From: Siphonodentalium dalli
Taxonomy: Eukaryota; Mollusca; Scaphopoda; Gadilida; Siphonodentaliidae
DNA length: 64,000 nt
Direction: 5' to 3'
NCBI GenBank assembly: GCA_032622095.1
Contig: CP136068.1
Location: forward strand, 136,593,989-136,657,988
The notes under the pieces are model-generated. The model was not told the origin of the DNA and made no database searches. It saw only the letters and a program-made list of their open reading frames with translations. Below, in pieces: positions 1-64,000 of this stretch. The translations under genes and the position numbers were made by a program. Every line of letters starts with the position of its first letter. Position 1 is the first letter of the stretch.

Positions 1-609
1 ATTGGTTGCACGATCTAACATTTATTTGTAGCGCCTATTATATTATATTATATAACTATATGTACTATATACATCCTCATATACATATGCACATATATTC
101 GCGCTGCAATCGCGCATATATTTATACATAATTTATACTGTATTTTAGTATATATATGTATAACATACCGGTATATATAGGCCTCTATATCTACGCGTGA
201 CCATTTTGTGAAGGTAACATGGAGTGCACCTTTAAATAAATCGACCGATGTATTAGATTCGACGCGACAAAGATGCGTCCGTCTGAAACAAAATTGACCG
301 CAGACGCATCACCGACGGATTTAATACAATTAGATTCGAGTCGACAAAAATCCGTCGTTTGGAACGGGCCTGAGGATAAAGTTCATTGCTATGTTGTGAA
401 CATTACCAATTAATGTTCGATTGTTGCAATACTTTGGCTGCGTTGCTCCATTATAAGTTGAGACATAGCATAATTTCCTTTTTTTCTTACCACGCACGCC
501 ATTGGGTTTTGCTCTCATATTACGTCGGGGAGCTTATACTTCTCATCTCGTTGTTACTGCGCCACGGACGCCACAGTACATCAAACCAAAAGTATCTTTA
601 GAAGGTGAA
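1..609. other. AT-rich sequence, no gene recognised
   Basis: Only short open frames occur, none with a recognisable domain. A GATGCGTCCGTCTG stretch near 274 and an inverted GCAGACGCATC near 301 suggest a decayed small inverted repeat. Nothing else can be supported. Confidence 0.5.
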
Positions 610-613
610 TTAA

Positions 614-1053
614 AGGCCCACTTAATTTTCGAACCCCCAGATCACATTATATAAAACATATATCATATTATATATCATTTGAAAGAGGAAGCTCCGAAAC
701 ATTGTATTATCAACTTATGTGGTGAAATAAACTATGATCTCATTAGATTCTGCTATTGCTCAAAAACTTAAAAAATGCATCTACGTGTATTATTTTCAAT
801 GAAAGAGGAATAACTCTATTGAATTATTAGAAGAGTTCCCCCTTTTGCAACATAATTCAACAGAGTTATTCCTCTTTCATTGAAAATAATACACATAGAT
901 GCGTTTTTTAGCATAGCAGAAACTAATGAGTTCATAGTCTATTTCACCAGAAGGTTGATAATACAATGTTTTGGAGCGTCCACTTTCAAATGATATATAA
1001 TATGGTATATATTTTATATATGTCATCTGGGGGTTCGTAAATTAAGTGAGTCT
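614..1053. mobile_element. Palindromic MITE with TTAA flanks
   Basis: The segment is almost one long inverted repeat with its centre near 835. The left arm starts AGGCCCACTTAATTTTCG and the right arm ends as its imperfect complement. Matching arm blocks include GAACCCCCAGATCAC against GTCATCTGGGGGTTC, and the block around GTGTATTATTTTCAATGAAA. TTAA lies immediately outside both ends (610-613 and 1054-1057), which fits a piggyBac-type target duplication, although a TA duplication cannot be excluded. There is no coding capacity. A truncated second copy lies at 53769-54050. Confidence 0.75.
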
Positions 1054-1175
1054 TTAACAACTCATGTAAACAGGTTTTGAAAAGTGTTATATATACTGGC
1101 GACATAATCGGATCCTTATGATAACTCAGTTTATTTCCACTTATATACCGATAACGTATAGTGTCACACAATTTG

Positions 1176-1215
1176 TTTTAAAAGAAAAACTAAAATTCTA
1201 GTTTTTCTTTTAAAA
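1176..1215. repeat. Perfect 17-bp hairpin
   Basis: TTTTAAAAGAAAAACTA at 1176-1192 is followed by a 6-base loop and its exact complement at 1199-1215. No flanking element was recognised; it could be a tiny MITE relic. Confidence 0.7.
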
Positions 1216-2118
1216 TTTCTTCGATACGTTGTACGGTAACAATCACTTTTCAAGGTAAGTTAAGGTGGGATATCTCTCCCGGTTGAGGGGTTGCCATGCC
1301 GATGAGAGTGTGTTATAGGACTGGAGGCTCATTTTTGACGAAAACTGCGCGCACAGACTAACATAATATATACAATATTACAACTGCAGGTCTAGGTTTG
1401 GAGTATCAGAAACCAATAGCACTTTCCGAATAGATGTACGCTAAGTGACAGAAACAATGCGTTTGGGAAATTGCTTTGACATTCGTGACAAACAACGCAA
1501 AACCACATTTACCCCAAAAAATAACTTGGTGAGTGACGTGTGATAACATGTCCCGACTACAATTCCATTTGAAATCATTTCACAATTGCTATAATAAAGT
1601 AAATAACGAGTTTATTCAGTGGAAGACATCATGTTTTTCCTGTATACCACGTCAGTTGTCAATTGAAGCCGGTAATAAGGCGCTTACCAAACTGTCTACA
1701 TATGTTTAGATATATATACGAACTCAATTCATGAAGTTAACGCAACCAAACCGATGTTAGTCCTAATAATCCGGAATATACGTAATTTGACACGAAAGTT
1801 AGATCCTTATATATCATTTTTACCATAAGATATCACTCATTCCAATATATATATATGTATTCATTTGTTGGGTAAAATCGGGTATTTAAAAATAATATTG
1901 GGCTTTGAAACCACTATACCACCATCTCAGTAGACCCAAAACCCACTATTACCCGAAAACGCCGGAAAGAACAACTCGGTCAGATTGATAGAATGCTGAT
2001 ATAGGATATTTTTCTAACGTCAAACCATTTATATGGTGACGGTTACCCACATGTGTGTCAACACTCTGATTTCAGAGCCATACTAAATATTAAGCAGTAG
2101 GCCCTACTATATATATAT
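1216..2118. other. No gene recognised
   Basis: AT-rich unique-looking sequence with short (TA)n tracts near 1844-1858 and 2109-2120. No domain-bearing frame, RNA gene or clear repeat boundary was seen. Confidence 0.45.
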
Positions 2119-3241
2119 ACTAGCAGGTTAGCCCGCCACCAGCGGCGTTTGTCCGAAACATGACATTTTATGACATGTTTATTTTTTAATATTAATTTAA
2201 TGTTTTTTAAATGTAATATATTTTTTTTCTGAATTTTTTTATTTTTTGTTTCTGGCGGAAAAATTTACCCGATGAAATCCCCCCTTCCTAGGAACGATAT
2301 TGGGTTTTTTCAATATTTTACCCGATTTGACCTTGAATCAATATATAATTTGTGGGTACCCGTTTGAAGGTTAAGACTGACCCGATGAAAAATTCCCCCG
2401 TTCCTAGGAACGACAGACATAAGAATGTTTCACACAATGCGACGTCGACGATCCCCGTGTGTTCTTACACTTATATACGAAGTTTGAGCTCACCTAGGGC
2501 GGAAAAACTTGCCCGATCCGCGTTCTTATGAACACAACACGCTCCGCGTTCTTAGGAACACAACACGCTCATGTCTATACACGCCCAGACCCAGAAGAGG
2601 TATGATTTTATTTAACCTGCACGTGGCCATTGAGCAGCCCCTGACAGAGGTTGTACACCCTTACGAGATGGTCAATAGTCCCCGCAAAGTTAATCCCGTC
2701 GCGAACCCCATCCTCGCAAAGAGCGGACAGTCAATTAATCCCGTCGTGAACGCCATCACCAACGCGACGTAATTTTGTTTGGTATCATGTGTTGCGTTCT
2801 AAAAATAGGAAAGCACTTGTGTAAATACGAAATTGTGAGTGTTGGTTTGTAACCGGGATTTATGAGAAGCATTATGCCTATAACTACCCCCCTAAGCCCT
2901 GACCTAAGTGTCATACATACTATAACAATGATGTTGTAAGAGTACTATGGCATCCAATAAATCTCCCCGAATAGGAAACCACTCAATGTTCCCGTATATC
3001 TCTCTGCAGATGCTAATAACGTTGAATGGTAAACAGACGCTCTTTATAGCGATGCGTCAAAAACAAACGCTCATTAAATAATCACTTGATTAAACAACGC
3101 CGTGCCTTTGTGGTGATTTGGAAGTGGATAAAGGCTGCTTAGAGCTTCTCCAAAACGCGAAAACTACGGTGTTCGTGGGTTTTTACACTTATATACGAAA
3201 TTTGAGCTCGATGGGTGCAGTCGTTTTCGATTCTATAAAGT

Positions 3242-3276
<35 letters not shown>

Positions 3277-3290
3277 CGGAAGTCTCAAAA
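2119..3290 (-). mobile_element. Helitron-like 3' end and associated repeats
   Basis: Read on the - strand, the sequence ends in a GC-rich snapback (GCCGCTGG, then GGCGGGC), AACCTG and CTAGT at 2119-2123, next to a (TA)n tract. This is the layout of a Helitron 3' terminus. Inside are repeated CCCGATGAAA and TTCCTAGGAACGA motifs (near 2265-2295 and 2380-2412) and GCGTTCTTAGGAACACAACA motifs (2519-2568). The phrase GAGCGGACAGTCAATTAATC at about 2721 recurs near 3562, 4577 and 5423, linking this block to the array downstream. No Rep/helicase coding sequence is present, so it is non-autonomous. Confidence 0.5.
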
Positions 3291-3297
3291 TATATAG

Positions 3298-3930
3298 TAC
3301 AAGCCGATGAGCCCGACGTTGTCCGGGCTATTCAAAAACCAAATTTCAAGTCGATAGCTCCACCCGTTTCCGAGATCTGGTCTGCGCATGCGCGAAGCTG
3401 GCGTCGCACGAGCTCGGCGACCCGATAAAATTCGTATCCGGGGCAAGATACATTCACATACCAAATTTCAAGTCGATAGCTCCACCCGTTTCCGAGATAA
3501 CGCATTCTTTGTTTTTCAATGGGTTAATTCATGGTACCCGTCCTCCCCGTCCTAAACTTCAGAGCGGACAGTCAATTAATCCCGTCGTGAAAGTCGAGAT
3601 AATTGCATTTCGTCCGCATCCGTATTTCGGACGCATGGGGTCAGTCGCTTAGCCACGTCCATTGGAATCCGCATCCGTATTGCGGACGCATGGGGTCAGT
3701 CGTTTAGCCACGTCCATTGCAATAAAGAGCGTTGATTGTTAACACCTCCGTATAATGTCAATATAAAGATCGTTGATGTCTTAACCACCGCAGTGCCGTT
3801 TTTTGTGACTGAGATTGGAGAACGGGTGCTCTGAGCTTCTCCAAAACGCGACCACGACGATTCCCGTGGGATTTTACCTTTAGATAGGAAGTTTGGTCCC
3901 GATCGGTCAACCCGTTTTCGATTCTACGAA

Positions 3931-3992
<62 letters not shown>

Positions 3993-6638
3993 ACGGAAGT
4001 CTCAAAATATATAGTACTAGCCGATGAGCCCGACGTTGTCCGGGCTATTCAAAAACCAAATTTCAAGTCGATAGCTCTACCCAGCCCGACGTCCGAGCTA
4101 TTCAAAAACCAAATTTCAAGTCGATAGCTCTACCCGTTTCCGAGATCTGGTCTACGCATGCGCGAAGCTGGCGTCGCACGGAATCGGCGACCCGATACAA
4201 TTCGTATCCGGGGCAAGATACATTCACATAGCAAATTTCAAGTAGATAGCTCCACCCGTTTCCGAGATCTCGTCTGCGCACGCGCTGCACGGGCGTCGCA
4301 CGGGCTCGGCGGCCCGATAAAATTAGTATCCGGGGCAAGATACATTCACGTACCAAATTGCAAGTCGATAGCTCCACCCGTTTCCGAGATCTCGTCTGCG
4401 CATGCGCGAAGCTGGCGTCGCACGGGCTCGGCGACCCGATACATTTTGTATCCGGGGCAAGATATATTCACATAGCAAATTTCAAGTCGATAGCTCCACC
4501 CGTTTCCGAGATAACGCATTCTTTGTTTTTCAATGAGTTAATTCATGGTACCCGTCCTCCGCGTCCTAAACTTCAGAGCGGACAGTCAATTAATCCCGTC
4601 GTGAAATCCCTCTGCATAATATTTCGAGCTCTTAGATCAATTCTGCCTTTTTAGTCGAGATAATTTCATTTCGTCCGCATCCGTATTTCGAATGCATGGG
4701 GTCAGTCGTTTAGCCACGTCCATTGCAATAAAGAGCGATGATTGTTAACACCTCCGTATAAGGTCAATATAAAGATCGTTGATGTCTTAACCACCGCAGT
4801 GCCGTTTTTTTGTGACTGAGATTGGAGAACGGGTGCTCTGAGCTTCTCCAAAACGCGACCACGGCCGTGTCGTTGGGATGTTACACTCACATACGAAGTT
4901 TGAGCTCAATCTGTAAACGCGTTTTCGATTCCATGAAGTACACACATACACACATACATATATACATATATATATATACGGAAGTCTCAAATTATATAGT
5001 AGATTAGCAGGTTAGCCCGCCACTGGCGGCATTCGTCTCATGGCTTTGTTTCAGTAACATGGCATTTTATAAATTTAACCAAATTTAAGTCGATAGTTCC
5101 ACCCGTTTCCGAGATCTGGTCTGCGCATGCGCGAAGCTTGCGTCGCACGGGCTCGGCGACCCGATAAAATTCGTATCCGGGGCAAGATACATTCAAATAG
5201 CAAATTTCAAGTCGATAGCTCCACCTGTTTCCGAGATCTCGTCTGCGCATGCACTGCACGGGCGTCGCACGGGCTCGGCAACCCGATAAAATTCGTACCC
5301 GGGGCAAGATACATTCACATACCAAATTTCAAGTCGATAGCTCCACCCGTTTCCGAGATAACGCATTCTTTGTTTTTCAATGAGTTAATTCATGGTACCC
5401 GTCCTCCCCGTCTTAAACTTCAGAGCGGACAGTCAATTAATCCCGTTGTGAAAGTCGAGATAATTGCATTTCGTCCGCATCCGTATTTCGGACGCATGGG
5501 GTCAGTCGTTTAGCCACGTCCATTGGAATCCGCATCCGTATTGCGGACGCATAGGGTCAGTCGTTTAGCCACGTCCATTGCAATAAAGAGCGTTGATTGT
5601 TAACACCTCCGTATAATGTCAATATAAAAATCGTTGATGTCTTAACGACCGCAGTGCCGTTTTTTGTGACTGAGATTGGAGAACGGGTGCTCTGAGCTTC
5701 TCAAAAACGCGACCACGGCGATTCCCGTGGGATTTTACCTTTAGATAGGAAGTTTGGTCCCGATCGGTCAACCCGTTTTCGATTCTATGAAGTACATATA
5801 TATATATATATATATATATCTCATATATATTTTGAAGACCTCTGTATGTTTGTCTGTCTGTATGTTTGTTTGTCATTAATACAAATCTACGATTCTCCAC
5901 CGATCGGGACGAAACTTGGTACGTGTGTGTAGTTTGGCCAGGCGGTGGACGACAACGTATTGGCGAGCCCGTGCGGCGCCCGCTTCGCGCATGCGCAGAA
6001 GAGATCTCGGAAACGGGTGGAGCTATCGACTTGAAATTTGGTATGTGAATGTATCTTGCCCCGGATACGAATTCTATCGGGTCGCCGAGCCCGTGCGACG
6101 CCAGCTTCGCGCATGCGCAGACCGGATCTCGGAAACGGGTAGAGCTATCGACTTGAAATTTGGTTTTTGAATAGCCCGGACAACGTCGGGCTGGGTAGAG
6201 CTATCGACTTGAAATTTGGTCGACGAGCCCGTGCGACGCCAGATTCGCGCATGCGCAGACGAGATCTCGGAAACGGGTGGAGCTATCGACTTGAAGACGA
6301 GATCTCGGAAACGGGTGGAGCTATCGACTTGAAATTTGGTATGTGAATGTATCTTGCCCCGGGTACGAATTTTATCGGGTCGCCGAGCCCGTGCGACGCC
6401 AGCTTCGCGCATGCGCAGACCAGATCTCGGAAACGGGTGGAGCTATCGACTTGAAATTTGGTTACTTGAAATTTGCTATGTGAATGTATCTTGCCCCGGA
6501 TACGAATTTTATCGGGTCGCCGAGCCCGTGCGACGCCAGCTTCGCGCATGCGCAGACCAGATCTCGGAAACTGGTAGAGCTATCGACTTGAAATTTGGTT
6601 TCTGAATAGCCCGGACAACGTCGGGCTCATCGGCTAGT
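3298..6638. repeat. ~140-bp satellite array inside Helitron-like elements
   Basis: A unit of about 140 bp recurs through the block. It contains AAATTTCAAGTCGATAGCTC, CACCCGTTTCCGAGATC, TGCGCATGCGCGAAGCTGG and ATCCGGGGCAAGATACATTC. Units from 3340 to 5360 run in one orientation and units from about 5990 to 6600 are inverted. (TA)n tracts separate sub-blocks (about 3244-3276, 3932-3988 and 5797-5818). The outer ends are complementary: AGCCCGACGTTGTCCGGGCT near 3314 and AGCCCGGACAACGTCGGGCT at 6607-6626. Long open frames here merely reflect the repeat units and I do not regard them as genes. Confidence 0.8.
6607..6638 (+). other. Helitron-type 3' terminal hairpin and CTAGT
   Basis: The palindromic AGCCCGGACAACGTCGGGCT is followed six bases later by CTAGT at 6634-6638, then AT-rich sequence. 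A hairpin just upstream of CTRRT is the known Helitron 3' signature. The complementary form (ACTAG, then the inverted hairpin) occurs at 4016 and, decayed, near 3298. The stretch beyond (6639-6900) begins with (TGTT)n and another decayed relative containing GATGAAACTTGGTATGTG. Confidence 0.6.
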
Positions 6639-6900
6639 CTATTATATATTTTGGAAGATCTGTTTGTTTGTTTGTTTGTTTGTGTGTTTGTAATCGATGG
6701 ACTCGAAAATGGCCCAGCCGATTTCGATGAAACTTGGTATGTGGGGGTATTTTCGGGCCAGGAGCAACATAGGCCTATTAATTTGTCCGTGCGAGGTCAA
6801 CTTTTCACGTGCCGAGGTCAAATCTGTTTTTACGCCGTTTTGCGCTAATATATTTCAGTTCGGTGCTTACAAATCGATTCGAAACAGCGCGAATAATAAC

Positions 6901-8118
6901 AAGATTTTTTCTTGAAATTTTAACTATTTTATAACTGAATTTAGACTGCCAGATTTCTTTTATATGTCTTTTAAGGCCATATAAACTTAATCACTTCCGT
7001 GCTACTAGTAATAACGGTATATTCGGTCAAATCAAATCGGTCAGATCGGTAATCAAGAGATTCGCATAATTGGAAGCGCTATGATCACCCTCAAGAGGGT
7101 GTTTATATATAGCACTTTCACCCATCTAATACAAGAGTGATGATTATAGTGCTTCCATTTGTGCGCATCTCTGTGTGAGATTTTTGTACCGTTTGAACGA
7201 ATATATATACTGTTATTAGCATTAAGGCAGTCTAAATGGGGTTATGTTGTGGCAGAACATACCCAACTGGGACAAGAGGGTGATGATAGCACATCTCTGT
7301 GTGAGATTTGGTGAGATTTGGTAGGATTTGGCCAAAAATATAATTTTTTTCAACGAAAGTGCTTAATCGTGATAAAATTTCGAGATAAAAATTAAAATTA
7401 AGATTTTCAAGTGAATTATCCAGAAAGGGCGTACCAATAGCTCCAGAACATGATTCAAGATGCTGATGGTGGTCATGTTTTAAATAAGATTGGAGGTAAA
7501 CTTTCCAGCTTTAAATCGACTAGGGGACTGCGTGATTGGTACTGGTGAAAAAGTAAACAAGTTATCGAAACCATGCAGTATCTTTGAAACGAACATGAAA
7601 AACAGATAGACTTTGTTTTTAGAAAATCCTCATTATTTAAAGTTTTCCAGTAACAGATTTCGCATGTTGGCTGAAACCTGTATTGTGCAAACATTACTCA
7701 AATCTGCAGTGTAGCATAAACAAACACCTGTTTTGTTTACCTAGAACAGATATCGACATGTGATATCTCTTTGATGGAGATATTTTAACAATGGAAATAC
7801 GAACAATATCGATCTACTTTTTCATGTTCTTTTTTGATTACACTGGTTTGATACCGCCATCACGGAAATTGCTGATGTGGAAAGTGTGGCAGACTACATT
7901 GTATATACAATTAATTGCTGGCTGAAATATGGTCATTTAATATGCAAAGAAGATTAATGGTTGGAAAATCATTTATGGAAGTCAAATAAAATGTCTATAG
8001 AACACTTGTTCGCGGCACAAGAAAGGCGAGCTTCGCACATAATTTATCAACTGTTCACTCGAGTGTAGAAACAAATCTTGACACACAGCATATACTGTAC
8101 GTATGCCCTTATCTCTGA
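6901..8118. repeat. Segment A, copy 1 of duplicated unit
   Basis: Nearly identical to 20311-21528 at a constant offset of 13,410 bp with only scattered single-base differences. Homology starts abruptly at AAGATTTTT and stops at ATCTCTGA. The left part holds a compound inverted structure (GGAAGCGCTATGATCACCC ... GTGCTTCCATTTGTGCGCAT), a diverged inverted copy of which lies at 18895-19010. No plausible coding sequence was seen. Confidence 0.85.
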
Positions 8119-8399
8119 TAGTCCAGGAGATCGACCCCAAGAAATAACAAATGTTGCTCATTTTGACGGACAAGTGCTATCCAGTCTAATTTTGCACTAA
8201 AATATATGTAGATTACGAAAATCCATGATAGCAGTGGTGAATTTGTAGCTTAATTGGCGAAAAACATGTTTTTATTGACCTACCTGACGACCGAAAATAG
8301 AAGAATTTTCCGGCGACGTCATAGTACTATCTACTAGTATTCCGGGAGCTAATATCGGTACCCTTGCACCGCTTGGGACTTCTCCCCACTCATTTTGTT

Positions 8400-9310
8400 C
8401 CTTATTATGTCCTTCAACTTTTAAGCAATGTTAACAAGAAAAAAAAGTGGCCATATAGACACCAGACAAAATGGCGTCCATCATGGCCGCTGTTTTTCAG
8501 ACCAGACTCTAAGTCCGTTTTATGCAAATTATAGCGGTAAATATCTTGTAAAATGTATACAAATGTATATATTTTCGTGAAGGTAAGACATAATGTCATT
8601 TCTTGGGGCAAAATTGAAACTCACCATCCAAGATGGCCACCAAAATGGCCGCCGGAAGTTGAAAATATTACTTTTTTTACAAATATCTTCTAGATCGATT
8701 CATGCAGTTCGGAACTGGTTGAGTAATATGACTTTATTTTGTATTTTGTATATTAACTGATCATTGGGGCAATTCAATATGCACTTTTTGGGATCCTAAC
8801 CCCTTCCGTTCCCTCAAAGATACGAATTTACAGAATGCGGTATAAAATTTCACACAAAAACATCACAATTGGGATTCTAGTCATATTTTAACAAGAAATG
8901 AACATAACTTTGCAATGTTACTTTAAGTGATGCACATGATTACCTATGAATATTCCAACTCAATGGACCCAAATTTTTTACTTTGGCTCAAAATGGCTGC
9001 CAAAATGGCCACCAAAATATGGAAAATGGTAAATATTGCCCCAGCATGTCCTGCAATCGATTGCAAGTTGTGGATGATGTACAAAATTGGCTATTCTGCC
9101 TTCTATACATTGAATACTAACATGTCTGATGTACCATGGTTAATTGTTACTATTGTCACCACTGACATCAATAAAAATATTTGACTTTTCTCTCAAAAAC
9201 TTGACATAAATATCGGCAAAAATAAACTTTTCATGTTTGGACTATTTTTTCAATTAAAATGTAACTATCTTTGGGTTGAAATGTGTTTATTGTTTTGGTC
9301 CATCTTAAAC
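8400..9310. repeat. Diverged relative of 16200-16680
   Basis: Shared stretches include CCATCCAAGATGGCC...CCAAAATGG, TACATTGAATACTA, TGTCTGATG against TTTCTGATG, and AACTATCTTTGG followed by AATGTGTTTATTGTT. Order and orientation match segment B, but divergence is much greater than between the two B copies. This is therefore an older member of the same repeat family sitting inside the 7.1-kb insertion. Confidence 0.6.
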
Positions 9311-9339
9311 GTGTCATACTGCGGTATTTATAGACCAAA

Positions 9340-10470
9340 TTGTTTCAGCCGATTTTGACAGAACTGTATACTCTCATTAAGTAGACATTGATAAACTTTT
9401 TATATGCAGCCTGTGTCAGGGAGGATGCAGTTATATAGGAGTGGGTGTAATATAGTGTGTCGTGTTGACGTATTTCTCGATGGGTTAATACATAATGCTA
9501 TGCTAATTATGGTCTGAAATGACTAATATCGAGATTTCTGGTGCCCATTCAACGTTTGATACCATTTGATGTCCCGATGGGGTATATTCTTGGAGTTCTG
9601 ACATGTCACGAAGCTTCGGTACATGTCACGAAGCTTCAGTACATAGGGTGAAAAACCGCCACAGATTTGGGGTTAATGACGCAAGGTCACATTTTTCGCC
9701 AGATTTCGACAGAACTATATACTTTCATTAAGTAGACATGGATAAACGTCTTGTATGTAGCACTGTGTCAGGGCTGAAGTAAAGCAGTTATATAGGGTGG
9801 GTGTAATATAGTGCGTCATTTTGACATAATTACACCATGGATTAATATATATTTCTATGATAGTTATGATCTGAAATGACTGATATCGAAGTGTATGTTG
9901 ACCATTCAACGTTTGATGCCATTTGACGGTACGTGTCACGAAGCTTCGGTAAATTGGATGAAAAATCGCCACAGATTTGGGGTTAACGATGCGATGTCAC
10001 ATTTTTCACCAGATTTTGACGGAACTGTATAGTCTCATTAAGTAGACATCGATAATCTTCTTACATGTAGCCCTGTGTCAGAGAGGGAGCAGTTATATAG
10101 GGGTGGGTGTAATTTAGTGTGTCATATTCCTCGATGGGTTAATATCGATGCTAATTATGATCTGAAATTATTAATATCCGGGTTTCTGGTCACTATTCAA
10201 CGTTTGTTATCGGGGCCATATGATGTCATGTGGTGGTATATTCCTGGAGTTCTGACACGTCACGAAGCTTCGGAACATGGCACGAAGCTTCGGTACATTG
10301 GATGAAAAACCGTCACAGGTTTGGGTTTAAGAATACATTGTCAATTTTTTTGCCACAGCGCTGGGGGATAAGTACCCAGGGCCACATGATTCTTCTTATT
10401 TCGATATTACTGTATACTGTTATTAATAACGATACACATTGATTAACTTCATGTTGAATGAAGCAGTCAC
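9340..10470. repeat. Tandem repeat of ~300-380 bp, about three copies
   Basis: The block CTCATTAAGTAGACAT with GATAAAC recurs near 9376, 9724 and 10036, with a weaker fourth match near 10410. Each unit also contains CATTCAACGTTTGAT, TGTCACGAAGCTTCGGTA, GCCACAGATTTGGGGTTAA and GCAGTTATATAGG. Copies differ by substitutions and indels. There is no coding potential. Confidence 0.75.
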
Positions 10471-11646
10471 AGTATAATTTTCTATTATTGAACATTTAAC
10501 TTGAATGTCACGAATAATCGGTACATTCGTGTTTTTGTTTCGACACCGACTGTATGCATACATCTGATTTAAATATAGTAATATATGAATAATAATTAAT
10601 GTACCAAAGCTTCGTATCTATAGGTTACAACCACCTAATTATTTTCCATAGATGACAGTGTTAACTAAAAGTCCATCCGGCCATGGGTTAAGTCTATTTG
10701 AACTTCAAGTGGTCAATTTTTCCTTAGAACGTCATCCGTTGCACCAGTATGTGACAACAAACACGCCCTTTTCGGTATTTTTTTTCAAACGATAATCTTG
10801 CATTTCTACAACTACCCCATTTACTGCACATAAATCAGCAGCATAAAAATATCCAGACCCCTTCGATATTTCCCTTAATGATAATCAACCAATCAGCAGC
10901 CAGATTTTTTTGTTATGCTGACTCGAGTTTCCCCCACACAAATTCAAGAAGCGTAACTCTATATAATTAGTTGCTTGTAACATATTGTAAAGAAAATCTA
11001 ATTTTATAAAAACAGCCTTACTGTGATACAATAGAAATATTGGAGTCATTGGACATCCTATTATCTCCCAGTGGTCCGTTAACCCACATACCCCGTTTTA
11101 AAAATTATTTTGGTAAGAAATAACACCGACACTCTATTCCTGATAACTCTGGAAGCACAGTTTAGTAGAAAGATACCAATGTCTCATGTCATGCTTGTCA
11201 TATACATCTATACTGCACAGTGCTGCACAGTGTCGCGTGCCCTAAGTCCATCCACTCTCTAATGGGAATATTATGACCACAAATGTGATCACACCCAAAC
11301 TTCAGGGTTTTTCATCATAATTTAATTTGTAAAATCCGACTCGAGTGCATAACGCACATGATAGAAAAACATATGTATAAGTTTTGAAAACTAGTTACGT
11401 ATATCTACCATATGCCTTAAGAAATTTATCTAATTTTGAACAGTACAATGTTTAATTGGATTTGAATTAGACCCCCCTCAACTTAGAAAACAAGTAGAAA
11501 CCTTCTTAAATCCATTTAAAAACATTGTAGAAGACAAGTTGTAAATTAGTTAACACTATAAAAATAATTAATGGCGAATTTAACCATTAAAATCATACTA
11601 AGATGAAATGGTTGCAATTTGGACGATTTTGCATAAAAAAAACAAT
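10471..11646. other. No gene recognised
   Basis: AT-rich sequence without a domain-bearing frame. A ~34-bp block at 11588-11621 (AAAATCATACTAAGATGAAA and onward) recurs as a direct imperfect copy at 15005-15038, bracketing the piggyBac element. Confidence 0.4.
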
Positions 11647-13003
11647 TTAACTCTTTAGTTCCCACACTAGCTGTATAAACCACCCCGCCATCTCCCTGCA
11701 GCTATAACATGATACCGACGGTGTGTTCCCGGGTATATATCAAGTACCAGACGCTATTTCCCCATAAGTATTTGGCTTGTCGGAAAGTATCCCGTTGTTC
11801 AATAAATGGTGGTAAACCTGTTACTGTGTTGACGCAGTGAGGGTAATCTATTGGAGTGACAGCTCCAACTGGGGATAATGAGCGTAAGCCGGGACGTGTG
11901 TCGTAATATGAGAAAAGTCGACACCTGAGTATAAGAGCCCTGGGCAAGCTAGTATCTTTGACTTTTTCATTGGGATTAGTTCAATAATAGTATATTAAAG
12001 TATATGTATTGCGCGTTTCGTCAGCTCTGAAATGTATGCACACGAATGTCACATTGTGACAATAAAATATGTCTTATACAAATGATCCTTGCTCCGGATT
12101 TAGACCAGTCTTATTTGGAAAAAGTCACCAACTCCCAAAAGTATTTTGTAAACAATTCAAAGCAAATGTGTTCTGTTTTCTTCTTATCTAGAAGACAATT
12201 AAAGAGAGGATATCTATAATATTTTAAGTGGATACCAGAAATATCTCATGATATGGCCCAAGGACTAAATTTCCTGACCAACTTATCGTGACCGAAAGTA
12301 CATTGTTTCTGGAGATAATGAGTTTCTGTTGCTACTTCCAGAAATAATGTATTTCCGCTGGCGAAAAGTGCAGCTAGTCGCTCGCGAAAATAAATAAATA
12401 TATTTGTCCGGTATCAATTCAGAACGCTATATATCCTCTATTTCGTTCAGCCAAAATAACGCGATGTCACGCTACGAAATTCAAGTAAGGTTTTAAATAT
12501 ATATTTTCAGAACGGTGATATTTGCGATTGTTTATTACTATAAACTAACATGCAAATGTAACATTTATCAACATTTTTTGACTTCAAAAACACCTATTTT
12601 ATAACACGTCGTGCTAAGTGTGGAAGTTCATCTTCGTGCAAACACTGTATGGCATCACCATATAAAATTTAGCATTATAGAATATAAGAGAAATTTGAAA
12701 CAATCCATATACCGGTATATATGTGTGCGAATACACACTATTTTATCGCATACGTCAGAAACACCAGAAACATATACCAACATTATCAGAAAAAGGACCG
12801 CACAATGTACAAATTGTGTTGATATAGATCTTTCCTTTTACTCAAGAAACCAAACATGTTTGAGAAAATAGTTTGTGAAATCTTCGATCAAGCAATTTGT
12901 AACATAAGTACGTCCGACTGAAACATGCATGTAACACCAGCCATTTGATGTTCAGCGGTTTGAAACAATAATACATCATTGTAGCTGAGCTGTCGTGTGT
13001 CCA

Positions 13004-14004
13004 CCACTGGTCAAGTGGTCATGCTAATATGCTATGATGCCGGTGGTCACGTTGAATTGCTATGATGCGGGTAGGGCAAACTGATTCCGTTACCAAAAGT
13101 ACCGTTATTTTTCTAAAGTTGTAATTTTCACGGTGATTGTATAACTAGAGCGATTTGATAAAAAAAACATTCAAGAACATATATATTTTTGAAAAATATA
13201 ATAATAACTGCGCTGGTGTTTCTAAAACGACGCAAATAGCCATCTTGATTATAGTCGATTTTCAACTAATGCAACCATTATTAAAGTCACGGGCGGCATT
13301 TGTTGCAGAAATATTTATATTTGTTCAAATCGCCATCAACAGAATGAACGCCAACATATATACAGTTCCACACATATGCCAAACATAATCAGCGCATAAA
13401 TAGTATATTGTCGTCAAGACGTACAAATGTGTACGTAAACAAGAGACTGCTCGTGTTACATAAGTTGTGATTCTGTTTACATAACAGGCCGAAATTATAT
13501 TGGATAATCATACAAAAATGATATAAACGCTCTCTATTATTTCCATATTAGGAAAACAGTAACAAATAACGCTCTTTATGTTTACCATACCCGGATCTAA
13601 ACAAAAGCCAGAAAACGTAACGTTTTTTGCTTTTGTTTACATAACAAAGGGGAACAAATTGACTATAACACTGTTTATGCCATATTTATGATTGGCATAA
13701 GAACAAGGTCTGTCTTTTTCTTACTATTCCTTCTGTTTATGGTGGTTTTTGACATAGATGAATATTTGAACACCATACCCACCGCGAACGCCGGCCGTAT
13801 CTTTAAAAATATTTCGCAATAAATTTGTTTTTGAATGTTATAATTTGATACACATAATGGATTTTCATATTATCGGAACACCGCGATTGAGACAAATTAA
13901 AAATAAAATAACGGTAATTTTTGTTAACAGCAACAGTTTGCCCTAACAGCATCATATCAATTCAGCAGAGCCCAACCGTATTAGCATGACCATTTGATCA
14001 GGTG
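13004..14004. mobile_element. ~1-kb MITE with ~90-bp inverted ends (copy 1)
   Basis: The left end reads CACTGGTCAAGTGGTCATGC and continues through ATGCTATGATGC and GTAGGGCAAACTGAT. The right end (13905-14004) is the inverted counterpart: AACAGTTTGCCCTAACAGC...TTAGCATGACCATTTGATCAG. Interior sequence, including the block from GTGTTTCTAAAACGACG near 13217, is shared in inverted orientation with the second copy at 35931-36634. It has no coding capacity and lies within the piggyBac relic. Confidence 0.65.
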
Positions 14005-14182
14005 TTGTCGACAATTCTTTGGTTTGAAATTATAAATGAGTCAAGTCGTGCAATTCACCAAATTTGAAATTATATCATGAAATGTGTTGCGTGAACAATT
14101 AATATAGTTGTATAGTTTGAATGTTAACTGAGTATATCAATATACAGTCGATATACATTGGGTTCTCTATGATTTCCATGCA

Positions 14183-14557
14183 CTATATATATTCTTCCAT
14201 TTTCCACTTGGCATAGTTGTTAGTATGCCTGGCTATTTCGGCATACTTCGATGGCGAGAACATCAAATTGAAATAGTCCAAAGCTGTTGCTGTATCAGTG
14301 TCGAATTCATCTGGTATAACTGGCCCTGTCATTTGGGTAAATGGCGGAAGTGATACCTTTCGAAGTTTATATGACCAGCCAATCGGGTTAGTATTCAAGC
14401 TACTATCGGCGATGGAGGTCAGATTGTCGCTGGTAGCGGGTGGAGAGTAATCGTCATCTGAATCCTCTGATGACGAGAAACTGCAATCTCCGCTAAAATT
14501 GCTATCATCTCCCATTAACATGTCGATCACTTGCTGTTTCGAAAATTTTGCAGCCAT
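14183..14557 (-). pseudogene. piggyBac transposase N-terminal fragment
   Basis: This 124-residue frame begins MAAKFSKQQVIDML, is acidic and serine-rich over residues ~15-45 (GDDSNFSGDCSFSSSEDSDDD), and ends with a segment typical of the start of the piggyBac transposase domain: ALDYFNLMFS followed by IARHTNNYAKWK at residues ~90-118. In the family this part precedes the DDD catalytic core, which cuts and joins DNA at TTAA sites. The core, expected over a further ~400 residues, is absent: the frame stops after EEYI, and a MITE ends about 180 bp further on. The ATG lies ~345 bp inside the right terminus, as expected for the 5' end. A spliced downstream exon cannot be ruled out, but none is visible. 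Confidence 0.7.
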
Positions 14558-14765
14558 ATTGTTCGTAAATACTTAGAATGGTACCACTGATGTCTGTCCC
14601 CAATATAAACCCCAAGTAACACAGCATCTGTCGCGCGCGATGCCCACGGTGCCACGTTTATTGTTATTAGATAGGCAAATAACGAGTTGACATAACCGGG
14701 CGGTCTCTATTAGAAACTAGCGGGGAGCATAGGGGCGAACCCATTAGTACAGTCTGGGCCTAGTG

Positions 14766-14892
14766 TGGCGCTCTAAAGCGCTTGTGGGGAAGTCTGGTAA
14801 CGCGCTCTTATGCGCTTCTAGGGATATGCTGCGAGGCGTCCACAGGCGCTTATGGGGAAAATAGTGCAAAGCGTCCAGGGACGCTTATGGGA
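14766..14892. repeat. piggyBac subterminal repeats
   Basis: Short GC-rich motifs recur: TGGCGCTCTAAAGCGCTTGT, ACGCGCTCTTATGCGCTT, GGCGTCCACAGGCGCTTATG and AGCGTCCAGGGACGCTTATG. Each is an imperfect small palindrome followed by GGG. They probably act as transposase-binding repeats of the piggyBac-like end. Confidence 0.5.
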
Positions 14893-15161
14893 AGTAAAGA
14901 GCTAAATGGTAAAAAATGGGGAAAAAAAATTAAATTCTTCAATTTTTTTAAGCACAATTAGTTATTTAACATTATTAACACAATAACTATTCAAATTAAT
15001 CACCAAAATCATACTAAAATGAAATGGTTACAAATTGAAAACAAAAATGAAAAATTTGGGCTAAAAACTTAGAAAAATGCCAAAAAAAATCGCAAAAACC
15101 AAAGAAGGCTACAAATTTGTTCTTGCTATCATAATTTTTCTTCATTACCATACCTAAAACA

Positions 15162-15900
15162 TTAAAAATAACATGGTCGCAGCTTGTCCGTCAATATGAG
15201 CAACACTACCTCCCGATCTCCTGGACTATGAGGGGTCACTTCGGGGATTTCAACGTTTTCCGGATCAGAATGAGCTTCTTCGGGTCTTTGATCCACCGAA
15301 GCAAGTTGAGCTGATTCCGTTTTTGATTTCGTCTGGCCCAAGTCTTTGTCTTCGACCAGATAGAACCGTATGCGTGGGAGTTTTGTTTTTTTCGTATATT
15401 TCACCAACAGTAACATCTACCGGTAAGATCCTGTCTTGAAAGTCCCACATTTCCCATTTGGAGTCGTGTTTATCCTCTTTCATGAAAAACTTTTTAGCCT
15501 CGCGAATCAATACTTCTTTGTTGGCAGACTTGCTCACACTTAGCTTCCTGGTTCCACCCCCTTTTGTAGTTCGCAGCTGAATGTATGCTTCCTTCTTCTT
15601 GTCGAAAACCTTTCGCCCTAGCTCTATAATTCGTGTATCTTTTTGTGTGTTTTGTGAGCCACCATTATCCACTTAATCTCCACTGCTCGCCAGTGAGTCC
15701 GTGTCAGACGAATTCGGATTCGACATCTTCAATTTCTTCCTCAATCGTTTTAAAACGGATTTCCCCCTGTTGTTGCTCTTTGTACGTGTCGCGAGCTTCT
15801 TGCAGAATTTCTTCACAGCAACCCTGTCGCATTTTCTCGGAATGTACACTTTAAGCTCATCATCATCCAAACTAAGTATGGTGTGGACGTCTATCTGCAA
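15162..15900 (-). pseudogene. Broken gene fragment, GGGTR-domain family (copy 1)
   Basis: On the - strand an exon-like frame starts after TTTGCAG (a plausible 3' splice site) at 15900. It encodes DDDELKVYIPRKCDRVAVKK, a SAM-like segment, then a lysine-rich stretch and DTDSLASSGD. An in-frame TAA at 15673-15675 is followed without a frame change by a second block containing TTKGGGTRKLSVSKSA, WEMWDFQDRILPVDVTVGEIYEK. An A-run just after YEK appears to hold one extra base, since the next frame reads KLPRIRFYLVEDKD. I recall similar SAM plus GGGTR domain layouts in uncharacterised fish and invertebrate proteins annotated near G2E3-like ubiquitin ligases; that family link is tentative. It is a transposon-borne relic, not a working gene. 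Confidence 0.5.
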
Positions 15901-18293
15901 ACGACAAAAAGAAAATATGAACGATACTGCATGAGGTCATACAAACTACTTATGCGTTTCGTTTAAAAAATTGAGAGAAAAAAATAATAAATTTGAATTT
16001 AGTTTGTGCCCATCAGCCCAAATTTCATGTGATATGTTTCAATTTGGGAAAATATCATCGCCGGTATTCCACAAAGACACTATAATAAATGTTTCGGATA
16101 CGGTTTGTGACTGGCCACAATAAACAAAGTTTTGTGTGAACATTTGTTGGCGCTAATTGACAGTTTCGAGATTGGTTGTTGACCAATTGACGTGCATATA
16201 ACAGCTTTGGTGCAGATAAGAATAGCCATTCTCGCAGTATACAAATGTATATTTTTGCGAAGCAATGGTATAGTGCCACCTTTGGACAAAATGGTGTTTA
16301 TATCGAAACTCCCCATCCAAGATGGCCGCCAAAATGGCAACCATGAGTGAAAAACAATATTGATACATTGGCTCAAAATGTCTGCCAAAATGGTGGCCAA
16401 AATATAGAAAATCCTAGGTATTGACCCAGCGTGGCATGTACTCGGTTATAAGATTGATTTATACAAATTTACTATGTCTTTCATACATTGAATACTAGCA
16501 TTTCTGATGCTACTCGGTTACATGTTGCCATTGTAAATAACAACTAATACCATCAGAATTATTTTATAAGATGTATCAAAAGGGCAGATGCTCAATTTTG
16601 ATGTTTTCTTTTCAAGTAATGCAACTATCTTTGGTACCAATGTGTTTGTTGTTCGATTAAGTGCATGACACTCTTGTGTTTTAGACAAAATTACTCAAAC
16701 ATGCTTGCAATATGGCAACCAAATTTGGTAAAAAACAAATTAAAACTGTTCTCATATATCCGAAAATTATACTTTACTGTTCAGAAAAGACAGCAAATTG
16801 TGCCAAATACTTGGTCATTAAACATGTAACATAATCAACTGGCAAGCACTTTTTCTATTTTGGTTATTCTAGTACCCTATGAGGCATGACACATTGATTT
16901 TAAAGGATGGAGTTTTGCCTATTCTGGCCATTTGCTGATCGTCAATATAGGGAGAACTTCGAAACACATCTGAGATTAACCATAGTATGTAGCGACTCTG
17001 TCCCAATAACAATAGCATCACAATTCTGACACATTGACATCAAAATTTATTGTCTGATGTCAGACAAACCATTCCCTGCATTGTGCATATAACACACCAC
17101 CAACAAGGAGAATAAAAGGCCGCCCGGCCACAGTGTCCCCCGAAACGGTGGCTTCATTTGGAGCTGGGGCCGAACTGAAAACTCAAACTTGATCTGTATT
17201 TTCATATGAATAATCCATTGCAAGTAGGTCGAAACAGGACGAGGAAGGGCATACCTCTGTCAAAATTCCTCGAACTGAATTCTGATTCAATAGGCACCTG
17301 CATGACTGGTTGTAACATATGCATACCATGTTTGAGTGGATTTAGAGAATCAGTACTGGAGTAGTCAACCGGACAACAATAACGTTGAATTTTCTAAGTC
17401 AAACAAGAGCTACGCTGGGCGTGCAAAATACGCCCTCTCTGGGCAAAATTGGCGGATGGAACCCAAATTTGAACTTGACCTGTGTTTTGGTGGGAGAAAG
17501 TAATATACCAAATTATCATTGAATCCGATAAGTTCTAGTAAAGTTATCATCCGGACAACAAATTTCAGGGATTTTCTAAGTCAAATTACGTCAAATAAGG
17601 GGCATAACTCCGGTGAAAATTGGCGGACGGAACCCAAATTCGAACTGGATCTGTCTTTTCTCCTAATAAACCCACATACCAAATTTGATTGAAATCGGTT
17701 CACTCTAACTAAAGTTATCATCCGGACAACAAATTTCAGGGATTTTCTAAGTCAAATTACGTCAAAAAAGGGGCCATAACTCTCGCAAAAATTATCGGAT
17801 TAAAACGAAATTCGGACTTGAGCTGTATTTCGATATATGTAATCCACAAAAAACGGGTTTTGCGTATAAACATTCCAAAATCGAGTTATCATCCGGACAC
17901 CAAACAACATAAGAAAAACTGAATTTTCTGAGTCGAAAAAGGGGCATAACTCTGCCAAAAATGGTCGGACAGTATCCAAATTCGAACTTGACCTGTGTTT
18001 TGGTGGGAGAAAGTAATATACCAAATTTGGATTCATTCCGATAAACTATACTAAAGTTATCATCCGGACAACAAATTTCAAGGATTTTCTAAGTCAAAAA
18101 ACATCAAATAAGGGGCATAACTCCGGTGAAAATTGGCGGGCGGAACCCAAATTCGAACTTGAACTTACTTTTCGGCTAATAAACCCACATACCAAATTTT
18201 ATTAAATTTGGTTAACTCTAACTAAAGTTATCATCCGGAAACCAGGTTAACGAACGCCCGGACGGGGCGGACGGACGGACCAATACTATAATA
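15228..18293. repeat. Segment B, copy 1 of duplicated unit
   Basis: Nearly identical to 21566-24624. It contains the broken gene fragment at its left, AT-rich sequence with CCAAGATGGCCGCC motifs, and an array of ~170-bp units followed by (ACGG)n at the right. Homology to copy 2 begins exactly at the inner edge of the 7.1-kb insertion and is broken at 18293 only because copy 2 carries a Harbinger-like insertion there. Confidence 0.85.
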
Positions 18294-18885
18294 CGGCCGT
18301 TTTTTTAAACAAAACATCGGACAGACCCCAATTCAATAGACAAATGCATGATGGGTTGTAACATATGTGTACTAAGTTTGATTGGATTTGGAGAATCAGT
18401 ACTGGAGTTGCCATCCGGACAACAACAAGGTTTAATTTTCTAAGTCGAAAAAGCGCTATAACTCTGTCAAAAAACATCGGACCGGACCCCAATTCAATAG
18501 GCACCTGTATGACGGGTTGTAACACGTGCGTACCAAGTTGGTTGGATTCGGAGAATCAGTGCTCTAGTTGCCATCCGGACAGCAATTAAATTTAATTTTC
18601 TAAGTCGAAAAAGGGACAAAAATGGCCATAACTCTGTCAAAAATCATCGGACCGAACCCCAATTCAATAGGCACCTGCATGACGCGTTGTAACATACGCA
18701 TACCAAGTTTGATTGGATTCGGAAAATCAGTACTGGAGTTGCCATCCGGACAACAATTGTATTTAAGTTTCTAAGTCGAAAAAGGAACAAAAAGGGCCAT
18801 AACTTTGTCAAAAATCATCCGACCGAACCCCAATTCAATAGGCACCTGCATGACAGGTTGTAACATACGCATACCAAGTTGATGA
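17290..18885. repeat. ~170-bp unit array with (ACGG)n, pearl-like
   Basis: About nine imperfect units each contain variants of CATCCGGACAACAA, TTTTCTAAGTCGAAAAA, GGGCCATAACTCTGTCAAAA and CGGACCGAACCCCAATTC. Units before 18260 resemble one subfamily (CCCACATACCAAATTT) and those after 18300 another (AATAGGCACCTGCATGAC). An ACGG microsatellite, GGCGGACGGACGGACC, sits between them at about 18267-18283. This combination resembles the pearl/CvA-type elements described in bivalves. Confidence 0.7.
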
Positions 18886-18894
18886 TGGTATATT

Positions 18895-19010
18895 ATGTTA
18901 GACGACACCCAAATATCACAGAGATGCGCACAAATGGAGCACCATGGTCACCACTCTTGTATTAGATGATGGAAGCGTTGTGATTACTTTCTTGTCCAAA
19001 TATGATACAG
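18895..19010. repeat. Inverted diverged copy of segment A terminus
   Basis: The complement of this stretch matches 7070-7180: CATCTAATACAAGAGTG, CCATTTGTGCGCATCTCTGTG. It follows directly on the end of the unit array, so it may be the right terminal inverted repeat of the element whose left end is segment A. Confidence 0.5.
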
Positions 19011-19293
19011 CAAGGTATGCTCTATCGAGATGTAACTGCATTTAAACTAAATATTGTAGGCCCTTAAAAGAAATACAGTTATGTCGTGACAGACCATACA
19101 TAGGTCCGGATATAACTAGTGGCCCACGAGGCAACTCACGGCTGATCATACCGTTTACATATTTTAACGATTTTCGGGGATTTTTCCATTTCCGGTGCCA
19201 TTCTGGCCGCCATCTTGGATTTGGTTGAATATTCCTCAACCCATATATAAGTGTAATCGTAGCAGGGGCATATCCTGCACGTGTACATGCATG

Positions 19294-19410
19294 GGTGCAC
19301 AGGTCCCCAGAACAAAAAATTGACCCCACACCCAACAATACTTAATTCTATAGGATTAAGTATTGTTGGGGTGGGGTAAATTTTTTTTGTTCTGGGGACC
19401 TGTGCATGGG
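19294..19410. repeat. ~50-bp-arm hairpin
   Basis: The left arm GTGCACAGGTCCCCAGAACA ... CCCAACAATACTTAAT is answered on the right by ATTAAGTATTGTTGGGGTGG ... TGTTCTGGGGACCTGTGCA around an ~8-base centre. It is probably a small foldback or MITE relic. Confidence 0.7.
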
Positions 19411-20310
19411 TGTAGTTATGGCAATAGCGCCCACTTATTCGAAACAGACAATGCGTGATTAGCGTCGATTTGGCGTTGATCGGATTATACCGGTATTTGA
19501 AAAAAAGTGATGTGATGAAATGTCGAATATATTGTATTTTTTTTCTTCGGATAATTTGTATGCGCTGTATATTAGCATAACGAATCGAGTTGAAAATAAA
19601 ACCGCCTTCGATATTATTTCCTATAATGGCGATCAAAGAGACCGGGTGCAATTAAAACAAAATGGTTGCCATCTTGTCTGCAGTCTATGTGACTATTTTT
19701 TCCCTGTTGACAAGTGAACAAAATTTAGGGGAGACTTTTACGAAGAAAATAAGTCTGAGACATTCTAAATATTCAACCCACCCGATCCAAAATGGCCGCC
19801 GTTCGGGGGGGGGGGTCTTAAAATAAGGGACTAATCTAGGTCAACGGGTTTGTAGTTTTTTTCTTTGAGGGCTTAATCGGTCAAGATGACAACAAATGTC
19901 ACGGGTGCCCTATTTGAACCCCTCTTGGCGACCATTATGGATCGGATGGGGTGAATATATAGAATGTATATTGGGGGACCCAAATCGGTCAACAGGTCGA
20001 GAAATGGCATCAGGGTGGGGGTATCGAAAGAGTATTGAGGGCCACCCTACAACATCCTTTATTTGACCAAAATATATTTTTAGAATTCGGAATAATACGG
20101 AAGCGTATGTGTAAAACAGAAATTTGAAAGTCGAAATTTGATCTATTATCTCGCAAATTCAACTTTTTATAAGAAATCTTAACTTTTATCTTGAAATCTT
20201 TACTTTTTGTCTCGAAATATTAACTTATCTCTAAATATTTTAACTTTTGATCTCGAAATTTTAACGTTTTCATCGAAATTTTAAAATTTTATCTCAAAAT
20301 TTTAACTTCC
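19411..20310. repeat. GATCGG-type repeat and 20-bp AT-rich tandem
   Basis: 19790-20060 contains two or three imperfect units with GGCCGCC or GACCATTATGGATCGG, GGGTGAATATATAG and CCACCCTACAACATCCTTTA, related to the array at 38630-39170. 20138-20310 is a run of imperfect CTCGAAATTTTAACTTTTAT units, the complement of the array at 34227-34345. No gene was seen. Confidence 0.6.
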
Positions 20311-21528
20311 AAGATTTTTCTTGAAATTTTAACTATTTTATAACTGAATTTAGACTGCCAGATTTCTTTTATATGTCTTTTAAGGCCATATAAACTTAAT
20401 CACTTCCGTGCTACTAGTAATAACGGTATATTCGGTCAAATCAAATCGGTCAGATCGGTAATCAAGAGATTCGCATAATTGGAAGCGCTATGATCACCCT
20501 CAAGAGGGTGATTATATATAGCACTTTCACCCATCTAACACAAGAGTGATGATTATAGTGCTTCCATTTGTGCACATCTCTGTGTGAGATTTTTGTACCG
20601 TTTGAACGATTATATATACTGTTATTAGCATTAAGGCAGTCTAAATGGGGTTATGTTGTGGCAGAACATACCCAACTGGGACAAGAGGGTGATGATAGCA
20701 CATCTCTGTGTGAGATTTGGTGAGATTTGGTAGGATTTGGCCAAAAATATAATTGTTTTCAACGAAAGTGCTTAATCGTGATAAAATTTCGAGATAAAAA
20801 TTAAAATTAAGATTTTCAAGTGAATTATCCAGAAAGGGCGTACCAATAGCTCCAGAACATGATTCAAGATGCTGATGGTGGTCATGTTTTAAATAAGATT
20901 GGAGGTAAACTTTCCAGCTTTAAATCGACTAGGGGACTGCGTGATTGGTACTGGTGAAAAAGTAAACAAGTTATCGAAACCATGCAGTATCTCTGAAACG
21001 AACATGAAAAACAGATAGACTTTGTTTTTAGAAAATCCTCATTATTTAAAGTTTTCCAGTCACAGATTTCGCATGTTGGCTGAAACCTGTATTGTGCAAA
21101 CATTACTCAAATCTGCAGTGTAGCATAAACAAACACCTGTTTTGTTTACCTAGAACAGATATCGACATGTGATATCTCTTTGATGGAGATATTTTAACAA
21201 TGGAAATACGAACAATATCGATCTACTTTTTCATGTTCTTTTTTGATTACACTGGGTTTGATACCGCCATCACGGAAATTGCTGATGTGGAAAGTGTGGC
21301 AGACTACATTGTATATACAATTAATTGCTGGCTGAAATATGGTCATTTAATATGCAAAGAAGATTAATGGTTGGAACATCATTTATGGAAGTCAAATAAA
21401 ATGTCTATAGAACACTTGTTCGCAGCACAAGAAAGGCGAGCTTCGCACAGAATTTATCAACTGTTCACTCGAGTGTAGAAACAAATCTTGACACACAGCA
21501 TATACTGTACGTATGCCCTTATCTCTGA
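20311..21528. repeat. Segment A, copy 2
   Basis: Direct near-identical copy of 6901-8118. Here it joins segment B across 37 bp (21529-21565) instead of 7.1 kb. Confidence 0.85.
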
Positions 21529-21565
21529 GCGGTTCTTAGCTGACAGTTATGATTTAAATTTGATC

Positions 21566-24500
21566 ATGAGGGGTCACTTCGGGGATTTCAACGTTTTCCG
21601 GATCAGAATGAGCTTCTTCGGGTCTTTGTTCCACCGGAGCAAGTTGAGCTGATTCCGTTTTTGATTTCGTCTGGCCCAAGTCTTATCTTCGACCAGATAG
21701 AACCGTATGCGTGGGAGTTTTGTTTTTTTCGTATATTTCACCAACAGTAACATCTACCGGTAAGATCCTGTCTTGAAAGTCCCACATTTCCCATTTGGAG
21801 TCGTGTTTATCCTCTTGCATGAACAACTTTTTAGCCTCGCGAATCAATACTTCTGTGTTGGCAGACTTGCTCACACTTAGCTTCCTGGTTCCACCCCCTT
21901 TTGTAGTTCGCAGCTGAATGTATGCTTCCTTCGTCTTGTCGAAAACCTTTCGCCCTAGCTCTATAATTCGTGTATCTTTTTGTGCGTTTTGTGAGCCACC
22001 ATTATCCACTTAATCTCCACTGCTCGCCAGTGAGTCCGTGTCAGACGAATTCGGATTCGACATCTTCAATTTCTTCCTCAATCGTTTTAAAACGGATTTT
22101 CCCCTGTTGTTGCTCTTTGTACGTGTCGCGAGCTTCTTGCAGAATTTCTTCACAGCAACCCTGTCGCATTTTCTCGGAATGTACACTTTAAGCTCATCAT
22201 CATCCAAACTAAGTATGGTGTGGACGTCTATCTGCAAACGACAAAAAGAAAATATGAACGATACTGCATGAGGTCATACAAACTACTTATGCTTTTCGTT
22301 TAAAAAATTGAGCGAAAAAATAATAAATTTGAATTTAGTTTGTGCCCATCAGCCCAAATTTCATGTGATATGTTTCAATTTGGGAAAATATCATCGCCGG
22401 TATTCCACAAAGACACTATAATAAATGTTTCGGATACGGTTTGTGACTGGCCACAATAAACAAAGTTTTGTGTGAACATTGGTTGGCGCTAATTGGCAGT
22501 TTCGAGATTGGTTGTTGACCAATTGACGTGCATATAACAGCATTGGTGCAGATAAGAATAGGCATTCTCGCAGTATACAAATGTATATTTTTGCGAAGCA
22601 ATGGTATAGTGCCACCTTTGGACAAAATGGTGTTTATATCGAAACTCCCCATCCAAGATGGCCGCCAAAATGGCAACCATGAGTGAAAAACAATATTGAT
22701 ACATTGGCTCAAAATGTCTGCCAAAATGGTGGCCAAAATATAGAAAATCCTAGGTATTGACCTAGCGTGGCATGTACTCGGTTATAAGATTGATTTATAC
22801 AAATTTACTATGTCTTTCATACATTGAATACTAGCATTTCTGATGCTACTCGGTTACATGTTGCCAATGTAAATAACAACTAATACCATCAGAATTATTT
22901 TATAAGATGTATCAAAAGGGCAGATGCTCAATTTTGATGTTTTCTTTTCAAGTAATGCAACTATCTTTGGTACCAATGTGTTTGTTGTTCGATCAAGTGC
23001 ATGACACTCTTGTGTTTTAGACAAAATTACTCAAAAATGCTTGCAATATGGCAACCAAATTTGGTATAAAAAAAATAAAACTGTTCTCATATATCCGAAA
23101 ATTATACTTTACTGTTCAGAAAAGACAGCAAATTGTGCCAAATACTTGGTCATTAAACATGTAACATAATCAACTGGCAAGCACTTTTTCTATTTTGGTT
23201 ATTCTAGTACCCTATGAGGCATGACACATTGATTTTAAAGGATGGAGTTTTGCCTATTCTGGCCATTTGCTGATCGTCAATATAGGGAGAACTTCGAAAC
23301 ACATCTGATATTAACCATAGTATGTAGCGACTATGGCCCAATAACAATAGCATCACAATTCTGACACATTGACATCAAAATTTCTTGTCTGATGTCAGAC
23401 AAACCATTCCCTGCATTGTGCATATAACACACCACCAACAAGGAGAATAAAAGGCCGCCCGGCCACAGTGTTCCCCGAAACGGTGGCTTCATTTGGAGCT
23501 GGGGCCGAACTGAAAACTCAAACTTGATCTGTATTTTCATATGAATAATCCATGTAGGTCGAAAAAGGACGAGGAAGGGCATACCTCTGTCAAAATTCCT
23601 CGAACTGAATCCTGATTCAATAGGCACCTGCATGACTGGTTGTAACATATGCATACCATGTTTGAGTGGATTTAGAGAATCAGTACTGGAGTAGTCAACC
23701 GATCAACAATAACGTTGAATTTTCTAAGTCAAACAAGAGCTACGCTGGGCGTGCAAAATACGCCCTCTCTGGGCAAAATTGGCGGATGGAACCCAAATTT
23801 GAACTTGACCTGTGTTTTTGGTGGGAGAAAGTAATATACCAAATTATCATTGAATCCGATAAGTTCTAGTAAAGTTATCATCCGGACAACAAATTTCAGG
23901 GATTTTCTAAGTCAAATTACGTCAAATAAGGGGCATAACTCCGGTGAAAATTGGCGGACGGAACCCAAATTCGAACTTGAGTTGTCTTTTCTCCTAATAA
24001 ACCCACATACCAAATTTGATTGAAATCGGTTCACTTTAACTAAAGTTATCATCCGGACAACAAATTTCAGGGATTTTCTAAGTCAAATTACGTCAAAAAA
24101 GGGGCCATAACTCTCGCAAAAATTATCGGATTAAAACGAAATTCGGACTTGAGCTGTATTTCGATATATGTAATCCACAAAAAAACGGGTTTTGCGTATA
24201 AACATTCCAAAATCGAGTTATCATCCGGACACCAAAAAAACATAAGAAAAACTGAATTTTCTGAGTCGAAAAAGGGGCACAACTCTGCCAAAAATGGTCG
24301 GACAGAACCCAAGTTCGAACTTGACCTGTGTTTTGGTGGGAGAAAGTAATATACCAAATTTGGATTCATTCCGATAAACTATACTAAAGTTATCATCCGG
24401 ACAACAAATTTCAAGGATTTTCTAAGTCAAAAAACGTCAAATAAGGGGCATAACTCCGGTGAAAATTGGCGGGCGGAACCCAACTTCGAACTTGAACTTA

Positions 24501-24624
24501 CTTTTCGGCTAATAAACCCACATACCAAATTTTAATAAATTTGGTTGACTCTAACTAAAGTTATCATCCGGAAACCAGGTTAACGAACGCCCGGACGAAC
24601 GGACGGACGGACGGACCAATACTA
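21566..24624. repeat. Segment B, copy 2
   Basis: Direct near-identical copy of 15228-18293 with scattered substitutions and small indels. The ~170-bp unit array occupies about 23600-24590 and ends in (ACGG)n near 24596-24616. It is interrupted at 24628 by a Harbinger-like insertion and resumes at 27103. Confidence 0.85.
21683..22237 (-). pseudogene. Broken gene fragment, GGGTR-domain family (copy 2)
   Basis: This is the second copy of the fragment at 15162-15900. It shares the same AG-preceded start, the same in-frame TAA (22010-22012) between the SAM-like and GGGTR-containing blocks, and the same apparent extra base after YEK, so both defects predate the duplication. It also has a private one-base deletion (GTCTTATCTTCG here, GTCTTTGTCTTCG in copy 1) that closes the downstream frame early. 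Differences such as DKTKEA for DKKKEA and LFMQEDK for FFMKEDK show ordinary drift. Confidence 0.5.
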
Positions 24625-24627
24625 TAA

Positions 24628-27102
24628 AGCTAGCCACACATGCTTGCGTATGCGTATGGTGCGTTGCGTTATTTTTATCGCATGCGATTGTCGGATAGAA
24701 AATCAAGTAGAAATGCACGGGCACCCACACATGCATGCGGTTCCGATGCGAAACTATTCTGACGCTCCGAATGCCTCCGATTTTTATCGGACCGAAAATA
24801 CTCGTATTTTCCATCCGATAGAATTCGTCGCTCCGTTTGCGTTCGCAGCGGAATTCCCAATTATTTATGACGTCATCCTGGAAAAGGCGCGATTTTTCAA
24901 AGTAATAAAACATGCCGCGAATTAGATCTACTCCCATAACACCACAAGAAGTGAAAGATTTGTGCCTTTCTAGTTAAACCCCGGGTCTATCTGTACATGT
25001 ATGTGTGCCAGCATGTGGACTACGAAAGCCAGAAATCATTTAATGCGTGGCAGGATATTTCCTAGTTCTAAGATCAGTGGGTTTTTTCAATTTACAAGTA
25101 CTGACCATGTAATGTTGTTTGTAAGCATGTTAGTACCATGTTTGTTGGTATAGGGCTATATAGGCAGCTATATAGACTCTTTAGTCTCAGATTTAGCAAC
25201 ATTCTGGATTTCACAGGATCCCGGCCCACTTCACAGTGGACCACCGTAATAGCGTTCAGGAAACTTATGATCAACGGAAGAACTATTTAGTAACACAAAT
25301 AATATATTACCCAGTTGTATTACCTGAATAAAAGTTATAAAATAAAAAAAACTGTATCACAAATTGGATACTACATGATGAATACTCAATGATGACTAGA
25401 TATCATTAACCTGATTGTGCATATTAAACATGAAATTGAAAAGGGTATCTCATAAATTTCTAATGTCTGAAATACTGTCTTGTTCTGGCATGTAATCAAA
25501 TTCATTCCTTCTGGTTATTTCTCATCTAGATTGATTGCAAATAATGTCAACACTTATCCAAATAAAACTGAATTGGTTATGAATGACCGTTACTGTTTAG
25601 TGCTCACACAATCCCAACTGAAGGTGACGCTATTCTCATTGAATTTCCGAACTTCATCTTGGATCGTTACTGCTCAACAAGACTAAACTAAAATACTAGT
25701 TGTATACTGTTATCGCTTACAAATAGATGAACTTAAATAATGTGATGCATTCAGATGCATTGAGAAATGGCATTCTTCAATATCTTCAAAGTTCAAACTA
25801 AAAGTAAAACCAAGAATAAAATCTGACTGAGACTATACTGCAGACTCTAGTGCACAAATGTACATATGGTTGAGTTATAATAATGCAAAATGTGTTTACG
25901 GATGGAACAAGGCCGGTAACTCTGGTATGCATTGACAGGGGAAACCTGTGATATGCAGTAATACATGTATGTGCATACATCCTTCCTCTGGTCTATCACC
26001 ACAAAATTCGACAACCGACACTTCAACTTATATTGCAAAAACATTGTACGGACTGAATTTCATAAAGTCGAACAGGGCCCATAACTCTGGTAGGCATTGG
26101 TGCATGCTCACAACCCGTGATATTATGCATATTCGTTCCCCATTTCTGGTCCTTCACAATGCCATAGAGCATCAAAATATGACAATCGACTCTTGAGTTA
26201 TAATGCAAAATGTTTGTACGGACGGACGCACGGATGGCTCGAGACGTCAGCTATATACCCGCCGACTAATATCGGGGGTATAATAACCATATATCTATGT
26301 GTATACCTAACCAAAAACAATTCCCCTCTCCCACCCCACCCCGGTGGATAAGACTAAAAAGTTCTTTGGTCATGCATAAGTAATTGTACAACCCCTGACC
26401 TGTTACCACTATTTACACTGATCAGTGTTCTCTGTCAGACACAACACACTCGCTATATTAATTAAGGCTATAATGGGGTCTAGGGCGATTTGTGACATAA
26501 AGTGTACCTACACTATATGCTTTATTATTGTTGTTAGATACTGAAAACACCAGGAAACACATGGAAATAGTTTCGTTTTTATGATCTGTGTTTACCAATT
26601 AAGCACGTTATTGCTTGAGTCTTAATTTTACACAGCAAGAGTTTGCACCAAAACAGGATAGTGGAATGGGATTGAAAGGCAGTTAACACTATTATTGAAG
26701 AACGGCTAAAAAAAACTCTGAAATTTTGATAAAAACATGAGAAAGGGGGTGAGTCCCCAAATTTTGGAGGAAAACAAATGCACAAATGGGGTGGTGGGTC
26801 CCTCGGGGTCGGGGGGGGGGAAATTGGGCCCTATATGTGCAATTGTTTTCCAGACCCCCTGAGAATTAAGATCGTTTATTTCTTAACCTCCTATGGTAAT
26901 GATACACAGCAACACTCACTAACAATTCTTCCTCCTGTAAATCCATCGTGAAGTGACTGAAACAATCACTATCGGACAACGTTCGCATGACCCCAACGGA
27001 ACGATAACGCAAACATGTGTGGGTACTTTCGCACGACGAACGGATCCGATGAACGGATCCGATGATTTTCGCTAACGCATACGCAAGCATGTGTGGCTAG
27101 CT
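24628..27102. mobile_element. Harbinger-like DNA transposon, non-autonomous
   Basis: Terminal inverted repeats of about 28 bp start AGCTAGCCACACATGCTTGC and are matched at the right end by their complement. TAA flanks both ends (24625-24627 and 27103-27105), and copy 1 of the host repeat supplies the empty site (ACTATAATACGG near 18288) with a single TAA. A 3-bp TWA duplication is the PIF/Harbinger hallmark. The interior (2.5 kb) shows no nuclease or Myb-like frame. It holds a decayed ~220-bp tandem repeat (about 25850-26280, with TAACTCTGGTA and TGAGTTATAATGCAAAATGT) and a G10 tract at 26811. Confidence 0.8.
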
Positions 27103-27660
27103 TAATACGGCCGTTTTTTCAAACAAAACATCGGACCGACCCCAATTCAATAGACACATGCATGATGGGTTGTAACATATGTGTACTAAGTTTGATTGGA
27201 TTTGGAGAATCAGTACTGGAGTTGCCATCCGGACAACAACAAAGTTTAATTTTCTAAGTCGAAAAAGGGCTATAACTCTGTCAAAAAACATCGGACCGGA
27301 CCCCAATTCAATAGGCACCTGTATGACGGGTTGTAACACGTGCGTACCAAGTTGGTTGGATTCGGAGAATCAGTGCTCTAGTTGCCATCCGGACAGCAAT
27401 TAAATTTAATTTTCTAAGTCGAAAAAGGGACAAAAATGGCCATAACTCTGTCAAAAATCATTGGACCGGACCCCAATTCAATAGGCACCTGCATGACGTG
27501 TTGTAACACGTGCGTACCAAGTTTTATTGGATTCGGAAAATCAGTTCTGGAGTTGCCATCCGGACAACAATTAAATTAAATTTTCTAAGTCGAAAAAGGG
27601 ACAAAAAAGGGCCATAACTCTGTCAAAAATCATCGGACCGAACCCCAATTAGGTAGGCAC
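27103..27660. repeat. Unit array of copy 2, right part
   Basis: Continuation of the pearl-like array beyond the Harbinger insertion, homologous to 18288-18880. Three ~170-bp units with GGCACCTGTATGACGGGTTG, GTTGCCATCCGGACA and CCATAACTCTGTCAAAAATC. A terminal tract GGACGGACGGACAGACGG follows near 27739-27756. Confidence 0.75.
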
Positions 27661-30600
27661 CTAGTCAACCAGTAGTTACACCTCCATACCAAATTTCAGG
27701 ATGATCGAATAATGAGAACTGAATGAGAATGGGCGTTTCGGACGGACGGACAGACGGATGTCTGGACGTACTGGCCAGAGTATACTTGTGGGGTGACCGC
27801 ACATACCCATGAATACTTGTGGGGTGCGATCTTTTGTTTGAGTAACTTGTGGGGTGCAACCCACAACTGACGATTTTTTAAAGAGCGTATTTTTAAAGAG
27901 CGAGTCACATGTGTTTAAAATGCCAATATTAACGCTACAAGTTACAAGTTACTGATTTCTGTTTCTGATCCTGTCCAATGTTTGATAATGCACAGTTATT
28001 GTTCACCGAAAGACTTTCGAAAGTCGACCGGTCGCTATCCATTGTCGCTTCTGAAATACAACACATACAAAGAAAACAAAACGGGACTTGTTTAAAAGTC
28101 AGATAATGACCCCGTGAAGTGGCTGAGACACAGATAATCTTCGCGGACTTGGGTGATTATTTGGCCTCAGACACTTCATTCGGTGAATATCCTTAACTGA
28201 ATGCATGTTGTGGTGGGAATATTGTTGTTAACATATTCACCTCCGTAACTCCGTCAAAAACAGCTACAAACTGCGATGAACAGAACGAGATTAACTGTTC
28301 TTCAGGGCCACTAAACTCGGTCACGTGATGGGTAACGAAACACTCATAACTGTGACAAATCGCTAATTCTCGCTTCCGATGCTTATTTATCGAAAACAAC
28401 AAATATTCTTGTTGTGCCATATTAGCGAAAGAAGAACTATATATTTCTTGTGTCCATTGAACAAAACCGCTTTTAGAAATATAATCCCGTATAAAGCTGA
28501 TGCCTCGCACAAATTTCAATCTCTTACTTTTCATCCATTTTCGCGCTGGTGGCTTTTATTGATAACGCCAACACATTTATCCCAATTTCACCAGTAAGAA
28601 GCATCAGAGCTTTATTTAGAGCATTTGTCCATCCGGTATCGTAGTCAAAATTTGAGAAACATATTTCTGCATGGTTTTCAAAATATATCTTGAAAGTGTG
28701 CGCACCTATCCACTCTCTGTGTCTTCAAATGCAATATTGGTAACGCTCGAACAACAGACGAGGCATGATAACGCCCGCATAGTAGCTATATTAATATGGA
28801 ACGAAGCCGAGAACGCCTACGAGCAATGAAGAATTATACCATCGGACAATATTGCAGGGATGTAGTCATACATATATGGAACAGGATATCTTTACGATCT
28901 ATTATTTATTTACAATAGAAACAAGGAACGAATTCCCCCGTTACAAACACAAATACTTTGTGGAACGTGTCATTATCAGAGCTGTGGGAAACCAGTTATA
29001 TTATACTGCAATCCAAACCTAATTGTGTCCAGAAAAAAACGTGTTATGAACCGGGACCGATAAATGTTTCGGGGCACTGCATATTGTTCTTTTTTCGGGG
29101 AGATGGTCAAAGTTTTAATTTCCAATTACACCTGGCAGATATAAAAATTTAAAATTTAAAATACTCAATTTGTACCCCACTAGTTGTAATTATCCACCTG
29201 ATCCCTCACGTTTTCCAATAGATGGAAAAGTCCACGTCACAAACGAAACTTGAAGAAAATATTCTAATCTCGATCTAAAACGACATAATTATATTATACT
29301 ATAAAGAATGGCGGAAAGTCAAACTATCGGTGCAATCTCAACACATGTTCGGTCTGAAGTATCTGGCTGATGTGCCCCTTATATTATATCACCATAACCC
29401 TACGGTACATTTGACTCCTCACCACATATCCGAGTTACAATTGTTGCAAAATCGTTCACATACAAATTCCACACCATTGTATTCAATAACAAAATTACCA
29501 TAGGTCGTTTGTTGAATTTGGTATCTGAACATTTACCACCAATGATAAATTCAACTAATTTAATTTCCTCAATTAGTCTAAAATGCATCCAAGGAACAAA
29601 AAGTCAAACCTATCGCTCAACAGAACTAAAAGATGTAAACCATTATTCATAAAGATCAGGACTGTCATAGCAGAAAGAGATTAAGTGAGTGTATAATTTC
29701 ACCGTACCCTATACGGACAAGTCAGAAATACACAGACGTCCTAAAAAAGAGAGACAATGATCTGCAATGATGACGAATATATTGTCTACATCATCAAAGA
29801 TATCTGCGGAAGCCATAAAATAGCCAACTATAAGTCAAAGCTGGAGGAAAAGTTGTTCAATGTTCCTGAACCTATATGTGCCAGATCCCGGATTTAAATT
29901 CATCAGCAGCTGACCGACAGGGGAGAGGAGCCTCATGCACTAAGTTTGGTAACTTGTGCTCCCATCCCCTGTGTACCACAACATTGTTTATAAATTCTGT
30001 GTTACGTACAATATTCCATGTCTATGTGGGTCACAATTAATATATTCAAACAAAGATCCCGGAAGAAACTTCAGAATTGATCATCATTGATGGGGCTGAT
30101 TTCAGATGTATATAAAGCGCTACAAGGTCATATAGACGCCCGCGCCCTGGGAACCCATTCAAACTGGGGGAAGACGCAACCAATTCTATAACAGGGCACT
30201 GCCCGCCACCAATATAATTACAAATTCACTTTCAGAAGCTAGCGCTCATGTCATACACATTCCACTCACCTAACAACACCAACCAAGCGGGATCCGGCTT
30301 GAAAACCGACCCAGCACTAGCTTGGGGTGGGGTGCAGGATCTACAGACCCATAAGTGGTCATAGCTCTCAACGAGTTAGGAACGACATATACCAAAATAT
30401 GATCGTCCCGCTTGCCGCTTGCCGCTCTGAGTAGGGCGGTTCACGGCTCAAGAATAGAACACACTGAAATGTACAAAATGTATACAAATTTTAACAAAAT
30501 AAAGAAATTACCAAAAAAAATATAAAACCAAAAAATCTATTGAATGTAACCATGTAATCATATATATCTCTGTACAAAACCATTCACATCGTCAACAATT

Positions 30601-31737
30601 AAAGTCTATCTTGTACATAATCTTCAGATTTACTTCACTTTACTTCACTTATCGGAATCCAACAACTCTGCACATAAAATTGTCAGAGTCTTCACCTACG
30701 CCCGTGCTATGGAATGCAGGGCGGCCCATCCAGAAACAACGAAACAAACAAAACATACTGTCTCTGCGCATTTGGCTATAGCAGAATAGCGGTATGATGG
30801 CGCATTGAATCACATTGAATCACACGCTCTGCCTTGCGGTTGGTTTTTTTTTTTTTAAACAACTAACAAACTAACACTATTTTAAAACTATAACACGGGC
30901 CCCGCTCCCTTTTCAGCGCACTAGATGACACGCTCAGCTCAACCATATATTAAAGGGACCCACCGGGACACCCCTCACACCCCATATTAAAGCTCGTGGG
31001 CTCTTCCCCAAAAATAATCCATCCAATCAATTCAACCAAAGAATAACATTAATTCAATTATGTCCGCTTTTGCCGTGTTCAGACATGAATGTTTTCTGTG
31101 TGCTATATCTCCAACAACAACAAACCGTGGGGTGAAGGAGAAGATCACTCGATCTTTTCGACCATCCCGGGCGCTTCGCGCCTATCTACTCACTTTATAT
31201 AGACACGGCATTGTCCTGTCACATTTCTTCCATGTTATAGATAACATAGCTTTTGCTTTACTGTAGCTTGAGGTTATCAATTGGTATCGGTGTATAAACA
31301 TACAGTACCGGGATGCGGTACTCGAATGACGTTTAGTGGAAACAAGCAAGACGGTACATACTGAGAACGTGGATATATCGTGACCCCCCCCCCCCCCGCA
31401 TACACGCACACTGGCAAATATCCCATACATGCAGTGATCGATATACGATATATATATGTATTGATCATTCGAAATATATATTTGGCATTCGGGGAATTCT
31501 AAAGAATATCAGAGCTTTGATATAATTCTGGACCAAAGGAATTCATATTTCGAAACACTGTAACCATGCAGGTCTGGCACATCCTGAATTGAATAAGTAT
31601 ATAAGTTATAGTTATCGATAAGAGTTGAAGGTGGATATCGTGATGCCACTGCCACGTCGTGTCATCGAAAGGAAGTCAACTAGCACTCACATATGTGTAT
31701 ATATTGCAGTTGCATCATTGCCTGTTTAAGGTCATGT
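27661..31737. other. No supported gene
   Basis: Open frames at 28193-28534 (-), 29400-29588 (-) and a 46-codon ATG frame at 29757 (+, MICNDDEYIVYIIKDICG) lack recognisable domains. ACTTGTGGGGTG recurs three times at 27784-27855. A C14 tract lies at 31384-31397. Sequence composition is unremarkable, and some parts could be host intron or intergenic DNA. Confidence 0.35.
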
Positions 31738-32140
31738 AAGACCCTTACATATCACGGCGTTGCCACACGTTTTTCTGTGGCAACTGCGTTTCTGCGATTA
31801 CGGCGTTTTCTGCGGCGTCGGCGTTTTCTGCTTATACTTGTATGTTTCCATTGATATCATGGTTTCGTTGTTATTCGTGTATTTTTGTGTAAAATGACTG
31901 CATGGTGAAGTGATGCACAATCACAGTCCAAATCTGACCTCGATTGAAAACTGCTCTGCTTCCAGTGTCTTCGTTCTATATATCCGTCACTGCAAATGGC
32001 AGAATTTACCGAACAACCGCAGAGAAAACGCCCGATACGCGCGGCACCGCACCGCATCACCGCACCGCACCGCCGGATTAGGACAGCGATGTAATCCGGC
32101 GTCAACGTTTTCTGCGATGTTGCTCGCCGTGTGCCCAATT
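31738..32140. repeat. GC-richer pocket with inverted GCGTTTTCTGCG motifs
   Basis: GGCGTTTTCTGCGGCG near 31802 and CGCAGAGAAAACGC near 32018 are inverted relatives, and CACCGCACCGCATCACCG tandem motifs lie at 32044-32073. This could be a decayed MITE; termini were not resolved. Confidence 0.35.
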
Positions 32141-32392
32141 TAACTATACCACTTGAATATAACTATAATAGTTGAATTTATTATTCGCCAAATTTATCGA
32201 ACTATGTGAATATCGCTTCAATTTGTCCTTAAACCGAGTAATATCATTTTATCACACATCCGAGTAATATGGTTTTACGACATGCGATAATTGATCTACT
32301 TCACTACTAAATAACGTGCAGATATAGATTTTGGTGACGTCACTCATATGAAAGATTTGTCAGTTGATAAGAGCCGATCTATTTAATAATTA

Positions 32393-32540
32393 GGATATTA
32401 CTTGGTTGGTTTGATAGTATATACGCCTGATATCAGCCATCGATAACATCATTTCAGCCTTCGACCTTCGGTCTCAGACTGATAAGAGGTTACCTCTTGG
32501 CTGATATCGGGCCTAATATAAAACCAACCAAGTAATATCC
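32393..32540. mobile_element. 148-bp hairpin MITE
   Basis: GGATATTACTTGGTTGGTTT at 32393-32412 is perfectly complementary to 32521-32540. Inner matches (GATATCAGCCA against TGGCTGATATC) continue the hairpin. No target duplication is obvious. Confidence 0.7.
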
Positions 32541-34226
32541 TCTAAATATTCCGTGGTGGATAAGCATCGCATTTGCATGGAGAAGTGTATTATATGTACA
32601 CCAATAATGCAGTGATATTTCAAGCTCTCTTCTGACATTTGATTATCACTATAGGATAGTATCGGTAATTGAATTGAAATGAAGCTTAATCAAATGTGCA
32701 TACACGTGTACCTCAAAATGTGTAAAAAATAGTCCCCATGCAGTACATTAAATGGGTATGACTATATGCACATATTTGGGTTCTTTCAGAAGCATATATA
32801 GGGTTATGCAAATGTGCATGTTGTTAATGATAAACACATTACTGGGCATATAATCTAGAATTTATAACAAAGAATGATTGTGTTACTTATTAAGACACTT
32901 TAATCAGATAAGTAAATAACTGTCGATCGTTTGATAACATGCATGAGTATGACACTGGCAACGTTTCATTCCATATATTCACTTCCCCAGCATTTCCTGA
33001 GTAGAATGTTCGTTGGACAACATATACACACTTCATTTGATAATTTGGTAGTGATGACTCTGTCATGTTCTGGAAATTGCGATTTATATAACCTGTGGAC
33101 ATATAAAAATCATTCTCAGGTAAGAAAATAGTCAACTCATTATATCTGCTGGCTAAAATGGATCGATGTGTGAACATGTGAATATATGTGTGTGTGACGT
33201 GAGCGTTACCTGCAGTACGAGCGTTACCTATTTTATATAAATAGGTCTAAGACAAACAATTGTTAACAATTTTCCAACAAGTACATATTAAAACTATTCC
33301 AGAGAAATGTTGTTTCTCGTGCACTATTTAAATGAATAGTTTAACTACGTTTAGTGACTGTATTGACCATTAAAGTGAAATTGTTTGAGCGCAATCGCAA
33401 TTTGCTATACGCCGACAATAGGCAAGTTAAACTAGTTGGGAAGGCATCACTAAGAACTCAAAACATCTAATGGAAATTGATCTAATCCTTCCATTTTATT
33501 TTTTTACTCCGCCTTCTTTCCGGTGGGTCAACTAGCGGATACTCGAACAATAAAACTATACAGAACTCAGTACTTATACTTTGAGGTGATAATTCCGTCA
33601 GCCATTTTTACACTAAAAATAGTAACCACGTGACCGAGTTTGGTGGCCCTGTTCTTGGTTCAGGCCCAACAAATGAACTAACTGATTACATGAACGTCGA
33701 CAACGTCACCATTTTCATTGGTCTAAAACAACAGCATTGTGTCAGCATTATTCATTCGGGAATTGGCACGTGCCTTGCTGTCATTTTCTCTGCGTGATTA
33801 CTTTTAAAGTTCGATCAAAGGACCAGTGCCGCGCGGCTTCTTGTCTTCTGATTGTTTTTTCAAACTTTCATGGGATGGTAACTATTGATTGCCGCCGAAA
33901 TCGCTAATTGCCATTCGAGGCATGGCAAATACCAGCTGTCCGCCAACGAGGAAGGGCAAAATGGCCCTAATTAACAAGCTTCTGGAAGCCTCGTCAATCA
34001 CGACCTCTCCTAAATGTACGGGCCGATAAAGAGCACCATACTTTCCGATAATCGGAATGACCTCATTGATTAGAAAAATCGATTATTAGTTAATGAACAT
34101 ACATCGTAAGGAAACACTCAGTTACTTACCTTCAAAAGTTCATATGCTGCTTCATTGAAAACAATATGCAGACAGCAACTGCGCGAATAGCTGGCGGAAA
34201 CGAATACCGGTAGACCTATATAACCA
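32541..34226. other. No supported gene
   Basis: One - strand frame at 32890-33177 (95 residues, with the phrase GNAGEVNIWNETLPVS) looks more protein-like than its neighbours, but no domain is recognised and no splice context is clear. Otherwise AT-rich sequence. Confidence 0.3.
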
Positions 34227-34345
34227 TAAAAGTTAAAATTTCGAGATAAAAGTTAAAATTTCGAGAAAAAGTTAAAATTTCCAGATAAAAGTAAAAATTT
34301 CGAGAAAAAAGTTAAAATTTCGAGATTAAAGTAAAAATTTCGACT
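34227..34345. repeat. ~20-bp tandem repeat
   Basis: About six imperfect copies of AGTTAAAATTTCGAGATAAA. The complement of the same unit is repeated at 20138-20310, and a single relative sits at about 7367-7400. Confidence 0.75.
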
Positions 34346-35864
34346 TTCTGATTTCTTTATTTTTACTCTCGCCGAGAGCTTTCCGATGAATGGCAACAAG
34401 CCATATTTCCGACTAAATCCTGAAAAGTTACCAATAATTCTGCTGTGGTTAAGAGGTCGATTAATTAGAGCATTACTGTACAACTACATACGTTTCACTA
34501 AAATTTGTTTAATTTAATTCATCACGAAAATTAGCATAATTTTCTGCATGTAATTTCAAAGGTTGCTGTTTTGATGCAAGACGTCTCGAACTGTTATTTC
34601 ATATTTTCTTTCGTTCTTTTGAAAGCCGATGTCTGACTGTCAAACCATGCCAATGGTCTGATTGGCAAGATGTAGTTATTTTCTGGCATAGTGTCACACA
34701 AGCTGCAAAACATAGTTCAGTCCCCTCGCTACGCTATGTATGACCGCTGTCGGCATGTGTGTTTTCTTAATTAAATCTAAACATTTTTTTGTTGAAGTGT
34801 TTTTTGTCAGTTACAATTCATTCTGGCTTGATCGGGATAATTTTCAAATGAATATGGACAGTTCAGTTTCTAAGATTAATGCAAAATGAATTGTAACCTA
34901 CAAAAGTCTCAAATAAATAAATGAGTGATTTCTTCACATTATGTGTGTAGGTGCTGGCAGCGGTAAGTCATGCGTATCAGGGGACTGAACTCTGCATTGA
35001 TATTGAGTGTCACATTGGACTGGGCATCTACTCATGTTTGTGCTTCAAACTTGTGAATAGAGTTATTGCTCTTCTGTCGCCAGAATATTTCTGTACTCAT
35101 ATTACTTTAGATGCCTCATGTAATTTAATCAACCAATCGGTAACATGCTCCGATTATGACGCCCATTGATAAACAGTACCTCAAATGAGACCAGATGAGC
35201 ATTATCAGTATACATGTATACGATATATGTTCAAGTATTCGGTTAGACTACATTGTTGTAGTTGGTAAATTTACTTCCATAAGTTCCAAGATGTATGACC
35301 ATTATGGTGTTCCAATTACTTGTATATTATATGGATAAAGCTGATTCTGAAGATGCATAGCTTTGGAATATGTCAAGTTTCTCGTAAACGGCACGTATAT
35401 GTGGATATAAATGTATCCGCAAAAGTGATATTTCGATATAATTGAGCCGCAAATTGCATGCAAATGTGTTATTTCGAATGTAAATGAGTTGTAAATTCCA
35501 CGTATTTTTTTAAGTTGAATGCACCCTTAAATGTATTACTTCGAATATAAATGAGTCATATAAATTCCATGTATTTTTGAGATTGAATGTATACCGGTAT
35601 TTTCCAAGTAAATTTGGCAGAAAAAGTGTCTGTAAATCCCACATATACATGTCAAATATTTGGAAATTTACATGATCCGCATATGCCGTAAATCTAGAAA
35701 TTTAATGTGAAATAAATGACGTTCACATGTCGTCGGCCGAAACGAGATAACAAAACCAGGTGGGTCCTCGTGTTCACCGCCATGGTCTACGTCAATCTCA
35801 ACGGCTCGATCATTTCCACGTTCGCATGGAAATAACCTCTTCCATAAACAGACACCATATTCGC
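34346..35864. other. No supported gene
   Basis: The frame at 34951-35169 (+) has no recognisable domain. 35390-35680 has loosely repeated TAAATGTATTNCTTCGAATATAAATGAGT phrases at roughly 60-bp spacing, suggesting a decayed tandem. Confidence 0.3.
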
Positions 35865-36013
35865 GAATGGCTGCAATAAACGGTCTTGGTAATAATGCGA
35901 TGACCATGAATTGTTATTAGTAAATATACACCCCTGGTCAAGTGGGGTGTATGTGTACTAATAACAATTCAAGGTTATCGACTTATTACAAAGACCGTTT
36001 ATTGCAGTCATTC
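35865..36013. repeat. 149-bp near-perfect palindrome
   Basis: GAATGGCTGCAATAAACGGT on the left is answered by ACCGTTTATTGCAGTCATTC on the right. Arms of ~65 bp (through ACTAATAACAATTCA) meet at a short centre near 35933-35945 that contains the TGGTCAAGTGG end motif of the overlapping MITE. Confidence 0.75.
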
Positions 36014-36634
36014 TGTTAATGTGCTATGATGCATTGATGCGGTTGGGTCCTGCTGAATTGCTATGATGATGTTAGGGCAAACTGATGCTGTTAAGAAAAA
36101 GTCCGTTATTTTTTTTAATTTGTCATTTTCGAGCAGTTCTGATAATCTGAACATATCCAGGAAAAGCCATTATGCGTATCAAACATTCAAAGACATGTTT
36201 ATTGTGAAATATTTTTAATACTGGTTGTATTAGTTGTTCAAATTGACTATAATCAAGCTAGGTATTCACGTCGTTTTAGAAACACTAGCTTGTTCTTGAA
36301 TGTTTCATACACAAATTGGTTTGTTACCAAATCGCTCAGATTAGCCACACACTGCGAAAATGAGAACTGTATAAAAAATAACGGTGCGTTTTTGGGTATA
36401 AACTTCATGTCATATAATACACGAAACCACACATCTCCATCCATGTGTTATGGTTATGGTTAGTGTCAGGTCTAGGGCTAGGGCTAGGGTTAGGGTTATA
36501 TTTAGGGTTAGTGTATTCTTATATAAAGGACATACCACTTTTTCGTAACGGCATCAGTTTGCCCTACCCGGATCATAGCAAGTCAGCTGGACCACCAGCA
36601 TCATATCATATTAGCAGGACCACTTGACCAGTGT
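35931..36634. mobile_element. MITE, copy 2 of the 13004-14004 family
   Basis: The right end (36543-36634) complements to CACTGGTCAAGTGGTCCTGC ... GTAGGGCAAACTGATGCCG, nearly the left end of copy 1. The left end carries CTGGTCAAGTGG and, after an interruption, GTGCTATGATGC and TTAGGGCAAACTGATGCTG (to about 36090). Internal sequence at 36240-36310 matches copy 1 in inverted orientation. Confidence 0.6.
36468..36512 (+). repeat. Short interstitial telomere-like repeat
   Basis: CTAGGGCTAGGGCTAGGG is followed by TTAGGGTTATATTTAGGG, making about six degenerate units of the animal telomere motif TTAGGG. It lies within the MITE copy 2. Confidence 0.7.
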
Positions 36635-37270
36635 GATATAGTCCAATTTGAGAGAAGACACATATTTACAACAAATACAGAAATAGGTAGCGATAAATAG
36701 TGAAATTAGTAATAAATTGCAATTATTATGTCAAGTTCAACAGGCGATTTCCCCGGCCAATTGCAACAGACGAATGGTAGTATGGTAGTATGCGCATGGT
36801 CAATCGGATGATTAAATTTGTCCGACAGTCGTGGTGTCTATTTATGGTCGAGACGTTATGATTGGGTGTACGTGTGTACGCCCACTCAATACTGTCCATG
36901 GGACCAAATGGTCACAAAAGACGCTCTATATTTTCCCAAAAATTCTGGTGTTTTTTTTCTCCAAATATTTCATTAATTTTATTTCAGATAAACGAAACAA
37001 TCATAGAGGAAACATAAACAAGATACATGTATGGTCATGGCACGTGTAGAATCTGCATGAAACGAGCAACTGAAACAAATACTTAGGCATATGTGTACCA
37101 GGACACAGAAACTGCCTACAGAAATAAAGAAAATAATAAATATATTAAAAAATACACAAAGTGTTAACATTTAAATGGAATAAAGATTCTAGTTCACACA
37201 CATATTGTCTTCAAAGCCTTGGGCGCGATAAGCTTTAGTCAATTAAATTGCTATATTAGGGGTGCGGATG

Positions 37271-37878
37271 CCAGAAAGAAATGCCAAAGGGAGGGGGTAT
37301 CGGTGAGCTGCTGTGTGTCGTTCAGGGGGAGGGGGTGAAAAATAAATCCGGCACGTATGCCGGGGTGGGTGTGTGTCAAAGCCACCAACAAGCAATTTTT
37401 TCCGCAACTAAAAAAAAAATTCCTGCTTGTTTTGTTAGTGTTTTGTCAATGAGTTGGGCTTCAAAACCACTTTGAATGAGAGAAATAATGTAATTCTAAC
37501 TGGTAAACTGACTGCATGCAGTTATCGTGTTGTATTTTGTTGCAAATTTTGAAATCCATGATGGCGCTGACATCTTGGATTTTGTTGGCCGAATGACCTC
37601 AAAAAGACTCATTCCTATAGCTATTTACATGTCCATGTTAACATCCATGATAAATATTATGCACATAAATTCATATACAGCTGTTTACAGTGAATTTTCC
37701 CCCGAAAATCTCTGTTTTAGTGTTAAAAGGGGGGTGGGTGTCCAAAAATGGTCGGAAAAAACTGCCGAAAACGGAAAAAAATTGGGCGGTGGGGGTGGGT
37801 GGGTACAAACAATGATCAAAAGGGAAAAAATGCCATACGTGCCTGAAATTGTTTTCCGACCCCCCCCCCCCCCCCCCT
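37271..37878 (+). repeat. Dispersed repeat with C-rich end (copy 1)
   Basis: 37335-37685 matches the complement of 58835-59185: GGGGTGGGTGTGTGTCAAAG, TTTCCGCAACTAAAAAAA, TCATTCCTATAGCTATTTACATG. G-rich tracts and a C18 run (37860-37877) follow. The long frame at 37527-38024 is a by-product of this repeat, not a gene. Confidence 0.65.
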
Positions 37879-38308
37879 GTGTCGTTGAGAAAAAACTAAG
37901 GGTTTTTTTGAAATTCCAAATAGTTCCGATGGCTTCAGAAATGAACAAGAAGCTGTGTTTTGTTTGTTTTTGTTTCCTCCTCGCTTGTTATTCTTTTTTC
38001 TCAACAAAAAATAATAAAAAATAAAAATGACAAAAGTTCTTCGCTCTAACTCTTGTTGGATAAAATTTTACACAAATGGTGCATATAGCACCACGCGAAA
38101 GTTGGGTAACTTTGTTGGTCAATGTCTTTACCCAACGCAGGGTAACAATTTACCCAATAGTAATTCACGGGTACAACAAATCGGCCCATGCAGAAGGGAA
38201 ATTGATAGCGAGTATTCGTAATTTTTTAATCCACAGCTGGTAAGTTAGGTAAATCAATGGGTATACGATATTCTACGGTGGCTGGTTTAGGACATAGGAA
38301 TTTTTTTT

Positions 38309-38505
38309 GTTCGTGGCTATGAAATACTAATTGGTGGCCACGAAATAACTAATTCGTGGCCATAACTAATTCATGGCCACGAAATAACTAATTCGTGGCC
38401 ACAAAATAACTAATTCGTGGCCACGAAATACTAATTAGTGGCCACGAAATAACAAATTCGTAGCCACGAAATAACTAATTCGTGGCCACGAAATAACTAA
38501 TCGTG
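38309..38505. repeat. 22-bp tandem array
   Basis: About nine copies of CGTGGCCACGAAATAACTAATT. Each unit centres on the palindrome TTCGTGGCCACGAA, so the array can fold on itself. Some units lack a base in ATAACT. Confidence 0.85.
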
Positions 38506-38629
38506 ATATACGATCGTCAGTCATTCGGTTGTAATGGAAGCGGATAGAGATGATCTGGTTGTAGTTGTCCACCATCTTGGCATGAACCACGGCGATATGA
38601 GATAAAGGGTGCTGTAGGGTGGCCCGTAA

Positions 38630-39170
38630 AACAAATTAAGTAATCACCCCTTTCACCAACCCGATCCAAAGTCGCCGCCGTCCAGGGGGTGGGGTTACAT
38701 AGGGCACCCACGACATTCCGTATATCTTGGGGGCCATCATACAACACCCATTATACCACATCTGGGCGACCATTTTGGATCGGGGGGGGGGGGGTGAAAG
38801 CGGGTGAATATATAGTTTGTCGCAAGGGTCACCCAACAACACACTTTATTCGACATAAAATGGGGGGGGGATTGCATGGGTACCATATATGGACCCCTCT
38901 GATCAGTTATCATTTTCGCTCGAGGTGGGCTGAAGGTGTGAAAATTTAGCTTGCTTTCCGAGCCACCGTACAACACCCTTTATTTGATCTATATCGGTCA
39001 AGTGGCCGAGATATAATTTGTACCCTATTTGACTCCTTCTGAGCGGCGACCATTCTGGATCGGGTATGTTGAAAGGGGGTGAATATTCATCAGTTGTTTT
39101 GGGGCCACACTACAAAACCCCTTATTTGACTTAAATCGGTTGATGATATGGCCCCTGTTTGGGTCAGTCT
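38630..39170. repeat. ~120-bp degenerate tandem with GGATCGGG motifs
   Basis: Units carry GACCATTTTGGATCGGGG, GGGTGAATATATAG and CAACACACTTTATTCGAC or CAACACCCTTTATTTGA, four to five times. G13 (38782) and G9 (38862) tracts are embedded. Related to 19790-20060. Confidence 0.65.
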
Positions 39171-39352
39171 AGACATGATGTAACATGACGGAAGTACATG
39201 ACCTACTTTCTCAGTTTGGGTCCGCCCACGCATGTTATGAGGTCACGTGCATGACCTATTTGTTGTGCAGTACCCCAGTTGGGGTCCGCCCACGTGCATG
39301 ACCTACTTTATCTGCAGTACACCAGTGGGGGACGAATTAGCATAATTTGAGG

Positions 39353-39515
39353 TCACTCCCTATGAACGGTGTATTATCTACATGTATATCACGTGATGAC
39401 CTCACTGAACGAGGGGTAGCTTCAACCTTGAATATCAAAGGAACACAATGCGCTCGCTGAACGAAGTCACTCCCTATGAACGATGTGTTATCTACATGTG
39501 TATCACGTGATGACT
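39353..39515. repeat. ~50-bp direct duplication, 113-bp spacing
   Basis: GTCACTCCCTATGAACGGTG ... ATCTACATGTATATCACGTG occurs near 39353 and again near 39466 with few changes. Confidence 0.7.
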
Positions 39516-39599
39516 ATGTCGACGTACGGGGAAATAGTAGAATGTTTCAAATGTCACATGGAGTGAAACTCGTGTGGAGCTGTGTCTTATACATGTGGA

Positions 39600-40080
39600 C
39601 TGTCCAATACAAACTCTAATATTTGACATCAGATAGAACAAGAAGTTTCATGCTGTTTTACAAGAATTTCCTTTCAGTGAGTACTGGTTGAGCTGGTTTA
39701 ATTAATATATATACTGGAAGCTGTTCAATTTAGTATATGAGCTGTTGAAGTTGATCAAATTACTGTCCAATTTTAACTCTGGATATGTTGATATCTGCAT
39801 AAGGATGAACATGTAATTTTCAGGCTGCTTGGTTATCCATATTCAAATTAAACGAGTGGCTCGCGTTAATCTATTAAAAGTCAAGAGCATGAAAATCATG
39901 TTGAGTCAACATTGAGAAATGTTGATGTCCAATTTAAACTCAGATATCTGAAATCAAGTTGAACAAGAAATTTCAGGCTGCTTTCAAAGTTTGTCAAGAA
40001 TTTTATTTCAGTTGAATCGTGGTTGAGCTGGTATAATGAAAATACTTGAAAATTGTCCAATTTATTGAGAACTGGCAAAT
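39600..40080. repeat. ~163-bp tandem repeat, three copies
   Basis: Units start with GTCCAATACAAACTC, GTCCAATTTTAACTC and GTCCAATTTAAACTC near 39602, 39764 and 39928. They share TTTCAGGCTGCTT, TTTCAG and GGTTGAGCTGGT. Diverged and non-coding. Confidence 0.65.
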
Positions 40081-41428
40081 GTTATATTTTCACCACTGGT
40101 ATTTCACTGGTATGACATCTAAATTGGTTTCATGGGTGGAACAGAACTAATCGTGTTGATAATTGATGCGCTGTGGTATGTTCAAATCATCTGGCAGATT
40201 GAACTACATTGTGATTGACATTTTGTGTGAAAAATAGGAAAGTTTATCTGACCGTAATTCTGGAGTCACTGGGGCAGTGAAGTTGTCGAATACCCTTCTC
40301 TCTCCACCTGTCTTCAAAAACCGGCACTGTTGTGATGTAGAGTTGATGTCAGGAAACTATATTTTCTGTGTCTATTTTTAGAACACAGCGGTAGACTTTG
40401 AAGAAAACGGCAGCACAAATGCCGAATTTACACAGATAAACATAGTGTCAGTGTAATTCACCAAGTACAATAATAACTGTATATATTTAGCAAAATTATA
40501 GCAGTTGAAACACCATCGAACAATGATAAAATTCCATCTACACGTTGTGTCATGGAAGCCATATTTGTTTGTTGGTGTTGATCAAAGTTTCGACTTCAAT
40601 AAGGACCAAGACCACTGAATTTGAGCCGTTATACAAGAAGAATATTTTTTAGTAAAGGTGAGAATATTTATGCAAACATACGAAGAACGTAATTAAATAC
40701 TTCGTACAGCCTCGGTATGTTGATCGAAGGTAAGTTCGACGAAACAGTAATGCGTTAGTCCTGGAATCGACTCATCATCAATTTGTAATGTTATGTTATA
40801 CTAGTAGTTGGAACTAATAACTATATATCCAAATTTCAAAAGTTATTTAGTCTAGTATGGAAGTCGGAATCCGGTAAAGGTATCGAACAAATGTGTCCGG
40901 AAATTACCTTTCCCTGCGACCGGAAACCTTGACCTTTCTATTTCTGCCGTAAAAAATCGCACAATTTCTTGTTCGATAACACGTATACTGCACTTTCTGC
41001 AGTACTATTCCTTAAATTATACTCAGTTCTCAACAATATGAAGTATGCCTACATATTCATTTTTCTAAATGAAAAAAACTCCAACAGGCTGTGACTGTGT
41101 TCACTGGCAACCTGCATACACAGGCATTCTGAAAGTTTCAGTGAAAGTTATGTCGAGTTCTGAACAGTGAGTGATAAATAATTAAAATACATTTATATTA
41201 TTTATTAATATCTGCCTATAAGTGAACATTCAGACGACCATGATACAATTGTAACTGACAGCTGACTGACGTAAGTGGAGGAATCGTGGCCCGATGAGAT
41301 CATGATTGCGATGTTGACATCATGTCACATCATGTTGTCATACATGATGATATCATACCGGTACTAGTACTCGTACACGCTGGACTCTCGGACAAAACAA
41401 TTGTCCATTGGCACCACGTTGTATTTGC
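40081..41428. other. No supported gene
   Basis: AT-rich sequence with only short open frames and no domain, RNA gene or repeat boundary that I can support. Confidence 0.35.
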
Positions 41429-41690
41429 CGTTCGGCCGCAGAGTCAAGAGTTTGTAACTGTAGCAGTTGAGCACTGCGGCCGAATGGCAAGTAAACCGCG
41501 ACCGAACGGCAAGTAAACCACGGCCGAACGACAAGTACACCGCGGCCGAATGGCAGCTACAATGGAGCCGAATGGCATGTACAACATGGTTAGATTTCTA
41601 GTTTGTATCGTCTTTTTTCAGTTTAATGAACGTACATCGTGGCAACTACATGTACACCATGGCCGAATGGCAAGTACACTGCGGCCCAAC
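41429..41690. repeat. Degenerate ~25-bp GC-rich tandem
   Basis: Imperfect units of GCGGCCGAATGGCAAGTAAA recur about five times at 41473-41585 and twice more at 41655-41690. Inverted single copies (GCCGTTCGGCCGC) lie at 41429-41441. Confidence 0.7.
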
Positions 41691-43290
41691 TGTAGTTAGT
41701 AGGTGGAGCATCGGTGTAGTTGCATTTTGGCCGCGGTGGCAACGCTAACCATACCGCGGTTAAGTAGTGGACACTTGTTTTGTCCAGCTGAGTAGGTTGT
41801 TTGTATAGCATGTGATTGACTACCCTGCGATCTTTCCAGCCACGATTTTTATGTACACACGACTGCGATTACGTCACAAGTGGATACTAGTACGACACAA
41901 TTTTGAATATAAAATCAAACAGTGCTTGATATTATTTTTTGACTTGTCATTTTGACATGAGCATGCGCAGTCTAACTATCGGTTACTTCCTACGACAAAA
42001 ATCCTTCCACTCATGATTGAATCGTGGTTGTCTGAAAGCTCACTAAGTAGATAATATTATTTCATTTCCAAATTCCAACAACACCTAATTTCGAATTAAT
42101 GGAATATGCACAAGTCATCAAAAGCCAAAATTAGTGTTTACACCTTTTATAGCTCGAACAAGTTATCACAGACCACAGTTGTTGGAAACTTGTGTCGAAA
42201 CCTCGAAAAAATAAATATCTCCACCTCTACTTATAATACTGTCAATAGCCCACGGGTAGCCATGGGGCTTCGTACCCTTTGAACGAACTGCCCTTTTTAC
42301 TGCAAGTGCCCGGTGTTGGTGATCGCCATTCAGGTGAACATGTCATGTGCAGCATTTGCTGAGCAGCAATTACCGAGAGGGACCTCTCTTCGAACGAACG
42401 ATGTATATACGTACCGGTGCACAAAAATTCAATAAATACAAATGTATAGACTCATAGACTGCCAACCCATGTCGGTATAAAGCTGATATTACAGACATGC
42501 GGCTGATGCATGAGGCTAGATGGGTTTATACATATAGGCGCAACGTTTCAAATCATATATATTATATAAATCACTGCGGTTGTGGCTGACGCAGTTAAGC
42601 ACATTTTTAAATCGAATGGGTTTAACTGCATCAGCCACAACCTCAGTTGTCGCACGCGTCAGTCGCAGGTCTGTGAAAACAGGAATTCGACTTGCATGGG
42701 GTTCAACAACATATTGACAAACTAAAAGTAGCCTGACAGAATCACTGGATATAAAGACCAATGTATACAGCAAATGGGTATCGTGTAAAGTATATCCTTC
42801 GAATGTCCTGCGAATATCATATCAGCCTATAGCCGGGGCAGAGACTGGTAATTCTACAATTAACCTATGTCCATTAACCTTGGTCAAAATTTTCAACTGT
42901 TCTAAATATCGTTGAATTCCAGACATGTACATTTATAGTCGGAAATTTCACACGAAACAATAGGTTGAAATCTTTTTGTAGATTGATTATCAAACAATCT
43001 ATTAGTGCGGAATAATTTGTGTTAGACCAACAGGTCAGGTCTGAAGTTTCTAAAACCTTGAGGCTACTCAATAGATGCTATAGGATTTTGCAATTTTTAT
43101 GTTCAAATTTCAAATGTTCTCACACGGCCCAGTGAATTCTGTGTCACCGATCACACAAGGACGGAGTTGTATTAATAATAATAACATGCATGAGCGTTAT
43201 GTTTTATTAACAGCCCTTTGGAGGCTTGGCCCTATTTGTGGTCCTTGACTGTCGGGACATTATTTAATGCCCTCCAAAATTATTATTATA
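41691..43290. other. No supported gene
   Basis: Short frames only. A ~25-bp inverted pair, TGTGGCTGACGCAGTTAA (near 42580) against TTAACTGCATCAGCCACA (near 42620), forms a small hairpin. Confidence 0.4.
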
Positions 43291-43900
43291 CCCCCCCCCC
43301 CTGCAAGTTGTGGGGGTTATACTGGAAACATATTAGCCCTCCGTCTGTCCATGGACACAAATTTGTGCAGAGTTTTTCTCAGTCATTTTTAATCATTTTC
43401 CATGAAACTTGGCACAGACAGCAACCACAATGATAACCTGTGCACCTGTGGTTATGAGGTCTGTCCAATTGTTCTTAGTTATCCCCCTTTTTGACTTAAA
43501 TGTACTCAATCAGATTAGAGGGTCCCCATCTCAACAGATTCCAACAACAACAAAATTTTATCAAAGGTCACTTTAGTTTAGTTATCAGAATCGATTAATT
43601 ATCCAAAAATAATGCTAACGACTGTGAACTATCGTATATAATTGCCCAAAATCTGTTGTATAGCAACATTTTGTTCAATGGAATTTAGTATCGAGAGTAT
43701 GTCGGTCGGCTTTTTCGGGAAACTTCTGGGACAGAAAGTATTCCCGATAATGAAAAATAATAGATTTCTAAAATCAATATCTATTAAATCTGAGCTTTGA
43801 TGGGTGGCTTCTTCGACTCGAATCAAATATTTTTTACCCCCGAAGCCATTGAAATAGTAATTGAGAGGAGTTTTATCAGATTGAGTACCTTTAAGAAAAT
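43291..43900 (+). repeat. Dispersed repeat, copy 1
   Basis: Starts with C11, then TGCAAGTTGTGGGGGTTATA. It contains GGTCCCCATCTCAAC, TTCCAACAACAACAA, TTATCAGAATCGATTAATT and TGAAAAATAATAGATTT, all matched in order by 46595-47030. The long open frames here are not conserved in the second copy. Confidence 0.65.
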
Positions 43901-44394
43901 GTTCAATAGATTATACAGGGGTATTACTTTGAGCCTTTGTTCCTATAATTTTTGGTCAATTGTTTCAAAACTTTCAGACATTTAGTACCATGGGAAACTG
44001 CATTATTCCTACATTTTTTGTTAAATTTAAAAAAAATGGCACAGATATTTATTACCATATGGGAATCTGTGCACCTGCGATTTTAAAGTCGGTCAGAGTG
44101 CACTTGCACTTTACTTGCTACCAAAGCTCATATACAGAGAATACTCTTTTTTATTTTATCTTCTTTTTTCCCGTTTTATGCAGAACATAACTCAACATTT
44201 GAGTTGAGTCGCTATGGATGCTTGCGACAAAAATGGCAAAGATAAGTTCATCATAAGTTATTGTCGTTAAAGAGACTGTTCCGCAGATATTATACTAGTA
44301 CTTATGTTCCAATTCACAATTTTAACCGGCTCCAACTTGATTGGTTTGGTTTATTAGGGTTTATCGTCGTTCTAGCCGCTAGGCAACACATGAC
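43901..44394. other. No supported gene
   Basis: AT-rich sequence. The - strand open frame overlapping its right part continues into the SINE remnant and has no domain of its own. Confidence 0.35.
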
Positions 44395-44630
44395 GTTGTC
44401 AATTTTACTGGTGGAGGAAAGACCACGCAGAGGCTTGATTTCACCAAGAAATCGTCCCACTGCGTGTAGAAACCACCGACCCCCAGAAAGCAACTGACAA
44501 ACTTGCACAGATACACGATTCCAGTCACCCTTCCTATGACAGGGTTCGAACCAGCTTCGTCGGCGCTGGACGGCCTGTGACGGTGTAATCCACCTGGCAC
44601 TCTACCGATTCGACCACCGGGGGACCCTGC
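44395..44630 (-). mobile_element. tRNA-derived SINE remnant
   Basis: On the - strand the sequence begins GGTCCCCCGGTGGTCGAATC, with GGTAGAGTGCC resembling a tRNA D arm and A box, and has a perfect B-box GGTTCGAACCC about 75 bases on (44541-44551). The spacing and missing cloverleaf pairing argue against a functional tRNA. A ~140-bp non-tRNA body follows. The 3' boundary is approximate and no tail was seen. Confidence 0.55.
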
Positions 44631-44639
44631 TCCAACTTG

Positions 44640-46594
44640 AAAACAAATTTGACTTCTTGCCTGATATAATACAACATGTGTTGGATATTTTAGGAGGTGG
44701 GTGTGGGGAACGGTGGCTTTATACATTTCAAGTTCAAGGTGCATCCCTCCCCAACGGAGACCCTCCATCCACGTCCCTGATGAATGTTGGTGAAGTACAT
44801 ATGTGATTTTATAGCCCTGGAAGTTATTGCTGTGGCCAATTTTCAGATTTCATGTGTATGTATACAATTGCAATTAAATAACTTGTCTGAGTAATAGCTT
44901 TTTCTAATGAAAACAATATTGTAATAAGTGTTTACTAATTTTTGCAGATAACCTCAGCTTATCGTAAGAATGAGTGATGTGATCCTCTGAATTTGCTGCA
45001 AGACAACTTTGCCAATAATTCTGGAATTTGTGAGAGGACAAAACATTTCCAATGGCAGTCTGTGTCTGTGAGTCATTGGGGCTACATGATCTGACTCACA
45101 TGTATCACAACCTACATGTACATGTACATGTACAGTCGGTCAGGATGCTGAAATCAATCATCCAGATGAACTACTCTCATAATGAGGGGGTGTTTACGAC
45201 TCTACGGCAATGCCATCGATGTGTGCTTCTTGCGGAACATTCATTTTAGCACTGCGAAGCTCAACAGGGATATTATATAGATATATTCTTCGCTGATGTT
45301 GAATCGAATATGAATCATATACTCATGCAGCAGCATGTTTAATTGAATATGATTTTTTTAATATTTGCAGGATCCTAAAATTAAGTTACCCCTAGTGTCA
45401 TCGATAATCTTTTATCAAATGAGTTGCAGAAGGTGCATGGATATATTTTGCGACAGCAAAACTCGAGCAGAGTGTAATCCATGCACTTCGTTCCGGTCCC
45501 CGGTATCGAATAGGACATCCGGAAATTATAATATGTCATAGTTACCGGAACTGTGACCTTTGAACTTCGCGAAAATTTGAAATTCGTTGACATTTTTGAC
45601 AGGTGTTTGGGGAGTAATTTTTCTCAAATACTGGTATATAAACCCGTTTTGGAGGGGTTATGGTTAGGCCCAGGGAGGGGTGGTCTTATACCCTGGAAAA
45701 CTTACTTCTAGTGAAAATACTGGGGTGGTCTTATTCCCGAAAGTGGGCTTATACCCGCGATAATACGGTATGCACTGTCCACCACGATTTTGATAAAATA
45801 TTTGAGATTATGGTACAAGTTGTGTTCTGTATTTATGCTACACCATTGTGTCAATCCATGAGTCAGCTACCTTTATTGTGATTTAAGTCTGATGGATAAC
45901 CCGTTATGATCGGGACAACACCTGAAGCTGATTGTTGACATACTAAATGTACCTATAATAGCTGTTTGTCACCTTTCTTGGTGACAACATCAACACAAAT
46001 AGTTCCGGCTTCTAGAGGCATGCAATAATAGGTATTCAATGGTGAGATTTGGTTGAATAGTCAATAGGTGTGGAATAAAGCTTTATTTGATTTTACTTCG
46101 AATTACACAGCTGTAATATTTTGGTCTATTTCGTAAATTCATTTACATTGTTGGTGGTAATTTCAGCTTGTCCACTATAGCGCAATCCTGATTGAGACTC
46201 GCAACATATTTGACATCATACATGACAACCCATCCAGTACCAGAGAATTAATTTATTTTCTTGTCATGTATAATAGATAACCAACTTGCCTAGAAAGTGG
46301 ACATATATTATTATTTGATTGAAAAGTGGTGTGTAGTAAATACAAAACCAAACCACACCTGCACTTGGAGTAGGCAAACAATTGTGCACTTCTTTGTTAA
46401 AGTGTTGTTCTGCAAGATGCAACTTGACACTGGCCACTCATGTACTATTTCACGGAACTTGAACCCCAACAAATTCGTGCAATAACGTTCACCACTTTGA
46501 AAGTCTGTATATTTACATGTTTTTTATCCTTGGAGTGATTATTTATCTTACTTCATTGTATCATAATTATAAGCTTTTCATGTATAATTTAGCT
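44640..46594. other. No supported gene
   Basis: Contains a small (TACATG)n tract at 45114-45130 and a local duplication of TGGTCTTATACCC and TGGTCTTATTCCC (45680-45745). No domain-bearing frame was seen. Confidence 0.35.
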
Positions 46595-47030
46595 TGCAAG
46601 TTCTCAATCCGATTCAATGGTCCCCATACCGGTATATTCAGGTTCCAACAACAACAACATATTTTGAAATGCCGCTTCAGTTATCAGAATCGATTAATTG
46701 CTTAAAAATAAAATAAAACTGCTCAAAATGTGCTATTTATCAACATGTTGTTCAACGAAAATTTTGCGTCATTATCAACACAAAGCTACTTGATTTTAGA
46801 GTTATCCATCTTCACCCGCAATTTGGTCCGAGGCCATCGGCTCGTTGACTTTTTCCCAGGCCACTAATAAGTCTCGATGGTGAAAAATAATAGATTTAAA
46901 AAATTGATATGTAATAACTCTTAGCTTTGGTGGCTGGGTGTGGGTTCATCGGACTCGAATCAATTACCCCCCCCCCCCCCCGAATTCAAATATATAGTAA
47001 TTGAGCCCTTGTTGAGGGGCATTTAATCGG
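46595..47030 (+). repeat. Dispersed repeat, copy 2
   Basis: Collinear with 43470-43900. Shared blocks include GGTTCCAACAACAACAACAT, TTATCAGAATCGATTAATT, GGTGAAAAATAATAGATTT, GGACTCGAATCAA, a C15 tract and AGTAATTGAG. Divergence is substantial. Confidence 0.65.
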
Positions 47031-48415
47031 ATGATGCCTACTTAATATTGGTTATATTATAAACAGTTTACAGTTCATGTTTGTTCTGAGCGATAACTAT
47101 TTCTAAAAATAGTGACAAATATATGTCCCACTTGATAGTCACATTATATAAGAAAATCAATATTAATTGATAGTAGCGTTCCCAAATAGGTGTTTTTGAC
47201 CCATTTTCATTATGTTATACCCAGGAAACTATATAATTTTTGTTATGGGAACAGTTGTTTCATCTTTAAGTTTAAATTCAAGTCTGGAAATCATAGAGTG
47301 TGTCATTTCATATTTGGGAAATATGATTAACATTGGTACAAGTGACGCAGATACATGTAGCTGGAACCTGATTTGTGGATTTTCATCAACAAGTGGGTGG
47401 GGTGTCTGAAAATGGGTGGTTAAATGTTAAGGTCCATGCTATTATAGATTTTCTTCAGTTCAAACCATGACATACATATAGAATAATTTAAAATTCTGAC
47501 TTAATATATTTATTTTTTCAGGAAGACTACATAATCAGATATAAAATGTGCCATATCAGGAAGTAGAGGTCTACCATACAGTACTTAATGATCTGTTACT
47601 ACATGTGTGTTTAGCCCTAGCTCCAAAATGCCATGAGTTGAATTTCCCATTCAATGGGGATGACAAAAACAGTATTTATGGATCAGTTCTCAGATGTGAG
47701 ACAATCTTCAGCTGTGTAATATCATACACATGCTTTGTAAATTACCATTTTAATATGTTATTGTGAAGGATGATGGATGACAAGTCAAATTATTGTAATT
47801 GGTGATCTGACAATCTTCAACTAAGGAATTTTCTGTTCTCTGTTCATGAAAATCATTTTAAATGAAGCCTTGATTATGGCTAACTACAGGATTGGAGCAG
47901 TGGTCGTACTATTATTCCTCTAATTTATTAACTGACTGAAACAACTGAGGCCTTTCCAAGAACTTCTGAAGTGGATCATCTAATTTAACTTTTAGTGAAA
48001 ATGTCTGCTTGTGTCTCAACTGTTACTGCGGTGTCAACCAGAGTTTGAAGGCTCCTCCAGCAAATGAAATATGAATTCTCAGCTTCATTTGTTCGATATA
48101 TAGTTATATACCATTAAAATAAAGTTCATGCAAAATAATGTTTACTCTTTGTGAATAAAGTTTTTCTCTAACAAAGTAATGGCGGCAACATGGTATTGAA
48201 AAACGATGTCAGTTATTATATGGGTTTATCTATCTACTGAAATAGGATAAGTCAGTCGGGTGTCCATTAACCCATTAATTCTTTTCTCTATTTGAGGGAA
48301 TCTACTCACAATGTTGAATCGTGGCTAGAACAATTAAACAACTTCAAAGAGACCATATATAATCTGGGTGTTTGGTGTTACTTATTTCGTAAATTTTAAC
48401 TCTACTTACTGTATC
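47031..48415. other. No supported gene
   Basis: AT-rich. The + strand frames near 47212 and 47548 have no domain and no clear splice context. Confidence 0.35.
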
Positions 48416-49300
48416 TGACAGTGCTGTCACGTCAAAAGTTCAAAACAGATAAAAATGATAATTATATGCTCAGTTTTCGAAAAATCCTCATGTCATTGAT
48501 ACGGGAGAGGTGGCTTGGAATCATTCCAAAGATCCTCATGCCCTGTCAATTGAAGAGGTGACTTCGATGCTGGGTTAAGAATGAGAGCAATTATTAAAAT
48601 GCATGTAACTCGATTCATAATAGCATTGTTTGTATTGTCATTGCCATTTTATTGTACCGGAATATGTGAATTTCAATGCCAACTATCTCTGGCGTTAGGT
48701 CCATTCCACAAATCCGATATACATGTATATGATAACTTATGGGTTAATACTTTTTGGACAGTGCTGTGTCCTCTTGTCAAAACTTATCAAAATGATATTT
48801 TTATGCTCACTCAGTTTTTGAAAAATCCTCTTGTCGTTGACATGGGAGAGGTGACTTGGAGTCATTCCAAAGATCCTCGTGCCCTGCCAATTGAAGATGT
48901 GACTTCAATGCTGGCTCTATGGTGCAAGAAATTAAAATATATACTTTAGTGCTTCTAACTTTTCCTATCCAGTATAATTGTTTAGTTGCCAATTTATTTT
49001 ACATGACAATGTCAACTGTGGGGGATGTTTAGGTAAATTAAGCATACTGGAAGTATATCTGATAGCACATTCTTCATGATTTTGTCCTGGGTAACATTTT
49101 TCTGACAGTGCTGTTTTCTTGACAAAATTTATCAATATGATACTCCGATGCTCACTCAGCTTTGAAAGATCTGCATGTCATTGACATGGGAGAGGTGACT
49201 TGGAGTTAATCCAAAGATCCTCATGCCCTGTCAATTGAAGAAGTGGCTATGATGCTGGCTCTAGAATTCAAGCAATTATTAATTTAAAAAAACAGTGGGT
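48416..49300 (+). repeat. ~342-bp tandem, three copies, with partly conserved frame
   Basis: GACAGTGCTGT marks the copies at about 48418, 48758 and 49103. In each copy the same reading frame gives a variant of MGEVTWSHSKDPRALP followed by IEDVTSMLAL. Copy 1 reads DTGEVAWNHSKDPHALS. Copy 3 has a stop after VTWS but resumes with SKDPHALSIEEV. Many differences are synonymous or conservative. It could be a decayed, tandemly duplicated exon. The 122-residue frame at 48581-48949 contains the second copy. Confidence 0.5.
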
Positions 49301-49548
49301 TTCAACTATTCTTGCCCATATCATTGTTATGGCAAATTTATTATACCAGTACATGTAAATGGCAATGTTGAAGTTGGGTCCATTCGGCATATATAACATA
49401 TGATAGCATATTTTTCATGATTATATTTTGGCTAATAATTATCGCTTTTAAGAACAAACATTCTTGATCTGATGGCTTAAATTTAGTGCCCTCGACCATA
49501 TGATTCTGATATAACCCCAAAATTTCAAATATTTGCAAAGAGAATGCA

Positions 49549-49890
49549 TGTAAATTTATTACACATAAAGTGTATAGATTGTTTAGTACTACTGTGTACT
49601 ACACATTTATCACACAAAAATGTGTAGCATTTCAGTACACTTAAGTGTGTAATGGCTACACGTATATGTGTAAAACAATACACACATTGTGTATAAATAA
49701 AGTACAAACTAACTGTGTACTAACTGTGTAGTAACTGTGTACCAACTTTTTACTACACATAAGTGTATAGTGGCTACACATATTGTGTGTACCAAAATTA
49801 CTCTACAGTTTCTACACATAATTGTTGGAGAGCAGATGTTACACATATATGTGTACAAATTGTGTAGCGTTTCTACACAGTGTTTTTTCA
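49549..49890. repeat. TGTGTA/TACACA-rich inverted-repeat segment
   Basis: Numerous TACACAT and TGTGTA words alternate in both orientations, for example CTACACGTATATGTGTA, TTACACATATATGTGTAC and GTGTAGCGTTTCTACACAGTG, so many local hairpins are possible. It lies just upstream of the retrotransposon fragment and is probably a MITE. Ends were not resolved. Confidence 0.55.
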
Positions 49891-50231
49891 GAGAGTATAT
49901 GCATCATGAACTTCGTTCCCTTGCGGTAAACATTGTTTGCGAAAATATAAACATACCATCGGAGATCTGCATGCATGAGTTTGAACATGACCCAGTGCAA
50001 CTCGATAAGCGTGAAATTGGTACGGATCTTTTTATTCGATCAAATCCAAGTCGATGGTCCAATGACTTAACTGAGGATTACTCAAACAATGGCCTTAACA
50101 TTGCCGACGCAATTGGTTGCGCGCAAGCAGTAATTGACGATGATTATTATAACGGTGTGGGACAAAGCGTTAGGCGTGGTTACAATGAAATTTGTTATGA
50201 CGAGAAACATACAGAACACTTTACTGAGAGT

Positions 50232-50962
50232 TAGTGTTCGGAATTCGACGGATTTCGGTATTCGAATATTCGGTTCGAATAACGAGTGAATATTCGAATA
50301 GTATTCGAATATTTAGATAAATTATAAAATTATATAGATAACATATTTTGGAACCAATTTATCATTTAATGAAATAGCATATTTATCCATGCACACGCTA
50401 TACGCAAAAAAGAGAGGGGAAAAAAGTATTTTGGCTTAATAGCAAGAATTTATCTGTTTACGAAGTTCAAGTAGTCAATGTCCCATGCATGGTTCCACAA
50501 GTTGGTCGTAGTGTCACAATAACTAAGAACATGATCTGGATTGAGCTTGCATGTTGTCTTTTTAGTTTTGGCATCCAACGTGAAGTGAGTCCATATATCT
50601 GATTTCTTCGAATTTGACGCCATATTATACACACAAGTGACAACGCGCAAACAAAACAAAACGATGCCTTATAGGTCCGCTTCCTATGAACACATGCAAG
50701 CACGGTCTGGTTTACACCCAGCCAATAAAATTATTTCGACGTCATGACGCTAATCAAATCAGAACGTTACAGTTACGTCATATTAATTCGTTTATGGTCA
50801 GTGGAAAATAGACTATACTTTTAACAGACGCTCAGACTAATAAAAAGCCAGGAAACAATTACCCGGAGATTATTCTCGAATATTCGAATAGTCAAATCAT
50901 TATTCGAATATTTATTTTTACGCGCGAATATTCGAACATTCGAATATTCGGACCGAACACTA
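50232..50962. mobile_element. hAT-like element, non-autonomous
   Basis: Terminal inverted repeats start TAGTGTTCGG (50232-50241) and end CCGAACACTA (50953-50962). The 8-bp target duplication CTGAGAGT flanks both sides (50224-50231 and 50963-50970). An 8-bp duplication and TAGTG-type ends are hAT hallmarks. Subterminal TTCGAATATTCG repeats crowd both ends. At 731 bp it cannot encode a full transposase, but it keeps a BED-finger relic. Confidence 0.85.
50450..50623 (-). pseudogene. BED zinc-finger relic of hAT transposase
   Basis: A 57-residue frame from the ATG at 50623 reads SDIWTHFTLDAKTKKTTCKL, then TTTNLWNHAWD, the layout of a BED finger (W-x2-F, C-x2-C, T-x-N-L-x2-H-x3-5-H) that binds transposon ends. 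The second cysteine is replaced (CKLN) and the final histidine is missing, so two of four zinc ligands are lost. The rest of the transposase (RNase H-like core and dimerisation region) is absent. This points to descent by internal deletion from an autonomous hAT element. Confidence 0.65.
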
Positions 50963-51311
50963 CTGAGAGTGATCTGAATATTTCGGTTTCTGATCGTGTT
51001 ATGGGTGCTATTAATTCCGTTATGGGTGGTTATAATATTGATAACGTTTTAAATTGTGCTACAGATGATACCACAAATATCAATGGTAATGATTACCGCG
51101 AAGTAATCTCTAAGTCTTCTGTTTCTGTTGGAACAGTTAAAAATGATTTCACTGATGGTTGGAATGATGATATAGCTGGTAATTACAATTCAACTTGGAA
51201 TGCAAAACACATTAAAAGCAATACCAACTCTGTTCATGGAAACGATGATTACGAATATGAACTCACACGACAGCGGATAATTCACTACCCGAATTATGAA
51301 TCGATTAAGAG

Positions 51312-52565
51312 GGTTACGTAGCGATTCTCCGAAGACCCATAACTCCGAAGGTCCTATTCTCCGAAGGTCCGATTCTCCGACGCCCCGATTCTCCGAAAGC
51401 CCATAACTCCGAAGTCCCGATTCTCCGAAATCCCATAACTCCGAAAGCCCATAACTCGGAAGGCCTATAACTCCGAACGCCCATAGCTCCGAAGGTCTAT
51501 AACTCCGGAAGGCCGATTCTCCGAAGGTCCGATTCTCCGAAGATCATGTTTTATCGCTTATTAAATAGTGTACAGTCCAGTGGCGGGGTCAATGGGGCAC
51601 TATGGAAGACCCCCCCCCCAAAACATGTCAAATGTCATGTAAACGTCCGGAAATCCCTCCTAGGCATTCAAATATTCACAGCGTTCCTGCCCAGGGGAGC
51701 CCCCGGACCAACGATTGGGGGCGACCCCTCCCATGCATGCGCTCCCCAAATCAGGCCTTCGTGATATGCTTTCGGCATATAATATGCATGATATATCCCC
51801 CACATATCCCCCACATATGCTAATTAATGTGCACCCCTAAATGGGAACCCTGGCTCCGCCACTGGTGTGCACCGGGTATATTATAACGAAACGCTGCAAG
51901 AATGTCAGAGTAGCCTAACATGCACAGGGGCGAACGGGGGACAAAGGGGCAGAACTCGCCCTTTTTTCTGGCGACTGAAAATACTTCAAAGAAATGCGTT
52001 CTGTTTGATCTCGGGATGCTGACGTCACACTTTCATTTCCTGCCACAATATGTCTCTGGTGTATAGTCAGTGGCGGACCAGGATTCCCATTTAGGTGGGG
52101 GCAGTAGGAAAAGAATATTTTGATGCCTCATGAACGATTTCCGGGCGTTTACATGACATTGGACATGTTTTTGGTAGGGGCCCATATTGTCTGAAATAGC
52201 AAGTAGAGGTTTAATGGGGACAGTAGGAATTTTGGGACCCCTTGGCTTCGCCACTGGACTGTACAGTATTTAGTAAACGATAATACCCCGATAAAACAAA
52301 ATCTTCGGAGAATCGAACCTTCGGAGAATCGGACCTTCGGAGTTATGGACCGTCGGAGAATCGGGCCTTCGGAGTTATAGGTCTTCGGAGAATCGGCCCT
52401 TCGGAGGTATAGGTCTTCGGAGTTATGGGTCTTCGGAGAATCGGCCCTTCGGAGTTATGGGCTTTCGGAGAATCGGATCTTCGGAGTTATGGACCGTCGG
52501 AGAATCGGGTCTTCGGAGTTGTGGGCCTTCGTAGTAATAGGTCTTCGGAGAATCGGTCTGACACC
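51312..52565. mobile_element. Fold-back element 1, 16-bp-unit arms
   Basis: The left arm (about 51323-51545) has about 14 units and the right arm (about 52301-52556) about 16 inverted units of 16 bp. Two unit types alternate irregularly: CTTCGGAGAATCGG.. and CTTCGGAGTTATGG... Both arms continue inward into a further ~40-bp inverted match that includes GTACAGTCCAGTGGCG. The outer ends are GGTTACGTAGCGATTCTCC and the complement of ATCGGTCTGACACC. A 9-bp duplication GATTAAGAG/GATTGAGAG flanks it (51303-51311 and 52566-52574). The interior holds CAGTGGCGG...CCGCCACTG elements and no transposase. Confidence 0.8.
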
Positions 52566-52574
52566 GATTGAGAG

Positions 52575-52805
52575 TATGCATACAATCCAAATAATCAAAG
52601 CTGAAAAATCATGTTTCTCTGCTGTACATGAGCATATTTTGTGCGATATTGGTTATTATAATGTTGATAACACTAAATATGGTGATGACGATGATGAGGA
52701 TGGTGATAATGATGCTGATGATGATGATAACGACGACGATGGTGATGATGATGATAATGATAAGGATGATGATAACGACGACGATGATGGTGATGATGAT
52801 GATGG

Positions 52806-52836
<31 letters not shown>

Positions 52837-53170
52837 AATGATGATGATGATGATGATGAAGAAGATGGTGATGAGGATGATAATGATGATGAGGACGTTG
52901 ATAATGATGATTTTGAAGAATATTATGATTATTATTTTGATGACTGTGATTATAGCCATATTGTAAACCCCGAGACCAATCCTCACTTTTCGGAAATATT
53001 GCATGAAGCTTACGAAACAATATATCCGGAAAGAGAGGATTACCGAGAATATACTTCCATGCATGTACGACCCGTCGAAACTTTTAACAATGGAGATAAC
53101 TCTATTCCTGACGCGAGTAATAATGAAATTAATGTACCAGCTGGACAAACAACGATTCATGTCGAGAATG
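52575..53170 (+). pseudogene. LINE acidic linker with Asp-rich tract
   Basis: The frame restored across fold-back element 1 continues with SMHTIQIIKAEKSCF and then enters a tract of about 85 residues that is nearly all Asp with scattered Gly, Asn and Glu, encoded by (GAT)n at about 52680-52920. It then runs into FSEILHEAYETIYPEREDY and the start of the endonuclease. The tract looks like microsatellite expansion inside a naturally acidic segment. Confidence 0.55.
52680..52920 (+). repeat. (GAT)n microsatellite
   Basis: Imperfect GAT/GAC/AAT triplets in the LINE frame encode the Asp-rich tract. The complementary frames give long His or Ile runs, which are artefacts. Confidence 0.9.
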
Positions 53171-53462
53171 TTAAAAATCACGGTATCAGAATATTAATTT
53201 TAAATGTTTGTGGTGTCAGAAAAAAATTGGCCTACCCAGAATTCCAAAATATGTGTGCTAAGCATGATATTATCTGTCTGTCAGAGACAAAGACAGATGG
53301 TTGCGATAATCTTGACTTACCAGGTTTTGTTCTACACATGAAAAATCGCACGAAACTTTCTCGTGTTAAATCTGGTGGAATTATCATTGGAGTAAAATCT
53401 TATTTAGCCTCATCGACACACATACTGCACACAGAATGTCAGTTTATTCACTGGTTGGAAAT

Positions 53463-54709
53463 GGGTAGGGTTCTCTATTCCGAAGGTTCATTATTCCGAA
53501 GGTTCGCTATTCCGAAGGTTTTCCATTCTGGGCGTATTTAACCAGAAATGAATCGAAATCTATTACACTAGTATTCACATATAGTACATGTATACACCGC
53601 TTCTAATTCCCAAATTGTCCCAAGTGTCGGTTAATAATAGCAAGAAGACAGTATCAGTTTATCGTTTATTATGGAAAGTTGAAAACACGATGACAGAAAT
53701 AGACTACATGTAAGAGATATAGTTTGTCCGAACTGGCAATCCGTATTTGAAAGCAACATCAACATTAAAGGCCCACTTAATTTTCGAACCCCCAGATCAC
53801 ATATATAAAATATATGCCAGCATATACATGTGTATACCATTTGAAATTGGAAGCTCTCTAACACTGTATTGTCAGCTTATCCGCGCGGTGTAATAAACTG
53901 TGAACATGTTGTTTTTGTTGAGTTAACGACGTGTTTTTGTTCATCTGGTTTTGTTGCGCAAAGTGTATTATTTTCAATGGAGGGGGAATAACTCTATATT
54001 TTAAAAATAGTGTTATTCCCCTTCAATTGAAAATACTTTAGGTTGAATTCTGTCGCATTATGGTAGCCATAACGGGGGGATCTTTTATGATTTAAGCTGT
54101 TTTCTATTTCTCTATGGGCATCTTCTGATACAGACGTTTCAAATGGTGATGAACTCTAGTATTTGAATCATATTTTATGGCATAGATTGTTATTAAAACC
54201 TGATATCAATGCACTAAAAATAGTCGGTGCCTTAAAATTCAATACAAATTCACAATTGCAGCTATAATTTCATCTCATACCCGTCTATTCAACGACATTC
54301 TGCTACGCATTATTCATTAAGAGTAATAGACTTGCCTGTAAGATTATTGAGATATAAAGTCATACGTGATGACATTAAATCGTATGGAGACATAACAATT
54401 GTTGGGGCTGCCTGACGTGAATATGTATTGGGAAATAACGTAATGACATTAAATCTCAAGGAAACCCGCGAAAAAAAAATCACATTTATTGTTTCAATGT
54501 TTTAAGTTATTTCCTTCATAAAAAGAGTCTTCGTGATAAAGAACTCTCTCAATACTTTAGAATATAGAATTAATCTTTAAAATAACATAAACCTTCGGAA
54601 TAGCGAACCTTCGGAATAGAGAACCTTCGGAATAGCTAACCTTCGGAATAGCGAACCTTCGGAATAGTGAATCTTCGGAATCGCGAACCTTCGAATAGAG
54701 ACATGTTCC
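53463..54709. mobile_element. Fold-back element 2, 16-bp-unit arms
   Basis: The left arm has three and the right arm about seven units of a 16-bp repeat, CCTTCGGAATAGCGAA, in inverted orientation (53475-53522 and 54592-54697). It is flanked by GGTTGGAAAT at 53453-53462 and 54710-54719, a 9- or 10-bp target duplication. Removing it restores the endonuclease frame. It shares the 16-bp period and CTTCGGA core with fold-back element 1 and nearly the same length, so the two are related families. The interior includes a truncated copy of the 614-1053 MITE and no coding sequence. Confidence 0.8.
53769..54050. mobile_element. Truncated copy of the 614-1053 MITE
   Basis: Starts AGGCCCACTTAATTTTCG directly after TTAA (53765-53768), as in the full copy, and matches through GAACCCCCAGATCACAT and the central palindrome GGGGGAATAACTCTAT...ATAGTGTTATTCCCC. 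It lacks the outer right arm. Confidence 0.7.
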
Positions 54710-55339
54710 GGTTGGAAATACAGCAACATGGAGTTAAAATTATACTGGGAGCTGTTTTTGTTCCACCAGAAGGAACTAATAAATATTCATCAAATTCAGC
54801 CTTTAATGAAATTGACGCAGACATTTTACAAGACATTTTACAAAGGCAACGATGTGATAATATTTTCATTACTGGCGATTTCAATGCCCGGACGTCTAAA
54901 AAATTAGACTATATTCCAAACGATGAAAATGATATTGTTACTTATGATAACCACATAACTGCCGAGATGGTGCTAGAAAATTGTGGTTTACCATTAAAGA
55001 GGCATAGCATGGACGCAACGACGAATAGTTTGGGTAAACAATTATTTAATGTTTGCCATCATAATGATTTATTAATATTGAATGGAAGATTGGGAACTGA
55101 CAGTAAAATAAGGTGTTATACAATGTCATGACGCATCAGTTGTAGATTACATGCTTTGTTCTCTAAACGCACTGCCAATGGCCGTAGATTTTATAGTCGG
55201 GGAAGCAAACAACTTATTTTCAGACGTGCATAAAGGTATCTCAACGGAATTAGCAATAAATATAGATCACACTACTTAATTATCTAACGAGGAAACTAAA
55301 ACCTGTCATAAATATAAATGGGACCCATCCAAAAAAACC

Positions 55340-56883
55340 GAGTTCATATGGAATCTTGACCCCATGGAAATTTCAGAATTGCGATCTTTGTTGAACAGTT
55401 GCCCACCTTTTACCACTAATAATACGGAATTTAGTGAAATAGTAGACATAATATCAGAAGTTCTTCTTAAATCGTCACGCGACACATTTGGACCTCCGAT
55501 TAGAAAGCGGAAAGCACGCAAAAAGTACAATAAACCATGGTTTAATTCTGCATGCTGGAAAGCGCGTAAAAATACTGCAAAGCCAAGCGATATCTCATAG
55601 ACTGAAGCAAAACAATAGTTCAAGAAAAATGATGCGTGAAATGAGTAGGAGATACATATATATCTTTATTGCCTCCAATGGTGGATTGCAATTGCAATAC
55701 ATAGGGAGAATATCACACATGAACTATCTAAACTAAAAATAGAAAATTCAAGGAAATTCTGGTCTACACTTAATAAGCGAGATATAACATGTAATAACCC
55801 AGTTGAAATAGACAGATTTGAAGAACACTTCCGAATACTTAATTCTGAATCTATCGCAGATGACTCAGATATACGTATGCTCATTGAGACAAGTAATACA
55901 AACGACGAACTAAACCGACCAATAAGCAAAGAAGAAGTCGTGTTAGCTATCAAAGGTTTAAAGAACAATAAGTCCCCTGGAGAAGATGGAATTATAAACG
56001 AATATATCAAGGCATCCTCTGACACCCTTATCGACAAATATTGTAAAACATTTAATTTAGTCTTCGAATCAGGTTGTGTACCACATATATGGGGAATTGG
56101 AACTATCATCCCGCTCTATAAGAAAAACGGTAATAAGGAAGATCCAAAAAACTACAGACCTATCACGCTTTTAAGAAGCTTCTGCAAATTGTCTACAAAG
56201 ATTCTTTCTAACAGGTTATATTCTTACGTTGAAGAAAGAGAAGTTCTCTGTGAGAACCAGGCGGGTTTCAAAAAGGGTTATTCCACAACTGATAATATTT
56301 TTGTTTTACATATATATGTTAACGGCAATTTCAAAGGTATTTAATAGGAATACGTATTGTGCATTTATTGATTTTGAGAAAGCATTTGATAAGGTGTGGA
56401 GGAAAGGACTATGGCACAAATTCATTAACAATGATATAAATGGAAAACTACTCACGGTTATTAGAAATATATACACAAACATCAAATCAAAGGTTCGTTT
56501 GGGCAAAACAACATCCGATTGTTTCCCATGTTTGTCTGAAGTACGACAAGGTGAAACCTATCGCCCCTACTGTTCTCACTTTACCTCAATGACCTGGAAG
56601 ATTTTCTCAATACGAATGGCGTTCGGGGTTTGTCAAAAATGTCAAAGGATATAGAGACCAATTTGCAGACATATGTCAAATTATTTATTATTGTATATGC
56701 AGACGACACCATACTTATGGCTGAAACACCGTTAAATCTACAGAAAGCACTTAATAGTTTTCAAAAGTACTGTGAGAAGTGGAAGTTAAGTGTTAACATT
56801 GAAAAAAAATATATAATACTGATTTCTAAACGAAGCTCGCCTAAAAATAGAATATTTACATACAATGGACAAACAATTGAGTT
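55340..56883 (+). pseudogene. LINE reverse transcriptase, frameshifted, 3'-truncated
   Basis: 55364-55600 encodes the endonuclease-RT linker (SRDTFGPPIRKRKARKKYN, PWFNSACWKARK). 55877-56344 covers the fingers: IKGLKNNKSPGEDGI, NYRPITLLRSFCKL, ENQAGFKKGYSTTDNIF. A frameshift near 56330 leads to motif A (FIDFEKAFDKVW). A second, just after VRQGE near 56555, leads to SPLLFSLYLNDLEDF. Motif C, YADDTILMAE, lies near 56696. These are the catalytic blocks of a Jockey/CR1-like polymerase that copies its RNA at a nicked target. The sequence stops matching after YNGQTIE at 56883, so thumb and C-terminal parts are missing. Confidence 0.75.
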
Positions 56884-57530
56884 GTGTTCCTTTAATTTTC
56901 AAACACCAGTGCGTTTATTGTATTTCTTTAACATTCATTCAAAATGAGTGCCGTGTGTCCCTTTAGAGCGCATTGTGCTCCTTTAATATTCACACACCAA
57001 TATTACATAACGTCCCTTGTTTCGTGTCACTTTAACTCCTTGAGTGTATTGCCCCTTCTAATGATGTCATAGCGTTGGTACATAGAAGACTGTATAACGC
57101 TATGCCTATGTCTGTATATGTTGTCACATCGTGAGTGTATTGTCCACCTTTAATGGTGTCGTAGCGTGTGTACATATAAGACTGTATAACACTATGTCTA
57201 TATCTGTATGTTTTGGAACATTTAAGAAAGATGTGAAATATAAATGTCAAGACTCAGTTCATTCGTGTAGTAATTTCGTATCAGTTAAACGCTCTTCATT
57301 CGTGTATTACCAACAGGTAAGTTGCACTATTTTTGAAAGCAATCACGATGTGTAAAATTTTCATTAAATTACAATAAACCAAGGGCTAAGGTGTAAAAGG
57401 TTTATTGTCAAATAACCCAGAGTGACTTAATTCACAATGAAGTACAATGCCACTCCACTGTAGATGCGAGATGTATTGTTTGTCCATAGCTTAAGTGTGT
57501 AAACATCACATTTTGCTCGTCACGCTATGA

Positions 57531-57532
<2 letters not shown>

Positions 57533-57574
<42 letters not shown>
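57533..57574. repeat. (AT)n microsatellite
   Basis: Uninterrupted dinucleotide tract of about 21 units followed by (GT)n. Confidence 0.95.
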
Positions 57575-57582
<8 letters not shown>

Positions 57583-58309
57583 ACACATGATACAATTCTA
57601 GTCATACCTGAGATTAAGTATAATGTAAACATCGGATTTGCTCATCAGACGATAATCTGACAGTATTTACGCATGGTAAATTTATATTCATGCGTAATGG
57701 TAAGGTAATGTTTTTTGTTATGGTCATGATTTTGTTGCGGCCATGTTCTAGCATAGATCGATAAATAAGTTAAAGATTGTTATAAGTGATCGTTGTTTCA
57801 CAGACAGTTCTATTTGGTGATCGAATTTGATAACTATTTTGTTGGAAAAACTAAGAGTGTTAGAGTAGCCTCCCTGTTTAAATAAAGAGCCTCCCTGTTT
57901 AAATAAAGAGCGTTTGTTTCGCTTATGTGCGATTGTGACTGTAACTAGGTCTATCGAGTATATAACATATAGCGCTATCATATAAAAGATGAAAGAAACA
58001 TATCAAAAGCTTTGTTTAGTCTGATATTACGTATGTTTACGTGTGTACGTCTAGCATGTGACCTTTGGTGAAATAGTGCTACACGATGCTTAATAACTTC
58101 ATCGTGATAGAGAGGTAATGAATAAACGCTCCTTGTTATTTACGTGAGAGTATAATGTCCAATTATTGCAAATAAAACATTGCAGGCATCGGTGGATACC
58201 CGATTGGCACACTTACTGATCACGTGATAAGCTGCTAATATGTACAGATTACTTACTTTGGCGTAAGTATGAATAGTTCGATGTAAGATGTATGTGTGTC
58301 TGAATCTTT

Positions 58310-58690
58310 ACGCAAATAATTTGGTTAAGCCGTCTTAACCAAATTATTTAGTTGCAGACATTTAATAGTCGGCCGATATTATTTTCAGTAAGATGTATGC
58401 CTGTCTGAACCTTTAAGCACATAATTTGGTTAAGCCGTCTTAAGCTGAGATTATTTAGTTGCTGCAATAGTCGGCCGAGATTACAAAGCAACTTCACACG
58501 ATGAACCAACAATATACACACACCCACATGATGCTCAAATGTGACGACTTGCTCTATGAATTGGTAAAGCCATCTTAAGCTGAGATTATTTACAGACACG
58601 CAATAGTCGGCCGAAATTACAAAGTTCCCCAAAAATAAAACAACTTCACACTTATACACGATGAACCAACTTGTTAGTCAACAATATACA
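58310..58690. repeat. ~120-bp degenerate tandem, three copies
   Basis: AATTTGGTTAAGCCGTCTTA, GATTATTTAGTTGC, AATAGTCGGCCGA, CAACTTCACAC and ACGATGAACCAAC recur with different spacer lengths. The first copy carries a hairpin, AATAATTTGGTTAAG against CTTAACCAAATTATT. Confidence 0.65.
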
Positions 58691-58834
58691 CACACCAACA
58701 GGACGCTCTGACACCCATATCGAAAATATACTTACGCCCATTTTTATCAACAATTCTCAAATATATAGTACTATAGTACTAACATACTCAAAATACACTT
58801 ACGCCCAATTTTACGATTGTACCTAACGAGCCCC

Positions 58835-59192
58835 ATGTACTACTTATATGAATTTATGTGCATACTATTTATCATGGATGTTAACATGGACATGTAAATA
58901 GGAATGAGTCATTTTTAGGTCATTCGGCCAAAAAAACATGGCTGCCAGCGGCCATATTGGATTTCAAAATTTTCAACAAAATACAACACGATAACTGCCT
59001 GCAGTCAGTTTACCAGTTAGAATTACATTATTTCTCTCATTCAAAGTGGTTTTGAATTTGAAGCCCAACTCATTGCCAAAACACTAAAAAAAACAAGCAG
59101 GAAATATTTTTTTTAGTTGCGGAAAAAATTGCTTTGACCACCCACCCACCCCGGCATAGGTGCCGGAAATTGTTTTTTCACCCCCCCCCCCC
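58835..59192 (-). repeat. Dispersed repeat with C-rich end (copy 2)
   Basis: Inverted counterpart of 37335-37685, ending in C12 (59181-59192). Blocks from CATGGATGTTAACATGGACA to CACCCCGGCATA match the complement of copy 1. Confidence 0.65.
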
Positions 59193-59270
59193 TGGGACAC
59201 AATGAACTCTAAAGGGACACACGGCGCTCGCAGTGGGTGTAAGTTAAATGGACACAGACAAAAATTCCAA

Positions 59271-59653
59271 CTAAAATTTCAAAAATAAAAAAAATATCAA
59301 ACTTTAAAAACTTTTTTGGTTTTTCAAAAATAAATTATTTTTGTTTTAAAAAAAAAAAACTTGAATTTTAAAAAAAAAAAAAAAATTTTGTTTTTTTCAA
59401 AAATAACAAAAAATAAAAAATTAAACGAAATTCACGAATTAAATTTTTCACGAATTAAGATAACATTTACCAATTATGAAACTTCAAATTTTCGGGCTCT
59501 TATCTCATCCATCTTAACTCCCGCCCCAATATGAATATATAACGAAGACGAGAATAACATTTTGATGAAGTTTATTGAAATTTAATCATTGTCTGAATCT
59601 ATCAATCGTCTAACTATTGAGATTCTCGTTGAGCTTTTTCCTCAGCCTCTTCT

Positions 59654-59656
<3 letters not shown>
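59271..59656. other. A/T homopolymer-rich spacer
   Basis: 59240-59460 is dominated by A and T runs. On the - strand 59656-59615 reads as EEEAEEKAQRESQ then stop, with an AATAAA-like signal near 59575, which might be the 3' end of an unrelated transcript unit. That is speculative. Confidence 0.3.

Positions 59657-59686
<30 letters not shown>
59657..59686 (-). repeat. Poly(A) tail of retrotransposon
   Basis: Thirty T on the + strand, equal to A30 at the 3' end of the - strand element. This is the footprint of target-primed reverse transcription. Confidence 0.9.
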
Positions 59687-60334
59687 CAATAAATTTTTAT
59701 TTGAAAAAAGACAAATACATTGTGATAATACATGAATTATATTACAGTTAATGGTTGGTAATTAAACAGTTTTTGTCTCTTTCGTTATTTTTTTTTTTGA
59801 GACTGTAGAAAGGTAGAAGAGAATAAAGAGTGTGGAGTGAATGGTTCTATGAATGCTGTGTTGTTTAGTTATATTAAATTTCCATTAGTTATAATAATAA
59901 ATATAATGAATATAATGAAAATGAAATATTGGGTATATGTATTATTTGTAATTTTTTCTGAGTCCCTCACGTTATTAGGTATATATATGGTAATTACATA
60001 ATGCAAAATATTAACATTGAGGGATTATTAATTAGTGTTAGCATCGAGCTAAAAGTCTTAAAATCTGGTATATTTACGTAACGTGATTATGTACGGCATG
60101 GATAGGTGGTATGCAATTAATTTTACTCACTATATGATTCAAATAAGTAAGCATACTATTAGGTAAGTCACACAACACGGCACATGTCTGGTCCACATTC
60201 GTGTTTAAACACAGTTTTTACAATACTAAATAATATTTACGGAACACTTGTGTGCCAGGCATGTGCAATGTGATGTACTACATTTCCAGCATACATGTAA
60301 ATATCTATAGTTATGTATGTGCTGTTTAACTGTA
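59687..60334 (-). other. 3' UTR of the L1/Tx1-like element
   Basis: AT-rich non-coding segment between the ORF2 stop and the A tail, with no internal repeat noticed. It ends in an AATAAA signal directly before the tail. Confidence 0.75.
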
Positions 60335-63300
60335 CTAGTGTAACAGACCTTTCCATTTATCCCACCGATATTCGAACTCAGTATATCTAGATTTGCTGTA
60401 AAAAATCCATCTTTCAGTTTTTGCGTACATTCGTATTTCTGCTTGGATATTTTGCAATTTTGGTAATTCAGATCTCATCTTTGATCGGTATATATTATAC
60501 TTAATTATGACCAAGATCGTTTGGAGGAGTGGATCAATTTTCAAAGTATCAGCTTTGCCAAATAAAATAGTGTTTGAATTAATTTCTAATTTATTTGAAG
60601 TCGTGTTAAATATCCATATACGAATCTCGTTCCACAGCGAAGCAATAATGTGACATTGAAACATAAGATGGCTAATGGTCTCTTTTTCAATTTTACAAAA
60701 AGAACATGTATCATTTTCAGATCGACCCATTTTCTTTAGTACATTGTTAGTCCCTAATATTCTATTGTTTATCCGATATTGAAACCATACATATTTCGTG
60801 TCACAAAACTGAACAAAGGGAGTTTTAAAAACGTCTGACCACCAGTCTAATTCATGGTGCATATTTAGTTTCTTCTCCCATTTTGAGATGAGGTTCATGT
60901 TCATTTTTGGGTCTTGAATGCAATTGTATATATATTTCGAATTCGATTTGAGTAAGTGTTCGATCTGATACGGTAGTATTGGGTTGTTCAGTCGTTCGTT
61001 GTTACTTTGTTGATAGCTACTAGAGTTTTCCATTTTAGTTAGGTATTTTGTTATTGAAGAGATTATACTGTTGTATGTCAAAAAATCTGTTTTAATGCCA
61101 TATAACCGCTTTGCTTCGTCATAGGACATTAATTTGTTATTATCACACATAAGATCGTTCACAAAATATATGCCACGAAGGGCCAACGATCTGTCATTAA
61201 TTGCGTGTTTGTTTATTTTGAAAATATCGTTATTTACAATCGTCGATGAGAGCACATCACTGTGCGTTTTTGGGGCCATCTTTAAGTTTAATATTTTCCA
61301 TGCATCTAGAACATCTATCCAGAATTGATTGATATATTTGCTTTTATATCTATTAAGGGCACATCCATTCGATAGATACCATTTGTCATTGTTTGTACAC
61401 TCCATTTGATATCGGACGAGGTTTTGCCAAGACTCCGGTTGAGTTATGTAGCGTTTCACCCATGATATTTTCATTGAATGCATAAATGTTTGGATATCAA
61501 TCATTTTACAACCTCCCATGGAATAGTCTTGTTGAAAATATTTCCTAGCAATTTTGTCAGGTTTTTTTTCCCATATGAAATTATATATGTCTTTGTTTAT
61601 GTCAGTTAAGAATGTTTTTGGTGGATTTGGAATTGTCATAAATAAAAACGAGAGTTTAGAAAGTACCAATGACTTGAATATTGTGACTCTCCCGATAACC
61701 GTCAGGTGTCTTTTAGACCACACAGAAAAAATTGTTCGTATCTGGTTGTACGCTGTGATGTAATTATTCGAAAATATATCATCGGCATCTAATTGGAAAT
61801 TTACACCGAGAACTTTAAAACCATTTGATAGCCATCTTATTTTCCATCTGTCACATATAGAGTCAGTACAATCTCTTTTCTTACCAATCCATACCGCAAC
61901 TGTTTTGTCGTAATTAATTTTTAAACCTGAAATAAGATAAAAGTCATGTAATAGCTCGAATGCATTGTCAAGGCTTTGGGGGTCACCATCAAGAAAAAAT
62001 GAGGTATCGTCAGCATATTGTGAAAGTTTAAATTCTGAATTCCCTATCTTAATACCCTTGATATTTTTCCGTTTCCGGAATCCTATACCTAATATTTCTA
62101 CACACAATAAAAAAATGTAAGGCGAAATTGGATCACCTTGGCGACAGCCCCTCGAGATTCTGAAGCTACGAGACATATGCCCGTTGATATTGACATTTGA
62201 CGATATACCGTTATACAAGCAATTAATGATTTTAATAAAATTATCCCCAAAGTTGAAGTATTTTAAGACTGACGACAAGAATGACCATGAGACCGAATCA
62301 AAAGCTTTTTCGAAGTCAAGGAGTACAAGTAGTCCAGGGATATTAGCAGATTTTGTTGTGGACAGGATGTCTGATATTAATCGTATATTTTCGCCAATGA
62401 ATCTACCTTTCAAAAACCCACTCTGGTCACGATGAATAAGATCTTGAATTACACTTTTCAATCTTTCAGAAAGTATACCGGATAAAATTTTGTATGACAC
62501 ATTAAGAAGTGAAATAGGTCGCCAGTTTTTTAGGAATTGTTTTGGTTTGTTTTCTTTTGGAATCAGAGTAAGAATACCGTGTTTCTGTGTAACCGATAAT
62601 TCACCTTTATCTAAGCCGTAGTTTAATGACCTAACTAGGAATTTACCAATTTTATTCCAAAACATTTTATAAAAATCACACGAGAAGCCACTGGAACCAG
62701 GGCTTTTGTTATTGCGCATATGTTTTAAATAGGTTAATGCCTCGTTTTCAGAAATACGTGATTCAAGGGTGTGAGAGATTTCTGGAGATAATTTATTTGG
62801 GAAATTATTTGTGTTATCATTTTGAACGCGAACAAACTGTTCAATGTCCGATACATTTGTGTTCTCGTGTCTATTTTCATATAATTTTTCGTAATATAGT
62901 TTGGCCTCTTCGAGAATATCATTTTGATCTGTAACCACTTTACCATCCTCTTTTTCAACCCGAAGAAGTGCTTTATTCATATAATGTCTTTTTTCTAAGT
63001 TAAGAAAATATTTAGTTGGTTTTTCCCCATCACTGACCCATCGAGCTCTTGAACGTATCATTGCGCCTTCTAATTTCTTTTTTCTTATATCTTCTAATCG
63101 TAGTTTAAGTTGTTGTAATTTCTCAATACCATCATCATCAGTAAGCCGATTTTCTAACACTTCAATGTCTGCTTCAAGTAAAGATTCTTCTTGGCGTTTA
63201 GTATTTGCTAGTGCTTTTGAAAAAGTTAACGTCGTTTTTCTCATCTCCATGAGCAATGTTTCAAAGAATAATTGGTCGTTTATTTGAAACTTTGGACTCT

Positions 63301-64000
63301 CTTCGTTATCACATAGCGTGTCATTGTCCGACGATTTATATTGTTCGACAGTCGTCTTTACAGTTTCATTTATTTTATCGACAAAAGTTTTATTAGAAAG
63401 TAGAGAGTTATTAAATTTCCAATAGCCACGTCCGGGTTTCGTATCACATAATTTGAAGTTCACAGCTACTATTGAATGATCGGTACGATAACCAGGTATT
63501 ACGGAAGATGATTCAATAAAAGGCAAAATACAGTTTGATATGAGAAAATAATCTAAACGTGCTTGTTTAAACGGGGACTTTCTTCGCCAAGTATATCTTA
63601 GTTGTTCTGGGTTCTGATATCTCCATACATCAATGAGGTCTTTTTCGCCGATTAGTTTAAATAGTTCCTTGCGAGCTTTCGGGTTATTGTCACCAACGTA
63701 ATTAAAACAGTCTTTTGAAGGATTAAGGGCAATATTGTAATCACCACAAATCACAACGTTATCAGATATGATATCATCGGTTAGTATTTTGTTAATTTTT
63801 TCATAAAAAGACGGGGTATCTGCATTGGGTCCATATATATTTACTAATGTTAGCTTGAAATCATCTACATTAATTTCGGCTATGAGCATGTTCCCATTTG
63901 GGTCCGTATGTAATGCATTAATCTTTAGACCAAATGTATTATTGAATAAAATCGCGACGCCTCTACTTGATGATTTGAAAGAATTAAAACAGCAAGTATA
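60335..64000 (-). CDS. L1/Tx1-like ORF2: endonuclease and reverse transcriptase
   Basis: The frame is open for 1,221 codons from the window edge to the TAG at 60335-60337; its start lies outside. The first in-window residues (SSRGVAILFNN) belong to the APE-like endonuclease, followed by VICGDYNIALNPSKD (catalytic Asp/Asn) and YRTDHSIVAVNF (terminal Asp-His). A charged linker precedes the reverse transcriptase: KSPGSSGFSCDFYK, NWRPISLLN (about residue 490 of the in-window frame), LLDFEKAFDSVSW (~560, motif A), GCRQGDPISPYIF (motif B) and YADDTSFF (~660, motif C). Near the C-terminus, CSFCKIEKETISHLMFQC is the C-x2-C-x8-H-x4-C knuckle of such proteins. All catalytic motifs seen are intact, with no stops or frameshifts. 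The protein would nick target DNA and copy its own RNA in the nucleus. Confidence 0.92.
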   Translation of the reverse strand, partial: YTCCFNSFKSSSRGVAILFNNTFGLKINALHTDPNGNMLIAEINVDDFKLTLVNIYGPNADTPSFYEKINKILTDDIISDNVVICGDYNIALNPSKDCFNYVGDNNPKARKELFKLIGEKDLIDVWRYQNPEQLRYTWRRKSPFKQARLDYFLISNCILPFIESSSVIPGYRTDHSIVAVNFKLCDTKPGRGYWKFNNSLLSNKTFVDKINETVKTTVEQYKSSDNDTLCDNEESPKFQINDQLFFETLLMEMRKTTLTFSKALANTKRQEESLLEADIEVLENRLTDDDGIEKLQQLKLRLEDIRKKKLEGAMIRSRARWVSDGEKPTKYFLNLEKRHYMNKALLRVEKEDGKVVTDQNDILEEAKLYYEKLYENRHENTNVSDIEQFVRVQNDNTNNFPNKLSPEISHTLESRISENEALTYLKHMRNNKSPGSSGFSCDFYKMFWNKIGKFLVRSLNYGLDKGELSVTQKHGILTLIPKENKPKQFLKNWRPISLLNVSYKILSGILSERLKSVIQDLIHRDQSGFLKGRFIGENIRLISDILSTTKSANIPGLLVLLDFEKAFDSVSWSFLSSVLKYFNFGDNFIKIINCLYNGISSNVNINGHMSRSFRISRGCRQGDPISPYIFLLCVEILGIGFRKRKNIKGIKIGNSEFKLSQYADDTSFFLDGDPQSLDNAFELLHDFYLISGLKINYDKTVAVWIGKKRDCTDSICDRWKIRWLSNGFKVLGVNFQLDADDIFSNNYITAYNQIRTIFSVWSKRHLTVIGRVTIFKSLVLSKLSFLFMTIPNPPKTFLTDINKDIYNFIWEKKPDKIARKYFQQDYSMGGCKMIDIQTFMHSMKISWVKRYITQPESWQNLVRYQMECTNNDKWYLSNGCALNRYKSKYINQFWIDVLDAWKILNLKMAPKTHSDVLSSTIVNNDIFKINKHAINDRSLALRGIYFVNDLMCDNNKLMSYDEAKRLYGIKTDFLTYNSIISSITKYLTKMENSSSYQQSNNERLNNPILPYQIEHLLKSNSKYIYNCIQDPKMNMNLISKWEKKLNMHHELDWWSDVFKTPFVQFCDTKYVWFQYRINNRILGTNNVLKKMGRSENDTCSFCKIEKETISHLMFQCHIIASLWNEIRIWIFNTTSNKLEINSNTILFGKADTLKIDPLLQTILVIIKYNIYRSKMRSELPKLQNIQAEIRMYAKTERWIFYSKSRYTEFEYRWDKWKGLLH

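Follow-up and report, generated by a model that had tools for sequence, protein, structure and literature searches.

What are the two fold-back structures that interrupt a single LINE copy in the scaphopod Siphonodentalium dalli, and what moves them? Both lie in the window, the 64,000-nucleotide stretch of DNA analysed here. The initial annotation described them as elements with inverted arms of 16-bp units, inserted in one LINE frame, and this description holds. In both elements, here called E1 and E2, 16-bp units that share the core TCCGAA (TTCGGA on the opposite strand) follow one another head to tail and are inverted between the arms, a pattern also picked up by repeat-finding tools. A 599-codon LINE frame runs through both joins once the inserts and one copy of each target duplication are removed. 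The limits first given for E1 stand; E2 ends at 54710, not at 54709. The parts are:

50812..56947, + strand: host LINE copy, outer limits approximate, interrupted by E1, E2 and its own stops
51303..51311, no strand: E1 target duplication, left copy, GATTAAGAG
51312-52565: E1, whole element
51312..51327, + strand: E1 left terminal 16 bp, GGTTACGTAGCGATTC
51328..51541, + strand: E1 left arm, 14 units of 16 bp, core TCCGAA
51542..52302, + strand: E1 interior
52303..52549, - strand: E1 right arm, 16 units, core read TTCGGA on the + strand
52550..52565, - strand: E1 right terminal 16 bp, ending in GGTCTGACACC
52566..52574, no strand: E1 target duplication, right copy, GATTGAGAG, one mismatch
53454..53462, no strand: E2 target duplication, left copy, GTTGGAAAT
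53463-54710: E2, whole element
53463..53516, + strand: E2 left arm, terminal GGGTAGGGTTCTCTAT followed by 3 units
53517..54593, + strand: E2 interior
54594..54710, - strand: E2 right arm, 7 units and terminal ...GAGACATGTTCCG (family: CCC)
54711..54719, no strand: E2 target duplication, right copy, GTTGGAAAT

The window E1 is flanked by a 9-bp duplication with one mismatch (GATTAAGAG/GATTGAGAG), and the window E2 by an exact 9-bp duplication; ten letters match at the latter because this copy ends in G, whereas the family ends in C. The window E2 has three left-arm units; the 23 other copies that retain both ends have five to seven. Other near-full-length E2 copies, among the matches listed, are 82-89% identical to it. 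Thus, the window E2 is a diverged member of its family. Inside the E1 interior are two modules with CAGTGGCG...CGCCACTG ends (51580-51866 and 52070-52257), which we take to resemble hAT-type short elements.

Uninterrupted copies of the host LINE show that both insertions are real. Among the best 40 of 189 candidates, all 38 non-window LINE matches cross the E2 joint unbroken, the best at 96% identity, and the window copy is the sole one that splits. The E1 joint is crossed by 16 of 17 non-window matches, although in 11 of these the crossing extends by only about 24 bases; the remaining match is confined to query positions 1-172. LINE copies near C4:201.03, C9:126.16, C3:205.24 and C3:101.70 Mb are empty at both sites. 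Further frames of the host LINE match reverse transcriptase profiles (one over and two under the Pfam cut-off) and, weakly and under the cut-off, an endonuclease profile. The host LINE frame contains, at 52679-52911, a long GAT/GAC-rich run, that is, an aspartate-rich stretch.

We searched the 2.23-Gb assembly (9 contigs) for further copies, and read the best 40 of 1458 first-look candidates for E1 and 30 of the best 40 among 5284 for E2, a non-random sample that leans to close relatives of the window elements. Both tips were located by script in 32 of the 40 E1 loci and 24 of the 30 E2 loci; the other 8 and 6 were dropped. The check proposed at the outset, for consistent ends and target duplications in many copies, has a positive outcome: ends are fixed and duplications of 8 or 9 bp are the rule. 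Among the 32 E1 copies, 21 have an exact 8-bp duplication, 4 an exact 9-bp duplication, 4 a duplication with one mismatch, and 3 none by the script's test. The corresponding numbers for the 24 E2 copies are 8, 13, 1 and 2. The initial annotation was therefore right that duplications are present, but their size is 8-9 bp rather than 9-10 bp, with no exact 10-bp duplication among the 32 E1 and 24 E2 copies tested. When left and right flanks are shuffled, exact 8-bp matches occur in 0/992 (E1) and 0/552 (E2) pairs, and 9-bp matches in 0/992 and 2/552. The two E2 control matches arise because two copies 14 kb apart (L043, C3:198239951; L049, C3:198225994) share identical flanks and duplication; these probably represent one event, locally duplicated after insertion. 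The duplications of both families fall within the 8-11 bp given for Mutator-like elements (MULEs) in the accessible text of PMC6446971. The tips of all four end types begin with GG. The outer 10 bp are unlike between the two ends of one element, in E1 as in E2, and those of the E1 left tip GGTTACGTAGCGATTC are absent from the E1 right end.

The arms keep a strict register with these tips. From tip to first core the distance is 16 bp at each of the four end types, and only 3 of the 112 ends depart from it: the offset is 16 at 30/32 E1 left ends (two at 17), 32/32 E1 right ends, 24/24 E2 left ends and 23/24 E2 right ends (one at 15). Core-to-core steps are 16 bp in 853/869 and 255/256 cases, by a unit chaining that favours this step where a choice exists. 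Per-position frequencies of TCCGAA in pooled units (0.86-1.00 in E1, 0.98-1.00 in E2) are inflated by the choice of cores, which allowed at most one mismatch to TCCGAA. Some of the ten non-core positions vary, strongly so at 12-15 in E1 and 12-13 in E2. Unit number differs among arms (7-20 in most E1 arms) and changes mostly by whole units. These long, inverted arrays of tandem short repeats, variable in number, are arms of the Foldback type. The order of units differs between the left and right arms of E1 and is much alike among copies of one arm; thus, there seems to be no copying between the two arms.

Which transposase acts on these arms was an open point of the initial annotation, which had suggested Foldback or Mutator-like elements and a search for a larger coding relative. 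Both suggestions are borne out: the same assembly holds relatives that encode a protein with FLYWCH and MULE domains, complete for E1 and, for E2, with one end, the array and part of the interior. A MULE search of the genome, in which the best 150 of 813 candidates were scored, led to four loci that were read first. One (L083, on C3) combines an E1-type array with a 423-codon frame (MULE, E 5.6e-15; FLYWCH, E 3.3e-5); extended by the adjoining piece, it includes the E1 tip and matches E1 consensus positions 11-722 at 89%. The full sequence of this element (C3:79524086-79530184, 6099 bp) was read: it has E1-type arms and a 9-bp duplication, GTCTCAAAC. A second coding relative (C7:200396551-200402565, 6015 bp), with both ends read, has an 8-bp duplication, AGTATGGT, and a 423-codon frame that, as given by the genome search, is without stop and 100% identical to the C3 frame. 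By their span, the arms of these two copies hold 22-29 units. P0001 carries the motifs DGTF (211), CDFEQA (277), CYFH (299) and NHVE (401), which we take, by eye, to be candidate DDE catalytic residues. The E1 transposase has no PDB match at E 0.1, and there is no Pfam match in three other frames of the coding element.

Arrays of this kind are not general among the MULE loci read in this genome. No array lies within about 1.5 kb either side of the other three loci first read (L081, L082 and L084), and of eight 700-bp windows upstream of other MULE hits, one has an E2 array, one an E1 element (L090) and six no array. Thus, many MULEs here are of other kinds or geometry. At first L090 (254158350-254158750) resembled the 5' arm of another coding copy, the third, but this reading was rejected; it belongs to an E1-type element inside that copy's transposase frame (C3:254158109-254160660), with residues 1-135 before and 125-423 after the inserted E1, whose left tip is at 254158498.

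On alignment, the E1 copies are internal-deletion derivatives of the 6.1-kb coding element. In 36 of the 40 E1 loci, the alignment to the C3 copy falls into two blocks separated by a single deletion; 17 pairs of breakpoints occur. Four loci behave differently: L009 aligns as one block to the locus end, L020 aligns partially, and L017 and L018 have an insert but, over the length read, no deletion. Parts of the transposase frame are retained in 7 of the 40 loci, and L009 keeps most of it. The window E1 has its joint at about 52057-52059, which corresponds to positions 882/5376 of the coding copy, and no part of its interior matches the E1 transposase. At 16 of the 17 deletion joints (one with 53 unaligned bases was excluded), the blocks overlap by a mean of 2.1 bp, versus 0.70 for random joints, and 12/16 overlap by at least 2 bp, versus 17% of random joints; these overlaps come from BLAST blocks and may be high. 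They would fit interrupted gap repair. E1 interiors differ by a mean pairwise distance of 3.5% (31 copies), and by 1.4% within the commonest deletion class (36 pairs).

The E2 family has a coding relative of its own. The region at C8:90402450 has an E2 array and an exact E2 tip (92% over 122 bp), beside a frame that is open for 411 codons in the genome search. The 309 codons read match FLYWCH (1.6e-7) and MULE (1.7e-12), and the protein is 52% identical to the E1 transposase over 303 residues. E2 consensus positions 1040-1152, within the interior, match DNA just upstream of the frame (81%, 3e-30):

C8:90400630-90401811: transposase frame, beside DNA that matches the E2 interior

Thus, a MULE domain is tied to E1 by one full element and a second with both ends, and to E2 by the protein together with one end, the array and a portion of the interior; from these sequences, the transposase appears to be identified for E1 and nearly so for E2. 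Both proteins have the arrangement of an N-terminal FLYWCH and a MULE domain that PMC3169594, in its accessible part, gives for the Phantom clade.

Fixed ends, 8/9-bp duplications, empty sites, FLYWCH and MULE relatives and the E1 deletions together lead us to the MULE explanation. We are highly confident that E1 and E2 represent non-autonomous members of two sister Phantom/Muta-type MULE cut-and-paste families with Foldback arms, and we file them, by the features tested, as new families of this type. Within this explanation, E2 might be cross-mobilised by an E1-type transposase rather than its own. Core and register are common to both families, and among the matches listed only one E2-like protein, at 51%, is full-length without a stop. 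We consider this rather unlikely, given that E2 has a coding relative with its own tip, array and interior. The extra stretches in three long E2 copies (L056, L064 and L066) have no match to the E1 transposase.

A different superfamily is far less probable. In the accessible text of PMC8101967, GG tips and duplications of 8 or 9 bp characterise Merlin elements as well. The four GG tips and 8/9-bp duplications seen here first led to a Merlin assignment, which was overturned by the MULE-coding copies: these characteristics are common to the MULEs described here, and are thus not diagnostic. The genome does have 62 matches to DDE_Tnp_IS1595, but the surroundings of the 10 that were read have no 16-bp array, and the fully read E1-type element on C3 and the E2-type relative on C8 encode a MULE protein instead of an IS1595-type transposase. 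A Merlin origin is therefore very improbable. Four of the IS1595-domain matches, evenly spaced at 2.38 kb (G000:C5:261344434-261351953), seemingly form a tandem array of transposase-like genes.

Galileo, of the P superfamily, shares the design of long repeat arms with E1 and E2, but it has a THAP/P transposase and 7-bp duplications. A Foldback of this kind, with a THAP transposase bound to tandem sites, would have arms of the same design, and transposase sites are known within the long repeat arms of Galileo (PMC3688188, accessible part); the transposase found here is nevertheless FLYWCH and MULE, which leaves this explanation hardly any probability. Equally implausible is an origin of the inverted arrays as satellite arrays or through recombination, rather than as transposition units, since, for all that the arms are tandem arrays of variable unit number, the tips are fixed and there are duplications and empty sites.

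Under the MULE explanation, deleted copies would be mobilised in trans by the transposase of coding copies. The FLYWCH domain of this protein may read the repeated TCCGAA-centred unit, a candidate binding site, and each arm would be a row of such putative sites, held in phase at a distance of one unit (16 bp) from the cut. Internal deletions could arise from interrupted gap repair after excision, and unit number might drift via slippage in steps of 16. Reading the arms as putative binding arrays follows the analogy of Galileo; in 2013, tandem repeats of Foldback and Phantom elements as binding sites were untested (PMC3688188, accessible part). More tentatively, and with somewhat less than even confidence, we suggest that the arms are a phased lattice of putative transposase sites with the core TCCGAA and a 16-bp step (approximately 1.5 DNA turns), in which the core-to-cut distance has been kept across transposases that are 52% identical. 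The two families have diverged in part of the unit and in almost the entire interior. If the lattice is real, the FLYWCH domain has coevolved with the unit, and transposase stacking along the arm determines the step. With E1 and E2, recognition of repeated arms by a FLYWCH-MULE transposase can be tested on a natural pair.

Fold-back arms of tandem short units also occur in the Foldback elements of Drosophila and the TU elements of sea urchins, which by description resemble E1 and E2 in arm design. Closer counterparts are Muta1 and Muta5, two MULEs of Aedes aegypti. Muta1, classed as a type 2 Foldback, has 12-bp units with 3-4 bp spacers, that is, a period of 15-16 bp, and 8/9-bp duplications (PMC5225508, accessible part). 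The strict 16-bp period, for which the initial annotation knew of no described family, is thus not wholly new. In the same source, a Muta1 or Muta5 arm comprises an 8-10 bp terminal motif and nine units (15 bp each in Muta5), and both have hundreds of non-autonomous derivatives, which vary in unit number in Muta1. The likeness to E1 and E2 therefore extends to MULE transposase, duplications, terminal motif with tandem units and non-autonomous derivatives, by their published description. In contrast, Muta1 and Muta5 are 3.2-3.5 kb long, versus 6.0-6.1 kb for the E1 coding copies, and their arms have nine units, versus 7-20 in most E1 arms and 22-29 in the coding copies.

Tm1 of Meloidogyne, a Phantom-type MULE, has a FLYWCH and MULE protein, asymmetric tips that lie beyond the inverted part, tandem units of 13-15 bp and duplications of 8-10 bp; its short copies are many, its coding copies few or absent (PMC3169594, accessible part). 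E1 and E2 share the domains, asymmetric tips, tandem units, duplications and prevalence of short copies; they differ in unit length and sequence, in host, and in their transposase, predicted for Tm1 at 496 aa in 7 exons. Motif A1 of Tm1 holds GGTTA, the start of the E1 tip, and motif A2, in the orientation printed in the text of that paper, reads backwards as GGGTAGG, the E2 left tip. This likeness of short motifs might reflect deep conservation of Phantom tips, which is possible. Titles and abstract openings retrieved with the terms searched yielded neither a Foldback family with 16-bp units nor a Merlin of the Foldback type, and an exact search of viral contigs for three E2 units found none.

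Two abundant-looking repeat families (1458 and 5284 first-look candidates, best 40 of each scored) are thus tied to coding relatives, and the graded deletion series resembles those of classical two-component transposon systems. The window also contains other tandem families, with units of 122/137 bp and 160-171 bp, in several separate arrays at 4110-6607 and 17445-27662.
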